A stretch of 64,000 nt of DNA from Dethiobacter alkaliphilus (GTDB lineage Bacteria > Bacillota > Dethiobacteria > DTU022 > UBA8154): the NCBI GenBank assembly GCA_016841605.1, contig JAENYV010000010.1, positions 1-64,000 on the forward strand, in the 5' to 3' direction. The notes beneath the pieces are model-generated. The model saw only the letters and a list, made by a program, of their open reading frames with translations, made no database searches and was not told where the DNA came from. This document shows positions 1 to 64,000 of this stretch, in pieces. Every line of letters begins with the position of its first letter. Position 1 is the first letter of the stretch. The position numbers were made by a program, and so were the translations under genes.

Positions 1-190
1 GGAGTTTATTTAGTTGTTCTTAGCCAATTTGCTATGCTAACTGTAAAAGTCAGGTGGTATACATTTCATCACCTCAGAAGAGAGCCCTTTAAATATATTC
101 TAAACCAATAGGAGTAACGCTCAGGATGATAAACGCCGGCTCCGGTATAACTCCCATATTTTCTAACCCGGCTTGAAAATTGGTTAAAAA

Positions 191-219
191 TTGTAACTTC
201 TCACCTTATCTGCTATAAT
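191..219 (+). promoter_or_regulatory. Sigma-A-type promoter for the Wadjet operon
   Basis: A -35 box TTGTAA (191-196) and a consensus -10 box TATAAT (214-219) are separated by 17 bases. They lie about 40 bases upstream of jetA. Bases 1-190 hold no gene that I can recognise. Confidence 0.6.
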
Positions 220-255
220 AACTAAGAATTAAAAATAACAGCAAATAGGAATGAA

Positions 256-1773
256 TTGATTACAATGACCTCCTCGCTACTCAAGCCGATTATCGAAACA
301 AGCTATCTAAATGCGCAAAATGTCGGCCGCTACCGCTGCATCATGCGTTTTTTTTACGACCAGCACCAGCGGCTTCGCTACTGGTTGAAGCCCCAGGATG
401 TTTATGATGGGGTAACAGCTTTAGGTTTGCTGGAGGAAGATTACACCCTGGAACAGTGTCAGAAGGATTTAAACCAGTTGGTGGAATGGGACAACCTGGT
501 GCCGCGCCATGACGGAGGCCGCTCGGCTACGGTGGAGGAATACCTGCGCAAGAAATTCCGTTACCAGATGACGCCCTATGCGGTGGAAATTGAACGTCTG
601 GTGGCTGGTTTGGAGAAAATCCGCGGTTACGGCGGTTCGCTGGAGCCTACACTTTTTGAAAATATAAATACTTATCTGGACCGTCTGGAAAGCGCCTCCG
701 GTCAGTTTTCCCCCGGTGAGGCTATCTCTTTATGGGAAAAGATCTATGGTGATTTTATTAAACTCACCGAAAATGCTTCCGACTATATCGCCAGCCTGCA
801 GAGTACCAAAGTGGAGGAGCTGATGCTGACCGAGGCTTTTCTGGTCTACAAGGACTCAGTGACCCGCTACCTGCAGGATTTCATCCAGGGTTTGCAGCGC
901 CATGCCTACAAAATAGAAGCGGTCCTGGCCACCATAGATCCGTACATCGTCAGCACCTTCCTGGCTAACATGCAGCGTGACTTGGCCGCCCGCCCCCAGC
1001 TTGACGAACCTCAAACCCCGGAAGAGCAACTGGACAGGCTGCAGCAGGAATGGCAGAGCATGGTGCGCTGGTTTGCAGGGGGCGAAGGGGAACACAGCGA
1101 TGTATATTTTCTAGAGCAGACCACCAAAGACACCATCGCCCGCATCGTGCGCAACGCGCTGCGCATCCAGGAAAAACACCGCCTGGGCGTCAGCCGCCGG
1201 AGAGAGCTGGATTACCTGGGCAAGTGGTTTTTCTCCCTGGAGGAACTCAACGCCGCCCACCTGCTGGCCGCCCATGTCTTTGCCCTGTACCGCTGCCGCC
1301 ATTTTCAGGGGTTGGATGAAAAGGACACCGATAATACGGAGATATCCATGTGGCAGGCAGGCCCCAACATCAGGGAACTGCGTTCCCGCAGCAGAAAACG
1401 CCTTCGGGACACGGGCACCGCAGCCATCAAAGAGCAGCGTGAGCGGCAGCAAAAGGCCAGGGAGACCTTTCTCCTCGTTCGGCAGGAGGAGATGGCCATG
1501 CTGCAAAAATACCTCTTCCGGGAGGAGATCCGCATTGCGGAGCTGGATCCCATATCCCCCCGGGAGCGCTATTACCTCCTCTACTGGATCGGCCGCTGTC
1601 TGGCCAACAAATCGCGACGGATATTAACCCCCGAAGGGATCGGCATCAGCCTGGAGATGCCCGCCGCAGGGGAAAGGGCCACACTAAGATGCGCTGATGG
1701 TGAACTGGAGATGCCCGACTATGTAATGAAATTCAGCACGGGAACGGAGGCGCGGCATGGGCAAAACGGATGA
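256..1773 (+). CDS. jetA: Wadjet protein JetA (TIGR02677/DUF2397 family)
   Basis: First gene of a four-gene Wadjet anti-plasmid system. In this family JetA is the kleisin-like subunit that joins the heads of the SMC-like JetC dimer. The 505-residue protein is mostly helical and charged, with the length and composition of the DUF2397/TIGR02677 family; I see no catalytic motif. The assignment rests on its overall resemblance to that family and on the three diagnostic genes that follow. The start is uncertain: TTG at 256 has AGGA at 247-250 five bases upstream, while an in-frame ATG lies at 265. The gene overlaps jetB by 17 bases, which suggests translational coupling. A promoter lies at 191-219. 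It is visibly more GC-rich than the CRISPR region downstream. Confidence 0.88.
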   Translation: MITMTSSLLKPIIETSYLNAQNVGRYRCIMRFFYDQHQRLRYWLKPQDVYDGVTALGLLEEDYTLEQCQKDLNQLVEWDNLVPRHDGGRSATVEEYLRKKFRYQMTPYAVEIERLVAGLEKIRGYGGSLEPTLFENINTYLDRLESASGQFSPGEAISLWEKIYGDFIKLTENASDYIASLQSTKVEELMLTEAFLVYKDSVTRYLQDFIQGLQRHAYKIEAVLATIDPYIVSTFLANMQRDLAARPQLDEPQTPEEQLDRLQQEWQSMVRWFAGGEGEHSDVYFLEQTTKDTIARIVRNALRIQEKHRLGVSRRRELDYLGKWFFSLEELNAAHLLAAHVFALYRCRHFQGLDEKDTDNTEISMWQAGPNIRELRSRSRKRLRDTGTAAIKEQRERQQKARETFLLVRQEEMAMLQKYLFREEIRIAELDPISPRERYYLLYWIGRCLANKSRRILTPEGIGISLEMPAAGERATLRCADGELEMPDYVMKFSTGTEARHGQNG

Positions 1774-2935
1774 AAACGTGAAAGATATCCGCAAAAAGTG
1801 CATTCAGGCCCTCTTAAACCGCAACTGGATCACCAAACAGGACGATCCCGAACTTTTCGCCTATATTAGAGCCCAGTATCAGGAACTGCGGGACTGGTTC
1901 GGAGAATATTGCGGTTTTGCTTTATTGCTGAACAGACAGTTTGCCAAACTGGAGAAGGTACCGGGCCGGGCGCAGAACTGGATGGGGTTTGAAAGTTTTT
2001 CCGAGCCCCGCGATTACGCTCTCTTTACCTATTGCCTCTGGTACCTGGAAGGCAAAAACGAGATGGACCAGTTCCTGCTCACCGATATGGTGGAGGAGAT
2101 ACGGGAATACCTCACCGGTCTGGATGTTTATCTGGATTGGACCCTGTATACCCATCGTTTGTCCATGGCCCGGGCCCTCAAGCAGCTCAAAGCGCTGGGT
2201 GCCCTCACAGCGGTGGACGGGGATGAATCGGATTGGGCCAGATCGGGGCACGAACACAATGTCCTTTACGAAGCTTCTTACCTGACCCGTTATGTTTTGC
2301 GCCGCTTCCCCCGGGACTTAACCACCTACGATTCTATCGCCGCCTTTGAGGCGGGTACTTACCCTGATTCTCCCGAAGGCCGGCTGAAAAAGCGGCGTCA
2401 CCATGTTTACAGCCGCCTGCTGCAGGAACCGGTGGTCTATGACCGGGACTGGAGCGAAGATGAACGTTACTACGTGCGCAATCAGCGACGGAGTATCGTG
2501 GAGAATTTGGCAAACTTCGCCGGCCTGGAGGGGCAGCGTTACCGGGAAGGTCTTTTGTTTTATTATCCCGAACCTTCCGGGGAAATGTATCTTTTCCCCA
2601 CCGGCCGCGGGGTTTCGGATCTTGCCCTGCTCCTGGCCGGTGAGCTGCGGCGCATACTCAACCGTCCCGGGAGCGATTTATATATGGAGGAAGACGGCCG
2701 CATCGGTCTGACCATGGCTGAACTGGAGATTATGATCCTGAGATTAAAAGAAAAACACAAAATGCTGTGGGGCCGGCAACACCGGCAGGCGCGCAGCGGC
2801 GACCTGGCAGAGGAAGTGCTGGACCACCTCCGGGAATGGGGCCTGGCCGGCCGGGATGAGGATGGAAATGTTTGGATTTATCCGGCTCTGGGACGCTGGA
2901 ACGGAGACTATGACCTTTTTGGCGGTGATAAATGA
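1757..2935 (+). CDS. jetB: Wadjet protein JetB (TIGR02678/DUF2398 family)
   Basis: Second Wadjet gene, 392 residues. By family knowledge it is the MukE/MksE-like winged-helix partner that binds the kleisin JetA within the SMC loop-extruding complex. The protein is acidic and helical, with many W/Y/R residues and no enzymatic motif. ATG at 1757 follows GGAGG (1746-1750) and sits inside the end of jetA. Its stop overlaps the jetC start by four bases (ATGA arrangement), so jetA, jetB and jetC should be made from one transcript with coupled translation. Identification rests on gene order, length and resemblance to the DUF2398 family. Confidence 0.87.
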   Translation: MGKTDENVKDIRKKCIQALLNRNWITKQDDPELFAYIRAQYQELRDWFGEYCGFALLLNRQFAKLEKVPGRAQNWMGFESFSEPRDYALFTYCLWYLEGKNEMDQFLLTDMVEEIREYLTGLDVYLDWTLYTHRLSMARALKQLKALGALTAVDGDESDWARSGHEHNVLYEASYLTRYVLRRFPRDLTTYDSIAAFEAGTYPDSPEGRLKKRRHHVYSRLLQEPVVYDRDWSEDERYYVRNQRRSIVENLANFAGLEGQRYREGLLFYYPEPSGEMYLFPTGRGVSDLALLLAGELRRILNRPGSDLYMEEDGRIGLTMAELEIMILRLKEKHKMLWGRQHRQARSGDLAEEVLDHLREWGLAGRDEDGNVWIYPALGRWNGDYDLFGGDK

Positions 2936-5900
2936 TGATGCAGGATCGCTGGCAGATGAACAGGGCCGGGATCATTAATTTCTGGTATTACGACGAAGCG
3001 GAGTTTTACCTGGCCGGGGGGCGGTTGATTTTACGCGGGGCCAACGGATCCGGTAAATCGGTAACCATGCAAAGTTTTCTGCCTCTGGTCCTGGACGGGG
3101 ACAAACGTCCCTGGCGATTGGACCCCTTCGGCTCCAAGGACCGGCGCCTCGATTACTACCTGCTCCTGGAGGATGACAGCGGCCACACGGACCGCACCGG
3201 GTACCTCTACCTGGAGTTTTACCGCCCGGACCAGGACCGTTACCTGACTGTCGGCATCGGCCTGCGGGCCAGGAGAAACACGCCCAACCTGGGTTTTTGG
3301 GGCTTTGTCATTACCGACAACCGTCGCATAGGCCGGGATGTTTTTCTCTATGAAAGAGACTACAGCCAGGGGCGAGAGGTAAAGATTCCCTTAAGCAGAG
3401 CCCAGCTGGAGGAAGTCGTCGGCAGCGGAGGCCAGGTCGTTACGGAGCAGGGTGAGTACAAACGGCTGGTCAACAAGGTACTCTTCGGCTACGAAAAGAT
3501 TGCATCATTCCAGGAACTGCTGGACCTTTTAATCCAGCTGCGCAGCCCCAAGCTCTCCAAGGATTTCAAGCCCTCCACTATTTACGAAATACTCACCGGC
3601 GCGCTTCCCGCTTTGCAGGAAGACGAACTGCGTCCCCTCTCCGAAGTTCTGGAGGATATGGATGAAATCAATGACCGGCTCAATGAGCTGACGGTACATC
3701 TAATGGAAGCGGAGAGGCTGCACCGGGCCTACAATAAATATAACGAATACCTCCTTTACGAGGAATCCCGCTCCCTGCTGCGGCAGAAAAAAGAGCGGGA
3801 CGATCGGAGACGGGAGGCCGGCGAGCGCCGGGAGAAGGTGGCGAGCCTGGCCGGGAATCTCAAGGCAAAAACCGGCAGCCGGAAAGAGGCTAGCGAAGAG
3901 CTGGAACAGGCTAATACGGCCTACCAGACCCTCATTGCCAGTGAAGCGCTGGAGAAGAGGACGGAACTGAGCCGTTTGCGAGACGAACAGGAAGATTTAA
4001 GCAAAAACAGTACAAACTGCACCAGGCGTGTGCAAATGTGGAGTGATAAGCAGGACCGCGCCCGGGATGGACAGAAAGAGCTGACCGGAAGGCAGGAAAC
4101 CCTGGTCGCTCGTCAGATCGAAACCTTAAATGATCTGGAGGATCTGGCCCGGGATGTGGACTTCAGCTACCATAATACCTATCACCGGCGCTGGGACGAG
4201 GAGAGAAACATCCCTGAAGAGGGATCTCTATGGCCTTCCTGGGAGCGGGACGTGCGGGAACACCAGGAAAAAATCAGCCGGGCGATCAAGCTGGCCCGGG
4301 AAGAAAGCAATTTGAGAGCCCGCCGGGTACAGGCGGAAAAAGAAGCCGCCAGGGCCAGGGAAAAAAGGGAAGGGGCCGAGGAGCAGACACACCGGGAAGA
4401 GGAGCTCTTTGAACAAGCTCGCGGGAAACAGGAAGAAAATATTTTCAGCTGGCGCCGCCAATTGTCGCACCTTTCCCTGTCCGATGAAGATCTGCACCGG
4501 GTCATGCAGTCTCTGGCTTTATTCCCCGAGGAATCCTATGAAAACGTCACCAGACCTGTCATACAGGCTTACCACAGGGCCAGAGAAACAATCGGCAGCG
4601 AAGAGCTGGAGTGGAAAAATAAATTACAGCAACATACGGAGGAGGAAAATCGCCTTACCGGAGAATGGCGACAGTGGAAAGAGCTCCGTGAGCCGGAACC
4701 GCCCCGCAGCACGGCCCGGGAATATTTCCGGAGCATGCGCCGCAGCCCCGGTGCTCCCCTCTATGCCCTCTGCGAATTCAAGGCGGAGTTGACTGAAGAG
4801 AAAAAGGCCGCGCTGGAATCCGCCCTGCAGCAAGCGGGGCTCCTCGATGCCTGGGTATCGCCGGAGGGTCTGGGCTTGCTGGGCAGCGACGAAGAGGAAA
4901 CCTGGCTGGAGCCTGCCCCTCAGCTTCTGCAGCCCACACTGGCCGATTACCTGGTGCCCACCCCCCCTGCAAACAGCGGTCTGACGGTGGAAATAGTTGA
5001 CGATATGCTGCGCACCGTCTGCCTGGCCGAAGATAGCGGCCTGCCGGCAGAAAGGGATGCAGACGACGAGAGCAGTAGCAAGACCAGCGGTGGGACCAGT
5101 GGGGAGACGATGGTTTCTGCACAGGGTTACTTCCGCCTGGGAGCCCTGTACGGCAAAAGTGCCGTTAAGGAGCGGGCCGAGTTCATCGGCAAGGAGACCC
5201 GGGAGCGTACCAGGCTGGCAGAGATGAAAAAATTGGAAGGCTTGATTGAAGAAGAGAAAAAAGCTATCTTTATTTGCCGGGAAAAATTGAACACCCTTTC
5301 CGTTGCGACTGCAGGGCTGGAGGAAGATTTGCAGGCCTTTCCACGGGACGAAGCTCTGCAGGATGCTCTGCGCAAATTGGAAAAAGCCCGCCTGCGGCTG
5401 GAGACGGCTCTGGAAGAAGAAGAGGAGAAAAATAGCGGCTTGCGGGAAACGATCAAACAGCTGCAGGAGGCCACGGCCCGCCTCCATGACTATATGAGCG
5501 GCTGGAGCGTCCCCCGGACGGAGAGCGCTCTGGAACAGGCCGGAGAACAGATAAATACCTATCGGCAGTATCTGGGGGAACTCAAGTCTGCCTGGACGGA
5601 ACACATAAACAACCTTTTTGTCCTGGCAAGGGTGGAAAAAGATCTGGCGGAAGCCGGGGAAAACCTGGAGCACGAAGAAGCGGAACTGGCCGGTCTGCGA
5701 GAGCGGCTGCGAAAAGTGCAGTATAAAATTGAAGTTTACGAGCAGCTGCTGGATGAACTGGGGATTGCCCATATTGACCGGGAGCTGGAGGAGCTGGAAA
5801 AGCGGCAAAAAGTCCTGAACCGGCTCATGGAAGAACTGGACGGAGAGATAACCCAGCTGAAGATCGACCTGGCTGTTGCGCAAAAAGAAACCGAAGCTGC

Positions 5901-7113
5901 CGCCGGACAACTGGAGGAGACGGAAGCGCTTCTGCAGCGGAACACGGCCCGCTGGCTGGTGGAATGGGAAAGGCGATTGGTGTCGGAATGGGGAGAAGTT
6001 CTCTTTGACCCGGCAGACACCCCGGCCCTTTTCCGTAGTGCCGGACAGGTGGAACAGCGTTATCGGGAACGCTTCTCCGGGAAAACGCAAGCCGACTTTT
6101 CCGACCAGCTATACGATGCCTTTCACAACACCCGCCAGGCATTGCACGATTATGCGCCGGAAACGGTCAAGGAAGAGGAGACCAACCGGCTGCTGGTCCT
6201 CTTTACCAGGGATAGACAGAACCCCATCGCCCCGCATCTTCTGGTGCAAGAATTAAAAGGATTGGAAGAAGAACAAAAACATCTGTTGAGCCGGAAAGAC
6301 CGGGAACTGTACGAGCAAATTATTCTGCACAGCGTGGGCAAAGCTATCCGCGACAAAATCTACCGGGCTGAAAAATGGGTGCAGCAGATGAACAGCCTGA
6401 TGCAGCAGCGGGAAACCACCAGCGGTTTGCGCCTGCATCTGAAATGGGAACCCCGGGGGGCAGCCAACGAAAGAGAACTGGATACGGCCCAATTAGTACG
6501 CCTGTTGAAAACCGACCCCCGGCAGTTGAGAAACGAACACATTGAACAGATGATCGAGCACTTCCGTTCACGCATTTCCCGGGCTAAACTGGAGGCGGAC
6601 GAGCGCGATACCCTGCGCCAGTGGATCTTTCGCCTGCTGGATTACCGCCAGTGGTTCAGGTTCACCCTCTATTACGAAAAAGGTGAACAGCCCCGCCGGG
6701 AGCTGACAGATGCCCGCTTTAACGTGCTCAGCGGCGGCGAAAAAGCACTGGCCATGTATATCCCCCTTTTCGCGGCCGCCAACTCCCGCTACAATGATTC
6801 CCGGCGAGAAGCGCCGCGGATCATTTGTCTGGATGAGGCCTTTGCCGGAGTAGACGACGAAAATATGCGGGATATGTTTGAGCTTCTGAGCCATCTGGGC
6901 TTTGATTACATGATGACCAGCCAGGTGCTGTGGGGATGCTACGATACGGTACCCAAACTTTCCATTTATGAAGTATACCGCCCCCGGGATGTTGATTATG
7001 TTACGTTGATCCGCTATTACTGGAACGGGGTAAGACGGGTTTTGGTAGACGGCGATGGGATGGAAGACGAACAAAAGGAAAAATTTTATGATTCTGTGGA
7101 GCAGTCCGGATAA
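2932..7113 (+). CDS. jetC: Wadjet SMC-like ATPase JetC (TIGR02680 family)
   Basis: The 1393-residue motor of the Wadjet complex. Its dimer is expected to extrude DNA loops and to present closed circular plasmids to the JetD nuclease. Walker A is GANGSGKS at residues 36-43. Two long charged coiled-coil arms occupy roughly residues 240-600 and 740-1200, around a hinge-like region near 600-720. The ABC signature LSGGEK is near residue 1266, and Walker B with its catalytic glutamate (IICLDEAF) is near 1297. The N-terminal motif TIINFWYYDEAEF-type segment and an acidic Ser/Gly-rich stretch near 700 are typical of TIGR02680. The start overlaps the jetB stop. An 84-base gap with an unusual A10G10 tract separates it from jetD. 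All ATPase motifs look intact. Confidence 0.93.
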   Translation: MMMQDRWQMNRAGIINFWYYDEAEFYLAGGRLILRGANGSGKSVTMQSFLPLVLDGDKRPWRLDPFGSKDRRLDYYLLLEDDSGHTDRTGYLYLEFYRPDQDRYLTVGIGLRARRNTPNLGFWGFVITDNRRIGRDVFLYERDYSQGREVKIPLSRAQLEEVVGSGGQVVTEQGEYKRLVNKVLFGYEKIASFQELLDLLIQLRSPKLSKDFKPSTIYEILTGALPALQEDELRPLSEVLEDMDEINDRLNELTVHLMEAERLHRAYNKYNEYLLYEESRSLLRQKKERDDRRREAGERREKVASLAGNLKAKTGSRKEASEELEQANTAYQTLIASEALEKRTELSRLRDEQEDLSKNSTNCTRRVQMWSDKQDRARDGQKELTGRQETLVARQIETLNDLEDLARDVDFSYHNTYHRRWDEERNIPEEGSLWPSWERDVREHQEKISRAIKLAREESNLRARRVQAEKEAARAREKREGAEEQTHREEELFEQARGKQEENIFSWRRQLSHLSLSDEDLHRVMQSLALFPEESYENVTRPVIQAYHRARETIGSEELEWKNKLQQHTEEENRLTGEWRQWKELREPEPPRSTAREYFRSMRRSPGAPLYALCEFKAELTEEKKAALESALQQAGLLDAWVSPEGLGLLGSDEEETWLEPAPQLLQPTLADYLVPTPPANSGLTVEIVDDMLRTVCLAEDSGLPAERDADDESSSKTSGGTSGETMVSAQGYFRLGALYGKSAVKERAEFIGKETRERTRLAEMKKLEGLIEEEKKAIFICREKLNTLSVATAGLEEDLQAFPRDEALQDALRKLEKARLRLETALEEEEEKNSGLRETIKQLQEATARLHDYMSGWSVPRTESALEQAGEQINTYRQYLGELKSAWTEHINNLFVLARVEKDLAEAGENLEHEEAELAGLRERLRKVQYKIEVYEQLLDELGIAHIDRELEELEKRQKVLNRLMEELDGEITQLKIDLAVAQKETEAAAGQLEETEALLQRNTARWLVEWERRLVSEWGEVLFDPADTPALFRSAGQVEQRYRERFSGKTQADFSDQLYDAFHNTRQALHDYAPETVKEEETNRLLVLFTRDRQNPIAPHLLVQELKGLEEEQKHLLSRKDRELYEQIILHSVGKAIRDKIYRAEKWVQQMNSLMQQRETTSGLRLHLKWEPRGAANERELDTAQLVRLLKTDPRQLRNEHIEQMIEHFRSRISRAKLEADERDTLRQWIFRLLDYRQWFRFTLYYEKGEQPRRELTDARFNVLSGGEKALAMYIPLFAAANSRYNDSRREAPRIICLDEAFAGVDDENMRDMFELLSHLGFDYMMTSQVLWGCYDTVPKLSIYEVYRPRDVDYVTLIRYYWNGVRRVLVDGDGMEDEQKEKFYDSVEQSG

Positions 7114-7171
7114 GTATATTAAAAGGCAGTTCCAAACAATTCCCTGCACCGGCCGACAGGTTTAAAAGGTT

Positions 7172-7191
7172 AAAAAAAAAAGGGGGGGGGG
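7172..7191 (+). repeat. A10-G10 homopolymer tract forming the jetD ribosome binding site
   Basis: Ten A residues (7172-7181) are followed directly by ten G residues (7182-7191), six bases before the GTG start of jetD. The G run must serve as the Shine-Dalgarno sequence. Such tracts are prone to slippage during replication and to sequencing error. Confidence 0.85.
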
Positions 7192-7197
7192 ACTTCT

Positions 7198-8475
7198 GTG
7201 AACAAGCACCGGGATATGCTGGATTACTTCGATCGTTCCTGCTTTCAAAAACTGTTCGAAGCTATCGAAAAAAAATACAGATCCTTGGGCCGGGTGGGCG
7301 GTGCGGTGAAACTGAGCGCTTTCTCCCCGGAAGATCGGGAGCGTCTGTCGGGTTTTTTGGGGCGGGACTGCCGGGGTGATGCCGTGCTCTCGCTTAAATT
7401 GCAGGAAGTAGACGATATTTTGCAGCAAAGCCGCTTTATGATCACCTTGGAAGAATTTTTGCCTCTCTACCGCGGTGCCGAGCTTTTATCCAACAAAGAG
7501 GCAGCCTTTCAAGAGAGCGAGCGGTGGGCCACATTCTTTGCCCGCCTGCAACGGCCGGACAACACCGCCATAACCGGCGAGTGGCTGGCGGAACTGGCCG
7601 CAGGTACGGGAACAGGATACCGCACCGCGCTGGCCCTGTACCGACATGATGAGCGAGAGGCGGCAGCTTTATTGGGAACCTGTGTTAAAGCTTTGGACCG
7701 GCTGGCGCAAAACAGCAGCCCCCGGCGACAGCGGCTGCCCGTCTTTGCCGCAGCCCTGACAGGAGACCCCCATGCCCTGGATCTGGATAAACCCTTGGGC
7801 CGGCTGTTATTTTACGCGCTGCATCATCTGTACGGTCTTGCGGAGACCGAATACGGCGCAGAAAAGCGAAAGCTCCTCTTCAGCCGTGCCGGCCTGGAGG
7901 AAGACGATCTGTCTTCCAACGTCATCGTGGCCGGCTTGCAGGTGCAGCCGGGGGATCCCCGAGAGCCCATTTTTACCGCCTCTGCTGCCATAGCCAGCCC
8001 TCTGCTTTTGCCGCTGCGCTTCCTGGAACAGCCGACCGCCTGGCAGCCGGCAGCGGTTTACACGCTGGAAAACCCCGCTCTTTTCAGCGCCATACTGGAC
8101 TTAGCCGCAGACCGGACTTCCCTCCCGGCCCTGGTCTGCACCAGCGGCCAACCCAGCGTGGCGGCCTTGAAGCTGCTGGACCAGCTTGTTGAAAGGGGGT
8201 CTGCCATCTATTACAGCGGTGATTTCGACCCCCGAGGCCTGGAGATCGGCAGGCGGCTGCAGGAAAGATACGGCATCTCCTTTCAGCCCTGGCTTTTTGA
8301 TACCAAAGCTTACCTGCAGGCGCCGAAAGGAGTCGAGTTGACCGCTGAACAGATAAAAAAACTTGCCGGTCAGCAGGTACCATGGGACAGCAAGCTAATT
8401 GAAACCATGCTGCAGGTCGGCAAAGCAGTATATCAGGAAGTCCTGGTGGAGCAGATGATAAAAAATTTTGTTTAA
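7198..8475 (+). CDS. jetD: Wadjet Toprim nuclease JetD (TIGR02679/DUF2399 family)
   Basis: Fourth Wadjet gene, 425 residues. JetD is the topoisomerase-VI/Spo11-like nuclease subunit that cleaves circular DNA captured by JetABC. The C-terminal half is a Toprim fold: the catalytic glutamate is E291 in LENPALF, and the metal-binding DxD is D342/D344 in GDFDPRG. The N-terminal half (about 1-230) is the DUF3322/DUF2399-type arm. GTG at 7198 is the chosen start, six bases after the G-run at 7182-7191; an in-frame ATG six codons later is the alternative. All catalytic residues are present, so the system looks functional. No clear terminator follows. Confidence 0.9.
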   Translation: MNKHRDMLDYFDRSCFQKLFEAIEKKYRSLGRVGGAVKLSAFSPEDRERLSGFLGRDCRGDAVLSLKLQEVDDILQQSRFMITLEEFLPLYRGAELLSNKEAAFQESERWATFFARLQRPDNTAITGEWLAELAAGTGTGYRTALALYRHDEREAAALLGTCVKALDRLAQNSSPRRQRLPVFAAALTGDPHALDLDKPLGRLLFYALHHLYGLAETEYGAEKRKLLFSRAGLEEDDLSSNVIVAGLQVQPGDPREPIFTASAAIASPLLLPLRFLEQPTAWQPAAVYTLENPALFSAILDLAADRTSLPALVCTSGQPSVAALKLLDQLVERGSAIYYSGDFDPRGLEIGRRLQERYGISFQPWLFDTKAYLQAPKGVELTAEQIKKLAGQQVPWDSKLIETMLQVGKAVYQEVLVEQMIKNFV

Positions 8476-8804
8476 ACAAAAAAGGGCGGAAATTGCTTTT
8501 TATAAGGGTAATAATATTACAATTTCACACTTCGGGGGCAACGTTCACCCTCCTCTTTACCTGTTTTCGGAGAAGTAGGAGTGAAAGGACGAGTGAAAAA
8601 AGTCATGCAAACATAAATGTTCTGACGGAGGCCGGGCTGCCCTTATCAATTTTGCAGATAAGATAATCGCATTCTTGAAGTCTCAATGATAGTTAATTCA
8701 CCTTAAACCCAATCAATTCTACGAATCTTTTCAACGAGAAGCAGTCCAAAAGACATCTTATTCATAGGGGTGTGAATTTCTCCCGGCGCAGAGGCTGAAG
8801 ATGT
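8476..8804. other. Gap between jetD and the cas remnants
   Basis: I see no intact gene, convincing promoter or hairpin terminator. It probably holds further decayed cas1 sequence, since recognisable cas1 codons start at about 8805, but the residues before that do not match well enough to claim. Confidence 0.4.
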
Positions 8805-9039
8805 GCTTTAGTGGATAAAAAAATGATTAGCAAAGGTGATTTTGAAAAACAGGCGGAAGGGCTCCTTTTTAAAAAAAAAGAGAAAAAACCTTTGTTGAGG
8901 AACTGGACAAGAAACTTGAAGCAACAATAAAAATGTGCAGGAATGTTTCCTACAGGAGGTTAATCCGTCTGGAACTGTTAAAATACAGAAACATCTTATG
9001 GGAGAAGAAGAATACGAGCCTTTTAGCGTCTCCTGGTAA
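8805..9039 (+). pseudogene. cas1: cas1 3'-end remnant (type I-B-like), frameshifted
   Basis: The 3' end of a CRISPR integrase Cas1 gene. One frame reads ALVDKKMISKGDFEKQAEG from 8805. After an indel in an A-rich run near 8875, a second frame reads TFVEELDKKLEATIK, then NVSYRRLIRLELLK. A further indel near 8983 leads to the end frame KIQKHLMGEEEYEPF ... SW and a TAA at 9037-9039. This order and wording are typical of the C-terminus of subtype I-B Cas1. The N-terminal two thirds, with the active-site glutamate, is missing. It is dead, so the neighbouring array cannot gain spacers from this locus. Confidence 0.8.
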
Positions 9040-9063
9040 TAATAATCGGCCGGAGACCTTCAA

Positions 9064-9327
9064 ATGTTTATCATTTTGGTGTATGATATAGATCAGAAAA
9101 GAGCTGTCCGGGTGCTAAAAAATTCCGGCAATATCTCTACTTTGTTTAAAACTCGGTTCTGGATGGAGAAATTTCAGAAAGTAATTATTCTAAACTGAAA
9201 ATGGAATTGGGGAAAATTATTCATGAGGATGAAGATTCTATCATATTTTATACGTTCAGAACGATAAAATACTCAAAAAGAGAAACCATGAGTTTAAAGA
9301 AAAGTGGGGACGACAACATCATTTAAA
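9064..9327 (+). pseudogene. cas2: cas2 remnant with one frameshift and one nonsense codon
   Basis: A full-length but broken Cas2 gene, 264 bases (about 87 codons, the normal length). ATG at 9064 opens MFIILVYDIDQKRAVRVLK, the conserved Cas2 N-terminus. An indel in the A-run near 9117-9122 shifts the frame; the next frame reads FRQYLYFV. A TAA at 9147-9149 replaces the CAA expected for the VQNSV motif. The frame then continues NSVLDGEISESNYSKLKMEL and, after a short stretch, DSIIFYTFRTIKYSKRE to a TAA at 9325-9327. Gene order cas1-cas2-leader-array is preserved. With cas1 also broken, adaptation is lost. Confidence 0.85.
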
Positions 9328-9490
9328 CCGTCGCCCTGCAATAATGTAAAAATACCTGAAGACCGACGACTGCTATAAATACGACTAAACAGCGATAAAG
9401 ACAAGCTTATCGACATTGACCATTAACTCTGCTTTTTAAAACTAAAGGCTTGCCTAAAACTAAATCCCTTTTTTTATCGCAGATTTTGGG
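9328..9490 (+). promoter_or_regulatory. Probable CRISPR leader
   Basis: An AT-rich, gene-free stretch between the cas2 remnant and the first repeat. Its position is where leaders lie in cas1-cas2-array loci. No specific promoter boxes are convincing. Confidence 0.5.
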
Positions 9491-9760
9491 GTTTTTAGCT
9501 TACCTATGAGGAATTGAAACTCTTGTCGAGGGCTTGTTCTCCTTTTCCTTTCTCATCGTTTTTAGCTTACCTATGAGGAATTGAAACGAAGACCTTCCGA
9601 CCTGGGCTACAGTGACGAAGGTGTTTTTAGCTTACCTATGAGGAATTGAAACATCTATACCCATCGCATATAAGCTCCGCTCTTGAGTTTTTAGCTTACC
9701 TATGAGGAATTGAAACAACAGCTCTTCTGCCCCTGCGGCTTCATCCCATGCCGTTTTTAG
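9491..9760 (+). CRISPR. Short CRISPR array, four full 30-bp repeats plus an 8-bp partial repeat
   Basis: Four identical 30-bp repeats lie at 9491-9520, 9558-9587, 9623-9652 and 9687-9716. They begin GTTTTTAGC and end GGAATTGAAAC, which is typical of clostridial subtype I-B. Spacers of 37, 35, 34 and 36 bp lie at 9521-9557, 9588-9622, 9653-9686 and 9717-9752. A fifth repeat begins at 9753 but stops after eight bases (9753-9760), where an IS66-family terminus starts. Orientation, with repeats ending in GAAAC downstream of cas2, indicates transcription on the + strand. No effector cas genes are in this window. Confidence 0.97.
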
Positions 9761-9881
9761 GTAAGCGTAAAAGATACCGGCACATAGCATAAAAGAGTTG
9801 AAGGTAGTACAATCACCATAAAAGCGGTTGAAAAAGTTGAAAAAGTAGGCCAACTTTTCCAACCTAAAATGGAGTGGTTGT

Positions 9882-10235
9882 ATGGATGTACAAAAGGTTG
9901 CAACACAGTACCGATTATCACAATGGGCCAAAGTGATACAGGAGCGGCAGGACAGCGGGCAAAACATAAAGGAATTCTGCCAGGCAACGGGAATAAGCAA
10001 AAGACAATACTTCTACTGGCAAAGGAAACTAAGGAATGCGGCATGTACAGAGCTTGCAATACAGGAAAAATCTGTAGACTCCATACCAAGCGGTTGGATG
10101 CAGCTTGCACCGGTACAGGCCCCACAAATGAAAGCAACGCTGGACATAGAAATCAGCGGCTTTCATATCAGTGTGAATGCCGGGACAGATTCTGAACTTC
10201 TGAAAAAAGTCTGCCGTGTGCTGGGGTCGCTCTGA
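9882..10235 (+). CDS. tnpA: IS66 family accessory protein TnpA
   Basis: A 117-residue protein with the helix-turn-helix features of IS66 TnpA (the small protein before TnpB). The segment NIKEFCQATGISKRQYFYWQ is the recognition-helix region, followed by a variable linker and a beta-rich tail (DIEISGFHISVNAG). It is intact and lies 120 bases inside the left end of the element. The protein is needed for transposition together with TnpB and TnpC, which are lost here, so it is probably a relic with no mobilising function on its own. Confidence 0.85.
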   Translation: MDVQKVATQYRLSQWAKVIQERQDSGQNIKEFCQATGISKRQYFYWQRKLRNAACTELAIQEKSVDSIPSGWMQLAPVQAPQMKATLDIEISGFHISVNAGTDSELLKKVCRVLGSL

Positions 10236-10244
10236 TGAGGTGGG

Positions 10245-10301
10245 GTGACAAAACCTGTATATATATGCTGTGGATTCACGGACCTGAGAAATTATGTCTA
10301 G
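10245..10301 (+). pseudogene. tnpB: IS66 tnpB 5' fragment
   Basis: GTG at 10245 opens a frame reading MTKPVYICCGFTDLRNYV and then TAG. The segment VYICCGFTDLRN is the hallmark N-terminus of IS66 TnpB, normally about 115 residues. The gene is cut after 18 codons, where unrelated sequence begins. It lies nine bases after tnpA, as in intact IS66 elements. Confidence 0.8.
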
Positions 10302-10309
10302 ACTTCAGA

Positions 10310-10373
10310 TATGGGAAGCGATCCCTGATTATACCATAATTTTAAGATAAATCATCCAAAATCGCTTCCCATA
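10310..10373. repeat. 13-bp perfect inverted repeat at the end of an integrase element
   Basis: TATGGGAAGCGAT at 10310-10322 is repeated inverted at 10361-10373, with 38 bases between. It lies between the truncated tnpB and the 3' end of the integrase fragment. It may be the terminus of a tyrosine-recombinase-type element or a hairpin terminator. It lacks a T-run, so a terminal structure seems more likely. Confidence 0.6.
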
Positions 10374-10378
10374 ATTCC

Positions 10379-10850
10379 TTAAACTAAATTTTCAAGCCAA
10401 GTCATCAAATAAGCATCCTCAAGCCAGGATGGATACTCCGGTGTTTGAATTTCAGGATAAGCGGATTCTATTGCCTTCCGTTTTATCTCATTATTCAAGC
10501 GAGCGTAGATTTCGGTGGTTGTGACGCTGGAATGACCCAAGAAATCGCGTATATAAACCAAAGGGATTCCTGCTTGCAGCATGTGAGCCGCTTTCGAATG
10601 CCGAAAAACATGGCAAGTTATAGGCATATCAGCAAACTGGCCCCGGCTTCTCGGGATCTTTTGACATACTTCTTCAAAATCCAGTCGATACCTTTTCTGC
10701 TCAACTGTTTTTTTTGATGGTTCAAGAATAAATACGAATAACCTCTCTGCAAAAGTACTTGTGTCATGGACTCACTTATATAACTTTCCAGCAACCGCGC
10801 TGTTTTTTCCATAATCGGCACACAACGTTCCTTATTTCCTGGATTCCCGC
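10379..10850 (-). pseudogene. Tyrosine recombinase/integrase C-terminal fragment, frameshifted
   Basis: The catalytic C-terminal part of a phage-integrase-family recombinase. Reading from 10850 leftward, the frame gives GNPGNKERCVPIMEKTARLL and continues to KRSREAGASL. A single-base indel near 10620 shifts it to MPITCHVFRHSKAAHMLQAG, then the HSSVTTTEIYARL end. The HxFRH box, the following histidine (LGHSS) and the catalytic tyrosine (EIYA) are visible. The upstream end is cut by the IS1634-like element, and the N-terminal domain with the first catalytic arginine is absent. The resemblance is to recombinases found in clostridial integrase triads. Confidence 0.8.
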
Positions 10851-12592
10851 CAACTCATAACGAGGAAAGCGGCTCAACCCCCAGTGCGTGATAGATCTCC
10901 TTTTGCTTCTCCATCAGTTCACCTATACGCAGCTGTTGACCAGGAGTTTCAAAACATTCAATGACATCCAGCTTATCCAGGGCTCCCTGGAGGGTGTACT
11001 TTTTGAACAAATCAGACACCTGCATCTGCTTTTTGATGTAAGACAGGTAAATTAGCGCCACAAACTCAATGAAGAGTTTGCCATCCAGGCTTTGCTCAGA
11101 GGATACCAGGGTGCGACGCAGGTTTAACCGTTCTTTCAGGTTGCCAAAGGCCTTTTCCACCAAATCCTTGTTCCGGTATGTTTCGAGGGCGGTTACCGCG
11201 TCCATGGTTTCATTAGTGAGTAGCGCAAAGAACCCGAAATATTTCTTGGCCAGTAAAACCGTTTCTTCCTTTACCGTGGCCCTTGTGCCCCTTTTGGGCC
11301 TGGTTTTCACATCAAAATACTTTTTATACTGGTTTTCATGTTCCGGGATCCGCTTGCCGGATTCCAGTTCGCGGCGCAGGATCATCAGGTTTCTGTCAAA
11401 GGCTTTTTCCTCTTCCGCGGCTTTTTCAATGTTGTAGTAATAATGAACATAGATCCGGCGGGGTTCTTTCAGGGTTTCTTTCTTGTATGGCCGGTACTGA
11501 GTATACTGCCACTGGGTTTCAACGGTGCGGCAATAGAGTTCATAGCTCTCGTTGTAGTGTTCAAAGCTGCGAAATTTATCGTATATGCCTTCCAGATTGG
11601 ACTTCATGAAGTTCAGTGACATTTTGCCGGCGATGAGAAACTTTATATGGTCTTTGAAAAGGGCATTCAGGTTTTCTTCACTGTAAAAACCCCGGTCCAT
11701 GACCAGCTTCACTTTGGCAAACCCCAAGGTGTCTAAATCCGCCAATAAGTGCTTCAGGGTTTTGGAATCGGGGATGTTGCCTGCCAGCTTCCGATAGTAA
11801 AAGGGCAGGTTGGATGTTTCACCAAAGACTAGGGCCAGGTTTAGCTGTGGAAGCCTGTCATCCTCCTTGTTTTTACCATACTGCACTTGTCGCAGGGATT
11901 CCGAATAGCTGGAGATAGAGGTAATGTCATAGGCCCAGTATTCTTTTTCACTCCTGCGTTTCCCCTGAAGCTTAAAGAAATGCTGTTTGTCTTCTTCTGT
12001 AATGGATCCGAATAATTCACTGCTCCGCTGGGATGTGATGTTCTTGCCGTAGGGATGTTTATGGAGGCTTCCCCATTTTTCAAAGCGGTACAGCGGGTTA
12101 TGATCTTCCAGCACCAGGTAATAGGCCGTAGACAGGATTTGCCGGTAGGTCTCCGGGAAACAGATTTTTATGTCATGGGTGATGCCCAGCTTTTCACCAA
12201 TGGCATCTAGCAGATAGGTGGCCCCATAGAAAGAGCGGGCAGTTCTCTCCACAGGGACTGGGCCTCTTTTGGTAGGAATGGATTCATCTTTCTTTTTCCG
12301 TCCCCGGCCGTCTGTAGGAAGGATTTCACCGGTTTTATCATCCACCCGCCCAATGAGGGTTCTTTTAGAGCGGGACTGCTGCTTCTCCTTGTCCCAGTAG
12401 GACACGGATTGGTATGCGTATGTAATTCCGGATCGCTTATCTTTCTGGTGAATAATTGCTGCCATCAGAACACATCCTCGTTATGTATAATGTATCACAT
12501 AATGAGGATTAAAGCAACTATAAATGTGCCATAAAGCAAGTAATTTCAAGGTTCATCAGCTTTTTCTTCGCTGACTCGTTATGTGTCAGCGG
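10847..12592 (-). mobile_element. IS1634-like insertion sequence
   Basis: A single transposase gene flanked by related ends. An 18-base segment at 10847-10864 matches the inverse of 12575-12592 at 15 of 18 positions, including a perfect CATAACGAG core. A third copy of the core (TCCTCGTTATG) lies at 12475-12485, just upstream of the transposase start. Exact ends and the target duplication are not certain. The element separates the integrase fragment from another transposase remnant. Confidence 0.65.
10855..12465 (-). CDS. IS1634 family DDE transposase
   Basis: A 536-residue transposase of the IS1634 group (IS4-related, DDE/RNase H-like). The N-terminus (AIIHQKDKRSGITYAYQSV) is the family's conserved start. 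The catalytic core includes YWAYDITSISSYSE (first acidic region), LVMDRGFYSEENL (second) and the C-terminal YRNKDLVEKAFGNLKERLN helix with the YREK-type signature. It is full length and without stop codons, so it may be active. The upstream AT-rich region (12466-12590) carries the repeated terminal motif. The element's insertion explains the truncation of both neighbouring remnants. Confidence 0.88.
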   Translation of the reverse strand: MAAIIHQKDKRSGITYAYQSVSYWDKEKQQSRSKRTLIGRVDDKTGEILPTDGRGRKKKDESIPTKRGPVPVERTARSFYGATYLLDAIGEKLGITHDIKICFPETYRQILSTAYYLVLEDHNPLYRFEKWGSLHKHPYGKNITSQRSSELFGSITEEDKQHFFKLQGKRRSEKEYWAYDITSISSYSESLRQVQYGKNKEDDRLPQLNLALVFGETSNLPFYYRKLAGNIPDSKTLKHLLADLDTLGFAKVKLVMDRGFYSEENLNALFKDHIKFLIAGKMSLNFMKSNLEGIYDKFRSFEHYNESYELYCRTVETQWQYTQYRPYKKETLKEPRRIYVHYYYNIEKAAEEEKAFDRNLMILRRELESGKRIPEHENQYKKYFDVKTRPKRGTRATVKEETVLLAKKYFGFFALLTNETMDAVTALETYRNKDLVEKAFGNLKERLNLRRTLVSSEQSLDGKLFIEFVALIYLSYIKKQMQVSDLFKKYTLQGALDKLDVIECFETPGQQLRIGELMEKQKEIYHALGVEPLSSL

Positions 12593-12998
12593 GAGGGCAG
12601 GTTGTAAGCATCTTCGTGGCCGCTGTAAGTTGGCCGCTTTCCAGCTTTTCTTTATAGGTCAGCAGTTCTTCAGTAAAGCCGTCAGCAGCTGCCGCCGCTG
12701 CATGTGCATTGTAGTAGAGAAGCATATAACAGCGCCGACGCTCTTTGCCCCAGGGATACAACTTCGTATCGACAAACAGGGCTTCACCGTCTATCTTCCG
12801 GTAGCCTTCCGGATTCTGAATGGTATCCCAGGCTTCATCAATAATTTGTTGGACCCACTTCCGGGTGGAGACTGCACATTTAAGCAAGCTGGGTCTTGTA
12901 AGTCTGACGAAGCGATATTCGATAATACGTTCATCTTGACGAACCGTCGTATGACGACCGGCTTGTACAGTGTGTGGGAAGGTTGGCGGGTTAACCAC
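12579..12998 (-). pseudogene. Second transposase remnant (IS4/IS1634-like, internal fragment)
   Basis: An internal piece of another large transposase. Recognisable segments are FVDTKLYPWGKERRRCYMLL and YYNAHAAAAAADGFTEELL, which resemble the middle of IS1634/IS4-type transposases. It is not the same protein as the intact neighbour. The C-terminus is lost at 12579-12600, where the intact insertion sequence begins, and the last residues (CPPADT) come from that junction. The N-terminus is also missing. It is non-functional. Confidence 0.65.
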
Positions 12999-13117
12999 CG
13001 CCCCCTATCCTGATTGTTTTGAGAAATAGCAATAACAAAACCGGCAACGTCCTCCTTTCACGCCGCCATGTTCTGCAAAAAAGCCGCATCTTACCAAGCC
13101 CTCCGATATGCACAGAG

Positions 13118-13155
13118 AACGGCGGTTTTGATTATCGTCTATCAAAACCGCCGTT
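13118..13155. repeat. Perfect 15-bp hairpin
   Basis: AACGGCGGTTTTGAT (13118-13132) and its exact inverse (13141-13155) enclose eight bases. There is no long T-run. It lies in a 312-base stretch (12999-13310) with no gene and may be an element end or a terminator for the minus-strand gene at 13311. Confidence 0.7.
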
Positions 13156-13191
13156 TGGCTTATTCCGTATTAATTTGAACGCACTTGCTCA

Positions 13192-13232
13192 GCCGCCGTA
13201 CAACGGTTTTTTTATTTCCGTTGTACGGCGGC
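13192..13232. terminator. Perfect 15-bp hairpin downstream of the methyltransferase
   Basis: GCCGCCGTACAACGG (13192-13206) pairs exactly with 13218-13232 around an 11-base T-rich loop. It lies downstream of the minus-strand gene ending at 13311 and could end its transcript. The loop, rather than the tail, holds the T-run, so rho-independent function is uncertain. Confidence 0.5.
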
Positions 13233-13310
13233 ATTTTGGGTAGAGCTATTTGTTAAGATCTTTTCACTTCTTTATCTCTCTTTTTGCATAGGCTTTAGCG
13301 TCTGGCTCTA

Positions 13311-14027
13311 TTATTTTTTTCGCAAGACGAAAGCGATAAAGTTCAGATATTTCCCGCCACCTGCGCCCATTGTTTTGCGGTCATTGACCGCAATCTCATT
13401 TTCCTGGTTCAGCCAATCCGCCCAAACGTTCTCGTTGCTTTCCATCTCGTAAATGGAAATAACTTCGGCGTCCCGGCTGCTGTTCACTATTTTCGTCCAA
13501 TAATTAATATCACGCAGATAGGCAAGTTGCTCCGGTGTCCACGAGAAAAGCAATTCTTTGGGCAGGTTATCATGGCAATCCTTTTTCATGCCGGGTACGC
13601 AGCAGTAAATATACCCGCCGCTCTTAACGAAAGGCAGCAGTTTTGCATCTAAATATTTCGGGTTGCGTCCCCAAAAGTTATAGGAATCAGTGCTAACCAC
13701 CGCGTCGAAAAAGTCTTTCTCAAAGGGCAAGGCGGTAGCGTCAGCCTTAACAGGTATTACCTGTTCACGAGTAAGCCCCATCTCTTCAAAGAATTTACGG
13801 TTTTCCTGCGGGTCACTCCACAAATCCGCGGCATAAACGGTGAAGCCATAATCTTTTACAAGCATAACGCTTGTAAGCCCTTGTCCACTCCCTAGGTCGC
13901 AGACAAGACTTCCAGCAGGGATTTTATGATTTAGCAGCATTTCTTCCTGCAATTTGAACGGGTTAGGCCCCATGATTTTAGCCAGTAATTCGGGGGTGTT
14001 GTACTTTTGGCTTTTAGTATACTCCAT
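13311..14027 (-). CDS. Class I SAM-dependent methyltransferase, paralogue A
   Basis: A 238-residue cytoplasmic methyltransferase. Motif I is CDLGSGQG (residues 43-50), the acidic end of strand 2 is AADLW, and motif II/III-like DATALPF and FDAVVSTDSYNFWG follow. The substrate is not evident. It is clearly paralogous to the gene at 47862-48575: both share MGPN near the N-terminus, DLWxxxxEN, SxDSYxxxGR and a C-terminal EYAVNDR/GAGKYxNFI block. It is the last gene of a minus-strand set that includes the CD3324-family regulator, with a GU-rich hairpin and U-tract between them. The setting beside an ABC-F resistance gene and behind attenuator-like hairpins suggests a role in resistance or stress, which is inference. 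Confidence 0.85.
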   Translation of the reverse strand: MEYTKSQKYNTPELLAKIMGPNPFKLQEEMLLNHKIPAGSLVCDLGSGQGLTSVMLVKDYGFTVYAADLWSDPQENRKFFEEMGLTREQVIPVKADATALPFEKDFFDAVVSTDSYNFWGRNPKYLDAKLLPFVKSGGYIYCCVPGMKKDCHDNLPKELLFSWTPEQLAYLRDINYWTKIVNSSRDAEVISIYEMESNENVWADWLNQENEIAVNDRKTMGAGGGKYLNFIAFVLRKK

Positions 14028-14125
14028 TGTGATCGCTCCTTATCTTTATTTGTTTTATTGCTTTTATATAATTAAATTATACCCGGCTCCTTTTATAAAA
14101 GCTCCCTACTAAACGAAACCGAAAC

Positions 14126-14160
14126 AAAAAGGCGACATGACAAATTTTTGCCACGCCGCC
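14126..14160 (-). terminator. Minus-strand hairpin with T-tract between the regulator and methyltransferase A
   Basis: On the minus strand, 14160-14149 pairs with 14142-14131 (12 pairs, three of them G-U), followed by five T residues (14130-14126). The G-U pairs form only in the minus-strand RNA, so it acts on that strand. It may be a terminator or an attenuator ahead of the methyltransferase. Confidence 0.65.
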
Positions 14161-14174
14161 GCTTTTAAGGTCTG

Positions 14175-14447
14175 TTATAATTTTTTCATTTTGGCCAATA
14201 TCTTATATACAGTCTTTGGTGACAAATAATACTTATTTGCCAGTTGCTCAACAGGTGTACCACATTGGTACTTTTCAAAAATAGCTATATTACGCTCATC
14301 AAGAAGTCGTCTGCTATTTTTAAGCTCTCCCCAACCTTTTTTGTTTTCTTCTTTCCGGGGGATATAAAGATATTCGCCGTCAATATGTTGTTGTATCGCC
14401 GTAATTAAAGCGTCCGGCAATACGCAAATTGCATTTTTATAGTCCAT
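14175..14447 (-). CDS. CD3324 family (Mor-like) DNA-binding protein
   Basis: A 90-residue protein of the CD3324 family, related to the Mor activator of phage Mu. The N-terminal part ends in IDGEYLYIPRKEENKKGWGE, the family's signature. The C-terminal half is a helix-turn-helix (VEQLANKYYLSPKTVYKIL). ATG at 14447 is chosen because GGAGG lies eight bases upstream; an earlier ATG at 14486 would include that ribosome binding site in the coding part. Such genes commonly sit beside resistance or stress genes in Clostridia, and a regulatory role over the neighbouring methyltransferase is a reasonable inference. Confidence 0.8.
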   Translation of the reverse strand: MDYKNAICVLPDALITAIQQHIDGEYLYIPRKEENKKGWGELKNSRRLLDERNIAIFEKYQCGTPVEQLANKYYLSPKTVYKILAKMKKL

Positions 14448-14485
14448 TGTGCGCCTCCTATATAATCGAAAGATAGGATTACGCA

Positions 14486-14608
14486 AGGGTGTTGCTCGGT
14501 GATTCTGGCGATAAACAGTTCATTATATAAGGTTGCTTCCTGTTCAGAGTGTTCGTTTAGTCCGTAGTTTTTCAAATTGATATTCAATGGATCCAAATCC
14601 TTTCGCAA
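14486..14608 (-). pseudogene. rsgA: rsgA (ribosome small-subunit GTPase) N-terminal fragment
   Basis: The frame reads INLKNYGLNEHSEQEATLYN, then ELFIARITEQH, which matches the N-terminal start of the OB-fold of RsgA, the GTPase that matures the 30S subunit. After about 40 residues the similarity ends and the frame runs into the ribosome binding site of the CD3324-family gene. The GTPase domain is absent. It is probably a relic of a chimeric or mobile resistance leader. The call rests on a short match only. Confidence 0.55.
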
Positions 14609-14640
14609 AGTATATGCGTACTCAATAGCCTTGCGACAAC

Positions 14641-14666
14641 AAAAAAGCGCAGTTACCCACTGCGCT
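14641..14666 (-). terminator. Attenuator-like hairpin with six T residues (minus strand)
   Basis: AGCGCAGT (14646-14653) pairs with ACTGCGCT (14659-14666), and the minus-strand transcript runs straight into six T (14646-14641). It lies just upstream of the rsgA fragment and the CD3324-family gene. The same design (8-bp stem, short loop, T6) occurs at 48642-48666 before the second methyltransferase. Confidence 0.7.
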
Positions 14667-14890
14667 GCAAAACAAACAAAAGAAGATGTTAGACGAGCAC
14701 TTCTCTGTCATTCCGTAAGGCATTTGGGCACACAAAATAAGCAGGTCAAAATCCCGCTTCTGTGATAACAAATAATTTCCTTACCAGATGACAGACATCC
14801 ATACACTTCTTTCTAATAATTTCATATAGAGTAACACCATATCGCGGAATTGTCAAATCCCTATCATCGCATGTTTTTGTCAAAGAAATA

Positions 14891-14919
14891 TTGCAAAGGT
14901 TCAATATGTATGGTACTAT
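14891..14919 (+). promoter_or_regulatory. Promoter for the ABC-F resistance gene leader
   Basis: TTGCAA (14891-14896) and TACTAT (14914-14919) are spaced by 17 bases, 35 bases before a short leader frame. Bases 14667-14890 hold nothing else that I can identify. Confidence 0.55.
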
Positions 14920-14953
14920 GGGTATTGAATAAGAAATGGAGGTTTACTTAAAA

Positions 14954-14995
14954 ATGTGTGGAATATTTAGATCTCGATTTTTATGCTTTAAGTAA
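14954..14995 (+). CDS. Leader peptide MCGIFRSRFLCFK
   Basis: A 13-residue frame preceded by GGAGG (14939-14943). It sits between a promoter and two terminator-like hairpins that precede an Msr(D)-like ABC-F gene. This arrangement is the usual one for ribosome-stalling control of antibiotic-resistance genes: a drug-stalled ribosome on the leader changes RNA folding and allows read-through. Shape and place support the call; the inducer is unknown. Confidence 0.6.
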   Translation: MCGIFRSRFLCFK

Positions 14996-15007
14996 CTAAC
15001 TTAATAG

Positions 15008-15133
15008 TTCTTAAAGACTCTGCCTGTGTGTGGGGTAATCGGGATTAGTCTGCCTATTTTTAAGAAACCTTATTAACATTGAAATATTTTGGGTGGGTAC
15101 GTTAAAAAGGAGGGGCAATAACCCTCTTTTTTG
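15008..15133 (+). promoter_or_regulatory. Alternative RNA structures and first attenuator of the ABC-F leader
   Basis: TTCTTAAA (15008-15015) can pair with TTTAAGAA (15058-15065), and a further TTCTTAAAA lies near 15159, so alternative pairings are possible. An A-run plus GGAGGGG pairs imperfectly with CCCTC (15104-15126) and is followed by six T residues, a terminator-like shape. Confidence 0.5.
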
Positions 15134-15232
15134 TGTGTATACCAAAAAGGAAAAAGTTTCTTAAAAGGACCATATAGCTAATAAATATGGCCGGCTTGTT
15201 TTCTAGTGCAAGCGGTCTAAATTTTGTTCGTC

Positions 15233-15268
15233 AAAGCACAGGTAACCCAACCTGTGCTTTTATTTTTA
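15233..15268 (+). terminator. Strong intrinsic terminator in the ABC-F leader
   Basis: AAAGCACAGGT (15233-15243) pairs perfectly with ACCTGTGCTTT (15250-15260), followed by a T-rich tail. It lies about 140 bases before the ABC-F start with no gene between, which points to attenuation. A further hairpin CGCAGGG/CCCTGCG (15350-15367) stands before the ribosome binding site. Confidence 0.75.
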
Positions 15269-15408
15269 TAAGAAGACGAAATAGACAATAGATAACTTGG
15301 AGGTTTAATAAGATGTTTTATATCTTCATGTAATCGTTCCTGTTTAAGTCGCAGGGTTTTCCCTGCGAAAAGAGTGGAAACATGCGATTTTAGACAGGAG
15401 GAATTATA

Positions 15409-16872
15409 ATGGAACTGTTGATAAAAGGAAAGAAAATATTTGTGGAATATGCGGGACGAGATGTTTTAAATATTGATGAATTGGAATTGTATGATTATGA
15501 TCGTATTGGTTTAGTGGGAGGAAATGGGGCCGGAAAAAGCACATTGCTAAAAGTGCTTTTAGGTGAGCTTACACCAGCAGAAAGCAAAGTTAACCGCTTA
15601 GGGCGTATTGCTTATATACCCCAGTTGCATGAAGGCAAGTTTCAGGATGCCAAAGATTTTAAGCTCATGGGGAAGCTGGGTGTCAAGGAATTAGATGCAC
15701 AGAATATGAGTGGCGGTGAAGAAACAAGGCTTAAATTTGCCCAGGCCCTTTCAGGTCAAGTACATTGTATTTTTGCCGATGAGCCTACCAGTCATTTAGA
15801 CCGGGATGGAATTGATTTTTTAATCGGTCAGCTAAAATATTTTTCCGGTGCGTTATTGGTGGTTAGCCATGACCGATATTTTCTTGATGCGGTAGTGGAC
15901 AAAATATGGGAATTAAAAGAAGGTAAAATTACGGAGTATTGGGGCAATTATTCTGATTATCTTCGACAGAAGGATGAAGAACGAAGAAAAAAGGCTGCAA
16001 ATTATGAAAAGATTAATGCAGAACGCGTACGCTTAGAAGGGGCTGCAGAGGAAAAACGGAAACAAGCACGTAAGATAGACCAGAAGGGTAAAGGCAGCGC
16101 CAAGAAAAACAATTCGAAAAGCGGAGGGCGTTTAAGTCACCAAAAAACAATAGGAAGCAAACAAAAGAAGTTGCACAGCGCTGCAAAATCAATTGAACAG
16201 AGAATTGAAGCAATGGATAATATTGAAGCTCCTGAAAAGGTGCATGTTATTCGATTCAGGCAGAGTTCCACTCTGGCGTTGCATAACCCATATCCGATTA
16301 TGGGGACAGAGATCAGCAAAAGCTTTGGAGCAAAGATATTGTTTGAAAACGCATCTTTTACAATCCCACTTGGAGCAAAGGTGGCTCTCATAGGTAGTAA
16401 TGGCACAGGCAAAACCACCTTAATGGAAATGATACTAAACCGGGAAGAGGGCATCGAGATTTCACCGAAAGCCCAAATAGGTTATTACGCTCAAAATAGT
16501 TATAAATATAATGAACGCCGGAATGTTCTAGAGTTTATGCAGGAAGATTGTGATTACAATGTTTCTGAAATTCGTTCTGTGCTAGCTTCAATGAGTTTTA
16601 AGCATTTCGATATTTCTAAAAGCCTGTCTGTTTTAAGCGGTGGTGAGATTATCAAATTGATACTATCCAAAATGCTATTAGGAAAGTATAATATCTTGTT
16701 AATGGATGAGCCCGGTAACTTTTTGGACTTGCCCAGTTTAGAGGCTTTAGAAAAGTTGATGAAGGAGTATACTGGAACGATTCTATTTATTAGTCATGAT
16801 AAATGGTTAGTTGATAATGTAGCGGATGTTATTTTAGAAATACAGGATAAAAAAGTTATACAAATAAAATAG
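15409..16872 (+). CDS. msrD: ABC-F ribosomal protection protein, Msr(D)-like
   Basis: A 487-residue ABC-F protein with the length and detailed wording of Msr(D), the macrolide/ketolide ribosome-protection factor. The first ATPase domain has GGNGAGKST near residue 38, MSGGEE near 100 and DEPTSHLD near 124. The inter-domain linker (about 190-290) is rich in Lys/Glu/Ala ([21 protein letters not shown]). The second domain has GSNGTGKTT near 329, LSGGE near 409 and DEPGNFLD near 433. There is no transmembrane domain, so it acts on the ribosome rather than as an exporter. AGGAGG sits eight bases before the ATG. A leader peptide and terminators upstream imply induction by ribosome-targeting drugs. 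No mef efflux gene adjoins it, unlike in streptococcal mef-msr operons. Confidence 0.88.
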
Positions 16873-16904
16873 CAATGAGAATTAAGCAGAAGTAAATATC
16901 GAAG

Positions 16905-16950
16905 TTCCCCACTAATGATGACACCTAATTGGTGGGGAATGAAATTTTTT
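16905..16950 (+). terminator. Terminator after the ABC-F gene
   Basis: TTCCCCAC (16905-16912) pairs with GTGGGGAA (16932-16939), with extra A-T pairs inside, followed by a run of seven T. Confidence 0.8.
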
Positions 16951-17058
16951 TACTGTTTAAATAAAGGGAAATGTCTTAGCAAAGGATTTCTATAATGAGT
17001 CAAAACAGGCGGGCAGGTATTGATGGCGCAGGTATTATAGCAATGAACTTTCAATTAC

Positions 17059-18108
17059 TTAGCGGTAAGGATAATAAACCAAGGCGGCAAGAAAAACAAA
17101 ACCGATGATGCCGATCATGGGATAGAACGTCGCCACTATTTTAGAAAAACCCAACTGCCCGGCCAAAAAGGAACAGGCAACGACAAAGATGGTAAATAGT
17201 TTAAACCACGGGCCGTCGACAGAAACTACGCGGGAAACAAAACCGTATAGACTGCTAATTGCCGTTGTATACACTTCAGCTATCAGGATGAACGAATAAA
17301 TCAGTCTGACGAATGGAGAAACCCCACCGACAATGGCCAGCATGGGGATTTCAAAACCGGTGACTTCAGGAGCTCCGGATAGAATCGTAAGCATTATAAC
17401 AAGGGCACAAGCTCCCAACCCCAATGCCCCTAAAAAAGCTCCTTTCTTCAGTGAATGTGGTGCTGCTAAAGTACCCATGGGTGTCAGTATGGGAATAGCA
17501 AGAGTAAGGTTATAGGAGACATAAGCAAAACCGGAGAGATACCAACGAGGCAGCGTTGCGCTCTGAGGAGAAGACCAACTAAAATCCAAAGGGCCGGAAA
17601 AAAGGATATAGAGCCCAACTCCTAAAATAGCAATTATTAAAAAGGGGACCACAAAACTGATAGCATCAATTATCCTGCTCAGTCCCGATATTACTGTGAT
17701 CCCGGCCAGCGCAGCCATGATCGCCAAACCTAGAGATAGGGGTAAGCCGAACTCCTGTTCAAAAACAGCGCCTGTACCGGCAACCATAGCCACTAAAATT
17801 CCGAATAAAAAGAAAGTAATGAAAAAATTTATCAAAGGTCCAAGCCGGCGTCCAGCAATCGCATCAATAACTTGCTTGTAAGAACTGGCTCCGATACTGT
17901 GAGCAATAAGCATTACTTTTGTTCCCAAAACAGCGAAAAGATATATCGCCAGGGCCAGTCCGGCAATTCCCCACAAGCCAAAATAGCTGAAAAACTGAAG
18001 TATTTCCTGTCCTGATGCAAACCCCGCGCCAACAACAGTGCCGATATAAACCATGCCCACCTTTAAGGCTGATATCTTCTTTTTCGGCTTAATTATAATT
18101 TTCCCCAT
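17059..18108 (-). CDS. YkvI family membrane transporter
   Basis: A 349-residue integral membrane protein with about ten hydrophobic segments. It is like Bacillus YkvI, a LeuT-fold/APC-superfamily member of unknown substrate. The first helix contains the glycine-rich VYIGTVVGAGFASGQEILQF, which is the family hallmark and an unwound substrate-binding helix in this superfamily. The cytoplasmic N-terminus is basic (KPKKKI). It is transcribed in the same direction as the lipoprotein upstream, 136 bases apart. An amino acid or related substrate is likely by superfamily membership, but nothing in the sequence fixes it. Confidence 0.8.
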   Translation of the reverse strand: MGKIIIKPKKKISALKVGMVYIGTVVGAGFASGQEILQFFSYFGLWGIAGLALAIYLFAVLGTKVMLIAHSIGASSYKQVIDAIAGRRLGPLINFFITFFLFGILVAMVAGTGAVFEQEFGLPLSLGLAIMAALAGITVISGLSRIIDAISFVVPFLIIAILGVGLYILFSGPLDFSWSSPQSATLPRWYLSGFAYVSYNLTLAIPILTPMGTLAAPHSLKKGAFLGALGLGACALVIMLTILSGAPEVTGFEIPMLAIVGGVSPFVRLIYSFILIAEVYTTAISSLYGFVSRVVSVDGPWFKLFTIFVVACSFLAGQLGFSKIVATFYPMIGIIGFVFLAALVYYPYR

Positions 18109-18244
18109 ATACTATCATGTGATCGTTAAAACAGAAATATTCCAACTAGAGATTTTCATATTGGAGTAACACCGAACGACGAAATTAAAACCACAACAAC
18201 TATTTTCATCTTTAATGGTAAAAATTTAGGACAAACGCGGTCTT

Positions 18245-18790
18245 TTAGGACACAGCCATACTGATTAGCTTGAGCTGCCAGCTGCCGTTTTTATAAACCG
18301 CTTCATAGTGCGGAAATACAGCGCCCAGGTTGCCGAACCAGGATACCCCTGTGATTTTCGCCTTGTTTTCACTGTATTCATCCACATCTACCCACAGCAC
18401 TGATCCGTCCAGGGTCCCAATATGCCTTCCCCCATCGTCAAACTCAAATTTAGCATCGTCATCCATAACATCATCAAAGCTGTATACATTGGGTGACAGA
18501 CTCTCCAGCTTTTTGAGCACCTCCAGTTTGGCCCTGTCGCTTAGTCCTTCCAGAGTATCAAATTTTACCGCAACAAACCCGTCACCGCCGTTTTCCTCCC
18601 GGAAAGCCCCCTCCATTACCGCGACATACAGATCTATCCTGCGTCTTTCTTCCGCGTCGATTTCCTGCCCTGTCCCAGTCGTTTCATCTTCAACCATAGG
18701 CTCATTTGGCTGCGGATTGCATCCAATAACCAAGGAGACAATGACAGTAGTTATTAATAGTATCAAAAACATCTTCTTCATTTTCCCCAT
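18245..18790 (-). CDS. Predicted lipoprotein, unknown function
   Basis: A 181-residue exported lipoprotein. The signal peptide MGKMKKMFLILLITTVIVSL ends in the lipobox VIGC, so the mature protein would be anchored at the outer face of the membrane. A flexible, acidic stretch (EPMVEDETTGTGQE) follows, then a compact domain with SFDDVMDDDAKFEFDDGGR and a W/Y-rich end. ATG at 18790 has AAAGGAG about eight bases upstream; an upstream ATG at 18841 would run through that site and is rejected. The gene starts only 16 bases from the oppositely oriented gene at 18806, leaving little room for two promoters. I recognise no family beyond the lipoprotein signals. Confidence 0.7.
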   Translation of the reverse strand: MGKMKKMFLILLITTVIVSLVIGCNPQPNEPMVEDETTGTGQEIDAEERRRIDLYVAVMEGAFREENGGDGFVAVKFDTLEGLSDRAKLEVLKKLESLSPNVYSFDDVMDDDAKFEFDDGGRHIGTLDGSVLWVDVDEYSENKAKITGVSWFGNLGAVFPHYEAVYKNGSWQLKLISMAVS

Positions 18791-18805
18791 CCCCCTACTC
18801 CTTTT

Positions 18806-19129
18806 ATGAGCTGCTACATGGAGCGTGAGCAGATTACACAAGTCCAGGCTTTGGAGGATTATAAGCTGGAGGTGGCGCTGGACAACGGCAGCAGCGTCAC
18901 GCTGAATTTAAAACCGAAGCTCCATATGCTCCGCCCGCTGGATACGTCGGGTGTACGCCATCTGAAGATCAATAATTTTAGCAACGACATGTTTTATGCC
19001 CACAAAAAAGATATCGGGGCAGAAGAAATATGCAACGCCAGGGCCTACCTCATCTACCAGGACGGCAACGGCAATATGGTAACTGTCTACAGCGAAAACA
19101 CCGTAAGCCAAACTATGGGAGGTGAGTGA
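18806..19129 (+). CDS. DUF2442-like small protein
   Basis: A 107-residue protein (or 103 from the ATG at 18818). The pattern ITQVQALEDYKLEVALDNGS, then VTLNLKPKLHMLRPLD, resembles DUF2442-type proteins, which convert an N-terminal beta hairpin into a short helical end. The later part (NARAYLIYQDGNGNMVTVYS) is beta-rich. No clear ribosome binding site precedes either start, so the beginning may be truncated. The stop lies one base before the next start at 19131, so it is co-transcribed with a short peptide gene that resembles a RiPP precursor. Its role there is unknown. Confidence 0.5.
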   Translation: MSCYMEREQITQVQALEDYKLEVALDNGSSVTLNLKPKLHMLRPLDTSGVRHLKINNFSNDMFYAHKKDIGAEEICNARAYLIYQDGNGNMVTVYSENTVSQTMGGE

Positions 19130-19130
19130 C

Positions 19131-19223
19131 ATGAAAAAAGTCTATGAAAAACCGGAAATCGAAATCACGGAATTTGAGCTTGAGGACACCATTACCAGCA
19201 GCGGAGCGGAAATCCTAGAGTGA
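19131..19223 (+). CDS. Short RiPP-precursor-like peptide, probably frame-disrupted
   Basis: A 30-residue frame, MKKVYEKPEIEITEFELEDT then ITSSGAEILE, with GGGAGG seven to nine bases before the ATG. The start K-x-Y-x-KPEIE followed by an acidic leader and ITSSG is the pattern of short clostridial peptides encoded beside PqqD-type proteins. After its stop, another frame (19223-19390) continues with a Gly/Ser/Asp-rich tail ending DGGETIDV. This suggests that the original gene was longer and has been shifted, possibly by the hairpin-bearing insertion at 19241-19269. No maturase is adjacent. Confidence 0.5.
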   Translation: MKKVYEKPEIEITEFELEDTITSSGAEILE

Positions 19224-19542
19224 TCCTTGCAAGCGCAAAACAGGCGGGCGGAAATCATCTGCCCGCCTGCCATGATGGTGGCGGCTCCGACGATTCAGGC
19301 AGTAATAGTGGTTCGGGCGATACGGATGAGCCGGATAATCCCGGCAGCGGCGATCCGGAACCTGACGGCGGAGAGACTATTGACGTTTAGATATTATATC
19401 TCTGGAAATTGCTCGAAAAAAAACCCTCCGAAGAAGCTTTGTTGACAGCCATGCTGGATGCCTATGAAATTGATGAACTTACTGCCAGGGCCGATTAACT
19501 GAATTTATAGAAAAAATGAATAGTGCGGGTTTACTTGCCTAA
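19223..19542 (+). pseudogene. Precursor tail plus PqqD-family remnant
   Basis: Bases 19223-19390 encode, in one frame, a tail rich in Gly, Ser and Asp (GGGSDDSGSNSGSGDTDEP) that fits the missing C-terminus of the short peptide. From 19391 another frame reads ILYLWKLLEKKPSEEALLTA and then MLDAYEIDELTARAD with a premature TAA. A further shift gives TEFIEKMNSAGLLA and TAA at 19540-19542. The W-x-LLE, EEALLTAMLDAY and GLL features are those of the C-terminal helices of PqqD-type RiPP recognition elements. The N-terminal beta-wing, which binds leader peptides, is deleted. An inverted repeat CAGGCGGGC/GCCCGCCTG lies at 19241-19249/19261-19269. Confidence 0.6.
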
Positions 19543-19651
19543 GAGAATCTTCTTGGCAGAAGTATGTTCAGCTATTTCTTTAATGGAAAGTTAGGTCATA
19601 AAAGATGCAAAGCAAAAATAGGTAAAAATCGTATAAATGCCGGCCGATATT

Positions 19652-20677
19652 TTACGCGATAATTTTGATCCAGCCTTTGGGAGCTTCGATTTGTCCCATC
19701 TGGATGCCGGTCAGCGTATCATATAGCTTCTTAATAACAGTGCCCATGCCGTTAAAACTGTTCGGCATGCAGATTTCCCTGCCATGATCCACAATTTTCC
19801 CTACCGGTGAAATAACGGCTGCTGTTCCGCAGAGGCCGCACTCTGTAAAATCACTCACTTCACTGAAATACACCTCTCGCTCTTCCACGGTAAAGCCAAG
19901 GTATTCTTTTGCGATATGTAACAGAGAACGACGCGTGATGGAGGGCAGGATACTATCGGATTTCGGCGTCACAATTTTATTGTCTTTGGTAACAAAAATA
20001 AAATTTGCGCCTCCGGTTTCTTCCACCATGGTGCGAGTGGCCGCATCCAGAAACATGTTTTCGTCATAGCCGTTCCTGTGTGCTGTCACAATAGCGCGGA
20101 GGCTCATCGCATAATTCAGACCGGCTTTGATGTCTCCGGTTCCTCTCGGAGCTGCACGGTCAAAATCACTGACGCAGAGGTTCAGCGCACGAACGCCGCC
20201 TTTAAAATATGGGCCTACCGGTGTAGTCAAAATTCGAAATTGGTACTCCTTAGACGGTGCAACGCCGATAACCGGTCCGCTGCCAAACATATAAGGACGA
20301 ATATAAAGCGTAGCTCCGGTGCCATAGGGCGGAACATACGCTGCGTTTGCACGAACCGTCTCCACAACGGCATCCACAAACTTTTCTTTTGGAAATACCG
20401 GCATTTCCAACCTTTTTGCGCTTGACTCCATACGCTCCGCATTCATATCGGGGCGAAATGCCACGATATGACCATCTTCCGTTGTGTAGGCTTTCAGCCC
20501 TTCAAAGCAAGATTGAGAGTAATGCAGGACACCTGCACATTCACTGATCGTCACCTTGTCGTCGTCGGTCAGATCCCCCGCGTCCCATTCGCCATTCCGA
20601 TAATTAGCCACATACCGTTTGTCGGTTTTCCTGTAGCTAAAATCAAGATTTGCCCAATCCAAATCTTTTTTTACCAT
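19652..20677 (-). CDS. ilvE: Branched-chain amino acid aminotransferase
   Basis: A 341-residue fold-type IV PLP aminotransferase. It interconverts leucine, isoleucine and valine with their 2-oxo acids, using glutamate. The N-terminal SYRKTDKRY and SQSCFEGLKAY are typical of the longer BCAT type (eukaryotic-like and many bacterial IlvE). RGTGDIKAGLNYAMSLRA holds the PLP-binding lysine, and FVTKDNKIVTPKSDSILPSI the cofactor phosphate region. ATG at 20677 is preferred to a GTG three codons earlier because GAGGG is seven to eight bases upstream. The gene stands alone; no leucine or isoleucine biosynthesis genes adjoin it. I found no T-box in its upstream region. Confidence 0.93.
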   Translation of the reverse strand: MVKKDLDWANLDFSYRKTDKRYVANYRNGEWDAGDLTDDDKVTISECAGVLHYSQSCFEGLKAYTTEDGHIVAFRPDMNAERMESSAKRLEMPVFPKEKFVDAVVETVRANAAYVPPYGTGATLYIRPYMFGSGPVIGVAPSKEYQFRILTTPVGPYFKGGVRALNLCVSDFDRAAPRGTGDIKAGLNYAMSLRAIVTAHRNGYDENMFLDAATRTMVEETGGANFIFVTKDNKIVTPKSDSILPSITRRSLLHIAKEYLGFTVEEREVYFSEVSDFTECGLCGTAAVISPVGKIVDHGREICMPNSFNGMGTVIKKLYDTLTGIQMGQIEAPKGWIKIIA

Positions 20678-21279
20678 AATAAACACCCTCTTTTATAAAG
20701 TAAAAGGATACACGTAAAGGGACCCTGAACCACGGGGGAGCAAATTCCTTTACTTGCTTTCTGATTTCCCCTCTGCTATTTCAACAATTTGAAAACCAAG
20801 AAAATTCCCAAGTATATGAGATAGATATATTTCCCTTTTAAAACATTTGTATCAACAATATATGCTCTTATGACATTATAAGTCCCGAACAATCTTTTTT
20901 GTGATTACCATAAATAACTACTATCTGATTCACTTTATAAACCTTATACGAAACTGTATAATTTGTATTTTATCAGATAAATACAAAGAAGTCTATTCCT
21001 GCAACAATTGATTTCTTTGGACAAAATTTTTGGCGGAGAGTAAGGGATCCGAGGCCTTGAACGTACCAGTAATATCCACTTCGTCAGGCTGTAAATCTTT
21101 ATTGGTTTAATTTTGTCCGGCTTCCAAGCCACTGGTTTTAACGGATCAATAATTTGCAGTCCGACCATGGAATCAGTTGATTCTAATCAACCTGTTTTTT
21201 TTACCAGGGGCGACATTTTCTCAGAAATATTTCAAGGTGAAATTATCACAGTATGAACACACGCATTTCCGGAACTCTC
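20678..21279. other. Gene-poor intergenic region between ilvE and arsR
   Basis: About 600 bases with no supported gene. A 7-bp inverted pair (20714-20720/20748-20754) lies close to ilvE, and a possible -10 box on the minus strand lies near 20878-20884. A minus-strand frame at 20944-21168 has no recognisable protein features. Confidence 0.4.
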
Positions 21280-21338
21280 TTGACAAAACAACGAAATATA
21301 CTATAATAGAATCATCATATATTGTAAAAACAATATAT
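21280..21338 (+). promoter_or_regulatory. Promoter and operator of the arsR-flavoprotein pair
   Basis: TTGACA (21280-21285) and TATAAT (21302-21307), spaced by 16, form a near-consensus promoter. Just downstream, ATATATTG (21317-21324) and CAATATAT (21331-21338) form a perfect 8-bp inverted repeat with a 6-base centre. Its place at the transcription start fits an ArsR-type repressor operator. Confidence 0.75.
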
Positions 21339-21422
21339 ATTAATATTACGATTATTTGCCTTGACCACAGTGTTCCGGCATTTCAGTCTAATTAACGTGA
21401 GGGAAACGTGAGGGAAAACGGT

Positions 21423-21746
21423 ATGGATCTTTATCGAACAAATCCAAACTTATTTATAGAAAAGGCAAATATCTTGAAAGCCCTGGCCCATCCGCAGAGA
21501 CTATGTATCGTCAAAATGCTGTGTATAAAGGATCAAGTAACAGTAACAGATATGCAGGAATGCCTTGAAGAAGCACAATCTACAGTTTCACAGCATATTT
21601 CAAGGTTAAAGTCCGCGGGGATCATCGCCGGCAGAAGAGAAGGCACAAAAATTTTTTATTCGATTCGCGATGTCAAAACACGTGAGCTAATTCGGGCCTT
21701 GATTAATGATATTTTTTTTACGGAGACGGCGAATGACATAATGTAA
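21423..21746 (+). CDS. ArsR family winged-helix repressor
   Basis: A 107-residue regulator. The winged helix reads KALAHPQRLCIVKMLC, then VTVTDMQECLEEAQSTVSQH (recognition helix) and a wing at AGRREGTKIFYSI. Cysteines occur in LCIVKMLCIK and in QECLEEA; the ELCVCDL metal-binding motif of classical ArsR is replaced by QVTVTDM, so metal sensing through that site is unlikely. Sensing of sulfur or redox species through the other cysteines is possible. ATG at 21423 follows GAGGG; an earlier GTG at 21408 has a poorly spaced site. It lies 94 bases before the flavoprotein gene and probably controls it through the operator at 21317-21338. Confidence 0.87.
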   Translation: MDLYRTNPNLFIEKANILKALAHPQRLCIVKMLCIKDQVTVTDMQECLEEAQSTVSQHISRLKSAGIIAGRREGTKIFYSIRDVKTRELIRALINDIFFTETANDIM

Positions 21747-21840
21747 CAGCAAAACAATCAAATTCAAACAAAGGTCTTCAGTCATGATTCCGGCCCGGGT
21801 TTATCAATGGGACCTAAACTAACTGCAAAGGGAGAAAAAG

Positions 21841-23220
21841 ATGATGAGAAAGACAGATCTGTTGGTTATTGGCGGGAGCGCCGGAGGGATACTGAGTGCA
21901 ACAACGGCAAGAAAGGCCTATGGCAATAATTTTGATATTACTTTGATTCGCGACACCGAAGCAGTAATAGTACCTTGCGGCATTCCTTATATTTATGGGA
22001 CTCTGCATGATACAAATAAAAACATCATTCCCGATGCCATTCTCGTCGATGCGAATATTAATTTAATCATCGATCAGGTCCTTCAAATCAATAAGGAAGA
22101 AAAAACGGTCATAACAAAAGGTAACGAAGTCATCAGTTACAAAAAGTTGATTTTGGCAACAGGATCACTCCCTATTATACCTACGTTCATCCCCGGATAC
22201 GACTTGGAGAATGTGTTCGCTATCCTTAAAGATAAGGATTATCTGCACACCATTCTTGAGAAGACGCAGAGCGCAAAAAACGTAGCAGTAATTGGCGGAG
22301 GCTTTATCGGAGTTGAATTTGCCGAGCAGATTCAACAATTGGGAAAAAATGTTGCCCTAATCGAGATGGCTGATGCCTGTTTATGGCAAGCATTTGATAA
22401 GAACTTTTCTGATGACATTGAAACTTTGCTTAAGAAAAACGGCATTCAGGTAATGACCTCCACGAAGGTTAAGAAATTTATCGGACAAAAGGCTGTTGAA
22501 GCTGTTGAATTGGAAAACGGCCGAACAATTCCGGCGGATCTGGTAATCTTGGGCCTCGGCGTCAAGCCGAACGGCAAGCTGGCTAAAGAGGCAGGGATAG
22601 AAGTAAACAGCAGAGGCGCCATAAGGGTTGACCAGTATACAAGAACCAGCGATTCCAATATTTTTGCAGTCGGAGACTGCGCTGAAAAGAACTGCTTTTT
22701 CACCGGCAAGGATGTTCCTGTTCTGCTTGCCTCTACGGCAGCGATGGAAGCAAAGATAGCAGGCTGCAACGCGTTTCACTTGCGTTTGGTTCGTGCAAAC
22801 AAAGGAACCATCAGTGCATTCTCCACCAAAATTTTTGGAAGAACTTATGCAGCTGCAGGTATCACCGAATCCCGGGCTAGACAGGAAGAATTCAGCATTA
22901 TGGTAGGCGAATTCTCCACCATGGACCGGCACCCCGGCTCATTGCCCGGCGCACAAAAGGTTAATATTAAATTGATTTTTTCTAATTGCTCGGGTATTAT
23001 TCTAGGTGCACAAATCTCCGGTGGAGATACAGCTGCCGAGATGATCAACATATTGAGTCTTGCCATTCAAAAGGGAATTACGGCCACAGAACTCAACACG
23101 TTCCAGGTGGCAACCCATCCGCTGGTTTCTGCGTCACCGATTGCGTACCCGATCAATGCAGCTGCTATGAATGCCATCGCAGATAATTGCCAACGCATGA
23201 ATGAAGACTTGAAAATTTAA
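21841..23220 (+). CDS. CoA-disulfide/persulfide reductase-like FAD oxidoreductase
   Basis: A 459-residue pyridine nucleotide-disulfide oxidoreductase of the NADH oxidase/CoA-disulfide reductase/Npsr group. The FAD-binding Rossmann motif is IGGSAGGILSA (10-20), and the single redox cysteine is C46 in VPCGIPY, equivalent to the Cys43/44 of CoA-disulfide reductase. The NAD(P)H Rossmann motif is VAVIGGGFIGVEFAEQ, and the second FAD motif is IFAVGDCAE. It is expected to reduce CoA disulfide, persulfide or polysulfide, or oxygen. It probably pairs with the ArsR gene upstream. There is no rhodanese domain. A strong terminator follows. Confidence 0.88.
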   Translation: MMRKTDLLVIGGSAGGILSATTARKAYGNNFDITLIRDTEAVIVPCGIPYIYGTLHDTNKNIIPDAILVDANINLIIDQVLQINKEEKTVITKGNEVISYKKLILATGSLPIIPTFIPGYDLENVFAILKDKDYLHTILEKTQSAKNVAVIGGGFIGVEFAEQIQQLGKNVALIEMADACLWQAFDKNFSDDIETLLKKNGIQVMTSTKVKKFIGQKAVEAVELENGRTIPADLVILGLGVKPNGKLAKEAGIEVNSRGAIRVDQYTRTSDSNIFAVGDCAEKNCFFTGKDVPVLLASTAAMEAKIAGCNAFHLRLVRANKGTISAFSTKIFGRTYAAAGITESRARQEEFSIMVGEFSTMDRHPGSLPGAQKVNIKLIFSNCSGIILGAQISGGDTAAEMINILSLAIQKGITATELNTFQVATHPLVSASPIAYPINAAAMNAIADNCQRMNEDLKI

Positions 23221-23242
23221 TCCATTTTCTGCAGATAAAATG

Positions 23243-23288
23243 ACCGATCTGTTTCAGTAATAGACTTGGAGCAGATCGGTTTATTTTT
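23243..23288 (+). terminator. Terminator after the flavoprotein gene
   Basis: ACCGATCTG (23243-23251) pairs with CAGATCGGT (23272-23280), followed by a T-rich run. Confidence 0.85.
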
Positions 23289-23402
23289 ATAACCCCCTTA
23301 CCACGGACGCCGCTTCCGTTGCGGGAAACCGTTATCTTTTAATCGCTTCGCTTACTCCTCAAGTGTGATTTCTTACATTATAGATGGATTGTAATCAAAA
23401 AA

Positions 23403-23462
23403 CCACCCCAGGAACATTTTGCAGAAGTTTAGCAAAATGTCCTGGGGTGGAATCTTTTTTTT
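23403..23462. terminator. Strong 19-bp hairpin, likely bidirectional terminator
   Basis: 23403-23422 pairs with 23432-23450 over 19 pairs with one bulged A. It is followed by TTTTTT and preceded by an A-run. It stands alone in the 360-base gap between the flavoprotein and sigma genes, after another terminator, so it isolates the sigma operon. Confidence 0.8.
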
Positions 23463-23602
23463 CAATAAATTTTTAAAAATACGGCCGGCCTTAGAGAGAT
23501 TAAATAAAAAATTACACCATTACCTAAATTTACTATATAACAAAAAGTTTTAAGAGAAATGGTCAAGAAAGAACGTAGTATAATATGGAAGGAGGTGAAC
23601 GA

Positions 23603-24148
23603 ATGGACTATTCAGAAAATGAGCTCATTTCCGCAATAAAAAAGCGAAATTTAAACGCTTATGGCTTTTTAATCAAAGAATATGCAAAACCTGTTTATTA
23701 CTTGACCTATAATATTCTAAACATCGGCAATAGTAAAGAGGACATAGAAGAGTGCGTATCCGATGTTTTATTAGAGGTCTGGCTGAAAATTAACGAATTT
23801 AACAGCGAGAGAAGCAATTTTAAAACGTGGATTTTAACCCTAACAAAATATAAAGCCCTTACTTATAAGCGCAAACTTAAAAAAAATTATGTTGAAAACA
23901 TTGATGATTACCAGGTTGAGGAGCCTGATAACGTGGAAAAACAGATCATCGACAGGGAAACGCAAAAAAAACTGTTGGAGATAATCAATAGCTTTAATAA
24001 AACGGACAAGGAGCTCTTTATCCGCAGGTATTTTTATAACGAGAAAATTGGTGACATCATGCAATCTTTGGGGTTGAGCCGTTCCGCGGTAGACAACAGG
24101 CTTCTAAGAGGTAGAAAGATAATCAAGGAGGTTTTATCCTTTGACTGA
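23603..24148 (+). CDS. ECF-type RNA polymerase sigma factor
   Basis: A 181-residue sigma-70 family protein of the extracytoplasmic-function type. Region 2 covers about residues 5-75 (AYGFLIKEYAKPVYYLTYNI, then DIEECVSDVLLEVW and FKTWILTLTKYKA). Region 4 covers about 120-180 and includes a helix-turn-helix (IGDIMQSLGLSRSAVDNRLL). ATG at 23603 is right because AAGGAGGTG lies just before it; an ATG at 23585 would include that site. The stop overlaps the start of the DUF4179 gene by eight bases, as sigma/anti-sigma pairs usually do. Confidence 0.92.
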   Translation: MDYSENELISAIKKRNLNAYGFLIKEYAKPVYYLTYNILNIGNSKEDIEECVSDVLLEVWLKINEFNSERSNFKTWILTLTKYKALTYKRKLKKNYVENIDDYQVEEPDNVEKQIIDRETQKKLLEIINSFNKTDKELFIRRYFYNEKIGDIMQSLGLSRSAVDNRLLRGRKIIKEVLSFD

Positions 24149-25460
24149 AGAAAAGCAGATTCAAGCATTAATGCAAAATCTTGATAATGACTTGTTGACC
24201 AGGGAACTGGATGATTTAATGAGCGATATGGATATTAATTTGGATTCTATTACCCAAAAATCTTTTACTAAGCTGAAGAAGGAGCGGTTAAAAATGAAAA
24301 GGAAAAGAATTTATCCCCTTGTGGCAGCGTCTTTAATTGCCGTTGTTGGTATATCCAGCGTATATGCCTCCGATATTTCAAATTTTGTCAAATCTTTTTT
24401 CAACCAAACAGAAATTTACTCAACTGTTGCGGAGGGAAGCGCCTTCTATTTGGAATCTCCTCTACAATTGGATGAGGATAGCAAGTTGGAGAACGTTATT
24501 TTTACAGAGGACAGTCTGGAGATGAATTTAACTCTTCCTTTAACAGAAGACAAGCTTCCTGAAATAACAGTTACTACGGCAAACGGCGCTCTCTATAAAC
24601 CGGGAGGTTACGGTTACGATAATGATTGTCTGCTTCTCAGCTTTTGGAATGAAGCGGAGCAAAATTACGCATTCTCACCAACAAAAGAATTGGAATTGAT
24701 GATTGGAGAAAAAAGTTATAGTATTCACTTGGCGGAAGGAGCGCCTGTAGTTGCTAGCGGCGAGATTAACCCTGCCGAACAGACGAATATTGATGGGGTA
24801 AACGTTGGTTACAAAAAAACTGACAAGGGATTACAGATTTTAACAAGTTTTTCCGATGAAGACTTGAAGTTGGTAAATATTGGCGAGCCGACACAAAAAA
24901 CTGTAACAGATACGTTCAAAAATGAAAATGGCATTATAAGCAGCGGAACCTCGGCAATGACCAATCCCCTTCTTGGTTATGACAATGAAAAGAACGTTTA
25001 TACTTACAACAAGGTTAAAAATGCTGTTGGCAGGCCTGTCACCCAGTTTGAGTCCCAGGCTCCTGCCGACCAGGAAATTGAATTAAAAATACCAAGTCTG
25101 ATTGTTGGTTATGAAAAGGACTTTGCCAATTTTAATGTGGCAATTCCGGAGCTGAATAAAGAAAAAAGAATCGACCGGGAAATTGACCTGAAATTGCAAA
25201 AAATCGTCTTGCAAAGCATTAAGAGAACCTCCGCAACAACAGCCGAATTAAAATTCGGTTTGAATACGGGAGACGCAGCTGAGGTTGCTGTCAGGGATGC
25301 CATTCTTTACAGTAAAGATGTGCAAAGCGGCGACAGCGTTTGGCAAGGTGACGTTTGCACAATGCATATCAGTTTTGACGAAAATTTAGAAAATGCGGAG
25401 CTTAACGTAAGTTGGCCGCACTTTGTGGTAAACGGTGATTGGACTCTTAGAATTAAATAA
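24141..25460 (+). CDS. DUF4179 domain protein, likely membrane-anchored anti-sigma factor
   Basis: A 439-residue protein with a cytoplasmic N-terminal part (about 1-55), one transmembrane segment (YPLVAASLIAVVGISSVYAS) and a large extracellular DUF4179-type beta-rich region. The N-terminal part is expected to bind and hold the ECF sigma factor encoded just upstream. The start codon is TTG at 24141, eight bases after AAGGAGG (24125-24131), and overlaps the sigma gene. The extracellular part may sense envelope or surface conditions. No zinc-binding anti-sigma motif (HxxxCxxC) is seen. Confidence 0.8.
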   Translation: MTEEKQIQALMQNLDNDLLTRELDDLMSDMDINLDSITQKSFTKLKKERLKMKRKRIYPLVAASLIAVVGISSVYASDISNFVKSFFNQTEIYSTVAEGSAFYLESPLQLDEDSKLENVIFTEDSLEMNLTLPLTEDKLPEITVTTANGALYKPGGYGYDNDCLLLSFWNEAEQNYAFSPTKELELMIGEKSYSIHLAEGAPVVASGEINPAEQTNIDGVNVGYKKTDKGLQILTSFSDEDLKLVNIGEPTQKTVTDTFKNENGIISSGTSAMTNPLLGYDNEKNVYTYNKVKNAVGRPVTQFESQAPADQEIELKIPSLIVGYEKDFANFNVAIPELNKEKRIDREIDLKLQKIVLQSIKRTSATTAELKFGLNTGDAAEVAVRDAILYSKDVQSGDSVWQGDVCTMHISFDENLENAELNVSWPHFVVNGDWTLRIK

Positions 25461-25481
25461 TATAAAACAGATATAAAATAA

Positions 25482-25525
25482 GCCGGGTGTCCTTCCTGAG
25501 AGATGAACAAGGAAAGATACCCGGC
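25482..25525. terminator. Shared terminator between convergent genes
   Basis: GCCGGGTGTCCTTCC (25482-25496) pairs, with small mismatches, with 25511-25525 (GGAAAGATACCCGGC). It lies between the plus-strand DUF4179 gene and the minus-strand collagen-like gene. Confidence 0.65.
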
Positions 25526-25555
25526 AACATTGATACTAATTTGTCATTATCAGTA

Positions 25556-27157
25556 TCAGCTTATTTGGAAAATAGACCAAATAATGCCCTCCGATCCGCC
25601 TCCACCCAGGTCAAGAGGTACGGTTAAACCGTCAGCTTCATAGAAGAAACCTATAACGTCTCCCGCAACCAATTCAACTTCGCCTGCTAATGTCACTGTA
25701 CCACTTCCCAATATGGTTCTCAGTGTTAAAACAAGAGCCACATCCACATTTAATAAAGGAAACAGTCCAGTAATTAAATCCGTAACGATTGGAGAAGTCC
25801 TTCTGACCACAAATGCCGGATTGATTCCTGCGCCAAGACTAACCGTTATGGAAGCAGTAGTGGAATAGTTTATTGTTGCTTCAATAGAATATATTCCACT
25901 TGTTGGAACAGTGTAATTTCCTGTCACTTCATCAAAGGTAGCACTATCAAAATAAGGTGAAGTGACAGTCCAGCCCGTTAACTGTGTGGTTGCGGCAGTT
26001 GCGACTGTGGGAAGAAATGCTGAAAAGCCCTCTTGAGATATAGTTCCGGTAGGTCCGGTAACACCAGCGATCCCGGTAGGCCCAATAGCACCGGTAGGTC
26101 CGGCGGGACCAGTCGGTCCGGTAGGCCCAGTAGGCCCTGTAACTCCAGCGGGTGCTGTAGGTCCAGCAGGCCCGGTAGGTCCTATCGCACCGGTTGTACC
26201 AATAGGCCCTGTCGGTCCAGTAGGTCCTGTAGCGCCGGCGGGTCCGATATCACCAGGCAGCCCTGTCGGTCCAGTCGGCCCGGTAATGCCAGCGGTTCCG
26301 GTAGGTCCGGCAGGTCCAGTCGGTCCAATAGCACCGGTCGGCCCGGCAGGCCCAGCGGGACCAGTAGCACCAGCGGGTCCAGTAGGTCCAGTAGCACCAG
26401 CGGGTCCAGTAGGTCCAGTAACGCCAGCGGTTCCGGTAGGCCCAACAGCACCTGTAGCGCCAGCAGGTCCGGTAGGTCCTATCGCACCGGTTGTACCAAT
26501 AGGCCCTGTCGGTCCAGTAGGTCCTGTAGCGCCGGCGGGTCCGATATCACCAGGCAGCCCTGTCGGTCCAGTCGGCCCGGTAATGCCAGCGGTTCCGGTA
26601 GGTCCGGCAGGTCCAGTCGGTCCAATAGCACCGGTCGGCCCGGCAGGCCCAGCGGGACCGGTCGGTCCGGTAGCACCGTCTAACCCTTCCGCTGCTAATA
26701 AGGCAACATCATCAACAATTATATCGGCAGTACCTAATGCAGACAGCCTATTAACCAGCACGAGAGCTTGGGTCGCTCCAACCGGTGCGGGACCGGTGGT
26801 CACATAAATTTCTAGCCAATCATTATCTTCAACATTTCCTAGACGGTCCGTATCAATAACGGCAATGAGTTCATATCCGACAAAGTTAAAACCGGCATCA
26901 TAAAAAGGAATTGACAAAGAAACTTGCGGACTTGGCAATTCTCCCACTTTAGCCAAAGAAACCAAAAATTCATATCTTTCTCCTGCTTCCACAGGAACAA
27001 TTTGATAGACGTATGAATTGAGAACCCCATCTGTTAATCTTGCTGCGAAATACCCGGAATGACTAAAATCTCTGGTAATTGTTGCATTTAATGAAACCCA
27101 GGGTGGAAAGGAATTAGTTTCAAAACCGCCGTTTACTATTAAATTATTTAAAGACAC
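25556..27157 (-). CDS. Collagen-like (Gly-X-Thr) surface protein, BclA-like
   Basis: A 533-residue protein in three parts. Residues 1-155 form a beta-sandwich carbohydrate-binding-like domain ([15 protein letters not shown] at the start, [10 protein letters not shown] at the end). Residues about 158-375 are Gly-Pro-Thr collagen triplets ([10 protein letters not shown]). Residues about 380-533 form a beta-rich C-terminal head like that of BclA ([19 protein letters not shown]). In Bacilli and Clostridia such proteins trimerise and form hair-like filaments on spores. GTG at 27157 is the start, with GAGAGGTG upstream. The N-terminal domain has no signal peptide, which fits assembly onto the spore from the mother cell. 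A 189-bp exact repeat lies inside the collagen region. Confidence 0.85.
26174..26659 (-). repeat. Duplicated 189-bp block in the collagen region
   Basis: 26174-26362 and 26471-26659 are identical over 189 bases (63 residues), with a 297-base (99-residue) offset. The collagen frame is kept. Shorter GGTCCAGTAGGTCC-type repeats fill the whole region, so length variation by recombination is likely. Confidence 0.85.
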
Positions 27158-27818
27158 CTTATCACCTCTCTATTGTTATATAGTAAATTTTAGTAATAAA
27201 ATAGCAAATATGAAAATCTACTATTTGTTTATAATACGAAGGGAATAAGAAAATTGTTACTTACAGTTAGCTTTAGTGTGAAGATACTTGATATATTCCG
27301 AGACTATCTCCAGATATTGAACAAGTATGTTCTCAAATTCAAAAAGAAAAAACCATCGGCAACCCCTAAACGGCAAGTAACAAGCAAACCGGAATAAGTC
27401 GTTAACCGATGGTTTTTTATTTTTAACGCTAGTTTGTCTATGGTGCTACAAACTCAACTTAAATTACTTCCTCAAACAAATCTTTAATATCTGTCGATAG
27501 GCCGTCAAAAACAAATGATCGGGCAATGTCTCCTTTTCCGAATGTTTTAACTTTATGATTTATTGTACAATATCTTCATTTTTTTGCCTATTTTATTTGT
27601 CTGTTCAATTATATAATGCCAAGTTGACTGTTATCCGCACGCAAATAAAAAAACGCGCAAAAAGATGGAGGATTTTGCATATTTTTATAGAAGTCTTTTA
27701 TGCGAGAATATTGGGAAATAATGCTTAATCAAGCAGGGAAGAATCTTGAGCTTAGACCTTAAAATTTATAAGGAAAACGTATTATCAGAGCATTTATATT
27801 AAAAAAGGAGGGTATTTT
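27158..27818. other. Divergent intergenic region before the giant surface genes
   Basis: It holds the minus-strand start region of the collagen-like gene and a hairpin at 27347-27418. The rest, upstream of the gene at 27819, is AT-rich. I see no riboswitch or convincing promoter pair. Confidence 0.4.
27347..27418. terminator. Orphan 13-bp hairpin with A- and T-runs
   Basis: AAAAAACCATCGG (27347-27359) pairs perfectly with CCGATGGTTTTTT (27406-27418). It is not at the end of any recognised gene, so either an unannotated small RNA ends here or it insulates the two divergent units. Confidence 0.7.
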
Positions 27819-30800
27819 ATGAAGTTGACATGGCGATGGACAATTATGAGAATTATGATGGTAATGATTGCCGGTGCTTTAACACTGGTTGTTCCGGCAG
27901 GAGTAGTGCAGGCTGATGAGGTAGCAACATATCCGCTGGAAGACGGTTTCGAGGCGGAAGAACCAGCTGCCTGCTGGACGGTATCAGGCACTTATAGTGG
28001 AGACCAAAACTGGGGATTCCCGGATGAGAATTATACAGGGGGGACTCACAGTGGGGACAGGTGTCTGACCAGCAGTCCCACGGGCAGCTATGGCAATAAC
28101 GAGGAACGCATTTTGTTAACAGTTGTAGATTTTACCTATTCCCCCAGTGAGCCGGTATTGAGCTTCTGGCAGCGCTACAACCTGGGTGTAGGAGACTACA
28201 TCTGTGTGGAGATATCCCAGGATCAGGGCAGCACCTGGAGCCGGTTGTATGGTGTTACCGGGATGAAACTGGGCTGGCACCAGGTTAGAATTTCCCTGGC
28301 TTCTTATCGAAACGAAGAAGATCTGCAGGTGCGCTTTAAACTTAAAAGTGATTCGGCTGACTGCCAGGACGGCTGGTACATAGATGATGTAAAGATTGCT
28401 GAAGGAACAACCGACCCGGCGCTACCGGTTCCTTTTCTCGATGGAGCTGAAACCGGAAGCAGTGAAGATTTATGGAACAGTTCCAGCTGGGTAAGAAGCG
28501 ATGATGATGCCTATGATGGCGACAACTGCTGGTATATAGTAAACAATGACCCGTACAAGGGTTATTATTACCTGACCAGTGCACGGAATTTCGACCTTTT
28601 CGGAACGACCAGTCCGGAACTGGTATACATGCAAAAGGCAGACCAGTATGATCGACTTTATGTCCAGGTTTCAACCAACAATGGCCTGACCTGGAAGACC
28701 TTAAACTATGAAGATGTAGGAGAATGGCCTCCCTCAAGCTGGAGCCGCAAAGTAGTAGATCTTTCCGATTATACTGATCAAAAGATCCGCCTGCGTTTTT
28801 ATTTAAATAAAGATAGTGCCGGGTGGTGGATGCTGGATAATATCAGTATCGCTGACGCAGAAGCGGGAGTAGTGCTGGAAGAACCCGTACTGAACGGATA
28901 CAACGGGCTGGATCTGTCCTGGAGCAGATATACGGGGGATGACTTTTTAAGATATGAGATTCGCCGTTCTACCAGTTCCGGGGTAACCTTTAATTCCTAT
29001 CTGGTAAATACGATTAACGACATCGAAACATTAAATTACACTGATACCGGGCTTGCTATGAACCGGGACTATTATTATAAGATTTATGTAGTTAAAACAG
29101 GGGGAGTAGTAAGTTCGGCCGGTAATGAAGTACAGGGTCAAACTGCATCCTGGCCTTACCCGCTTATTGATGATTTTGAAAGCGGGGAACTGCAGCCGTG
29201 GTGGAGTTATGTTAATGGTGATTTTAGTGACGGTAGAACCTGGGGATTATGCAGCAGTTATACTAATGGTTCCGGTTATTGTGTGACCAGCAGCCCTGGG
29301 GGAAGCTATACAAGCTATGATGAACGCATTTTGCAGGCCGCAGTGAGCCTTTCTGATGCCGCTTCTCCGGTTCTCAGTTTCGACCATTATTATCACGTGG
29401 GCAGCGGAACCTGCATTTCGGTGGAGATTTCAACCGACGGCAGTAATTGGGAGAAACGATATGCCCGATACGATAGTGGAAGTAATGATATGTGGACTAG
29501 GGAAAGGGTGGACCTTTCCTCATACCAGGGAAAAGATGTAGTGTTCCTGCGTTTCCGTCTGAAAAGCTACCAGGGCAGTGGTGGTGAAGGATGGTATATT
29601 GATGATGTACAAATTGAAGACGGCGTTTTAGAACCGGTAGTTAATCTTCCCTTTATGGATGATGCTGAAACTGCATACAGTGAAGAAATATGGAACAGCT
29701 CCGCCTGGTATTTAAGCTACGGTGACAGTTCCAGCGGAGAAAAATCCTGGTTTGTAAACAGCAATAATATTTCTGATGGAACCTATTACCTGACTTCAGC
29801 AAAAAAAATAGATTTGAGAGATGTAGAAAATCCGATTCTGGGCTTCTGGGAGAAATATTATACCAGAGACAGCAGGTTCAGAGTTGAATTATCGCTCAAT
29901 GATGGCCTTTCTTGGAAAACCATTAGATATTACAGAGATACGAGAGAAGGTGTAACTACTTCCTGGCAGTGGATGCAGGTGGATCTGTCACCCTATCGCG
30001 GACAAAAAATAAGGCTGCGTTTTTCCATGGACTGCAACCGGGACGGCTGGTGGAGACTGGATGATATAACTATTGCCGAGCAGACCGGCGGGGTTGAGTT
30101 GCAAGCCCCGGTGCCGCTCAGTCATACCAGCCTGCAGCTCAACTGGAGCCGGAGCAACCTGAGCCCGGAAGAATTCCTCCGTTACGAAATCCGGCGTTCG
30201 AAAGAGCCGGGGGTAGATGTTGTCTCCACCCTAGTATATACGGAATACGACTCTGCCATAACCAGCTATGTGGACAGCAATCTGGATCAGAACCAGGTCT
30301 ATTATTACAAGGTTTATGAAGTCGGAAGAGAAAACATCTTTGCCGGCAGTAATGAAGTCATGTCCACGACCTCCTACCCTTACTATACCAGTTATCCGGT
30401 CTATGATAATTTCGAAGGAGACAGTGTCGATGCGGACTGGAGCCTGACCACGTGGGGAATAGCTGAAGGTAAGGGACGCAATGGCGGAAAATGTCTTACG
30501 GACAGCCCGGATACGGTTTACGGCAATAATGAAAACCGGATATTGACCACCGCGGTAGACCTGCGCCTGGCCCAAATGCCGGTCCTTACCTTCTGGCACC
30601 GGCATAATCTGGCCACCGGTGACCTGGGCTATGTTACAATATCTACCGACCAGGGGGCAAACTGGACCAGGTTGTTTGTTACCGGCGGGGTAATAGACGG
30701 GTGGAAAGAAGAAAACATTGATCTAAGTTTTTATGCGGGACAATCCGATATTTGGTTGGCTTTCCACCTGGACACGGACAGTGACGTAGTTACAGACGGC

Positions 30801-32285
30801 TGGTATATAGATGATGTGAGCATAGCTGAAACCGCCACCCCGGTCCTGGATTACCCGTTTGTTGCAGACGCTGAAGATCCATCCGGTCTAGTAAAAATTT
30901 TTGATTCCGGCTGGCAGGAGACCGTTGATGCAGCCTACAGTGGTAAAAAAGGATGGTATGTGGATTATCGGGATCCTTATAAGGGGATGTACTATCTTAC
31001 TGCCTCCGGAAGTATTGATCTTAACGATGCAATCAACCCGGTCTTAACATTTTGGCATTCTTACTATCTTTCCTATTCAAAAGTGATTGTTCAGGGTTCT
31101 ATTGATGGTGGAATTGAATGGGAAAACATATATTACTGGGAGACTGGATATAACTCAAAAGGTGATTGGGCAAGAACGCAAATTAGCCTTTCGGACTACC
31201 GGGGAGAAAAACTGCGCTTACGTTTCATTACCTATGATGGGAGCGGCTGGTGGAAGATAGACAATATCAGTGTATCGGAAGCCGACAGCATTGAACCGGA
31301 CTCGGTAAATGACCTGCGGGTTAAATTCGCCGGCAATCGCAGTATTACACTTAAATGGACGGCAGTAGGGGATGACGAGAAAAGCGGGCAGGCATATATA
31401 TATGACATAAGGTACTCAACTGAGACAATAGAAGAGAGCAACTTTGAAGAGGCGACCCAGGTGATAAGTGTTGTTCAACCCCAGACCGCCGGAATGACAG
31501 AGAGTATAACTATTAATAATCTGTACCCTGCTACTGCTTACTATTTTGCCGTCAAAGCGGCTGATGAACTGCTTCAGTGGTCGGGAATTTCCAATATAGC
31601 AACAGGTACGACAACCCACGAAATCTCACCGGGTGCTGCTGCTGTTGAGGCCAGGTTCAGGACTGATCCGGCCGGGCAATTGGGAGAATTCCTGCAGGAG
31701 ATGGTCGGAGGACATGATTATACGTATACAATATATATTGATGCTTCCCAGGTGCAGCAGCTGCACGCGGCCAGTTATAATATTACTTATGATCCGGAAA
31801 TCCTTGAGGTTACCGGTGTTACCGACGGTCTGATCGGTGAAGTTAATCTGCCGGTAGACAACTGGAATATAATAGAACCGGGAGAAGCAGGTCAGCCGAA
31901 TCGGGTCAGTATAGTGCAGGAAGTCGAGGCAGATGGTAGCGCCAGTGGGGACGGCTATCTGGCGGTTCTGCAGGTAAGGCCTGTTGCGGGAAACAGGCTT
32001 GATACATCTATCGGGTTTGAAGATGGTGAACTCACCCGCTTGGAAGACGGCGGTGAAGAAATAACCGCCGAGTGGTACGGATGCAGCTTTATCCGCACTG
32101 ATTATTACAGTGGTGATGCGAATGGTGATAACGCAGTTAATGCTATTGATCTCGTCAAAGCAAAGAGATTTGTCGTTGAACTGGATATGGATGATCCACA
32201 AAAGGGTGCTGATGCCAACCATGATGGTGATATAAGTGCAATGGACGTTACCAGGGTAAGATACATCATCATGGAGGCCATCTAA
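27819..32285 (+). CDS. Giant secreted protein: repeated anchor-J/MAM-like modules, FN3, cohesin-like domain and dockerin
   Basis: A 1488-residue exported protein (signal peptide about 1-32). It has three copies of a tandem module: two jelly-roll domains of the choice-of-anchor-J/MAM type (ends GWYIDDVKIAEG near 184, WWMLDNISIAD near 335, GWYIDDVQIEDG near 591, WWRLDDITIAEQ near 744, GWYIDDVSIAET near 994, GWWKIDNISV near 1142), each pair followed by a fibronectin-III-like domain. A cohesin-like domain follows at about 1295-1420. The C-terminus is a type I dockerin with two calcium loops (GDANGDNAVNAIDLVKAKRF and DANHDGDISAMDVTRVRYII). AAAGGAGGG precedes the ATG. The dockerin could dock onto the cohesins encoded by the next two genes. 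It is probably an adhesin or scaffold part; no catalytic domain is seen. Confidence 0.85.
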   Translation: MKLTWRWTIMRIMMVMIAGALTLVVPAGVVQADEVATYPLEDGFEAEEPAACWTVSGTYSGDQNWGFPDENYTGGTHSGDRCLTSSPTGSYGNNEERILLTVVDFTYSPSEPVLSFWQRYNLGVGDYICVEISQDQGSTWSRLYGVTGMKLGWHQVRISLASYRNEEDLQVRFKLKSDSADCQDGWYIDDVKIAEGTTDPALPVPFLDGAETGSSEDLWNSSSWVRSDDDAYDGDNCWYIVNNDPYKGYYYLTSARNFDLFGTTSPELVYMQKADQYDRLYVQVSTNNGLTWKTLNYEDVGEWPPSSWSRKVVDLSDYTDQKIRLRFYLNKDSAGWWMLDNISIADAEAGVVLEEPVLNGYNGLDLSWSRYTGDDFLRYEIRRSTSSGVTFNSYLVNTINDIETLNYTDTGLAMNRDYYYKIYVVKTGGVVSSAGNEVQGQTASWPYPLIDDFESGELQPWWSYVNGDFSDGRTWGLCSSYTNGSGYCVTSSPGGSYTSYDERILQAAVSLSDAASPVLSFDHYYHVGSGTCISVEISTDGSNWEKRYARYDSGSNDMWTRERVDLSSYQGKDVVFLRFRLKSYQGSGGEGWYIDDVQIEDGVLEPVVNLPFMDDAETAYSEEIWNSSAWYLSYGDSSSGEKSWFVNSNNISDGTYYLTSAKKIDLRDVENPILGFWEKYYTRDSRFRVELSLNDGLSWKTIRYYRDTREGVTTSWQWMQVDLSPYRGQKIRLRFSMDCNRDGWWRLDDITIAEQTGGVELQAPVPLSHTSLQLNWSRSNLSPEEFLRYEIRRSKEPGVDVVSTLVYTEYDSAITSYVDSNLDQNQVYYYKVYEVGRENIFAGSNEVMSTTSYPYYTSYPVYDNFEGDSVDADWSLTTWGIAEGKGRNGGKCLTDSPDTVYGNNENRILTTAVDLRLAQMPVLTFWHRHNLATGDLGYVTISTDQGANWTRLFVTGGVIDGWKEENIDLSFYAGQSDIWLAFHLDTDSDVVTDGWYIDDVSIAETATPVLDYPFVADAEDPSGLVKIFDSGWQETVDAAYSGKKGWYVDYRDPYKGMYYLTASGSIDLNDAINPVLTFWHSYYLSYSKVIVQGSIDGGIEWENIYYWETGYNSKGDWARTQISLSDYRGEKLRLRFITYDGSGWWKIDNISVSEADSIEPDSVNDLRVKFAGNRSITLKWTAVGDDEKSGQAYIYDIRYSTETIEESNFEEATQVISVVQPQTAGMTESITINNLYPATAYYFAVKAADELLQWSGISNIATGTTTHEISPGAAAVEARFRTDPAGQLGEFLQEMVGGHDYTYTIYIDASQVQQLHAASYNITYDPEILEVTGVTDGLIGEVNLPVDNWNIIEPGEAGQPNRVSIVQEVEADGSASGDGYLAVLQVRPVAGNRLDTSIGFEDGELTRLEDGGEEITAEWYGCSFIRTDYYSGDANGDNAVNAIDLVKAKRFVVELDMDDPQKGADANHDGDISAMDVTRVRYIIMEAI

Positions 32286-32322
32286 TGGGGCCACTAAGTG
32301 AAAATGAAAGGAGGGCTTCAAG

Positions 32323-35300
32323 ATGCGCCTAAAACGTCTATCCAAAAAGATAATGTCCATATTGCTGATACTCTCTTTCCTGGCAGGGCCGCTCAATTTT
32401 TTTACAGTTCAGGCAGAAGAAGAATCATGCAGTATTGAAATAAAGATGCCCGGGCAGGTGCGGACCGGCAGCCGGTTTACCGGTGAAATGCTAATCAGTA
32501 ATGTGCATGATCTCAGCGCGGTTCAGTACGACCTGGTTTTTGATGATACCGAACTGGAGGTAATCCGGGTCTCTGCAGGTCAGATAGGAGAAGAGGCTCT
32601 GCCGGTTACGGACTGGAAAATGGTCAGCGCCGGCCGGATAAGAATATTGCAGGAAACTTCCGGGGAAAACGGTTTATCTGGTTCAGGCTGTCTAAGCAAA
32701 GTTTTGTTTCGTGCCGGCGAGGAGGCAGTAAGCCAGGTCCGGATCGACCTGGACAAGATTGTTTTGAGCAACAGCCTGGCCGAACAAATTACAGCCACAT
32801 GGATATCGGACAAGGTGGAAATTATTACCTGGGAATCATCCCTGGCTATCGCAACAAATTATCTGCCTTCTACGCCGGTCGATGTTCCCTACCAGGAATT
32901 TTTAGTAGGTGAAGGTGGAGCGCCACCTTATCAGTGGGATATGATTGGAGGCGAGCTGCCGGAAGGACTTGAGTTGAACCGGGACAGCGGAGAGATAGCG
33001 GGGATAGCCCGGGAAGAAGGGAGCTTTACTTTTGCGCTCCGGCTTACCGATAATGTGGGAAGTTCGGTTTATAAGGAGATGGGTATGGTTACCGGAGTCA
33101 GTCTGTTTACGGATATCCAGGTTGCAGATCTTATGCGGCCTGATCGCACCTATCCGTTAACTATTTATTACGGCAATGAGGGTGACTTTGAACTGAAAGC
33201 ATCTCTTTTTCGGCTGACCAGCCCGACTAATGCACCCCTGCGCAGCAGTTCGGATGAATCATACGAAGTGGGAGACCGCTATTATCTGGGGATAGGTAAA
33301 AAAGATCCGGCTGATATCCTGGTGAGCGGTTATAATAATAAAATTGAACTTCAGACCCGTGGAACCCATACTTTTACCATGGATTTCGAACTGAATGAAA
33401 TAATACCTGATAATACGGCTTTGGATTGGAATGAAATACTTAATAACCGTCCGGAATATTACGATTCGGACGGGTGGCCGGCAGTTGTGGAAAATCTGCA
33501 AGAGCAGGTGGGGGAGACCACCGCAGAAATGATTGCGGTGTTGAGACAGGATGCGGCTTACTTGAGCCGGGAAGGAATTTTTGTTCAGGATGTTGGTGAG
33601 TTGATGTCGATGGAGGTGGCAGAGGCGCTGGCAACCGGTTTTACTCCTGAACTGGAACAGAGTACGGATGTTTTTTATTCTGCTCCAGGTCCTGACCTGG
33701 AATTTACCCGTTATTATCCCCAGGCACTTGACCGGCGTTACCACCTGGGGTTTTTGGGCCGGGGCTGGCTGCATTCCTACGATATATACCTTGCTAAAGA
33801 CAAAGACAACAATATTATCATAACCGCTCCGGCCTATCGCAGCATCTTCACCAGGGAGGATGACGGCAGCTATCAGCCTCCGGACGGGGATTACAGCCGG
33901 CTGGAAAAAGTATCCGGGGGATATGAATTATCCGACCGGTCAAGTACCAGTTGGTATTTTAATAATGATGGCCGGCTTACAGGTATCGGTGATAAGAACG
34001 GAAACCGCCTTGATCTATCTTATGCGGGCAATCAATTAAAAAGGGTTCAGCATACCAGTGGCCAGTACATCGAGTTTACTTATAATGCCGCAGGGAGAAT
34101 GACCGGCTTAACCGACCATGCCGGAAGGATTACCACTTTCCGCTATGACAGTACCGGAACGTTACTGGCCGAAGTCAAACAGCCGGGGAGCTGGATTAAT
34201 AAATATGAGTATATTACCGAAGCATCCAGCCGGGCCCGGTACAGCCTGAACAAAATCGTCTATGCCGATGGTAGGGAGAGACATCTTGTTTATGACGGTA
34301 AAGGCAGGGTAACGGCTGACCATCCCGGTGACGAAAGCCAAGGTACAATTTATGAATACCCGCGGACAGGCAAGATCATAGTCACAGAGCAACCGGACGA
34401 ACCGATAACCTTTTATTTTAATCAAGACCGGGCTGTTGTACGTATAGTTAATGCGGAGGGAGAAACTGCCTATTATTCCTATGACAATAAAGGCCGGCTA
34501 GTTGAATGTGAAGGACCGGACAGTTTGACGGTGAGCCTTGGCTACGATACTTCAGGCAACCTGACCGTGGTAAAGGATACCGGTGATCATAGTACCTATT
34601 TTTCGTACTATGGAAACAACCTGCCGGCATCTCTGGAAGATGCAAAAGGCAATGTTACCGGTTATCAATACAGTGACAAGGGCAACCTGGAACAGGTGAA
34701 ACTACCGGATGACTGTTCCTATTCCCTGAGCCATGATACCAGGGGGCTGATAACCCGTGCCGCTAATTGTCGCGGTCAGGAAATTGAATACCAGTATGAC
34801 GAACTGGGACGGGTTACGCGAGAAGACTATCCGGATGAAACCTGGATAGAATATGATTACAATGATTCCGGCCGCCTGACTGCAGCCAGGAACAGTTCGG
34901 GTACAATAGAATTGCAGTACAATGAACGCGAGCTCCTGACCAGAGTAAATTACCCCTCAGGTAATTTCCTGAAATACGGCTATGACGAACTGGGACGGTG
35001 CGAAAGCAGGGTGGATCAGACCGGTTTCGCTTTGAACTATGACTATGACGGCCAGGGGCGTTTGGAGAGTATAAAAGACAGCAAAATGAGTCTTATTGTT
35101 GCTTACGAGTACGACCAGGCCGGGCGTATTACCAGAGAAACAAAAGGGAATGGACTAGATACGATATACGACTATAATGAACTGGGACAGCTTGACTCAT
35201 TGGTCAACTATAAGCCGTCAGGTGAGGTTTTATCCGGGTTTAACTATTCGTATGATAAATATAACCGTTGTACTGATGTTGTTACTTCCGCAGGGACAAT

Positions 35301-38300
35301 AAAATATCATTATGACAATGAAGGTCAGTTGACCGGGGTTTCATACCCGGATGGAAATCAGGAAACTTACAGTTATGACGCAGTCGGCAATCGTATTACA
35401 GCAGAAGCAGACGGAAGTAAAAAGAGATATATTACCAACCCGCGCAACCAGTATACTGCGGCGGGGGGCAGTTCTTTCTCCTATGATCCCGACGGCAACC
35501 TGGTAGCGGAAATTGCGCGGGGTATTAATACCACGTACCAGTATGACGCCATGAATCGCCTGGTTGGAGTGCAGTCACCGGATGATACCTGGGAATACTG
35601 TTATGATGTACTGGGTAACCGGTCGTCAGTAATACACAATGGTGAAGAAAGAAGGTTTACCTGTGAACCGTCGGGTATGGTAGATGCTGATGTGGTGACG
35701 GAGTATGACTCAGAGGGAACGGTGATGGCCCGCTACATTTACGGACGGGGCCTGGCTGCGATGATCAATGATAAAGGCAGCTGCCTGTACTATGCCTTTG
35801 ACGGTTCCGGCAACACACAGCAGATTGTTGATTCCAATCTGAATATATTAAACTCCTATGAATATACCCCATTTGGCCTGTTCAATAATAAAAATGAGCT
35901 GGTCCGGAATCCTTTCCAATTTTCGGGTAGGTGGGGGGTTATGGCCGAGGAAGGACAGGAACTGTACTGGATGCGCAACCGGTATTATGATCCGGCCCGG
36001 GGACGGTTTTTGACTGAGGACCCGATCGGATTGTTGGGAGGAGACGAAAACCTGTACAGTTACTGTCATAACGACCCAATCAATTATATTGACCCACTGG
36101 GCACCCGTTGGGGTGAAAATGAAGAGACTATGGGCTTTGGGCGTGGACGTAAGGTGGATTTCACTCCCAAAACTAAGGAGGAGGCTGTCTTTCAAAAGGT
36201 AGTTGGCGGAGGATTATTGGCCATGATCCTGGCACCGGTTGTCGCTTATTTTGGTCCGGCGGTGGTGGCCAAAGGCAAGGTTCTCGCCACCAATGTCGGC
36301 GGTGCCACAATTACTACTCTTGTCAATCATCCGGAGATACCGGAGAAAATGATGAGTTATATTGAAAGTTATTATGGACCGGGTGCTCCCAATTTCAACT
36401 GGTCGGGCCTGGCCGGCTGGGGGTCCAGTCAGCTGGGATTGCATGAATATGTGCTGAGCCGTATTTACGGGGAGAAGAGAAATTCAACTTCATCACTGGC
36501 TATACGTTCATGGGACCCCAATGAGAAAGAAGGGCCGGAAGGTGACGTTGTGGCCGGCAGCACCATATCCTATAAGATTTTGTTTGAAAATGATCCGGAG
36601 GGATACCCCAAGACCGACAACCTGCAAGCAACCGCTGTAGAGCTTAAAGTACAGATTAATGAAGAAGGAAAAGCCTATTATGTAGTCCTGGCTCCGGATG
36701 CTGCGGCACCGGACAGCGAACAGGTCAAAGCAGGTCATGACGGTATGGATGAAGAGGCTGAGATTAAGGGAATGATGGATGTGGCAGCTTATACCGATAT
36801 TACCGCGGAAATAGAAGGGCTGCTTCCACGTACGGAGTATAAGATATATGTAGTAGCTGAAGATGAAAGCTGTAACCTGACCGACGTGCAGGTGCTGGAT
36901 ATTGAGACTCCGGCTGAGACGGAAAGTGGGACATTTTCAACATTATCCGCCGGTGATGGTGCTGAATCCGGAGACGAGACTGTAATGACGGCCTGTTATT
37001 CCGGATTTACGGCTCAGTCTGAGAGTGGCGAAGATAACGAACCTCCTGTCTTTCCCATCGGTTCTACCGCGCCGGTGCAAGAATTAAGGGTAGTTGATAA
37101 TCTCCATCCGGCTTTGGACTGGAGTTCATTCCGGCCTACCGGGTATGGGTTTGGTGACAATGTGTATTTGCTGGATGGTGAGGAGGGCCACTACAGTGGA
37201 AGGGTCAATATTTCTGACTATCGTAATGATATAGATAAAGAATGGTGGGTGGATGTATCTATTGATATTAATCTTATCAATGGACAGATAGTATGGAAAT
37301 TAACCACCCTGGACCCGGATACAGGAGCTCTTCCCCTTGATGCGCTGGCCGGTTTCCTGCCGGTCAATGATAAAGATCTGGCCAATGGTGAAGGATACCT
37401 TACTTATGATGTTAAGGTCCGGGATGATGCGGCCGCGGGAATTAATATTACCAACCAGGCCGAGATATTCTTTGACTATAATCCGGGCATATTTACTCCC
37501 AAAGTGTCCAATATGGTAATAGAACCATCTGAGCCGGTTATTGAAGTGCCGCAGATTGCGCTTAGTACAGAGCGGTTGGACTTCGGTACCCTGGAAGTGG
37601 GTGAAACTGCCGGCAAAATTTTAACAGTCTACAACAGCGGATCATCTACCCTTCAGGTAAGCGAATTTACCGGTCCGTTTACCCCGTTTGTCCTGGAAGG
37701 CGGAGAAAACCTAACCGAAGCAATTCCCCCGGGTGCATCGGTCGAGTTGCAGCTAAGCTTTGCCCCGGTTGTTAAAGGTGATTTCTTAAGTATTCTGACT
37801 ATCAATTCAAATGCGGAAGAAGACGCAGCTACCCAGATAGAGCTGCTTGGTTCTGCGGTTCCGGTCCCGGCTCCGGCTATCATGGCTGTGCCCTGTGAAC
37901 TGGTTTTTGCGGATACGGTCAAAGGAAATTCACTTGAACAGTCTATTGCTATTTATAATAATGGTAATGCCGATTTGAAGATAAGTCAGGCCGGATTTGA
38001 GTCACCGGGGTCAGGCGCTTTTAGCTTGCCGGGTATTGATGAAAGCGAGATAAATGTTGCTCCAGGAAAGTCAATATCATTAAAAGTGCGATTTACCCCC
38101 CCGGAGGCCCCAGAGCCATATGAATATAATGATACTCTGCTTCTCGAAACCAATGACCCGGAATACGGGTTACTGGAAATTACGGTAGCCGGCTCCGGAA
38201 TTCTGCCCGCACCGGATATAGCCCTTTCCAGGGAGAGTATACTTTTTGGCCTGATTAAGGCTGGGGATACGGTTGAACGTTCATTTACAGTAATGAATAA

Positions 38301-39357
38301 AGGTGAAAGCCCGCTTAATATTACCGGAATAACTATAAATAGCGACCCGGCAGGAAGCAACTTCGGGCTGGTAAACGCCTCTCAAGCAGACGGTCTGGAG
38401 GTACCCGGAGGAGCAACGGAAAATATTGCCGTCTTTTTCAACCCGTCGAGTGCGGATCAATATGAGGGAAGTATCTCGATCGCATCCGACGACCCGGATG
38501 AAGGGGAAGTAAAAGTAGCATTAAGCGGAGCAGGGCAGGAAGCGATATTAGTACAGAACATTCAGGTATTTGCATCAGATGGGAAAACGAAGATAGTAGT
38601 TGGGGATACTGTCCAGATTCAAGCTGAAGTCCTGCCTGCTGAAGCAGAGAACAAGACTGTTAATTGGTCGGTTGAATTCCAGGAAGCAGCAACTATTGAT
38701 CAACAGGGGCTCCTGAACGCCCGGCAATTAGGTTCTACTGTAGTTACAGCGACAGCGGCAGACGGTTCCGGAATAACAGGAACATTGGAAATTATAGTTA
38801 TTGAAGACAGAGCAGAGCTCGAAGCCGGCATCCAGTCGGCCCAGGAATTGTATAATAGTTCGGTTGAGGGTGAAGAACCGGGCCAGTATGTCCCAGGTTC
38901 CAGGGAAGAGCTGTACAATGCCATATCCGCTGCCCGGTCCACAGCTGAAAATGATACTGCAACACAACAGGAGCTGGACGATGCTCTAGCTGTTCTCAAC
39001 CAGGCAGTAGAGGATTTCGAGGCGGGTCAGGTTAAGGACGAGTGTTTTATTGCGACTGCGGCTTATGGTTCCAAGTTTACTCCGGAAGTTACAGTGTTGC
39101 GCGACTTTAGAGACCAATATCTGATGAACAGTTTGCTCGGAAAAAGTATAGTAGAATTCTATTATCGTCATTCTCCTCCCCTGGCAGAATATATCGCTAA
39201 AAAACCAGCCATAAAAACTGCAGTTAGATTGATGTTGCTGCCTGTGGCTGGTTTTGCTTATCTATTATTGCACTATCAGGCATTTATTATGTTATTGATG
39301 CTAGTATTGGCTCTAGTGATATTAAGAAGCAGGAAAGGAGAAAAGATACTATCATGA
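32323..39357 (+). CDS. Giant RHS/YD-repeat surface protein with N-terminal cohesin and CFI-box membrane tail
   Basis: A 2344-residue exported protein. After the signal peptide (1-31) come a cohesin-like domain (about 35-165), a putative Ig domain (about 170-260; LPEGLELNRDSGEIAG), a DUF6531-type start of the RHS shell (TDVFYSAPGPDLEFTRYYP, near 447) and many YD repeats (about 500-1190). The RHS core-associated motif is at about 1198-1260 (YYDPARGRFLTEDPIG). The post-core part includes a WDPNEK-type domain (about 1395-1745), three choice-of-anchor-D-like beta domains (about 1745-2072), a BIG2-like domain (2078-2158), a FIVAR-like helical repeat (2165-2235), the CFIATAAYGS box (near 2240) and a terminal membrane segment. 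The usual variable toxin tip is replaced by these long extracellular domains. It overlaps the next gene by four bases. Confidence 0.88.
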   Translation: MRLKRLSKKIMSILLILSFLAGPLNFFTVQAEEESCSIEIKMPGQVRTGSRFTGEMLISNVHDLSAVQYDLVFDDTELEVIRVSAGQIGEEALPVTDWKMVSAGRIRILQETSGENGLSGSGCLSKVLFRAGEEAVSQVRIDLDKIVLSNSLAEQITATWISDKVEIITWESSLAIATNYLPSTPVDVPYQEFLVGEGGAPPYQWDMIGGELPEGLELNRDSGEIAGIAREEGSFTFALRLTDNVGSSVYKEMGMVTGVSLFTDIQVADLMRPDRTYPLTIYYGNEGDFELKASLFRLTSPTNAPLRSSSDESYEVGDRYYLGIGKKDPADILVSGYNNKIELQTRGTHTFTMDFELNEIIPDNTALDWNEILNNRPEYYDSDGWPAVVENLQEQVGETTAEMIAVLRQDAAYLSREGIFVQDVGELMSMEVAEALATGFTPELEQSTDVFYSAPGPDLEFTRYYPQALDRRYHLGFLGRGWLHSYDIYLAKDKDNNIIITAPAYRSIFTREDDGSYQPPDGDYSRLEKVSGGYELSDRSSTSWYFNNDGRLTGIGDKNGNRLDLSYAGNQLKRVQHTSGQYIEFTYNAAGRMTGLTDHAGRITTFRYDSTGTLLAEVKQPGSWINKYEYITEASSRARYSLNKIVYADGRERHLVYDGKGRVTADHPGDESQGTIYEYPRTGKIIVTEQPDEPITFYFNQDRAVVRIVNAEGETAYYSYDNKGRLVECEGPDSLTVSLGYDTSGNLTVVKDTGDHSTYFSYYGNNLPASLEDAKGNVTGYQYSDKGNLEQVKLPDDCSYSLSHDTRGLITRAANCRGQEIEYQYDELGRVTREDYPDETWIEYDYNDSGRLTAARNSSGTIELQYNERELLTRVNYPSGNFLKYGYDELGRCESRVDQTGFALNYDYDGQGRLESIKDSKMSLIVAYEYDQAGRITRETKGNGLDTIYDYNELGQLDSLVNYKPSGEVLSGFNYSYDKYNRCTDVVTSAGTIKYHYDNEGQLTGVSYPDGNQETYSYDAVGNRITAEADGSKKRYITNPRNQYTAAGGSSFSYDPDGNLVAEIARGINTTYQYDAMNRLVGVQSPDDTWEYCYDVLGNRSSVIHNGEERRFTCEPSGMVDADVVTEYDSEGTVMARYIYGRGLAAMINDKGSCLYYAFDGSGNTQQIVDSNLNILNSYEYTPFGLFNNKNELVRNPFQFSGRWGVMAEEGQELYWMRNRYYDPARGRFLTEDPIGLLGGDENLYSYCHNDPINYIDPLGTRWGENEETMGFGRGRKVDFTPKTKEEAVFQKVVGGGLLAMILAPVVAYFGPAVVAKGKVLATNVGGATITTLVNHPEIPEKMMSYIESYYGPGAPNFNWSGLAGWGSSQLGLHEYVLSRIYGEKRNSTSSLAIRSWDPNEKEGPEGDVVAGSTISYKILFENDPEGYPKTDNLQATAVELKVQINEEGKAYYVVLAPDAAAPDSEQVKAGHDGMDEEAEIKGMMDVAAYTDITAEIEGLLPRTEYKIYVVAEDESCNLTDVQVLDIETPAETESGTFSTLSAGDGAESGDETVMTACYSGFTAQSESGEDNEPPVFPIGSTAPVQELRVVDNLHPALDWSSFRPTGYGFGDNVYLLDGEEGHYSGRVNISDYRNDIDKEWWVDVSIDINLINGQIVWKLTTLDPDTGALPLDALAGFLPVNDKDLANGEGYLTYDVKVRDDAAAGINITNQAEIFFDYNPGIFTPKVSNMVIEPSEPVIEVPQIALSTERLDFGTLEVGETAGKILTVYNSGSSTLQVSEFTGPFTPFVLEGGENLTEAIPPGASVELQLSFAPVVKGDFLSILTINSNAEEDAATQIELLGSAVPVPAPAIMAVPCELVFADTVKGNSLEQSIAIYNNGNADLKISQAGFESPGSGAFSLPGIDESEINVAPGKSISLKVRFTPPEAPEPYEYNDTLLLETNDPEYGLLEITVAGSGILPAPDIALSRESILFGLIKAGDTVERSFTVMNKGESPLNITGITINSDPAGSNFGLVNASQADGLEVPGGATENIAVFFNPSSADQYEGSISIASDDPDEGEVKVALSGAGQEAILVQNIQVFASDGKTKIVVGDTVQIQAEVLPAEAENKTVNWSVEFQEAATIDQQGLLNARQLGSTVVTATAADGSGITGTLEIIVIEDRAELEAGIQSAQELYNSSVEGEEPGQYVPGSREELYNAISAARSTAENDTATQQELDDALAVLNQAVEDFEAGQVKDECFIATAAYGSKFTPEVTVLRDFRDQYLMNSLLGKSIVEFYYRHSPPLAEYIAKKPAIKTAVRLMLLPVAGFAYLLLHYQAFIMLLMLVLALVILRSRKGEKILS

Positions 39358-41150
39358 AAAAAGGCTTTCCGGCGCAGTTATTATTGATAATTTTAGTAGC
39401 AGTTCCGGTATTAGGTGGCTTTATGCCGGTAACTGCCAGGGCTAATGGTGAGTCGGCGGTTAATTGTAATGTATCGGCAGGAAGCGAAACAGGAACATTG
39501 CTTGTTACCGTAACTATTGATGATGTTGAGGATTTATGCGCTGCTAACTATGATTTGATATTTGATTCATCCAAACTCGAAATTTTCGAGGTAAGCGCCG
39601 GAGAAATAAATGGACATAATATACCTGTTTCCATGTGGAGAGAAATAGTGTCCGGAAGGGTTCGGTTAGTTCAAGATCTACCAGGCATTACCGGTGTAAG
39701 CGGCTCTGGAACCATGGCGAAATTGTCATTTAAAATTATTGATACCAGTATCACTGTGGCACAAATTACCACGCTACGCTTGGAGCAAGGTATACTTAGT
39801 AATACCAGTGCTGAAGCGATTTCTGCCGTGTGGAATTCAACCTCACAAGCAGATGAAGAAAAGCCTACAGAAAGCCCTGAAGAAATCGAGTCAGGTCCCA
39901 CAACACAAACGCCAACAGGAGATGCCAATTCTTTAACTGAAAGCGACCCAACTTCGGGAAGCGACCCAACTTCGGGAGGCGGTTCATCTTCGAAAAAGAA
40001 TTCATCTTCTTTGGGAGCATTATTAAGTAATAATGGGCAAGTAATTTATGATTTGCCCTGTGAGAAAGAAGAAAATAACACAATAGCAAATTTGAACGGG
40101 AGTACCCTGAATAAACTAATATCCGAGGGAAAAGATATATTTGAAATTAATGGAGGTTTGGCTTCTCTATATCTTCCATTGTCGATATTTACCAGTCTCG
40201 ATAATACGACAAGTGAAAGTAATCTTAAAGACTGGTCGGTGCAAATTGCAATCCAACAATATAATGAAGATTCTAACCAAGAAATTGCTGTAAACTTATC
40301 CAATCAGGGCGCAACTTTGTTAGGGGAACCTGTAACATTTACCATTTTGCCTCAAGAGGGAGTTGAACCTCTGTCCTACAATAACTTTCAGCAAAATTGC
40401 CTTAAGGTCCTGGATTTTCCGGACGACATAAAAGAAGAAGACGTAACCAGTGCGGTTAAAATATTATCTGACGGAAACATCCGGCATGTTCCCACTTTAT
40501 TTACGACCAGAAACGAAAGGCCGTGCGCACTGGTAAATAGTCCGGGGACTGGAACCTATGCTTTAATAAAGAATGAAGTTCAGTTTTTAGATGTGGATAA
40601 TCACTGGGCCAGTGAGCACCTGATGGATATGGCTTCCAGACTGGTAATTAAAGGAACCGGTGAACAGCTTTTCGAACCGGAACGCAGTATAAACAGGGCC
40701 GAATTTGCAGCCATGATGGTGCAAGCACTGGGTTTATCCGGTTCTAATGAAGAAGAGACATTTCAGGATGTGGATGACGGCGAATGGTATTCCTCTTCTG
40801 TAAACACTGCTGCTGTATACAAATTAATTGCAGGTTATGAAGATGAGACATTTAAGCCTCATAATACTATCAGCAGACAGGAAGCAATGGCGGTAATTGG
40901 ACGGGCTATGCTCATGGAGGGTCTGGATATCTCCGTCTCTCAGCAGGAAATTGACGTACTCCTCAGCCGGTTTGTGGATAATAACAACATTGCCGACTGG
41001 GCACGCCAGGCAACTGCTGCCTGTGTAAAAAGCAATATTATTAATGGTTATGAGGATGGAAATATATGGCCGGATGAAAAGTTGAGCCGGGCTCAGGCTG
41101 CCACTATGATTAGAAAATTTCTTCAAGTAGCCGGTTTAATAAATTCTTAG
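39354..41150 (+). CDS. SLH-anchored cohesin protein
   Basis: A 598-residue exported protein. The signal peptide (1-30) is followed by a cohesin-like domain (about 33-160; NYDLIFDSSKLEIFEVSAGE) and a Ser/Thr/Pro linker (about 165-225) with a tandem GSDPTS repeat. A middle domain of unknown type occupies about 230-400. Three SLH domains (about 405-595) include FLDVDNHWASEHL, FQDVDDGEWYSSSVNTA and FVDNNNIADWARQA, with the RAEFAAM/RQEAMAV/RAQAATM motifs. SLH domains bind pyruvylated secondary wall polymer, so the cohesin would be displayed on the cell surface, ready to bind a dockerin such as that of the gene at 27819. ATGA overlap with the RHS gene indicates coupling. A strong terminator follows. 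Confidence 0.9.
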   Translation: MKKGFPAQLLLIILVAVPVLGGFMPVTARANGESAVNCNVSAGSETGTLLVTVTIDDVEDLCAANYDLIFDSSKLEIFEVSAGEINGHNIPVSMWREIVSGRVRLVQDLPGITGVSGSGTMAKLSFKIIDTSITVAQITTLRLEQGILSNTSAEAISAVWNSTSQADEEKPTESPEEIESGPTTQTPTGDANSLTESDPTSGSDPTSGGGSSSKKNSSSLGALLSNNGQVIYDLPCEKEENNTIANLNGSTLNKLISEGKDIFEINGGLASLYLPLSIFTSLDNTTSESNLKDWSVQIAIQQYNEDSNQEIAVNLSNQGATLLGEPVTFTILPQEGVEPLSYNNFQQNCLKVLDFPDDIKEEDVTSAVKILSDGNIRHVPTLFTTRNERPCALVNSPGTGTYALIKNEVQFLDVDNHWASEHLMDMASRLVIKGTGEQLFEPERSINRAEFAAMMVQALGLSGSNEEETFQDVDDGEWYSSSVNTAAVYKLIAGYEDETFKPHNTISRQEAMAVIGRAMLMEGLDISVSQQEIDVLLSRFVDNNNIADWARQATAACVKSNIINGYEDGNIWPDEKLSRAQAATMIRKFLQVAGLINS

Positions 41151-41217
41151 GGTCAATATAGCAGGGGGACGATAACGTCGGCTATATTTCTCCAGCTATA
41201 AAACCTGTAGCGACACG

Positions 41218-41254
41218 AAGAAAGCCCGGCACCAAAAACGGTCCGGGCTTTCTT
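41218..41254 (+). terminator. Terminator of the giant surface operon
   Basis: AAGAAAGCCCGG (41218-41229) pairs perfectly with CCGGGCTTTCTT (41243-41254). A very similar hairpin occurs at 49479-49510 after the SLH remnant. Confidence 0.85.
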
Positions 41255-41283
41255 GGAAATTCTAATTATGAGGTATTTTACAC

Positions 41284-42477
41284 ATGGCTGAATTTAAGAA
41301 TAAAATTGCCTTAGCTAAAGCACTATGGTCAAACATGCAGATCATAAAGGTAAAACCTTCGCTCAATTGGTTCCTGATTAAATATATGGGAAAGTTCAAT
41401 TTGTTGAATATAGACGGGCAGTTGATAATTCATTCGCATCTGCCTTCAATAAACAGCAAAGCCTTTACCCGCTTTATAAATGAGCATCTGCTGGCAAGGA
41501 CAGAGGGACCCTCCCACGCTCAAATCGGTTTGACCAATGCCTGTCCCCAGAATTGCCTATATTGTTACAACAAAAAAAGAAAAGGGGAGCTTCTCAATAC
41601 GTCTGAAATCAAGCAGGCCATACAGGAACTGAAAAAAATGGGCGTTTTCTGGCTTGGCTTTACGGGCGGGGAACCGCTTCTGAACAAAGATATTGTTGAG
41701 ATAGTAAAAAGTGTCGGAGATGATTGCGCAATAAAGCTGTTTACCACAGGCATCAACCTTACGGAACAATTGGCGGTAGATCTTAAGAAAGCAGGCCTTT
41801 TGTACGTCTCAATCAGCCTGGACCATTGGGCAGAGAAAGAACATGACCGGATCAGGGGTTACATAGGGGCCTTTCGGACGGCACTCAGGGCTATAGACTT
41901 ATTTAAAAGCATTGGAGTTCATGTAAGTGTATCAGCAGTCATATCCAGAAAGATGCTTCAAGGAAATCAGGTACAGGAATTTCTAAAATTTCTGATAGAC
42001 CTTGGTGTCCATGAAGCCTGGCTGAGTGAAACCAAACCGACGGTAGAGGCTTTCTGGAACGAAGCTTCAGTCATTACCGAAGAGGAAAGGCTCAGCCTGG
42101 TAAGATTGCAGGATAAATATAATAAAGAGGGTAAAATAACGGTAAATTATCTTGGACATTTTGAGGGAAGAGAGCATTTCGGCTGTAATGCAGGCAATAA
42201 AATGGTTTATCTAGACGCATTCGGAGAGGTAAGCCCCTGTGTATTTACACCCATGACCTTTGGAAATGTGCGGGATAAGTCGGTACAAGCCGTTTTTGGG
42301 GAGATGAAAAAGCATTTTCCATCGGAAAGCTGTTGCTTTATTAACAGAAACTATGCATTACTGAAAAAATATTCTAGGGGAGAAGCTCCGATCAGTAAAG
42401 AAAATACCCTGGAGATGATGAAGGAAGTTCGGTTTAGTCCGATGTCCCGGTTTTCACGATTGAATAAGAAGCGATAA
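41284..42477 (+). CDS. Radical SAM protein with SPASM-like C-terminus
   Basis: A 397-residue radical SAM enzyme. The [4Fe-4S]-binding cysteines are C87, C91 and C94 in ACPQNCLYC, and the GGEP SAM-binding motif is in GFTGGEPLLNKD. The C-terminal part has CNAGNKMVYLDAFGEVSPC and CC in ESCCF, which may bind an auxiliary cluster as in SPASM proteins. It resembles heme-biosynthesis/peptide-modifying types (AhbD/PqqE-like), but the substrate is not evident. It heads a four-gene operon with a small membrane protein, a V4R/ATC-hydrolase-like protein and an FeS-GMC oxidoreductase. Confidence 0.85.
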   Translation: MAEFKNKIALAKALWSNMQIIKVKPSLNWFLIKYMGKFNLLNIDGQLIIHSHLPSINSKAFTRFINEHLLARTEGPSHAQIGLTNACPQNCLYCYNKKRKGELLNTSEIKQAIQELKKMGVFWLGFTGGEPLLNKDIVEIVKSVGDDCAIKLFTTGINLTEQLAVDLKKAGLLYVSISLDHWAEKEHDRIRGYIGAFRTALRAIDLFKSIGVHVSVSAVISRKMLQGNQVQEFLKFLIDLGVHEAWLSETKPTVEAFWNEASVITEEERLSLVRLQDKYNKEGKITVNYLGHFEGREHFGCNAGNKMVYLDAFGEVSPCVFTPMTFGNVRDKSVQAVFGEMKKHFPSESCCFINRNYALLKKYSRGEAPISKENTLEMMKEVRFSPMSRFSRLNKKR

Positions 42478-42496
42478 AAATTGTGGAGGTATATGT

Positions 42497-42898
42497 ATGA
42501 GATTGTATAAAATATTCAGCCTTACCGCTGCAGCAATATTCGCAGTTGTGGGCTTGTTTTTTTTATTTTTCCCTACTTCGGTCCTGATTTTTTTCAACAG
42601 CATTTCAGCTTATTTCAAATTACCCCAATCTCCGGTACAAGGTGCCGGCTTTTATCTAATCCTGGCTTCAGCTTATATGTATCTTGTAACTTTGCTTGCC
42701 TACATGATGTACCGATATCCGGAGCAGAAGATTTATCCGATTTTATTGGCCCACGGCAAACTGGCATCTTCCCTTGTTTCCATATATCTATTCTTGAAGC
42801 ACCAGCCTTATCTGATTTATTTTGTTAACTTTGTTATTGATGGTTTTCTTGGTATTGCAGCGTTATACCTTATGAAAATGAAAGAAACAGAGGTTTGA
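42497..42898 (+). CDS. Small four-helix membrane protein, unknown function
   Basis: A 133-residue protein with four predicted membrane segments (about 7-28, 45-70, 80-100, 105-125). GGAGGT lies seven bases before the ATG at 42497. It is the second gene of the radical SAM operon; the next start lies two bases past its stop. No conserved catalytic motif is visible. It may anchor or assist the oxidoreductase or transport its substrate. Confidence 0.7.
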   Translation: MRLYKIFSLTAAAIFAVVGLFFLFFPTSVLIFFNSISAYFKLPQSPVQGAGFYLILASAYMYLVTLLAYMMYRYPEQKIYPILLAHGKLASSLVSIYLFLKHQPYLIYFVNFVIDGFLGIAALYLMKMKETEV

Positions 42899-42900
42899 TT

Positions 42901-43434
42901 ATGCTTCAGAAAATAATGCAGCTCTACATCCCTGCATTTATTAAGAAGAAAAAGCTGAAGGAATTGTTCCGCTTGACGGCTGATGCCTTCCAAAGCGAGT
43001 TGCCGGAGCTCCGGGGATTTTCTTTTGCCGAGTGCTTATCTGAATATGCCTTATTTACAAAGGAACAGGCTGAGGGCTGTTTAAAGAGCGGATCTCTCCA
43101 AGAAGAAATAAAACTCCGGTTGTATCAAAATTCTTATCTTTTAGGACGAAACCTGAGAAAATGCCTTCATATCAAAACCTGGGAAGAGGCTGCTGCGGCG
43201 CTTAAGGTTATTTATAAACTTATCGGGATAGATTTTCAATATGACAGGCAGGGTGAAATTATAATCCAACAGTGCTTTTTCAGCAAATATTATTCCGGAG
43301 AAGTTTGCAAGCTTATTTCTTCACTGGATGAAGGGCTGGCAGCAGGATTATCAGGTGGCGGCAGGCTGTGCTTTAAGCAAAGGATCACTGAAGGCGACAG
43401 CTGCTGTAAAGGATATTTTAGCGGGGGACTTTAA
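42901..43434 (+). CDS. Possible L-2-amino-thiazoline-4-carboxylate hydrolase-like/V4R-like protein
   Basis: A 177-residue soluble protein. The N-terminal part is helical and basic; the C-terminal part has IIQQCFFSKYYSGEVCKLIS and RLCFKQRITEGDSCCKGYF. Cysteines near the end and the overall shape recall the ATC-hydrolase/V4R families, which handle small thiol-containing or hydrophobic ligands. This is tentative. ATG at 42901 is preferred to an in-frame TTG at 42895 because AGAGG is spaced eight bases away. Its stop is one base before the GMC gene start. Confidence 0.45.
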   Translation: MLQKIMQLYIPAFIKKKKLKELFRLTADAFQSELPELRGFSFAECLSEYALFTKEQAEGCLKSGSLQEEIKLRLYQNSYLLGRNLRKCLHIKTWEEAAAALKVIYKLIGIDFQYDRQGEIIIQQCFFSKYYSGEVCKLISSLDEGLAAGLSGGGRLCFKQRITEGDSCCKGYFSGGL

Positions 43435-43435
43435 A

Positions 43436-44725
43436 ATGAAGAGAGCGATAGTGGTCGGCAGTGGTGCGGGCGGAGCAGCCGCGGCCGAGAAGCTGCAGGG
43501 TAAATTTCAGGTAACCGTCCTGGAGGCAGGCAGAGAGTTCAAGCCTTTTACCTTTAGTTTGTCCGCCCTGGAAAAGCTGAAAAAAACCGGACTTTTTTTT
43601 GATGAAAGAGCGATACAACTGCTCTTTCCATCAATGAGGGTGCAGAAAACCGCAGATAGAATGGTTATGGTCCGGGGGAGCGGTTTGGGTGGGACTACCA
43701 CGCTTTCTGCAGGAAATGCGCTTCGTATGGACAGATGGCTAAAGGAGCTGGGAATTGATCTGAACGAAGAATTCGAGGAGCTTTTTCAGGAAATTCCCGC
43801 TACAAATGACCATCAGAATAAATGGCGGGATAGCACGAAGAGATTGTTTGAAATTTGCAAGGCAATGAACATGAATCCTCAACCTATTCCGAAGCTTGGA
43901 GATTATAAGCGCTGTACCAACTGTGGAAGGTGTGTACTGGGCTGTCGGTATGGTGCGAAATGGGACAGCCGTCAATTTTTGAAGGCTGCGCAGAATTTGG
44001 GAGCAAAGCTGGTCACAGGGTGTAAGGTTTTAAGGGCAGTTATTAAAAATGGGGAAGTCAAGGGAGTGCAGGCGCAAAAAGGTTTGAATTCCGTATTCTA
44101 TCCGGCGGATATTGTCGTACTGGCGGCAGGCGGCTTTTCAACCCCTGTAATCCTCCGGAATTCGGGTATTGAATGTAAAAGCAGGCTGTTTGTTGATCCT
44201 GTTCTTTGCGTCGCTGCCGAACAGAAGGGGAGTCTTCAGAACAAAGAGCTTTCCATGCCTTTTGCCGTTCAAAGGGAGCATTACATTTTATCCCCCTATT
44301 TTGATTATCTAAGCTTTTTCTTTAATAAAAGCTGGCGTTACCCCGCTTCGGATATACTGACACTGATGATAAAGCTGGCAGATTCAAGTGCCGGAAGTGT
44401 TGATAACAAAAATATCAAAAAAATACTTACCAGGATTGATAAAGAAAGACTGCAGGAGGGAATAGAGATCTGCAAAGAGATATTTAACAGGTATGGTATA
44501 AGAAAGGACAATATTTTTCTCGGAACGATAAATGCCGGACATCCCGGCGGTATGCTGCCCCTTACGAGACAAGAGGCGGAAACCCTTCACAATCCCAAGC
44601 TTCCTGAAAACCTGTATGTTGCCGATGCAACGCTGCTTCCCGCGTCTTCGGGAAATCCGCTTATTCTTACAATAATGGCTTTGGCCAAGAGAGTCAGTAA
44701 GATCATAATAGAGCAATTTGCATAA
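43436..44725 (+). CDS. GMC-type FAD oxidoreductase with a four-cysteine iron-sulfur motif
   Basis: A 429-residue flavoprotein. The FAD motif is IVVGSGAGGAAAAEKL at the N-terminus, the GMC signature region is RGSGLGGTTTLSAGNALR, and the C-terminus has LYVADATLLPASSGNPLI with the GMC active-site region. Near residue 160 it carries CTNCGRCVLGC (C160, C163, C166, C170), typical of anaerobe GMC relatives that hold a [4Fe-4S] cluster for passing electrons. It would dehydrogenate an alcohol or a similar C-H group in a small molecule. ATG at 43436 has GCGGGGG upstream; an upstream in-frame start at 43328 overlaps the previous gene and is rejected. It ends the radical SAM operon. Confidence 0.85.
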   Translation: MKRAIVVGSGAGGAAAAEKLQGKFQVTVLEAGREFKPFTFSLSALEKLKKTGLFFDERAIQLLFPSMRVQKTADRMVMVRGSGLGGTTTLSAGNALRMDRWLKELGIDLNEEFEELFQEIPATNDHQNKWRDSTKRLFEICKAMNMNPQPIPKLGDYKRCTNCGRCVLGCRYGAKWDSRQFLKAAQNLGAKLVTGCKVLRAVIKNGEVKGVQAQKGLNSVFYPADIVVLAAGGFSTPVILRNSGIECKSRLFVDPVLCVAAEQKGSLQNKELSMPFAVQREHYILSPYFDYLSFFFNKSWRYPASDILTLMIKLADSSAGSVDNKNIKKILTRIDKERLQEGIEICKEIFNRYGIRKDNIFLGTINAGHPGGMLPLTRQEAETLHNPKLPENLYVADATLLPASSGNPLILTIMALAKRVSKIIIEQFA

Positions 44726-44822
44726 GCGATTATTGCATCTTGAGAAGCGGCATACGTGCCCTTGAATCAATTGAAATATAATTTCTTTATCAGATAATTC
44801 CACCATTTTACCACCGGATTTA

Positions 44823-46508
44823 TTATCTGCGATTCAAAACAGCATACTTACTGAACTTTTCAAGCCGGGTTTGCAGATCATCGCCGTCGGCATAAAGATC
44901 AGGCGTGCCGTCCAGCCACGAGTACCGTTCCTGAAAATCGGATGCGGACGAGGGACCGAGGGCATAAGCACCGCCTTCAGTGCTTAAAAGCAAGGTGCTT
45001 TTTTGGAGCAGTGCGTTTACATCGTCCGCAAAGGCGACCATTTCAGGTGCGTCCAGCGCTTTTGTTCCGTTGATGTCAAACCTCAACGTTTTTGTTTGGT
45101 ACACCTTCTCTGCTCCGCCTTCTAATGTAAAAAGCGTATAAGTATAGGCGCAACTGCCCTGCCCCATATAGGGATTATATCGCAGGAGATAATATTTTCC
45201 ATCCAGCATGCACAGAAACAGCGAGTTCCAGCCCGCGTGCGCTGTTCCGGCCTCCTCGCTCCATATTTCATTGCCGTCGCCGTTATAGACACGAAGGGTG
45301 ATGTAGAGGCCTCCGCTGTTTATTTGAGTCTTGTCAAGATAAAAAGTTTCTTCCTCGCCGTTCCGGCTGATATCCGCAAAGGCGGCGACGGTTCCGGTGC
45401 CGGAAGCTTCGTATTCCAATCTCAAGAGTCTATGGTTCAGATCGGCAGTGAAAGTCTCATCGCCAGGATTGCAGTCGTTTTCCATCATGACAAAAAGAAA
45501 TTCGTCTGCATCAGCGTTGAACACAAGATAAGTGCAGTTCGGGTACGTGGGGCACACCCAATTGTCCTCCGTGATGTACATTCCTCCGGCCAAAATCACC
45601 TTCTCCGGCGCGTCGGACAGAAATTCGTAATTCATGCGGTAAATGTCAAGTGCCACGCCGTCCGGATCATCATAGGAATATACCCACTGCAAAGATTCAA
45701 TACGCCAGTTGGTGTACTCATATTGTGGGAAGTCCTCGTGGTCCATCTTAAAGCGTCTTGCCACCTGCACTTCTGTCTCGTCTAAAACCGCGTCGGGGAC
45801 GTCGATGCCGTCCATGACGATGCCGAGCCCTATTACTTTCGGTTTCGTCAGGCAGTCCGGCCATTCGTTGCTCCCATTTGAAAACGCTCTCAGTTCAGTT
45901 CCGCCGTCGTTGTCCCAAATGCTCCAGAGACCAGTTTCGTCGTCATATTTCAGATAGAACCTGCGTACAATTTCGCCGTCGTCATAAAAGATTTTGTCGT
46001 GGTCATACCGCACGGAGTAAAATGCGGCAACAGCCGCGATATTGTTTTCGACGTATTCGTCCGTCCAGTTCTTGGACTTGGCATAGTCGCTTCCTTTGAA
46101 GCGCTCTATAATCCTTGCCGTATCACTATCCGAAACAGCAACCTGATAGATATCAAGACTGATCGTGTAGTCCTGATTCTTCTGTGCTTCAAGGAAATCC
46201 CGTACAGTTTCTGCAGGGTCCGCGGCGGATACGTTGAAGTACGGGTCGTCGGCAGACGCCGCATCATTTGTGCCGGTCGCGCCGTCATTTAATTTTGCCC
46301 TCGTAAAGGTACAGCCTACAGCGACAGTCGCAATCAGAAGCACCGCGATCAGCGTCGGTACGAGCATTCTCGGCTTTTTTGCAATAAGCACGATGCGTTC
46401 CCGGATGCCCTTTTTGCCGTCGGTCATGGTGGTGGCGCAGCACAAAAAGTGCCGCAGCGTGATCGCAATGAGTATGAGAACGGACGAGGTGATGATTAGT
46501 TCCGTCAT
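44823..46508 (-). CDS. BlaR1-like (M56 family) protein with the peptidase domain deleted
   Basis: A 561-residue protein. It begins with the usual start of M56-family sensors (MTELIITSSVLILIAITLRHF) and then jumps directly to the part that normally follows the peptidase domain (MTDGKKGIRERIVLIAKKPR), one membrane segment (MLVPTLIAVLLIATVAVGC) and a large extracellular region of about 490 residues. The intervening membrane helices and the HExxH zinc-protease motif, normally about 250-300 residues, are missing. The reading frame is kept. It cannot act as a protease and may be a decoy or simply a decaying gene. No BlaI/MecI repressor gene adjoins it. AGGAGGG precedes the ATG. Confidence 0.75.
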   Translation of the reverse strand: MTELIITSSVLILIAITLRHFLCCATTMTDGKKGIRERIVLIAKKPRMLVPTLIAVLLIATVAVGCTFTRAKLNDGATGTNDAASADDPYFNVSAADPAETVRDFLEAQKNQDYTISLDIYQVAVSDSDTARIIERFKGSDYAKSKNWTDEYVENNIAAVAAFYSVRYDHDKIFYDDGEIVRRFYLKYDDETGLWSIWDNDGGTELRAFSNGSNEWPDCLTKPKVIGLGIVMDGIDVPDAVLDETEVQVARRFKMDHEDFPQYEYTNWRIESLQWVYSYDDPDGVALDIYRMNYEFLSDAPEKVILAGGMYITEDNWVCPTYPNCTYLVFNADADEFLFVMMENDCNPGDETFTADLNHRLLRLEYEASGTGTVAAFADISRNGEEETFYLDKTQINSGGLYITLRVYNGDGNEIWSEEAGTAHAGWNSLFLCMLDGKYYLLRYNPYMGQGSCAYTYTLFTLEGGAEKVYQTKTLRFDINGTKALDAPEMVAFADDVNALLQKSTLLLSTEGGAYALGPSSASDFQERYSWLDGTPDLYADGDDLQTRLEKFSKYAVLNRR

Positions 46509-46520
46509 TTCTTTCCCTCC

Positions 46521-46592
46521 TCAGCTTCCCGAGGGAAGCCCTATCAGTATTGTAAGCAATACTAGCATAACAAGACTTTTCTGAATTTTCAT
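46521..46592 (-). CDS. Candidate small membrane peptide upstream of the BlaR1-like gene
   Basis: A 23-residue frame (MKIQKSLVMLVLLTILIGLP, then SGS) with GGAGGA about four to six bases before its ATG. It ends 12 bases before the BlaR1-like start. It has one hydrophobic segment after a basic start. The good ribosome binding site supports translation, but it could equally be the trimmed end of a lost repressor gene. Confidence 0.4.
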   Translation of the reverse strand: MKIQKSLVMLVLLTILIGLPSGS

Positions 46593-47004
46593 GATTCCTC
46601 CATGAACTTGCTGCGATATATTTAATACTTTGACGTATAAGTCTGCAAATATGTTTCATATTTAGCTCCGAAATTAGAATTTAAGCGTCTTCTCATATTA
46701 TGAATTCCTTCCGTATAGGACATAGTATCCACTGCTCACAACTATCTCGTTGTCAGGCTAAACCTTTCAGGGGAACGTGTACTATATTGAGGAGTCGTAT
46801 ATCGGAGTATATCGAAGCAACAGGAACGCAAGCGTTGCAATATATAAAGTCTATAACTTCGACGCACGGAGCGCTTATGCTTTGGAAACGGCTTACGCCT
46901 TTATCCGAATATACGCATGCGATATTTCGGATTTCGTTAGAAAGGGAACCCGGGAGATTACAGCACAGTAAGAGAAGGTGGCGATAAAAACAGTCTGTAC
47001 CAGA
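46593..47004. other. Intergenic region with an unidentified short frame
   Basis: A plus-strand frame at 46777-46971 encodes 64 residues (VYYIEESYIGVYRSNRNASV at the start) and ends near the toxin gene. The codons look protein-like, but I recognise no family and see no ribosome binding site. The rest holds nothing that I can name. Confidence 0.3.
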
Positions 47005-47307
47005 CTATCTTTTGAGATGTTGCATATAGCGTTTTAGTTCAACATAGAAGTTTTCGCGGGTACCGGCGAGTATAATAACAACAGTCTCGCCATTTTCATC
47101 AATAATGGTGTAGGCAAGCTCGTAGTTATTCTTATTGTAAAAAATATCGCAGCAATATATGTCGGTAAGATCGCCGGTTTTTTGTTCGCCAAAATAAGGA
47201 TTTACTAGAATCTGATCAATAGCTGCTTGGAATTTAGCTTTCAATTGTTTCTCTTTAAGCTTTTTAAGATATCGAGCGGCGGGAGGTAAAATAATGAGCT
47301 TGGTCAT
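47005..47307 (-). CDS. RelE/ParE-type toxin
   Basis: A 100-residue toxin of the RelE/ParE superfamily (mRNA-interferase or gyrase-poison fold). The N-terminus reads ILPPAARYLKKLKEKQLKAK, typical of the helix hairpin of these toxins. The strands ELAYTIIDENGETVVIILAG and a C-terminal EFYVELKRY-like end (ENFYVELKRYMQHL) complete the fold. ATG at 47307 has GGAG eight bases upstream; the earlier GTG at 47316 overlaps the antitoxin stop. It follows the antitoxin gene within five bases. Confidence 0.8.
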   Translation of the reverse strand: MTKLIILPPAARYLKKLKEKQLKAKFQAAIDQILVNPYFGEQKTGDLTDIYCCDIFYNKNNYELAYTIIDENGETVVIILAGTRENFYVELKRYMQHLKR

Positions 47308-47312
47308 TAGTC

Positions 47313-47648
47313 TCACTCCGGGCCAAAAACATCTTCATAGGTATTGCTGGATGCTTTCCCTTTAGTGGCAAGACGTGCTTCATCAAGTAAGCGTTCCACG
47401 GCAGGCCTGATTTGCTGACGAATTTCCTTAAATTTATCAAGAAGTTCTTGACCTGTAAATCCCTGAGAAATTAAATCAGCAAGGATTTGTTCATCAAATT
47501 CTCCACTGTTTTCCCGTACCGGACGAATTACGATGGCATTGTTTTGGACGAAGCACTCTACTTCTTTTTCGATGCCCACGCTGTTATAAAATTCAATTGG
47601 AATGGTTATCTGGCGTTTTTTAGATACGGAGATACGTTTTTTATGCAT
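47313..47648 (-). CDS. AbrB/MazE-type antitoxin
   Basis: A 111-residue protein with an N-terminal swapped-hairpin DNA-binding domain (ISVSKKRQITIPIEFYNSVG, the SpoVT/AbrB/MazE signature) and a helical tail (about 55-105) that would wrap around the toxin. As antitoxin it would repress its own operon and neutralise the RelE/ParE toxin encoded just downstream. Pairing an AbrB-type antitoxin with a RelE-type toxin is a known mixed arrangement in Clostridia. Confidence 0.8.
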   Translation of the reverse strand: MHKKRISVSKKRQITIPIEFYNSVGIEKEVECFVQNNAIVIRPVRENSGEFDEQILADLISQGFTGQELLDKFKEIRQQIRPAVERLLDEARLATKGKASSNTYEDVFGPE

Positions 47649-47796
47649 AGGACTTTCTCCTTCTTTTACGTACCTGCGGCTTTAGTATCCTTCTTTGGTA
47701 TTATATGTTAAGTAACAGCAGTATGCAAAGAATATTTACTCTAATAATATCAAAGAAACAAAGAATGCGCAATTGTATTTTTCTGATTTAGTCTTG

Positions 47797-47834
47797 AAAA
47801 AAGCAGCGAGCTGAAATTAACTCGCTGCTTTTTT
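47797..47834. terminator. 14-bp perfect terminator between methyltransferase B and the antitoxin gene
   Basis: AAAAAAGCAGCGAG (47797-47810) pairs with CTCGCTGCTTTTTT (47821-47834). Runs of A and T on both sides allow termination in either direction; it directly follows methyltransferase B. Confidence 0.85.
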
Positions 47835-47861
47835 CAATCTACTAACTAACCCAAAGGCTTC

Positions 47862-48575
47862 CTATTTTCTCCTTGCTATTATGGAGATAAAATTCATATA
47901 TTTACCTGCTCCTGCTTCCATTGCAGCACGGTCATTTACTGCATATTCATTTTCGCATAAAAGCCAATCACTCCAAGATTCCTCGAAGCCTTGCATTTCC
48001 TGAACAGAATTAATTTCAATTTCTTGCGATTTCTCCAGAAGCTCTCTCCACCATTGACATGAATGAAAAGTATCAATATCCTCGGCAGACCAAGAGAGCG
48101 CCATTTCTTCGGGAATTGAATCATGAATCTCTTCTTTTAGTCCGGGAAATGCCAAAGCGATTATTCCACCTTTTTTGAGAAGGGGCGCTAACTTGGTATC
48201 CATATACCGAACATCTCTGCCGAAGTAATGATAAGAATCAATACTTATGACTGCATCAAAGAATCCGTCGGCAAACGGCATTTTCAATGCATCTGCATGG
48301 ACTGGTATAATCTGATTGTTCAGGTTTACCGATTGAAACCTGTCAAAGTTTTCTGTTGCAGTAATCCATAAATCAGTTGCAAATACCTGTACGCCGAACT
48401 CTTTTGCTAAAAAGATCGAGGTTAAGCCTTTTCCGCAGCCTAAATCCAAAACCCGCATACTTTTTTCCAACTTTATTGTATTGATTAATTCCTCAAGCAG
48501 TTTTAAACAATTGGGTCCCATCATATTTTCCATTAAAAATTTTTTATCATATTGTTCACTTTTTACAAATTTCAT
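47862..48575 (-). CDS. Class I SAM-dependent methyltransferase, paralogue B
   Basis: A 237-residue methyltransferase, clearly homologous to the one at 13311-14027. Motif I is RVLDLGCGKG, followed by FATDLWITATENF, HADALKMPF and FDAVISIDSYHYFGRD. The C-terminal block ENEYAVNDRAAMEAGAGKY is shared. The substrate is unknown; small-molecule or rRNA targets are possible. Transcription from upstream passes a hairpin with T6 at 48642-48666, so the gene may be attenuated. The next genes downstream, across a strong terminator, are the toxin-antitoxin pair. Confidence 0.85.
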   Translation of the reverse strand: MKFVKSEQYDKKFLMENMMGPNCLKLLEELINTIKLEKSMRVLDLGCGKGLTSIFLAKEFGVQVFATDLWITATENFDRFQSVNLNNQIIPVHADALKMPFADGFFDAVISIDSYHYFGRDVRYMDTKLAPLLKKGGIIALAFPGLKEEIHDSIPEEMALSWSAEDIDTFHSCQWWRELLEKSQEIEINSVQEMQGFEESWSDWLLCENEYAVNDRAAMEAGAGKYMNFISIIARRK

Positions 48576-48641
48576 TATCGTTCTCCTTCTTTAGTTTAAT
48601 GTTTTCTGCCTATACAGAAAACGACAAACAAAAATGGTAAG

Positions 48642-48666
48642 AAAAAAGTGCAGTAAACACTGCACT
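48642..48666 (-). terminator. Attenuator-like hairpin before methyltransferase B
   Basis: AGTGCAGT (48647-48654) pairs with ACTGCACT (48659-48666); the minus-strand RNA then runs into six U. It lies 67-91 bases upstream of the methyltransferase start, with no gene between. It has the same design as 14641-14666. Confidence 0.7.
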
Positions 48667-48959
48667 CACAAATTTATAAACATATAAGCAAAAGCAAAAT
48701 CATTGCTTTAAATTGCTTTAAGTTATAAAAATCTGTTCGAGGAAATCTGTAAGGCAGTCGGCAACACAAAGTAACAGATAAGAAACCTTATCCGTTTGAC
48801 GCTTCTCAATATAATTACGCTACCTTTACAGAACAGCCTGCAAACAGACACCACCTTTCATATTTTCAATATAAACAGTACAGCACGATATGTCAAGCAA
48901 AGCTTTTCTCGAATTGTACGAAAGGCAGATGAAAAATTTGGTATGATTAAGAAAATAAT

Positions 48960-49320
48960 AATATTCTACTCCACAGAAACATTTTTTATTGCGGCCTTGA
49001 CCATAAAAGAGTTTTCGGAGGTGATTACATCAAAAGTACCGACAGTGAGGGGCAGATACAATGCAGCAACCGGTACGGTTGCATATACAGGGCAATGACC
49101 TGTGCAACTGCAGGCAATTGGTGAACTGCCTGAAGGCACAGCCGGAAAATCCCTAACAGACTTTAAGGATGCCGGCCGGATAGCCCCCTGGGCAAAGGAA
49201 GCTGTGGAACTGTTTGTCATAACCGGGGTAATAAGCGGCAGCCGCGGCATGCTTTTCCCGGAGGCTACATCAAGCAGGGCTCAGATGACGCAGCTTCTTT
49301 ATAATATATTAGCAAAATAG
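48960..49320 (+). pseudogene. SLH/S-layer protein 3'-end remnant
   Basis: A frame from 49102 reads FKDAGRIAPWAKEAVELFVI, then TGVISGSRGMLFPEATSSRA and QMTQLLYNIL, a complete final SLH domain with the usual ending. Upstream, another frame (about 48960-49098) gives KVPTVRGRYNAATGTVAYTG, beta-rich as in S-layer proteins, and ends in TGA. The rest of the gene, including signal peptide and earlier SLH units, is missing. A terminator closely resembling that of the intact SLH gene follows at 49479-49510. Confidence 0.7.
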
Positions 49321-49835
49321 AGAAGGCCTGGGCCAGGTGGAAAGGTTGAAATTGAAACCGTGATGCGGATAGAACCGGCTAAGCCCGAAAACCCCTCCCG
49401 TCCCGGCTTCCCTTACAGATACTGCGGAGAAAGGGTAATAAAGAGTATAAATTCCGACTAAAAAATAGAGGCGTGAAAAAAGCCCGGTCCTAAAAAATGG
49501 TCCGGGCTTTCGTTTCTACGCGTACTATAGATAGATAAACCGGGAATTGGTTCAGAATGCTGTAAAAGCTTTCTGCAACTGGATTAAATTCTATGAACAT
49601 TTATCTGTGTTTTTTAATATATTATTTTTAGGGGCTTATTTTGAAAATAGAATAATTGGAAAAATGATAAAAAGAGGTGAAGCTAAAGTTTGAGATATAT
49701 TTTTCCCGGGCCTTTCATTAACGGAATTCCACGAAAAATGTGTATAACTCTCAGTACTGTATTTTGGAAGAGTTTGTATCTTACATATGATGCAGGAATA
49801 GGAAAAAGACAAAGCTTATGTGGAGGTAGATAATA
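49321..49835. other. Intergenic region before the gas-vesicle-like operon
   Basis: It holds one terminator (49479-49510). The stretch 49511-49835 leads to the GvpF/L gene and is AT-rich, with no promoter that I can assign with confidence. GGAGGT stands 10 bases before the gene. Confidence 0.45.
49479..49510 (+). terminator. Terminator after the SLH remnant
   Basis: AAAGCCCGG (49479-49487) pairs with CCGGGCTTT (49502-49510). Stem and loop nearly match the terminator at 41218-41254, supporting a duplicated origin. Confidence 0.8.
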
Positions 49836-50729
49836 ATGGCATCCCTGAAGGAAAGTAAAAACCCGGATGAGCCTGTTGCAGATAAGAAAGGACTATATCT
49901 GTACTGTCTTATGCAAGGGGGTGCAGTAATTAACATAAATCAAAAGGGGATTGACAGTCTGAGCCCCCTTTTGGGCATACAATACCGCGATCTTGTTGCT
50001 GTTGTCAGTGAGATAGAACTTGATAACTTTAAATCACATACTACAACTGAAGGCAAAGAAATTGATATGGATTGGCTGGAAGAAAAGGCGAGAGCCCATG
50101 AAAGAATTGTCGAAGAATTAATGATGGAGAATGATATCCTCCCGGCCAAATTTTGTACTATTGTGAACGGCGACGAAGGATTAAAAGCTTTTCTGACAGA
50201 GAACTACAATGAGTATGTGCAAGCATTGCAAAGATTGAAAGGACGTCAGGAATGGGATGTTAAAGCATATATAAGTTTGGAAAAGCTTAAACAGTTTATT
50301 ATGGATAATACTCCGGAAATACGGGAGAGGGTAGAAATGCTTCCCTTCATGTCAACTTCGGGTACTTATCTAATTATGCGCAAAATTGAAAGAATGACTG
50401 ATGAACGAGCCGCGAAACGCTTTAAGGATATTGTTCTATATATTGGAAAGGCACTCAGGGCTGTCTGTGATGATGAATCATTCGCTAATCCGGAATCTCC
50501 GAAAGATCAGCAGACCGAAACGCCGATTGTTTTTAAAGCTTTTTATCTGGTTGAAAAAGGTCTGCTGCAAAATTTCGATGATCGGCTGAATGAGTTGTCG
50601 GATGAACTGGAACCGGAAGGTGTTACTTTTAAAATAACCGGACCCTGGCCTCCATACACGTTTGTAAAAGATGAGAAAAAAGAGTACGTGGAGCAGTCTT
50701 TAGCCGGGCTGTTCATGCCATGGAAATAA
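49836..50729 (+). CDS. gvpL: GvpF/GvpL-type gas vesicle protein (first copy)
   Basis: A 297-residue GvpF/L family protein. The N-terminal segment KKGLYLYCLM starts the first alpha/beta domain; VAVVSEIELDNF and AHERIVEELMMENDILPAKF carry the family's EKARAHE and PxKFCT hallmark. The C-terminal end ITGPWPPYTFV is the classical GvpF/L finish. In known systems GvpF/L contact GvpA and prevent premature aggregation or seed assembly. It is the first gene of a rightward cluster that runs to 57082. Unlike usual gvp loci, no plain short GvpA precedes it. Confidence 0.92.
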   Translation: MASLKESKNPDEPVADKKGLYLYCLMQGGAVININQKGIDSLSPLLGIQYRDLVAVVSEIELDNFKSHTTTEGKEIDMDWLEEKARAHERIVEELMMENDILPAKFCTIVNGDEGLKAFLTENYNEYVQALQRLKGRQEWDVKAYISLEKLKQFIMDNTPEIRERVEMLPFMSTSGTYLIMRKIERMTDERAAKRFKDIVLYIGKALRAVCDDESFANPESPKDQQTETPIVFKAFYLVEKGLLQNFDDRLNELSDELEPEGVTFKITGPWPPYTFVKDEKKEYVEQSLAGLFMPWK

Positions 50730-50786
50730 TTTGAAACGGTGCATTTTGCTCTGTTTTGAGTCGGTAAAGAAGGGATGATTTGAGAG

Positions 50787-51188
50787 ATGATTGAGGCAGT
50801 TCGGGACAAAAATGATAAATCATCACTGGTGGATGTTATAGACAGGCTTCTGGATAAGGGCCTGGTTATTAATGCAGATATAACGGTATCCGTAGCCGGC
50901 GTTGAGTTGTTGGGTATAAAGGTAAGAGCCGCCCTGGCCTCTTTTGCCACTGCAGCAAAGTATGGTCTTGAATTTCCCTCCGGCACTAATTATCAAACCG
51001 CTGCCTGGCAGGAAGCACAAGCAGGCGTAGAATTATGTCCCCAGTGCGGTAAAGAAGTAAGTAAAGAAGAATTGTTGAATGAGTGCTGCCCCTGGTGTGG
51101 CTGGATCAGCGCAAAAGCTGAAATGAAGCTGAAAGAGAACGAAATGCAGGCAGCACAAAAAATAGCGGCTCCTATTCCACAAAAATGA
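50787..51188 (+). CDS. GvpA/J-like protein with C-terminal zinc ribbon
   Basis: A 133-residue protein. Residues 12-60 (SSLVDVIDRLLDKGLVINAD, then ITVSVAGVELLGIKVRAALA) match the amphipathic core of GvpA/J/M, the gas vesicle shell family. Residues 84-104 then form a zinc ribbon with CPQC and CPWC pairs (C84, C87, C101, C104). I know of no such fusion as a usual gas vesicle part. The core has the helix-strand-strand-helix order expected for self-assembly. The tail (105-133) is charged. GGGATG-type spacing upstream is acceptable. The same ribbon type recurs in the protein at 53839. Confidence 0.85.
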   Translation: MIEAVRDKNDKSSLVDVIDRLLDKGLVINADITVSVAGVELLGIKVRAALASFATAAKYGLEFPSGTNYQTAAWQEAQAGVELCPQCGKEVSKEELLNECCPWCGWISAKAEMKLKENEMQAAQKIAAPIPQK

Positions 51189-51257
51189 TAAAGACCTGCC
51201 TTACCGGATGTTTCTATAGAGTATTGTTATGAGAAAAATGAGCAGAGGATGAACAGC

Positions 51258-51719
51258 ATGGAGAAGTTTCCAGCAAGCGATTTGCGTCTATTCATGAATG
51301 CCCTGGACAAAAAGAGCAGAAAAATTATCTGGTACTTCCGTTATCATAAGCACGCCAGGCTTGACGAACTGACGGAGCTTATTGGTGCTTCTGCCCATAT
51401 GGAGACCTTATACAGGCTGAAAAAAGTAATTAATCCTGCCGCAGCAAGAATCCTGGGAAGACCTTTATTAGAATTCTGTGAGTCCCGGATTGACCGGAAA
51501 ACCGGAAAGAGGGTCCTTTTTAGTTGGTGGCTCTCCGACTTTCTAGTGGAAGGCCGGCTGATGTCGGATGAAAGAGAGAAGCCTTTAATTGACGTTTTTG
51601 ATGAAATAGACCGGATTATCATTCTTTATGAGGTATCTCCCGTGCTTAGGTTGAGTGATAAGGTAAAAGTAGAGCAGCGGCAAGGTATTTTGAGTATCAC
51701 ACTCGAGAAAATACAATAA
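51258..51719 (+). CDS. Winged-helix/Hsp20-like protein of the Gvp cluster
   Basis: A 153-residue protein. The N-terminal part (about 10-65) looks like a winged helix (ARLDELTELIGASAHMETLY), then RVLFSWWLSDFLVEGR. The C-terminal 45 residues (PLIDVFDEIDRIIILYEVSP, then VKVEQRQGILSITLEK) resemble the Hsp20/GvpH beta-sandwich. In gas vesicle loci GvpH is a small-heat-shock-like protein. The exact family is uncertain. ATG at 51258 follows GAGG; an ATG at 51249 is less well placed. It stands between the GvpA/J-like protein and GvpK. Confidence 0.55.
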   Translation: MEKFPASDLRLFMNALDKKSRKIIWYFRYHKHARLDELTELIGASAHMETLYRLKKVINPAAARILGRPLLEFCESRIDRKTGKRVLFSWWLSDFLVEGRLMSDEREKPLIDVFDEIDRIIILYEVSPVLRLSDKVKVEQRQGILSITLEKIQ

Positions 51720-51852
51720 ATTTTCAATTATATTTATTGATACATATATGCTCCGGATAAGGGAATCCACCGGGAAATACCTGCCGTTTAAACGGCTTAA
51801 AGTCTCTGGAAGAAGTTTCGGGAAGAGGGATCAATAAGGGGATTAATCGCGT

Positions 51853-52164
51853 ATGGCACTTGATATTAATGAGGATAATTTGAAACACGGCTTGCTGGGG
51901 TTGGTTATGGCTTTGGTGGAAATAATCAGAGACTCCCTGAAACATCAGGCCCGGGAAAGAATTAAAAGCAAGATTTTGTCGGAAGCAGAGATAGAAAGGT
52001 TAGGACGCGCCTTGATGGAGCTTGATAAGGCCATTGAGAACATCAAGGAAGAGCAGGGAATTACCGAATCCGTAAAAGGAGTAAGAGACGGATTGGATGA
52101 AATTGTCGACAGTGTTATCGATAGAATTATTAACCCTGAGAGATGGGAAGAAGAAGCTGAGTAA
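51853..52164 (+). CDS. gvpK: Gas vesicle protein GvpK
   Basis: A 103-residue GvpK. The N-terminal helix INEDNLKHGLLGLVMALVEI, then IRDSLKHQARERI, and the acidic helix LSEAEIERLGRALMELDKAI match the family throughout. It is normal in length. GvpK is required for gas vesicle formation in known systems but its precise role is unclear. Its presence confirms that the cluster derives from a gas vesicle locus. It is 188 bases before the next assigned start; a small hairpin (GAAAATAC/GTATTTTC near 52203-52225) lies in that gap. Confidence 0.95.
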   Translation: MALDINEDNLKHGLLGLVMALVEIIRDSLKHQARERIKSKILSEAEIERLGRALMELDKAIENIKEEQGITESVKGVRDGLDEIVDSVIDRIINPERWEEEAE

Positions 52165-52351
52165 CAGGCTTCAGGAAAGCCGGCGGGCCGGAAAACTACC
52201 CTGAAAATACCATTCTTGTATTTTCCTCCATCTGATGTGCCCCGTTTTGTGGGGGCATGAGGTTAAACTGTGGTTTATATATATTCACCCGGCGCAGCAG
52301 CAGGCTCAGTTGGCCCATGGGTTAAAATGCTTTGTAAAGGCAGGGATGTTG

Positions 52352-53500
52352 ATGGAATATTTATACATGTCTATGTTTTTACAGGAGGTTGGAAAGGAGA
52401 TCAACGAGGAAAATATACGTAAAATTTTTGCTGCTCTGGATATGGAAGTCGATAACGCAAAAGTTCAATTTTTTCTTCCTGCCTTATTTATTCTGGCAGC
52501 CGGGAAAAAGAAAAAAATAGCAAAGAGTTCGGATGAAACTTCGTTTTCTCAACAATTAGGCCCCGTGCAAAAACAGTTTGAGGAGTTTAAAAGTTCTTCG
52601 GCAACCATTGATGAGCCACTAACAAATGATGAGCGAATGACAAAACTTGAACCGGAGCAGCCGGATACGTGCACGGAAGTTCCTACACATGATGAGAATA
52701 TTCATAATCTACCGGCCAGATACGTCTATGGCCTGGCTGATCAAGGAGTCGGAATCAAGCTGGATGTAAAAGGCCTTGATGGTGCAGAAGTATACACTAT
52801 TCCATATAAAGAGATGTGTATCGTTGTTCATGATTGTTTAGCCGAGCCGTACAAATCAGATGATGAGACAGTGGTAAAAGAGTGGCTTTTTACCCAGCAG
52901 GAAGTGCTGGATGCCGTCGCAGAGAAATTCGGCGTGGTGCTTCCCATGAGCTTTGATATGATTATTGAGGGAAAGAACGGACAAGATTCCGAACAAGTGG
53001 TAAAAGAGTGGCTGGAGAAAAATTATGACACTTTTATGGAAAAAATATCCGGACTGAAAGGCAAGCAAGAATTCGGAGTTCAGGTATTTCTTGATACGGA
53101 ACTCTTAAGTGCCGAACTTCTGGAAAAGGATGAAGAACTGAGGGAAAGAAAGAAAGAGATTGACGCTAAACCGGAAGGGATAGCTTATATGGAAAGAGAG
53201 CTGCTGAAGGATTCGCTGAAGGAAAAGATTGAGGCGACAGCGGATCAGTATTTCAGAGAGTTTTACAGTATGATAAGAAAATGGACGGATGATATTGTGA
53301 TCGGGAAAGTTAAAAAAGCCGGGGGAAATAAGCAAATGCTGATGAACTTATCCTGTTTGGTCAGGAAGGATATGGTGGAGGAAGTGGGTAAAGAGCTTGA
53401 AAAAATTGAAAATATCAAGGGCATAACTGTACGGTTTAGCGGCCCGTGGGCACCCTATAGCTTTGTCACTCCTGAAAAGGTGGCTACGGAAAATGATTGA
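52352..53500 (+). CDS. GvpF/L-type protein with an N-terminal archaeal P1 stalk-like domain
   Basis: A 382-residue protein from the ATG at 52352, chosen because AGGG lies about seven bases upstream and because the domain begins there. Residues 1-50 read MEYLYMSMFLQEVGKEINEE, then NIRKIFAALDMEVDNAKVQF. This closely resembles the N-terminal dimerisation domain of the archaeal ribosomal stalk protein P1/aL12. A low-complexity acidic linker (about 60-115) follows. Residues about 120-375 are a GvpF/L region (RYVYGLADQGVGIKLDVKG, LPMSFDMIIEG, ending FSGPWAPYSFV). P1 domains dimerise, so this could make a dimeric GvpF/L. Its last bases overlap the start of the next gene. Confidence 0.85.
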   Translation: MEYLYMSMFLQEVGKEINEENIRKIFAALDMEVDNAKVQFFLPALFILAAGKKKKIAKSSDETSFSQQLGPVQKQFEEFKSSSATIDEPLTNDERMTKLEPEQPDTCTEVPTHDENIHNLPARYVYGLADQGVGIKLDVKGLDGAEVYTIPYKEMCIVVHDCLAEPYKSDDETVVKEWLFTQQEVLDAVAEKFGVVLPMSFDMIIEGKNGQDSEQVVKEWLEKNYDTFMEKISGLKGKQEFGVQVFLDTELLSAELLEKDEELRERKKEIDAKPEGIAYMERELLKDSLKEKIEATADQYFREFYSMIRKWTDDIVIGKVKKAGGNKQMLMNLSCLVRKDMVEEVGKELEKIENIKGITVRFSGPWAPYSFVTPEKVATEND

Positions 53501-53873
53501 ACCGATTCTGGCTGATGGAGAAAAAATTATCTTAGAAACCCAGGGCAGCATACAGTTTAGATTAACGTGGCAGCTTGGACATTTATTTCTTACCGACAGG
53601 CGGCTGATTTTCATCCAGGTTGCTACAATATTGTGGGAATGCAGACTGGACAAAATAATAGATTTAAGTGTCAGGAGAAGAAGCTGGTTGCTGGGGATTA
53701 AAATAAATCAACTCTGTATCGAACTCACTAGCCGGAGCAGGATTAAAAATGTTTATCTGGCCTTTGCCGGGCCTGATAAATGGGTTGATGTGATTAAAGA
53801 GAATATGGCACTTATGCTGGCGGGAAGGTGGGGGAGCAATGGAGCCGAACAGGAGTCGCCAGGCAACGCTTAA
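53493..53873 (+). CDS. Stand-alone GRAM/PH-like protein
   Basis: A 126-residue protein with one GRAM/bacterial-PH-like domain: a beta hairpin, LGHLFLTDRRLIFI as the conserved strand pair, then KIIDLSVRRRSW and a C-terminal helix. Such domains often bind membranes or lipids. ATG at 53493 overlaps the end of the previous gene; a TTG at 53463 is a poorer start. The same xLTDxRL motif occurs twice in the protein encoded next, which it overlaps by 35 bases. The function in a Gvp cluster is unknown. Confidence 0.7.
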   Translation: MIEPILADGEKIILETQGSIQFRLTWQLGHLFLTDRRLIFIQVATILWECRLDKIIDLSVRRRSWLLGIKINQLCIELTSRSRIKNVYLAFAGPDKWVDVIKENMALMLAGRWGSNGAEQESPGNA

Positions 53874-54957
53874 TGATTTGATTGATCGAATTTTTGATAA
53901 AGGTATCCTGTTAAATACAGACCTGATTATATCTGTGGCCGGGATTCCTTTACTTGGTGTTAACCTTAAGCTGGCTCTCGCCGGGATGGAAAAAATGTTG
54001 GAATACGGTATCATGAAAGATTGGGATGAAGCGCAGCGTGCGGTGGCCTCTCAAGAAGCAGAAATGAAAGGGCCTTCCCTGGGAGAAAATGAAAATACTA
54101 TTTTTTCAATGTTCGGGACCCACTGGTACAGCAAAGGCATCTACAATAGCTGGAGGGCAGGGACAGTATATATTACAGACAAAAGATTGATCATGTTCAG
54201 GAAAATGCCGGCTGAGATTCTGCTGGAAATATCTTATGAAAAGATCAAGGCTATGACCATCCGAGAAAGGGAGCATTTTACCGGCAAAAAGCGACAGGAA
54301 CTCCATATCTTATCGAAGGATGAAGAGATAATCAAACTGCATACCAATGATACTTTTTTGTTGAAACAGGCTCTTGAAGATATTTTGAAGAACAAGAAAT
54401 TCAGCCTGGAAGATAATCAGTCTTTCCCTGAAAAGAAGGAAGTGCAGGGGGATTTCCTTTATCCTGAGGAAGAGGTCTTTAATTCGGGGAAAATCTGGTA
54501 CCAGATGCCTTTTACCTCTGAAGGTAGTGTGCGCTATGTCTGGAAGCCCGGACATTTATATCTTACAGATAAAAGGTTGTGCTGGTGGTATGATTTTGAG
54601 AAAAAGCTCATTTTTACCGTACCTACAGCTGAAATTTTGCATGTTACTGTCCATGATGTGCCGTTTGGAAGTGTTTTAGTGCAGGGAAAATCTTTAATAG
54701 TAATGTACAAAGAGGAAATGGAGAATAAAGTAGTCTGCTTCCATGATGATGAAACTTCTCTGCGTGAATGGGAGAAAGTTATTCGTGAATTGATTAAGGG
54801 ACATGGAGACGGTAAAAATACCGAAACTTGCCCCAGATGCGGCAGAAAAGCACCAAAAGAGAACTTGCTTGAAAATGGGTGTTCACGGTGCGGTTGGGTG
54901 AGTTACAGGATAAAAGGGGAGGGGGGAACTAATCGGGATGTGGGATGTGTCCGTTGA
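53839..54957 (+). CDS. GvpA/J-like protein fused to two GRAM/PH-like domains and a zinc ribbon
   Basis: A 372-residue multi-domain protein. Residues about 8-58 are a GvpA/J-type core (LNDLIDRIFDKGILLNTDLI, then ISVAGIPLLGVNLKLALAG). Two GRAM/PH-like domains follow at about 80-190 (VYITDKRLIMFRKMP) and 210-320 (PGHLYLTDKRLCWWYDFEKK). A zinc ribbon (C331, C334, C348, C351; CPRC and CSRC) ends the protein. I know of no described gas vesicle protein with this order. The domains suggest a shell-family core that can touch membranes through GRAM modules and recruit partners through the ribbon. It overlaps its neighbours on both sides. Confidence 0.85.
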   Translation: MEPNRSRQATLNDLIDRIFDKGILLNTDLIISVAGIPLLGVNLKLALAGMEKMLEYGIMKDWDEAQRAVASQEAEMKGPSLGENENTIFSMFGTHWYSKGIYNSWRAGTVYITDKRLIMFRKMPAEILLEISYEKIKAMTIREREHFTGKKRQELHILSKDEEIIKLHTNDTFLLKQALEDILKNKKFSLEDNQSFPEKKEVQGDFLYPEEEVFNSGKIWYQMPFTSEGSVRYVWKPGHLYLTDKRLCWWYDFEKKLIFTVPTAEILHVTVHDVPFGSVLVQGKSLIVMYKEEMENKVVCFHDDETSLREWEKVIRELIKGHGDGKNTETCPRCGRKAPKENLLENGCSRCGWVSYRIKGEGGTNRDVGCVR

Positions 54958-57082
54958 CCGGCAAAGGTCCTTATCTCTGAGAGTCCTGGAAGCTGAACCT
55001 ACGGATGTGGGGCGCGGCATCGCAAGAATAGATCCGGATGATTTAAAAAGGCTGGGTGCGGATGTGGGAGATATCGTTTCCATATCCGGTAAAAAGTCTG
55101 CGGCTGCCAAAGCACTGCCAAGCCACATGAAATACCGGGGAAAATCCATAATACAGATTGATGGAACCGGCAGAGAAAATGCCGGTATCCATATTGACGG
55201 TAAGGTAACGGTAAAGAAATGTTCATATTCTTACGCTCGTTCCGTAACCATATCTCCAATCGTTGAAGCCGGCAATGGGGAAATGGGGTGGGATACGGGC
55301 TATATCGGCAGATCACTGCAAGGCTTGCCGGTGACGGAGGGCAACCTGGTTCAAGTCATTTTTTTAGGAGCAAAAGCGGTTACTTTTACTGTAACCGGAA
55401 CATCGCCAAAGGAAATTGTCCTTTTGCATCCTGGTACAACCATTAAAATTGAAAAGTTAAGTGAGACACAGGAGGGCATCGGCAAGGTAGCTTATGCGGA
55501 TATAGGAGGGCTTGGCCCTGAGATACAGAGAATAAGAGAGATGATCGAACTTCCCCTTTTTTATCCGGAACTATTTGCAAGCATGGGAATATATCCACCT
55601 AACGGGGTATTGCTTTACGGTCCCCCGGGGACGGGTAAAACATTGATTGCCAGGGCTGTAGCTGCAGAGACCGATGCACATTTCATCGCAGTCAATGGTC
55701 CTGAAATAATTCATAAGTTTTATGGCGAAAGCGAAGCAAAATTGAGAAGTGTATTCGACGAGGCTGCCGACAGGGCGCCTGCCATAATATTTATTGATGA
55801 GATAGATGCCATTGCCCCCAAACGGACCGAAGTATCGGGCGAGGTTGAGAAGAGGGTGGTAGGGCAGCTTTTAGTGCTGATGGACGGACTTAAAAAAAGG
55901 AAACATGTTGTGGTTATTGGTGCAACCAATATTCCTGATGCAATAGATCCCGCGCTTCGGCGACCGGGTAGATTCGACAGGGAAATTTCTATAAGTGTCC
56001 CCAATAAAGAGGGTAGAGCGGAAATCCTTCAGATTCATACCCAAAACATGCCGTTAGGAAAGGATGTTGATCTGGTAAAGATTGCCGAGATAACACACGG
56101 CTTTGTGGGAGCAGATCTGGAAGCTTTATGCCGGGAAGCCGGTATGGCTGCTATCAGGGAGATAATCTCCGCAAAAAATTTGCACAATTCCATTCCATCT
56201 GAGAAATTGTCCGCGCCGGAGGTCGGGATGGAGCATTTTACATGCGCTATGGAAGAGGTGGAGCCCTCGGCCATACGTGAGGTCTGCGTTGAGATTCCGA
56301 ATGTAAAATGGGATGAGATAGGCGGCCTGGGCGAAATTAAGGCGGCACTTCGGGAGGCAATCGAATGGCCGCTTAAATATAGGGAAATTTTTGATCATGT
56401 CAAAGCCCATCCACCCAAAGGTATTATACTGACAGGACCGCCCGGTACCGGTAAAACACTGATTGCCAAAGCCGCGGCATCGACCGGGAATGCAAACTTC
56501 ATCTCAATTAAAGGCCCGGCTATTTTCTCCAAATGGGTCGGCGAGTCGGAAAAGATGTTGAGAGAGGTCTTTAAAAAGGCTAAACAAGCTTCCCCCTGCA
56601 TTATCTTCTTTGATGAGATCGATGCTCTATCAGGGGAACGGAATGCGGAAGGGGCAGATTCCGGTGTGTCTCAAAGAGTTATGAGCCAGTTGCTGACGGA
56701 AATGGATGGAGTAGAAGAACTGAAAGGGGTTATTGTTCTTGCTGCCACAAACAGGTTGGATCTGGTCGATCCCGCTCTTTTGCGGCAAGGAAGGTTTGAT
56801 CGGATATTTCAAATCCCGGAGCCTGATGAACAGGATAGATGTGAAATATTTAAAATTCATCTGCAAGGAAGACCGCTTGCCGAAGGAGTGGACCCGAAGG
56901 AACTGGCCGGTCAAACTGACGGTTTTGTTGGTTCCGATATTTATGGAGTATGTGAACGGGCAGCTATGAGAGCTATCGAAAAATATTTGGCCAAAGGCGA
57001 TTATTGCTTGGAAAATCTGCTGATTGAAGCTGAGGATATACAATGCGCCATTAATGATATCGTGTGTATGAAAAAAGCTTAA
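54938..57082 (+). CDS. Cdc48/VAT-type double AAA ATPase
   Basis: A 714-residue archaeal-type Cdc48 (VAT/p97) family ATPase. The N-domain (about 1-180) has the double-psi barrel start [21 protein letters not shown]1 has GPPGTGKT near 228, IIFIDEIDA near 283 and the arginine-finger region [12 protein letters not shown]2 has GPPGTGKT near 501 and IIFFDEIDA near 555, with RQGRFDRIF. The family unfolds or remodels protein complexes with ATP. It overlaps the preceding Gvp-like gene by 20 bases, indicating one operon. It may take the place of GvpN, the usual AAA ATPase of gas vesicle loci. A terminator follows. Confidence 0.93.
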
Positions 57083-57139
57083 ATCATATCCGCTTAACCC
57101 TATAGTAATAACTGGCGGTGCCATGGCTGCTATTTATTT

Positions 57140-57167
57140 CCGTGAGGCGAATGTTTCACGGTTTTTT
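57140..57167 (+). terminator. Terminator of the gas-vesicle-like operon
   Basis: CCGTGA (57140-57145) pairs with TCACGG (57156-57161), followed by six T. The stem is short, but position and T-run support it. Confidence 0.65.
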
Positions 57168-57217
57168 GTGTTGATTAAACAGCACTACAGCGAAAAAGTG
57201 CTTACTATTTTTAGATA

Positions 57218-57258
57218 TTGACAAAAAAACTTAGTATAGATAATATTAACTAGGTTAA
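57218..57258 (+). promoter_or_regulatory. Promoter and MarR-type operator for the efflux operon
   Basis: TTGACA (57218-57223) and TAATAT (57241-57246), spaced by 17, form a promoter. TTAAC-TAG-GTTAA (57246-57258) is a 5-bp inverted repeat overlapping the -10 box and is a likely repressor site. Confidence 0.7.
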
Positions 57259-57316
57259 CTATTTTTTGTAATATATTTTTCTTGCTCCCAAAAAGACAGG
57301 AAGGTGTTTTCTGATT

Positions 57317-57766
57317 ATGAAAACCAATATAAGTTCCGGGTTGGAAATTAGCCCGGCTTCTTTGATTCAACTTGCAAGGCTTATTCTTGATATGTTCCGT
57401 TATTTGTCCAGAGACGTCGGGAAAAGGTTCACAGAAGGTATAACCTTGGGGCAGTTAGTATTTCTTAAAAAAATAGATGCCGGTTGCAATAAAGTCTGTG
57501 ACCTTTCAGAGAAACTGCGTATTACTCCCGCAGCTGCCTCCAAAACGGTCGATTGCATGGTTGAAGCTGATTTAATAAGCAGGTTTCGTTCTGAAGACGA
57601 TAAGCGCGTTTCGATTTTAAGGCTGACCGGACGCGGAAAAGAGGCGCTGCACAAAAATATTTTAATCCTGAAAGAGATTATGGACGAGAGTTTTGGCGTC
57701 CTTTCTCAAGAAGAGATCGACGAACTAATCCGAATTTTCACCAAAGTTATTTCACAGTATGATTAA
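57317..57766 (+). CDS. MarR family regulator
   Basis: A 149-residue MarR-type winged-helix protein. The core reads LSEKLRITPAAASKTVDCMV (recognition helix), then SRFRSEDDKRVSILRLTGRG (wing), as expected. N- and C-terminal helices would form the dimer. It probably represses its own operon, which includes an EmrB-type exporter and two adaptors, via the inverted repeat at 57246-57258; a lipophilic compound would relieve this. It lies 43 bases before the exporter gene. Confidence 0.9.
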   Translation: MKTNISSGLEISPASLIQLARLILDMFRYLSRDVGKRFTEGITLGQLVFLKKIDAGCNKVCDLSEKLRITPAAASKTVDCMVEADLISRFRSEDDKRVSILRLTGRGKEALHKNILILKEIMDESFGVLSQEEIDELIRIFTKVISQYD

Positions 57767-57809
57767 ATTATTTTAAGCAAATGTATCATTAGAGAGAAGG
57801 GGTCGACGG

Positions 57810-59342
57810 ATGTTTGCTGAGAAGAGTGTCTTAGAGCAGGAAAAAAATACGGACTGGATTATTCCGACCTTAATAACGGTTATCGGCGGATTTATGGCAA
57901 TTTTGGATGCCAGTATCGTTAATGTGGCTATTCCGACAATGATGAATGATTTTCAAACAACATTATCGCATATTCAATGGGTATCGACTATTTATATGCT
58001 GACGCTGGGAGTTATTGTCCCCACCAGCGGTTGGTTGGGTGACAAGCTCGGATACAAAAAACTCTATATTTACTCCCTGATGGTGTTTACTGCCGGATCA
58101 ACGCTTTGTGCGGCAGCTACTTCAGAAAACCTTCTGATAGTTTCCAGAATTATCCAGGCTATTGGCGGCGGAATGATTATGCCGACGATGATGACGATGG
58201 TTTTCTCACTTGTCCCTAAAGACAGGTTTGGTCAGGCCTCGGCCTTAGTGGGAGTGACTATGATGGTTGCGCCGGCTATTGGGCCGACACTTGGCGGATA
58301 TTTAGTGGAATATATCAGCTGGAGGTGGATATTTACTCTCAATTTGCCCATTGGGATATTGGCCGTCATTTTATCGTTCCTATTTTTACGTGAAATACCT
58401 ACATACCGCGAGGCAGGCAAATTTGATATTCTTGGTTTTATCACATCTTCAGCAGGGTTGTTTTGCCTGCTTCTGGCTTTATCTCAAGGGCAGGATTGGG
58501 GATGGACATCAATGCCTATTGTGTTGTTGTTGTGGATCAGCTGCGGTTTTCTGGGAATCTTTGTTTTCCACGAACTAACAACCTCCAATCCTTTATTAGA
58601 TTTGAGAATATTTAAAATTCCTGTTTTTAGTCTTGGTAATGTGATGACTGCTTTATTTAATATTGTTCTGTTCAGCAATTTGTTTTACGTCCCTTTTTTT
58701 CTTCAATCCATTCGCGGCATGGGAGCATTGGACGTTGGTGTTTTAATGCTGCCTCCGGCGCTTCTTTCTTTTGTGATGATGCCGATTTCCGGATTACTTT
58801 TCGATAAAATCGGACCAAAATTACCGGTTACTATTGGTGCAATTGTGACGGCACTCTCTATTTATTTGTTTTCTCATATCGATATAAATACTCCACTTCG
58901 AACAATAATATTTTGGAATTGCCTTCGTCAAACCGGGATGAGTTTATCAATGATGCCGATACAGAGTGCCTTTATGACGGTCCTTCCCCCTGAATCAGTC
59001 AGCCGGGGGTCCGCGATCAATAATATTCTCAACCGGGTAGCCAGTTCCTTCGGCCTGGCGATCCTGACCCTTTTTGTCACTAACCGTACGGTCCTGCACT
59101 CCACTTATATAGGCTGGAATGTTTCCGGTCAGGCCATTAATGATTTAGTAGCCCATGGAGTGGCGGGACAACAAACAATCACCAATCTTCTGGGAGCAGC
59201 AATTTATCAAATTTCTTTTGTCAAAGCAATTAATGAGATGTTTTTAATTTCAACAGTTTTGAGTTTAATATTGATATTTCCCAGTCTCTTCTTAAAGAAA
59301 GCCCCTATCCGTTCAGGGACTGTCAGTTCGGTTATGGAATAA
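57810..59342 (+). CDS. EmrB/QacA-type drug:proton antiporter (MFS, DHA2)
   Basis: A 510-residue membrane protein with about 14 helices. The N-terminal helix GGFMAILDASIVNVAIPTMM is the DHA2 family motif, and GWLGDKLGYKKLYIYSL is the MFS loop 2-3 motif A. VGVTMMVAPAIGPTLGGYLV is the antiporter motif C. It would export toxic hydrophobic compounds at the expense of the proton gradient. GAGAGAAGGGG lies before the ATG. It is followed by two membrane-fusion adaptor genes, an unusual set for a Gram-positive cell, where no outer membrane channel exists. Confidence 0.92.
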   Translation: MFAEKSVLEQEKNTDWIIPTLITVIGGFMAILDASIVNVAIPTMMNDFQTTLSHIQWVSTIYMLTLGVIVPTSGWLGDKLGYKKLYIYSLMVFTAGSTLCAAATSENLLIVSRIIQAIGGGMIMPTMMTMVFSLVPKDRFGQASALVGVTMMVAPAIGPTLGGYLVEYISWRWIFTLNLPIGILAVILSFLFLREIPTYREAGKFDILGFITSSAGLFCLLLALSQGQDWGWTSMPIVLLLWISCGFLGIFVFHELTTSNPLLDLRIFKIPVFSLGNVMTALFNIVLFSNLFYVPFFLQSIRGMGALDVGVLMLPPALLSFVMMPISGLLFDKIGPKLPVTIGAIVTALSIYLFSHIDINTPLRTIIFWNCLRQTGMSLSMMPIQSAFMTVLPPESVSRGSAINNILNRVASSFGLAILTLFVTNRTVLHSTYIGWNVSGQAINDLVAHGVAGQQTITNLLGAAIYQISFVKAINEMFLISTVLSLILIFPSLFLKKAPIRSGTVSSVME

Positions 59343-59395
59343 GCGCCATAACTGTGGATTAAATTTGTAACAGATAATTTTATGGAGGAGCAGAA

Positions 59396-60100
59396 ATGAA
59401 AAATAAGAAAAAAATATTAATTGGAATGTTTGTGATAATACTTGTTGTGGCGGGAGCCATCATTTTATATTATTGGGAAGAGGGGCGCAATTATGTAAAA
59501 ACGGAGGATGCCAGGATAACAGCGAATACCGTAACCGTCTCTCCGCTCATCTCCGGACGGATTACTTCTTTGAAAGTGCGTGAAGGAGATTTTGTCGGTG
59601 CCGGAAGTACTCTGGGTTGGCAGGAGACCAGTACCATGGCCACTTCAGCCGGAGTCAGCATTAATAGTCTCAATCCGGTTGGCAGTGTGGCTGTCGGCAA
59701 AGCCGAGATTACTGCTCCAATTTCCGGACAGATAATAAAATTGATGGCGGAGCCCGGCCAGATGGTTGGCCCGGGACAGTCTTTAGCGATAATCGCGGAT
59801 ACGGAAGATCTTTATGTTACGGCCAATATTGAGGAAACATCGATTCAAAGGGTAAAACCCGGTCAGGATGTGGAAATCTCGATTGATGCCTTACAAAATA
59901 AAAAAGTATTGGGTAAAGTTGAGGAGATCGGCAAAGCAACTATCTCCACCTTTTCCATCATTTCAACGCAAAGCTCAAACGGCAGCTTTACGAAAGTTGT
60001 ACAGTTGATCCCGGTAAAAATTCGTTTTCCGGGAATTAATAAGCTTGATTTGCTTCCCGGCATGAGTGTGGAAGTTAAAATTCATTTATTTGAGAAATAG
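59396..60100 (+). CDS. HlyD/EmrA-type membrane fusion protein
   Basis: A 234-residue adaptor with an N-terminal membrane anchor (ILIGMFVIILVVAGAIILYY) and a biotinyl-lipoyl-like barrel in two halves (VSPLISGRITSLKVREGDFV and ITAPISGQIIKLMAEPGQMV). There is no long coiled-coil hairpin, so it is shorter than EmrA. It lies just after the exporter gene and ends 15 bases before the next adaptor. It probably helps the exporter couple to the cell wall or pass substrate on. Confidence 0.85.
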   Translation: MKNKKKILIGMFVIILVVAGAIILYYWEEGRNYVKTEDARITANTVTVSPLISGRITSLKVREGDFVGAGSTLGWQETSTMATSAGVSINSLNPVGSVAVGKAEITAPISGQIIKLMAEPGQMVGPGQSLAIIADTEDLYVTANIEETSIQRVKPGQDVEISIDALQNKKVLGKVEEIGKATISTFSIISTQSSNGSFTKVVQLIPVKIRFPGINKLDLLPGMSVEVKIHLFEK

Positions 60101-60115
60101 GAGAGGGGCGAAATA

Positions 60116-61279
60116 ATGTCGGAAAATAGTACTATTTCAAGGGTAGAGAATCCACGTCGGAAGCTTCTTCCGCTTTTCGGGCTGATCATTGTGCTGGGGC
60201 TGGGAATTTTGATATATAGTGTAATGAGCAGTAAACCTGCATTGGTGGCCGAGGGCGGCACTATAAAAATTGGCTGTCCAATCCGGCAAGACTTAGCCGG
60301 AGAAGTGGAAATGACGGGAGTCCTTGATTCAAACGGAACATCAAATATTTCTTCGCAAATTTCAGGGGTAGTCTCTCAAGTAATGGTGAAAGTAGGCGAT
60401 AAAGTTAAAAAGGGCGATGTCCTGCTCTCATTAGACCAAAGAGATCTTCAGATACAGCTCAGTCAAGCCCAAATTAACGTTCAAAAGGCCCAGAATGCTG
60501 CCGACCAGGCCAAAATTGCCTATGAACAGGCAGAAACCGATTACGAACGTAGCCAACAGTTATATCAATCAGAGGTCCTTTCCAATAGCGATTTAGAACA
60601 AATAACACAGAAAAGAGATTTATGCAAATTCCAATATGAGGCTGCCTTGAATATAGGAATCCCAGCAGCCGGGGAGAGTTTAAAGCTGGCTCAACTGGCT
60701 ATGAATAAGACTGATCTGGTTAGTCCGGTCGATGCATCTGTGGCAACATGCAGTATTAACCCCGGTGATTTTATTAATGCTAATACTAGTGGTGCAGTAA
60801 TCACGCTGGTTATGGATGATATAGTAACTTTGGCCGGTAATGTTAATGAAAAATTTATTAATATTCTTCAAGTCGGGCAAAAGGTGGATGTGCAGATTGA
60901 TAATCTGGTGGGAGTTAATGTTAGCGGAGAAATAAGCTATATCAGCCCGGTATCCATTCCGACAGGTCAATTTTTCCCGGTGAAGATAACGCTGCAGAAT
61001 CCTGATAGCCTGCTCAAGCCGGGAATGACAGCCAGCGCCGTAATCCATGTTATGCAGACGGGTTCTGTTACAGTTCCGAAAACGGCCATTATCCGTCGTG
61101 ATGGGCAGACTTGTGTTTTTGTCGTTAAGGATAAAAAGGCAGTCCAGACCTGGGTTATTGTCGGGCTGCAAGGGGATAAATTTGTCGCTATCGATCAGGG
61201 ATTAACAACCGAAGAAGAAATCGTAACAGATGGAACCGATGCTGTTCTGGATGGGATGACTTTGCCCCTTGAGTCTTGA
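60116..61279 (+). CDS. Second membrane fusion adaptor (RND/MacA-type)
   Basis: A 387-residue adaptor with one N-terminal membrane segment (LLPLFGLIIVLGLGILIYSV), a lipoyl-like domain (ISSQISGVVSQVMVKVGDKV), a coiled-coil hairpin (about 110-185) and a beta-barrel (about 220-330). The C-terminal membrane-proximal domain ends near 387. It resembles adaptors of RND or MacAB systems more than EmrA. GGAGAGGGG precedes the ATG. Two different adaptors beside one MFS exporter is unusual. Confidence 0.85.
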   Translation: MSENSTISRVENPRRKLLPLFGLIIVLGLGILIYSVMSSKPALVAEGGTIKIGCPIRQDLAGEVEMTGVLDSNGTSNISSQISGVVSQVMVKVGDKVKKGDVLLSLDQRDLQIQLSQAQINVQKAQNAADQAKIAYEQAETDYERSQQLYQSEVLSNSDLEQITQKRDLCKFQYEAALNIGIPAAGESLKLAQLAMNKTDLVSPVDASVATCSINPGDFINANTSGAVITLVMDDIVTLAGNVNEKFINILQVGQKVDVQIDNLVGVNVSGEISYISPVSIPTGQFFPVKITLQNPDSLLKPGMTASAVIHVMQTGSVTVPKTAIIRRDGQTCVFVVKDKKAVQTWVIVGLQGDKFVAIDQGLTTEEEIVTDGTDAVLDGMTLPLES

Positions 61280-61428
61280 GCCCTGGAGTTACTTCCGAAT
61301 TATTATTAAAATCATGCGATTCCATGGGCGATTTCACAGGAGAATATTACTACTCCAAAACTCCCGGAACAAAATGTTTATTTATTTGTTTTAACGGAAA
61401 GCTATTGACAACTACTCAGGAAGGTCAA

Positions 61429-61456
61429 TTGTTAAAAGGTACTGTTAGACTATAAT
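61429..61456 (+). promoter_or_regulatory. Promoter of the ferritin-like gene
   Basis: TTGTTA (61429-61434) and TATAAT (61451-61456) are spaced by 16 bases, 26 bases before the start. Nothing else is evident in 61280-61428. Confidence 0.55.
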
Positions 61457-61481
61457 AATTGTTTAAAAGGACGGATACAGA

Positions 61482-61943
61482 ATGGAAAAGGGCAAACTTA
61501 TATACAAGTTAAAGGAATTTCATGTTCTTGAGATATATCAAGTAGATTTTTATAATTCCCAGATAAAATCGCTGGAAGAACCTCGAATTAAAAAAGCTTT
61601 TGAGCGATTTGTTATAAGAGAAAAGGAACATGCTGATTTTTTTGCTCAGAAGCTAAAAGAATTGGATAGCTCACCTTCGAAGGTAATTTCTCCTGCCTTT
61701 GCCGCAGCAGGTTTTATAACAGGAAAAGCTTTGGATCTCTTAAGTTTAAAAGATAGATATAAGCTGGGAATTTCTTTCGAAAACAAGGCTGTTGAAATGT
61801 ATCAAAGCTTTATTGAAATGTCTGCAAAGGATCCTCAACTAAATGAGTTGAACGACTACCTTTGGCATTATATGATAGATGAAGAGGAACATCAGTTCTG
61901 GTTTAAAGAACAACTATCCAAAATAAGTAACTCAAATCATTGA
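61482..61943 (+). CDS. Ferritin-like diiron protein
   Basis: A 153-residue four-helix-bundle protein. Metal ligands follow the ferritin-like order: E17, E47-x-x-H50 (REKEH), E100 (FENKA) and E134-x-x-H137 (EEEH). This is a complete diiron set of the rubrerythrin/ferritin-like kind, without the rubredoxin tail. It may handle iron or peroxide, or oxidise a substrate, in an anaerobe exposed to oxygen. It stands alone between terminators and promoter, with AAAGGACGG upstream of the ATG. Confidence 0.8.
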   Translation: MEKGKLIYKLKEFHVLEIYQVDFYNSQIKSLEEPRIKKAFERFVIREKEHADFFAQKLKELDSSPSKVISPAFAAAGFITGKALDLLSLKDRYKLGISFENKAVEMYQSFIEMSAKDPQLNELNDYLWHYMIDEEEHQFWFKEQLSKISNSNH

Positions 61944-62015
61944 AGCACAATCATAGCGCAGGTAATTTCGGGGTAATAGATTCACTGAAATTTAAGCGAA
62001 AAATAAGAAAATAAA

Positions 62016-62049
62016 AGACCGACCTTCATTTTCAGATGATCGTCGGTCT
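62016..62049. terminator. Terminator between convergent genes
   Basis: AGACCGAC (62016-62023) pairs with GTCGGTCT (62042-62049). It lies between the plus-strand ferritin-like gene and the minus-strand GlcG-like genes. Confidence 0.65.
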
Positions 62050-62064
62050 GTATTTACTTTCAAA

Positions 62065-62469
62065 TTAACGCGATCTTATTGCTGCTTCACATATGGAAAC
62101 ATCTTCTTCAGGGGTTCCGCCGCATACTCCAATTCCCCCGATCACCTTGCCGGCATCTCCCCTGATCGGCAGGCCGCCGGGAATAGTAGTGAGCCTGTCG
62201 TTCCAGTTTTGTCTGCTAAAGCCTGCACCCGGTTTTGACGGATCTCCGAATTTATCGATATCCGAACTTGGCATTCTAAAAACTGCTGCGGTCCATGCCT
62301 TGTCACGAGCTATATCCACGGTTGGAATCAGGGACTCATCCATTCGATAGAGGGCAACTAAAAATCCTTTATTATCAACCACTGCAACGCTGCACAGTAT
62401 GTTCATTCCCCGGGCTTGCTTAATTGCAGCTTTTATCATCTTCTTAGCAATGTCTAGATTCATAACCAT
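62065..62469 (-). CDS. GlcG/HbpS family protein, second copy
   Basis: A 134-residue protein of the GlcG/HbpS (DUF336) family, some members of which bind heme or corrinoids or associate with oxidoreductases. The core reads ILCSVAVVDNKGFLVALYRM and VDIARDKAWTAAVFRMPSSD, ending PIRGDAGKVIGGIGVCGGTP. ATG at 62469 follows AAAGGGG; an ATG at 62541 inside the preceding gene is rejected. It lies 28 bases after its paralogue, so the two form an operon. Confidence 0.85.
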   Translation of the reverse strand: MVMNLDIAKKMIKAAIKQARGMNILCSVAVVDNKGFLVALYRMDESLIPTVDIARDKAWTAAVFRMPSSDIDKFGDPSKPGAGFSRQNWNDRLTTIPGGLPIRGDAGKVIGGIGVCGGTPEEDVSICEAAIRSR

Positions 62470-62497
62470 GATTTTTTTCCCCTTTCCTAGAAAAGAA

Positions 62498-62950
62498 CTA
62501 GTCAATTTCCTCGTACACAGCGGCATAACCAGCTTGAACAACTGTAGTATCGCTAACTTCTCCTACGCCGTCCGGAACGCCGCTGCAACCGATTCCTCCG
62601 ATTACCTTCATATCATCGTCTCTTATGGGGATGCCGCCTGGAATGAAAACGAGACGCAGTTTGGCCTGGGTTAACAGTCCCATCCCACCGCTTCCGATTA
62701 TTGGCCCTATGGTACGGGAATCGAGCATTCTGGCCAGCCTTAAGGTCGGTCCGCCCGTATATGCCGCGGAAAAGGCTTTATTGATGGCAATATCGGTAGT
62801 CATGGGGCTGGCACCGTCCATCCTGTGAAAGGCGATAACCGATCCTGACCCGTCAACAACGGCAATGCTACAGGGAAAGCCGGCAAGGCCGGCCCATCTT
62901 TCGGCAGCTTCAAGAATTTTTTCGGCTATTTCTAAGGTTACTTCTTTCAT
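62498..62950 (-). CDS. GlcG/HbpS family protein, first copy
   Basis: A 150-residue GlcG/HbpS-type protein. It shares with its neighbour PCSIAVVDGSGSVIAFHRMD, DIAINKAFSAAYTGG and the PIRDDDMKVIGGIGCSGVPD end. GAGGAGG stands six bases before the ATG at 62950. Paired copies can form mixed dimers or bind different ligands. It is downstream of a DUF1667 protein and an FAD oxidoreductase, separated by an inverted repeat, which may reflect a shared pathway of polyol/glycolate-type oxidation; this is inference. Confidence 0.85.
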   Translation of the reverse strand: MKEVTLEIAEKILEAAERWAGLAGFPCSIAVVDGSGSVIAFHRMDGASPMTTDIAINKAFSAAYTGGPTLRLARMLDSRTIGPIIGSGGMGLLTQAKLRLVFIPGGIPIRDDDMKVIGGIGCSGVPDGVGEVSDTTVVQAGYAAVYEEID

Positions 62951-63000
62951 TATAAGCCTCCTCACGATTATTGGTATATATCCAGTGAAACCGGTTGCTT

Positions 63001-63090
63001 AAGCCATGAGGACAGTTCGAGCGTCACCGAAGCGAAGAGGAGGTCCGAAGGGAAAACGATGGAACCGTCCCCATGGCTCTCCCATGGCTT
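63001..63090. repeat. Long imperfect inverted repeat
   Basis: AAGCCATGAGGACAGTT (63001-63017) pairs imperfectly with AACCGTCCCCATGGCT (63063-63078), and the outer AAGCCAT also pairs with ATGGCTT (63084-63090). The core between is purine-rich. It lies directly after the DUF1667 stop and may be a terminator or a small repeat element. Confidence 0.6.
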
Positions 63091-63468
63091 TTAGTCATTT
63101 ATTAAAGGAAGATTGTCGGCGGCAACCACGTCTACTCCGGTGTCTAAGAAATTTTTTATAATTACTTCACCGATCTTTAAAGTATGATTAACCTTTATTT
63201 TAGCCAGAGCAAACATGCCCTGTTTGAGCTGAGTTTTTAAAATAGGTTTATCGGTTTTAACCGGCAGCAGGGGCCGGCTGCTGTTTCCTGTGCGAACAGT
63301 AGCTGTGAGTATTCTGACGGGATTCAGATATTCCTCAAGGGCATATGCTTTGCCCTCCCGGCAAGAATTTCCCTGAACTTTGCTTACTTCTCCATTATCG
63401 TTGAGGGTCAACGTTATCTCGCACCCCAGGGGACAGCCCACGCAAATTATCATTTTTTCTTCGGGCAT
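63091..63468 (-). CDS. DUF1667 domain protein
   Basis: A 125-residue protein with an N-terminal cysteine set (ICVGCPLGC and NSCREGKAY) that looks able to bind an iron-sulfur cluster or a metal. The rest (VRILTATVRTGNSSRPLLPV, then KTDKPILKTQL) is beta-rich. DUF1667 proteins are usually encoded beside GlpA-like and FAD oxidoreductases and are thought to pass electrons in anaerobic polyol or glycerol-3-phosphate oxidation. AAAGGAGG lies upstream of the ATG. It starts five bases after the FAD oxidoreductase stop. Confidence 0.88.
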   Translation of the reverse strand: MPEEKMIICVGCPLGCEITLTLNDNGEVSKVQGNSCREGKAYALEEYLNPVRILTATVRTGNSSRPLLPVKTDKPILKTQLKQGMFALAKIKVNHTLKIGEVIIKNFLDTGVDVVAADNLPLIND

Positions 63469-63473
63469 TATTT

Positions 63474-64000
63474 TCAGCCTCCTTTAACCTGGCAGTCAAC
63501 AACTATTTCCTTACCTTCGTACTTTTGCAATTCAGCGGCGGAAACTTCCACCTTTACCATGGTGCTGGGTTTAACTCCCATTATGGTCAAGCTCGACATA
63601 ATATCTCCTACTTTTATTTTAACGTTTTTTTCAGGTTCTTTTACCCGCATATAGAGGGTTGCATCGTTTTCTCCGCTGATGACTTGCGGTAAAACATATT
63701 TTATGTTTCTGCCCGGTTTTAACGTTATCTGTTCCTCCGGGATCTTTCTCCCTTGAGCAAACTTTGCTGCGTTTTCTCCGGCTAGTTCGCTTTCCCAGGA
63801 AACGTTATCGACCAGGTCGTGAACGTGAAGTACATTTCCTCCGGCAAAGATACCTGAAATATTGGTCTGCCTCATCTCATTCACCACCGCGCCTCCGGTT
63901 AGCGGGTCCAATTTAACTCCGGCCATTGTTGAAAGTTCGTTTTCCGGAATAAGGCCGACGGATAGGAGAAGAGTATCGCATTCTATTTTTCTTTCTGTTC
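63474..64000 (-). CDS. FAD-dependent oxidoreductase, C-terminal part (cut by window edge)
   Basis: The last 175 or so residues of a pyridine-nucleotide-type FAD oxidoreductase. The visible frame enters from beyond 64000 (CDTLLLSVGLIPENELSTMA), then has the FAD-binding SGIFAGGNVLHVHDLVDNVS and GENAAKFAQG. The final 80 residues form a beta-rich tail typical of the oxidoreductases paired with DUF1667 proteins. An apparent start at 63926 is internal. The expected partners, a GlpA-like dehydrogenase and DUF1667, are consistent with the next gene. Confidence 0.85.
   Translation of the reverse strand, partial: TERKIECDTLLLSVGLIPENELSTMAGVKLDPLTGGAVVNEMRQTNISGIFAGGNVLHVHDLVDNVSWESELAGENAAKFAQGRKIPEEQITLKPGRNIKYVLPQVISGENDATLYMRVKEPEKNVKIKVGDIMSSLTIMGVKPSTMVKVEVSAAELQKYEGKEIVVDCQVKGG

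What the first reader, a model, noticed from the sequence alone, without database searches (positions are those of the whole stretch)
27819..41150. Cohesin-dockerin surface assembly built around a giant RHS protein, with no sugar-degrading enzymes
Three adjacent genes carry a dockerin plus cohesin-like domain, a cohesin plus RHS shell, and a cohesin plus three SLH anchors. None has a glycoside hydrolase domain. Known cellulosomes use cohesin-dockerin pairs; here the parts may build a cell-surface fibre or contact device in which the dockerin protein docks on the wall-anchored cohesin and on the RHS protein.
Basis: partly seen in the sequence, partly recalled or inferred. Interest (0 to 1): 0.7.

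Follow-up and report, generated by a model that had tools for sequence, protein, structure and literature searches.

The report
Cohesin-dockerin surface kit without cellulosome
Three neighbouring genes appear to make a snap-together cell-surface structure that uses the plug-and-socket parts of cellulose-digesting machines but carries no digestive enzymes, and the same kit recurs with different cargo around this genome and in at least two other bacterial lineages.

Summary
Observation confirmed. P1 (27819-32285): MAM/reelin-like array + fn3 + cohesin + dockerin. P2 (32323-39357): cohesin + RHS shell + Ig-like stalk. P3 (39354-41150): cohesin + 3 SLH. No glycoside hydrolase in any. The genome has 16 dockerin and 27 cohesin matches (12 and 24 over cut-off). 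Five other loci repeat the plan: dockerin protein (often cargo-Coh-Doc) plus Coh...CFI-box anchor; two of them also have Coh-SLH. No dockerin protein has a Pfam glycoside hydrolase; GH9 and CBM3 are absent. Similar cassettes occur in a Clostridia MAG and two Dehalococcoidia MAGs. The window cohesins form one clade with the Dehalococcoidia ones; cohesin and dockerin similarity co-vary across cassettes (Mantel r about 0.5, p<=0.001). P1 and P2 cohesins fold as cohesins. Most likely P1 docks on the P2 (membrane) and P3 (wall) cohesins, perhaps chaining through its own cohesin, to display adhesive modules. Binding is not shown. Non-cellulosomal cohesin-dockerin proteins and Coh+Doc+Rhs scaffoldins are already known; the dual-anchor cassette, CFI-box scaffoldin and many parallel classes look new.

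The parts
27819..32285 (+). P1, 1488 aa: signal peptide, MAM/reelin-subrepeat-like array (choice-of-anchor J), fn3, cohesin, C-terminal dockerin
31686..32084 (+). P1 cohesin (residues 1290-1422), sub-threshold in Pfam but cohesin fold
32112..32258 (+). P1 dockerin; two complete calcium loops (32112-32150 GDANGDNAVNAID, 32211-32246 DANHDGDISAMD)
32323..39357 (+). P2, 2344 aa: signal peptide, cohesin, He_PIG, RHS shell, DUF7619, three ASH/choice-of-anchor D domains, Big_2, FIVAR, CFI-box-CTERM
32428..32838 (+). P2 cohesin (residues 36-172)
33652..36102 (+). P2 RHS shell, DUF6531 to RHS-associated core
39043..39354 (+). P2 CFI-box-CTERM domain with hydrophobic segment and basic tail, probable membrane anchor
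   Evidence: anchor role inferred
39354..41150 (+). P3, 598 aa: signal peptide, cohesin, Ser/Thr-rich linker, three SLH repeats; start overlaps the P2 stop by 4 nt
39453..39851 (+). P3 cohesin (residues 34-166)
40563..41147 (+). P3 three SLH repeats (wall anchor)
41218..41255 (+). Hairpin after P3, probable transcription terminator closing the operon
   Evidence: -27.8 kcal/mol, z -5.25; the T-run is short

Best explanation
A three-gene operon for a non-cellulosomal cohesin-dockerin surface assembly. P2 is a long scaffoldin held in the cytoplasmic membrane by its C-terminal CFI-box segment; its Ig-like stalk and RHS barrel carry a cohesin at the outer tip. P3 is a short scaffoldin held on the wall by three SLH repeats and shows a cohesin of the same class. 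P1 carries an array of MAM/reelin-like sandwiches and docks by its C-terminal dockerin on either cohesin; its own cohesin, next to the dockerin, could take the dockerin of another P1, so short chains are possible. The displayed array is most likely adhesive (cell-cell or surface contact). Shown: domain content, cohesin fold, gene layout, recurrence of the cassette, shared cohesin clade, cohesin-dockerin co-variation. Inferred: the binding itself, the membrane-anchor role of the CFI-box, chain growth, and adhesion as function.
For: Domains. Cohesin folds confirmed for P1 and P2. Intact dockerin. Gene layout with 37-nt gap, 4-nt overlap and closing hairpin. P1/P2/P3 cohesins are one clade, joined by the cohesins of Dehalococcoidia cassettes (99/95), and the nearest dockerin to P1 is also from there. 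Cohesin and dockerin similarity correlate over 13 cassettes, r=0.52-0.53, p<=0.001. The plan dockerin protein + Coh...CFI (+ Coh-SLH) recurs at C17, C25, C34, C22 and C30 of the same genome and in CSMAG_113 and two Dehalococcoidia MAGs. No dockerin-bearing glycoside hydrolase.
Against: Co-variation also follows from co-inheritance of neighbouring genes. The CFI-box has no published function (one search found no paper). The P1 cohesin is divergent and may not bind. The adhesion role rests on domain types only.
Confidence: 0.6

Rival explanations
1. P1 is mainly a self-assembling fibre subunit: its dockerin binds the cohesin of the next P1, and P2 and P3 only start or anchor the fibre.
For: Coh-Doc tandem in P1 and again in the C34, C25, C17 and Dehalococcoidia cargo proteins.
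Against: P1's cohesin is the most divergent of the three (18.5 bits; long branch); a self-binding tandem would also compete with the anchors.
Confidence: 0.15
2. The cohesin beside the P1 dockerin is a structural helper, like the X-module of type II dockerins, not a socket.
For: Direct tandem with almost no linker; low Pfam score of the P1 cohesin.
Against: The model gives no sign of rigid packing: pTM 0.62, dockerin pLDDT about 53-68, though the alignment was shallow. Tandem cohesins in other cargo proteins score well above the cut-off (C34 52.9 bits; C25 47.6 bits).
Confidence: 0.1
3. P2 is an RHS toxin-delivery protein (contact-dependent competition) and the cohesins are incidental.
For: RHS repeats and core with the DP...DPLG motif kept; a hydrophobic stretch right after the core.
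Against: No toxin domain found after the core; the chain runs on about 1000 residues into DUF7619, ASH, Big_2, FIVAR and CFI-box, and the next gene is the SLH scaffoldin P3, not an immunity gene.
Confidence: 0.06
4. A cellulosome remnant or a degradative complex with unrecognised enzymes.
For: Same module types and SLH anchor; related scaffoldins with Rhs exist in cellulosome producers (PMC6780208); one CSMAG_113 neighbour has a GH18 domain.
Against: No dockerin-bearing glycoside hydrolase; GH9 and CBM3 absent with working controls. GH48 gave no match but its control was silent.
Confidence: 0.05

Closest known systems
Non-cellulosomal cohesins and dockerins (A. fulgidus cohesin 2XDH; ANME archaea, PMC9012536; reviewed by Peer et al. 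2009, cited there, not readable here)
   Same: Cohesins and dockerins on non-CAZyme surface proteins; 2XDH is the best or second-best structural match of the P1 and P2 cohesins; S-layer linkage and contact with partner cells suggested in ANME-2c
   Different: Here a repeated operon with a dockerin protein, a CFI-box anchor and sometimes an SLH anchor, with many parallel classes in one genome
ScaO/ScaP scaffoldins of Clostridium alkalicellulosi and Acetivibrio cellulolyticus (PMC6780208, PMC3413522)
   Same: Cohesin and Rhs on one polypeptide; in C. alkalicellulosi the ScaP2 dockerin was shown to bind type II cohesins including those of SLH anchors
   Different: Those carry peptidase and galactose-oxidase modules and live beside full cellulosomes; P2 has no dockerin and ends in a CFI-box, and this genome has no GH9 or CBM3
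SLH anchoring scaffoldins (OlpA, SdbA, ScaC/ScaD/ScaF type)
   Same: P3 = signal peptide, cohesin, linker, three SLH
   Different: Partner is a MAM-type protein, not an enzyme or an enzyme-loaded scaffoldin
Clostridium perfringens cohesin-like modules (2JH2, 2VO8, 2W1N)
   Same: Cohesin outside a cellulosome, strong structural match to P2; FIVAR modules also occur there (own knowledge)
   Different: Those sit on secreted glycan-degrading enzymes
RHS / YD-repeat shells
   Same: RHS repeats and core domain
   Different: No C-terminal toxin found; N-terminal cohesin, C-terminal stalk and CFI-box

Membership tests
Cellulosome | Dockerin-bearing glycoside hydrolases or other CAZymes | tested here: not met
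   Pfam on the dockerin ORFs found no GH; one weak match with stops (C30:332034) was not scanned
Cellulosome | Cellulose-binding CBM3 scaffoldin and GH9/GH48 cellulases | tested here: not met
   No CBM3 and no GH9 with ringing controls; GH48 none, control silent
Non-cellulosomal cohesin-dockerin system | Bona fide cohesin and dockerin modules on non-CAZyme proteins | tested here: met
Non-cellulosomal cohesin-dockerin system | Specific cohesin-dockerin binding | not testable with these tools
   Only indirect: co-variation r about 0.5
SLH-anchored scaffoldin (P3) | Signal peptide, cohesin and three SLH on one chain | tested here: met
CFI-box-CTERM protein (P2) | C-terminal match above the NCBIfam cut-off | tested here: met
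   95.2 bits against 40
RHS toxin (CDI-like polymorphic toxin) | RHS repeats and RHS-associated core | tested here: met
RHS toxin (CDI-like polymorphic toxin) | C-terminal toxin domain followed by an immunity gene | tested here: not met
   No toxin family after the core; chain continues about 1000 residues; next gene is P3

The most novel reading that the evidence does not exclude
A general, exchangeable cell-surface plug-board: one non-cellulosomal bacterium carries at least six mutually specific cohesin-dockerin classes, each a cassette of a dockerin protein, a CFI-box membrane socket and sometimes an SLH wall socket. Cassettes of the same class occur in Bacillota and Chloroflexota, so matched pairs have been kept or exchanged across phyla to display contact proteins rather than enzymes.
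Probability: 0.35. Interest if true: 0.78.

Novelty: new variant of a known kind. Interest (0 to 1): 0.6.

Why it matters
Cohesins and dockerins outside cellulosomes have been noted for years without a clear system in which to test them. Here is a repeated, compact cassette with defined cargo, two kinds of anchor and apparent locus-by-locus specificity, which makes the question of what non-cellulosomal cohesins do directly testable. If the classes are mutually specific, they would also supply new orthogonal binding pairs and a new kind of scaffoldin anchor.

Tried and rejected
The first genome-contig scan with P3 found no relatives; the second, with the Coh-CFI proteins, worked. Relatives of P1 in the order match mostly its MAM-like region. 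Presence of CFI-box and cohesin in the same genome is not clearly associated across the phylum sample (5 genomes with both; 18 with CFI, 71 with cohesin, of 398), so the claim rests on same-protein and same-operon linkage. A search for other RHS+cohesin fusions in 398 genomes found none among the listed matches, but the list was cut. Peer et al. 2009 is not held. No paper mentions CFI-box-CTERM, and none combines Dehalococcoidia with cohesin and dockerin. Cellulosome and RHS-toxin readings were considered and set aside for the reasons given under rivals.

Full report
Observation. The three ORFs stand at the stated coordinates, without N. P1 has six reelin-B/MAM-like matches, fn3, a cohesin (18.5 bits, below Pfam's 24.1) and a dockerin (E=3.1e-7). 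P2 has a cohesin (28.6 bits), He_PIG, RHS repeats and core, DUF7619, three ASH domains, Big_2 and FIVAR. P3 has a cohesin (26.4 bits) and three SLH. NCBIfam adds that P2 ends in CFI-box-CTERM (95 bits, cut-off 40), followed by a hydrophobic helix and basic residues. All three have a signal-peptide-like N-terminus. The P1-P2 gap is 37 nt with a GGAGG site, P2 and P3 overlap by ATGA, and a strong hairpin (-27.8 kcal/mol, z -5.25) follows P3. The three genes are therefore probably one operon (inference).

Are the cohesins real? The P2 cohesin folds with pLDDT 93, and the 50 PDB matches listed are all cohesins or cohesin-containing chains. The P1 domain folds with pLDDT about 77-95 over its core and likewise matches cohesins, with 2XDH (A. 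fulgidus, non-cellulosomal) first. A profile of window and related cohesins finds solved cohesins at E down to 3e-17. The dockerin matches solved type I dockerins, and both calcium loops are complete. So the domains are not unrelated look-alikes; whether the binding face works was not tested.

Genome context. The genome (4.07 Mb, 98% complete) has 16 dockerin matches, 12 over cut-off, and 27 cohesin matches, 24 over cut-off. Pfam on these proteins and their neighbours shows dockerin proteins with an RCC1 propeller and Big_5, PQQ-like propellers with Big_2, a subtilase, a phosphoesterase and Shr-like domains, and cohesin proteins with BspA-type LRR or NHL propellers. No dockerin protein has a glycoside hydrolase. 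GH9 and CBM3 are absent genome-wide with working controls; GH48 gave no match but its control was silent.

The repeating unit. Sequences and the CFI-box scan show a recurring plan: a dockerin protein, often cargo ending in Coh-Doc; a cohesin protein ending in CFI-box; and sometimes a Coh-SLH protein. C25 and C17 have all of these (and are paralogous to each other); C34, C22 (35-40 kb) and C30 (230 kb) have a dockerin protein and Coh...CFI; C28 is the window. In this view P2 is the CFI-anchored socket with an RHS barrel inserted in its stalk, and P3 is the SLH-anchored socket. RHS repeats occur nowhere else in the genome, so RHS is an option, not the core.

How unusual. Relatives in the same order have none to five cohesins. 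In a sample of 398 genomes of the phylum this genome has 30 first-look cohesin candidates, the next 11. The CFI-box is found in 18 of 398, with at most 3 matches per genome elsewhere, against 22 over cut-off here.

Elsewhere. A scan with the Coh-CFI proteins found 70 loci, nearly all with a CFI-box. Local profiles show independent cassettes among them. Clostridia MAG CSMAG_113 has Coh-Coh-CFI; subtilase-Coh-Coh-Doc, further dockerin ORFs and Coh-SLH beside a 2010-aa CFI protein; and RCC1-Big_5-Coh-Doc. Dehalococcoidia MAGs CSMAG_1233 and CSMAG_1257 have beta-helix cargo-Coh-Doc followed directly by Coh-Big_5-CFI. One CSMAG_113 ORF beside these has a GH18 domain and a weak local dockerin match, so the absence of enzymes holds for this genome, not for every host. 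The Dehalococcoidia contigs have 57-58% GC against 45% in the window, so they are not pieces of this species; misbinning of MAG contigs cannot be excluded, and the two are nearly identical in sequence.

Specificity. The cohesins of P1, P2 and P3 are one clade (95/95), joined by those of the Dehalococcoidia cassette (99/95). The RCC1 cassettes of C34 and CSMAG_113 group in the same way, and so do their SLH cohesins with C25 and C17. Dockerin similarity and cohesin similarity correlate over 13 cassettes (r=0.52, none of 20000 permutations; r=0.53, p=0.0009 without the clearest duplicates). This fits pairs that are kept together, but also simple co-inheritance.

Mechanism. P1 docks on the P2 and P3 sockets; P2 lifts its socket from the membrane by its stalk; P3 offers a wall-held socket; P1's own cohesin would allow chain growth. 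The MAM/reelin-like array, the RHS barrel and the lack of enzymes point to contact or adhesion rather than degradation. These steps are inferred. The RHS core keeps its DP...DPLG motif, so self-cleavage is possible but untested; the hydrophobic stretch after the core is unexplained.

Known relatives. Non-cellulosomal cohesins and dockerins are known, also in ANME archaea, where contact with partner bacteria was suggested (PMC9012536). Scaffoldins with Coh, Doc and Rhs are known in the cellulosome producer C. alkalicellulosi (ScaO1, ScaO2, ScaP2; PMC6780208), which likens them to ScaO and ScaP of A. cellulolyticus (PMC3413522). The parts and the general idea are therefore not new. I found no description of CFI-box-anchored cohesins, of the dual-anchor cassette, or of many parallel classes in a genome without cellulosomal enzymes; absence from an open-access library is weak evidence. 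I rate it a new variant of a known kind.

Noticed in passing
window 25556-27157 (-): Collagen-like protein with long GPT/GPA repeats and an N-terminal NTTRR-F1 domain, divergent from the P1 operon.
   Followed up: partly
window 36106-36492: Hydrophobic stretch and a domain of no known family right after the RHS core of P2, where RHS toxins carry their toxin; function unknown.
   Followed up: partly
window 41284-44725: Radical SAM/SPASM protein, two small ORFs of no family and a GMC-type FAD oxidoreductase, possibly a peptide-modification or redox cluster.
   Followed up: no
window 23585-25460: ECF-type sigma factor followed by a 439-aa ORF of no family, perhaps its regulator.
   Followed up: no
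window 9491-9716: Four CRISPR-DR2 repeats.
   Followed up: no
L062 8418-16435 and L063 6841-15372: C25 and C17 hold two paralogous copies of a four-part cohesin-dockerin cassette (Coh-SLH, Coh-Doc, Coh-CFI, propeller-Coh-Doc).
   Followed up: yes
L166 (G000:C34:95000-110312): The genome has 22 CFI-box proteins, one in an open frame of 9882 residues; most have no cohesin.
   Followed up: partly
L056 11785-14873 against L098 6612-9700: A stretch next to a C30 cohesin-dockerin cluster is about 77% identical in DNA over 3 kb to a Pelotomaculum MAG contig, hinting at exchange or a mobile surface gene.
   Followed up: partly
L066, L072, L076, L083, L164: A small cohesin locus (Coh+He_PIG+cadherin-like; Coh+copper-amine-oxidase N-domain; dockerin near) is shared with relatives and may be the ancestral set of the lineage.
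   Followed up: partly

Follow-up and report, generated by a model that had tools for sequence, protein, structure and literature searches.

Can gas vesicle accessory genes that travel without gvpA and gvpN, fused to PH domains and zinc ribbons and accompanied by a Cdc48 ATPase, build a shell or filament of their own, or do they serve ordinary gas vesicles? The question is raised by an operon of Dethiobacter alkaliphilus that lies in the window, by which we mean the whole 64-kb stretch of DNA that was analyzed. Open reading frame (ORF) calling identified eight intact plus-strand ORFs at positions 49836-57082, in the order GvpF/L, GvpJ-zinc ribbon, winged-helix/GvpH-like protein, GvpK, P1-like-GvpL, PH protein, GvpM-PH-PH-zinc ribbon, and Cdc48 (Table 1). 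The initial annotation described eight tightly packed genes. There are eight, but only the later ones are tightly packed: gaps of 57, 60, 133, and 187 bp are followed by overlaps of 38, 35, and 20 bp (the 187-bp gap counts gene 5 from the onset of its P1-like match at 52352 and shrinks to 70 bp if the longest start, at 52235, is used).

The two GvpF/L proteins, the one GvpK, and the two GvpA/J-like cores named in the initial annotation all passed their Pfam cut-offs (PF06386, PF05121, and PF00741), and the operon thus holds GvpF/L, GvpK, and GvpA-related J/M proteins together, as a gas vesicle accessory cluster does. Promoter-like sites were near chance (18 found versus 15.3 expected), and the terminator-like hairpin behind gene 8 is weak because such sites in the region are also near chance (9 versus 7.7). 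An Rfam search of positions 49000-57400 returned nothing above the gathering score, and a PHROGs search with genes 3 and 6 returned no matches.

Table 1. Features of the operon, all coordinates referring to the window
Feature	Coordinates	Strand	Basis or remark
Gene 1, GvpF/L family, 297 aa	49836..50729	+	PF06386 E 2.7e-50
Gene 2, GvpJ-like core with C-terminal zinc ribbon, 133 aa	50787..51188	+	PF00741 E 3e-17
Zinc ribbon of gene 2, residues 84-106, CPQC...CPWCGW	51036..51104	+	motif
Gene 3, 156 aa; winged-helix-like N-part (~51273-51533), short Hsp20/GvpH-like C-part (~51549-51704)	51249..51719	+	
Gene 4, GvpK, 103 aa	51853..52164	+	PF05121 E 4e-16
Gene 5, P1-stalk-like N-segment (52352-52486) fused to GvpL (52715-53467)	52352..53500	+	longest ORF from 52235
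Gene 6, stand-alone bacterial PH-domain protein, 136 aa, TTG start	53463..53873	+	PF14470 below cut-off
Gene 7, GvpM-like core with two PH/GRAM domains and zinc ribbon, 372 aa	53839..54957	+	
PH domain 1 of gene 7, residues 79-185, Vps36/GLUE-like	54073..54393	+	PF11605 25.8 bits, cut-off 24.1
PH domain 2 of gene 7, residues 211-324, GRAM-like	54469..54810	+	PF02893 27.2 bits, cut-off 23.6
Zinc ribbon of gene 7, residues 331-353	54829..54897	+	motif
Gene 8, Cdc48 (N, D1, D2), 714 aa	54938..57082	+	TIGR01243 890.3 bits; Pfam AAA, CDC48_N
Terminator-like hairpin and T run	57140..57161	+	directly 3' of operon; weak

The best NCBIfam model for gene 2 was haloarchaeal GvpJ (E 1.9e-28), but the score of 98.3 bits is below the curated cut-off of 125, and we therefore label the protein GvpJ-like with a ribbon (GvpJ-ZnR). 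Both zinc ribbons that had been proposed for the operon are present as a CPxC...CxxCGW motif, starting at residue 84 in gene 2 and residue 331 in gene 7. A CxxC...CxxC pattern occurred in 85 of 85 GvpJ-core relatives typed by best match, a frequency biased upward by a query that itself carries the ribbon. In gene 7, C331, C334, C348, and C351 are invariant in a 31-sequence alignment of the window GvpM with 30 of 32 long GvpM forms.

The core of gene 7 matches the gas vesicle family (PF00741) at E 4.3e-12, and its best NCBIfam model is haloarchaeal GvpM (80.5 bits, below the cut-off of 109), hence a GvpM-like core; AlphaFold2 modeled it at low confidence (block means of 40 to 59 over residues 1-50). 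Three PH-like domains had been suggested for the operon, and three are supported. Both in gene 7 exceed their Pfam cut-offs, and in the AlphaFold2 model the first matches 4tyz (Z 13.6, rmsd 1.9, 101 residues aligned) and the second matches 7yis (Z 14.0, rmsd 2.1, 96 aligned). The third, gene 6, stays below the cut-off of Pfam bPH_3 (PF14470; E 0.0015, 19.4 bits versus 23), and in the loci closest to this one its relatives lie between the gvpL and gvpM genes. The PH folds of gene 7 are predicted well; the place at the membrane that the initial annotation had tentatively suggested is neither supported nor contradicted, and any lipid binding is hypothetical. Among relatives, GvpM occurs without a PH domain, with one, with one and a ribbon, and with two and a ribbon.

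Gene 5 belongs to the GvpL/GvpF family (PF06386; E 2.4e-60, 205 bits, cut-off 23.6), and the family profile matches two gas vesicle proteins of known structure, 6l5d and 4qsg. The GvpL alignment covered the window protein and the 31 longer members of a set of 67 GvpL ORFs. Gene 5 scores 165.8 bits against the NCBIfam GvpL equivalog NF045778, below the cut-off of 200. A P1 stalk-like domain had also been reported here. Residues 1-45 do match TIGR03685 (E 1.4e-8 to 1.7e-8), but over the first 45 of 105 positions and with 34.7 bits against a cut-off of 100; we rejected a ribosomal P1 protein and regard this N-terminus, from its sequence, as a P1-like segment.

Gene 3, previously called possibly GvpH-like, matched no Pfam family, HSP20 and GvpH included, and we do not consider it a clear GvpH; its NCBIfam Hsp20 match at residues 101-152 (E 0.0032) is far below cut-off. 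In an alignment of gene 3 with 26 of its 58 relatives, Pfam HSP20 was matched in 2 of the 27 sequences, at E 0.01 at best. The AlphaFold2 model has a mean pLDDT of 86.6 and appears winged-helix-like, which raises the possibility that genes 3 and 8 regulate gas vesicle production rather than assist assembly. We consider this improbable: the fold matches are weak (best Foldseek E 0.035; best Z 7.7, within the tool's "common arrangement" range, from a VIA-align structure list dominated by one domain, as was that for gene 7), and in the relatives at loci L102 and L112 the C-part resembles, by eye, a full Hsp20 domain, which fits a chaperone better.

The Cdc48 assignment of gene 8 is firm (TIGR01243, 890.3 bits versus a cut-off of 802.65), and its two Walker A motifs and two aromatic pore loops are present. 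The C-terminal HbYX motif is the proteasome-docking motif of Cdc48-type ATPases; it was found in 0 of the 46 Cdc48 C-termini compared, including both copies of the D. alkaliphilus genome. All 15 full-length Cdc48 copies above the cut-off in the 10 genomes tested lie inside gvp loci. Among 97 genomes of the host class, which are related to one another so that class counts are not independent events, three encode a Cdc48 above the cut-off, each in a gvp locus. One genome with no GvpA-family match (G008) has a single Cdc48-like match of 673.8 bits, below the family cut-off. Two others (G040 and G093) have GvpA-family genes and no Cdc48; the ATPase is therefore not always part of the system.

The initial annotation noted that GvpN, GvpG, GvpS, and a plain GvpA were missing. 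This is true of the operon itself but not of the genome, since contig C8 encodes four gvpA copies, O, Hsp20, ArsA, Cdc48, G, an S-like protein, K, J, three F/L proteins, and GvpN. The one GvpA copy scored reached 116.9 bits (cut-off 100) and GvpN reached 333.9 bits (cut-off 266.8), while GvpG, at 29.6 bits, fell just below its cut-off of 30.6. Plain GvpA and GvpN thus occur in the same genome as the module. The annotation had proposed a shell or filament, related to gas vesicles but serving another purpose, and had named, as evidence that would overturn this, a canonical gvpA-gvpN set elsewhere in the genome working with these genes. That set exists, and the other purpose is not supported; that the two work together we infer from gene content in other genomes, where the module adjoins plain gvpA, N, and O.

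GvpJ-ZnR is a common constituent of gas vesicle loci in bacteria and archaea of many phyla; of 259 relatives, we analyzed the best 80 loci, ranked by similarity to the ribbon-bearing query and with ORFs typed by best BLAST match, so that ribbon frequencies are biased upward. Genome-wide searches covered GvpK, GvpA-type, and Cdc48 genes. Of the 66 host genomes searched, 53 yielded plain GvpA, comprising 17 of 17 hand-chosen genomes, three of them titled complete (L060, L065, and L107), and 36 of 49 further genomes that came from 50 of the 63 remaining loci. At E 1e-12, no plain GvpA was found in the other 13 of these 49 (12 had no match, and one matched its own GvpJ-ZnR alone); such absence is weak because all 13 are multicontig drafts.

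The genome's sole GvpK lies beside GvpJ-ZnR in 35 of 47 chosen genomes (6/10 and 29/37, the latter picked for plain GvpA and for GvpK in the locus, so that plain GvpA is there by choice), and these 35 genomes therefore probably have no J-K-L-M assembly set other than the module. In Clostridium ZS2-4, Lachnotalea, Anaerosacchariphilus, Anaerobacterium, and UBA1305, the module lies directly beside plain gvpA, N, and O and contains the sole GvpK. Formimonas also has its sole GvpK in the module: its complete genome encodes A-A-O-N-ArsA-FL-G, without J, K, or M, at 4.69 Mb and H-Cdc48-JZn-H2-K-L-M, with the genome's only J, M, and K, at 4.01 Mb, so that the two halves of the gvp set are separate and complementary. 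In a Methanothrix locus (L120), JZn-M(PH)-K-L neighbors A-N-O, and GvpM has one PH domain and no ribbon.

These distributions bear on the idea that the GvpA-related genes 2 and 7 form a shell or filament that contains no GvpA, serves some end other than buoyancy, and is remodeled by Cdc48. The operon's own lack of gvpA and gvpN, the separate canonical sets of D. alkaliphilus and Desulfosporosinus, and the 13 draft genomes would agree with such a structure. We nevertheless rejected it as the main reading and consider it very improbable, given plain GvpA in every hand-chosen genome, the only GvpK within the module in most chosen genomes, and nearest relatives in which the module is contiguous with gvpA-N-O.

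D. alkaliphilus and three Desulfosporosinus genomes carry a second GvpK. Each of the two Desulfosporosinus gvpA loci that were mapped is itself equipped with N, O, S-like, K, J, and F/L genes, so the module could have another function there. In the module tree, the module of the window groups with UBA1305 (support 0.999), away from the same-class genomes G003 and G093, which suggests horizontal transfer; the module is probably a horizontally acquired second set. With a canonical set on C8, it might be a silent or decaying relic without a present role, but we think this quite unlikely. All eight frames are open and the Cdc48 motifs are present, GvpJ-ZnR and GvpK are 92% and 90% identical to their UBA1305 counterparts (gene 1 is 64% identical to its orthologue), and all three Desulfosporosinus genomes also keep the module away from the gvpA locus; two of them retain the gene order unchanged, and the third has an insertion ahead of Cdc48.

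We conclude that the operon is likely a variant gas vesicle nucleation and assembly module, which comprises the F-J-H-K-L-M half of the gvp genes together with a dedicated copy of Cdc48 and stands beside the canonical set on C8. This interpretation draws on the many genomes in which the module adjoins or complements plain gvpA-N-O, on its sole GvpK in most genomes examined, and on the confinement of Cdc48 to gvp loci in ten genomes. By analogy with haloarchaea, GvpL, here with a P1-like N-terminus, would be the platform that gathers accessory proteins, GvpF would bring GvpA, in D. alkaliphilus from the C8 set, and J and M would act early and in the conical tips. The zinc ribbons of J and M and the PH domains of M and gene 6 could provide additional docking sites, by which the nucleus is held together or anchored to a surface. 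Without the proteasome-docking tail, Cdc48 may pull apart misassembled or finished nuclei instead of feeding a proteasome. The roles of the ribbons, PH domains, P1-like segment, and Cdc48 are our inferences.

We speculate further, with low confidence, that nucleation is tethered and reversible: PH domains of GvpM and gene 6 would place the nucleus at the membrane or another surface, ribbons would lock J and M in, and a Cdc48 that had become specialized for gas vesicles would actively dismantle nuclei or whole vesicles. If so, buoyancy could be switched off by an unfoldase, beyond collapse or dilution. Here recognizable interaction modules (PH, zinc ribbon, and P1-like) are fused to the presumed nucleus proteins J, M, and L, and an unfoldase is added, in gas vesicle loci of many phyla. 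The GvpM series, from no PH domain to two and a ribbon, is ready-made material for asking where the nucleus is located and whether vesicles are dismantled actively. The case also cautions that the remainder of the genome should be inspected before gvp operons of this kind that lack gvpA are taken for new organelles.

The gas-vesicle-derived character of the operon, with its domain fusions and Cdc48, is confirmed; in the portions of the open-access literature consulted, we found no description of PH or zinc ribbon fusions on GvpM and GvpJ, a P1-like segment on GvpL, or a gas vesicle Cdc48. A close known counterpart is the gvpFGHIJKLM operon of Halobacterium salinarum, which likewise unites F, J, K, L, M, and an H-like gene apart from gvpA-C-N-O; haloarchaeal GvpJ and GvpM are also the best NCBIfam models for genes 2 and 7. 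Unlike it, the window operon has no G or I, adds a PH protein and Cdc48, and carries a ribbon on J, two PH domains and a ribbon on M, and a P1-like segment on L. In the sections available, haloarchaeal GvpM and GvpJ are given as 84 and 114 aa (PMC9501494), against 372 aa for gene 7 and 133 aa for gene 2, and GvpL is described as the platform for accessory gas vesicle proteins (PMC7688916; PMC9501494).

Operons of gvp genes with hsp20 and arsA appear in a 2010 study of ArsA homologues (PMC2963123), in whose accessible text we found no mention of Cdc48, zinc ribbons, or PH domains. The C8 cluster and many loci found here are of this kind, whereas the window operon has no ArsA. A Desulfobacterium vacuolatum cluster is described as making vesicles in E. 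coli (PMC10344784, excerpts). Gas vesicles are reported for Methanothrix thermoacetophila (PMC10470525, in part), whose gvp genes Mthe_0055-0063 and Mthe_0069-0073 form a similarly two-part set, LF-O-N-A and G-A(J?)-M-K-LF, matched to our Methanothrix locus by gene order only and differing in that the table of that paper has no Cdc48. There, growth on acetate raised both the G-A-M-K-LF set and gvpA 2- to 3-fold relative to DIET; when acetate was compared with DIET plus magnetite, gvpA changed and the J-M-K-L set did not change significantly, and vesicle numbers were not visibly different.

In predicted fold, the middle of gene 7 resembles the Vps36 GLUE and BBS5 tandem PH domains (BBS5, E 2.0e-9; Vps36 [EAP45] GLUE, Z 12.8, rmsd 2.8, 104 aligned); unlike those domains, its PH pair is preceded by a GvpM core and followed by a zinc ribbon in one fusion protein. 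Gene 8 shares N, D1, and D2, both Walker A motifs, and the aromatic pore loops with archaeal and eukaryotic Cdc48 (p97/VAT), from which it differs in having no HbYX tail and in belonging to a kin group confined, in the ten genomes tested, to gvp loci.

The operon at 49836 to 57082 of the window comprises eight genes, all intact and on the + strand. Genes 6, 7, and 8 overlap their neighbors, and gaps of 57 to 187 bp separate the first five genes.

Genes of the gas-vesicle-type operon
Gene	Position	Strand	Assignment	Basis
1	49836-50729	+	GvpF/L	Pfam/NCBIfam profile matches
2	50787-51188	+	GvpJ-like core + zinc ribbon (GvpJ-ZnR)	profile matches
3	51249-51719	+	small protein; N-terminal part winged-helix-like, short end Hsp20-like	
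4	51853-52164	+	GvpK	profile match
5	52352-53500	+	GvpL, N terminus P1-stalk-like	profile matches
6	53463-53873	+	stand-alone PH protein	
7	53839-54957	+	GvpM-like core + two PH/GRAM domains + zinc ribbon	profile matches
8	54938-57082	+	Cdc48	profile match

In the AlphaFold2 prediction for gene 7 (mean pLDDT, 73.8), a GvpA-type core is modeled with low confidence; two PH barrels, which carry C-terminal helices, reach higher confidence. PH domains head its structural matches (7yis, Z 14.0, rmsd 2.1, 96 aligned; 4tyz, Z 13.6, rmsd 1.9, 101 aligned), and Foldseek matched the tandem-PH protein BBS5 (E 2.0e-9). The gene 3 model is good (pLDDT, 86.6), with weak matches to winged-helix folds. Directly 3' of the operon, at 57317 to 61279 (+), we noted by eye a MarR-like regulator, an MFS transporter, and two HlyD-like proteins; a gene pair at 47005 to 47648 (-), likewise judged by eye, resembles a RelE-type toxin and an AbrB-type antitoxin.

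A similarity search of genome contigs with GvpJ-ZnR as the query returned 259 relatives. The best 80 of these, whose loci were mapped, carry the record titles Bacillota, Atribacteria, Chloroflexi, Actinomycetota, Desulfobacterales, Nitrospinae, Acidobacteria, Methanothrix, Methanoregula, Methanophagales, Bathyarchaeia, and others. On long-enough contigs, with few exceptions, GvpJ-ZnR lies in gas vesicle clusters with GvpN, GvpO, Hsp20, Cdc48, or ArsA. Partner counts, from loci of which many are contig fragments, were 48/83 for Cdc48, 40/83 for GvpN, 37/83 for ArsA, and 29/83 for GvpA. In the nearest relatives, gvpA-N-O type genes and the module are contiguous. UBA1305 has the order A-O-N-H-Cdc48-FL-G-J, two extra gvpA copies (one on the opposite strand), and then F-JZn-H2-K-L-PH-M-Cdc48 (JZn and H2 being the gene 2 and gene 3 types); Clostridium ZS2-4, Lachnotalea, and Anaerosacchariphilus have A, N, O, H, Cdc48, FL, and G, followed by JZn-H2-K-L-PH-M; and in Anaerobacterium the module is followed immediately by A-O-N-H-Cdc48-FL-G-A.

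The fusions form a series. Classed by extent of alignment to gene 7, the 68 GvpM-core ORFs in the loci comprise 15 plain forms, 17 with one PH domain, 4 with one PH domain and the ribbon, 31 with two PH domains and the ribbon, and 1 with two PH domains without it. Pfam detected Gas_vesicle in 31/31 long forms, Vps36 in 27, and GRAM in 23 (E 0.01 or better). The P1-like segment occurs in 11/32 longer GvpL proteins; the zinc ribbon is kept in all 85 GvpJ-core ORFs assigned to the GvpJ-ZnR type, a count biased by a query that had the ribbon. Small extra proteins (about 100 to 165 aa) whose recognized part is the same CPxC...GCxxC ribbon occur in L041, L055, L056, L057, L061, L062, L063, L064, L069, and L078, and this ribbon seems to be common to several proteins within one cluster. 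Close to gvpN in many loci is a conserved, helical-looking protein of roughly 280 to 350 aa (L039:14796-15641; 14/83 loci, L039 included), by eye a candidate GvpC-like shell stiffener.

The initial annotation proposed that the operon makes a gas-vesicle-related shell or filament with a separate job and named as evidence against this a canonical gvpA-gvpN set elsewhere in the genome that makes ordinary gas vesicles together with these genes. A gvpA-gvpN set lies on another contig, C8, at about 20757 to 31093, with four near-identical gvpA copies (scored copy, 116.9 bits; cutoff, 100), GvpN (333.9 bits; cutoff, 266.8), GvpO, an Hsp20-type protein, ArsA, three GvpF/L, GvpK, a GvpG scoring just below its cutoff, and one S-like and one J-like GvpA relative. 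A divergent 72-aa GvpA-like ORF that precedes the four copies (L009:16876-17094, -) has a weak Pfam match (E 0.0066), an unusual end, and a 60% relative at L046:6974-7195, first in the gvp locus of a same-class genome, G040.

Plain GvpA was present in all 17 chosen host genomes, three titled complete (at least 59% identity to a relative's GvpA). Of another 49 host genomes, 36 had it (at least 50% identity; 37 matched, one only through its own GvpJ-ZnR, and 12 had no match). The GvpK adjoining GvpJ-ZnR is the sole GvpK in 6/10 genomes and in 29/37 genomes picked for having GvpA. In the complete genome of Formimonas warabiya, the gvpA locus at 4.69 Mb (A-A-O-N-ArsA-FL-G) is without J, K, and M, and the module at 4.01 Mb holds the genome's only J, K, and M, plus H, Cdc48, and L. 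The module is therefore probably the missing half of ordinary gas vesicle sets. The contrary evidence comes from this genome and from three of Desulfosporosinus, each with a second GvpK. Two mapped Desulfosporosinus gvpA loci have their own N, O, S-like, K, J, and F/L genes; G, Hsp20, ArsA, and Cdc48 were not detected in them, so the module is the only Cdc48 source there. The eight-gene, gas-vesicle-derived operon with fusions and Cdc48 stands; the separate job is not supported. The operon is real, widespread gas vesicle machinery.

Cdc48 is not unique to the operon because the C8 cluster carries one too (52% to gene 8); these are the only two full-length copies found in this genome. Across 10 genomes, 15/15 copies over the cutoff lie inside gvp loci, counting that of Desulfosporosinus fructosivorans, which three other genes precede. 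In that locus (L050:14200-19165), these unrelated genes, by eye two efflux-like and one TetR-like, separate the gene 7 type from Cdc48; L051 and L052 are without the insertion. Of 97 genomes in the source's class, a GvpA-family gene is present in 5, and Cdc48 over the cutoff in 3, all of one family and each with it inside gvp loci; no Cdc48 was found in the GvpA-bearing G040 and G093. In a tree of 46 copies, gene 8 groups with the terminal Cdc48 of sister loci, and the neighbors of these terminal copies are the first Cdc48 proteins of those clusters (support, 0.85), which suggests duplication inside gas vesicle loci. Gene 8 retains its two Walker A motifs and two pore loops; none of the 46 tails ends in an HbYX motif.

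In a FastTree phylogeny covering 67 genomes or loci and built from GvpJ-ZnR, GvpK, and GvpL, the window forms a group with UBA1305 (0.999). This group sits in a clade made up of Desulfosporosinus and records titled Clostridia (1.0), and the two same-class module carriers, G003 and G093, are placed elsewhere. The simplest reading of this tree would be horizontal acquisition of the second set. The contig of Bacillota bacterium GPS1B09, in the same class, is the exact reverse complement of a G093 contig.

Among the listed papers, mostly open access, on gas vesicles with Cdc48, GRAM, zinc ribbon, ArsA, Hsp20, ATPase, or the hosts, titles and abstract beginnings gave no sign of the fusions or of a gas vesicle Cdc48; one paper that names both gas vesicles and Cdc48 concerned a purification contaminant. 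A word search of two reviews (PMC9501494, PMC10903477) gave neither "Cdc48" nor "GRAM." These reviews provide precedent for extensions of Gvp proteins, since they note a zinc finger in haloarchaeal GvpC (PMC9501494) and, in a cyanobacterium, a GvpJ with an extension and a GvpK that carries a GvpA-like domain (PMC10903477). ArsA and Hsp20 within gvp operons were described in 2010 (PMC2963123). The parts worth testing are the dedicated unfoldase and the PH/zinc-ribbon fusions.

In haloarchaea (PMC7688916; PMC9501494), GvpF is the sole partner of GvpA, GvpL attracts the other accessory proteins, and GvpL is the only split-GFP binding partner of J, K, and M; J/M/S-type homologues were found in purified bicones and were absent from the cylinder wall (PMC10903477). 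By analogy, genes 1 to 7 would make up a nucleus that gene 8 (Cdc48) may remodel; what the PH, ribbon, P1-like, and Cdc48 parts do is likewise inferred. Gas vesicles are reported in Mx. thermoacetophila, where a G-A-M-K-LF set and gvpA were both 2- to 3-fold higher with acetate than with DIET; with magnetite, only the gvpA set differed significantly, and no difference in vesicle numbers was visible (PMC10470525). The order of that G-A-M-K-LF set matches GvpJ-ZnR-M(PH)-K-L in the Methanothrix locus L120.
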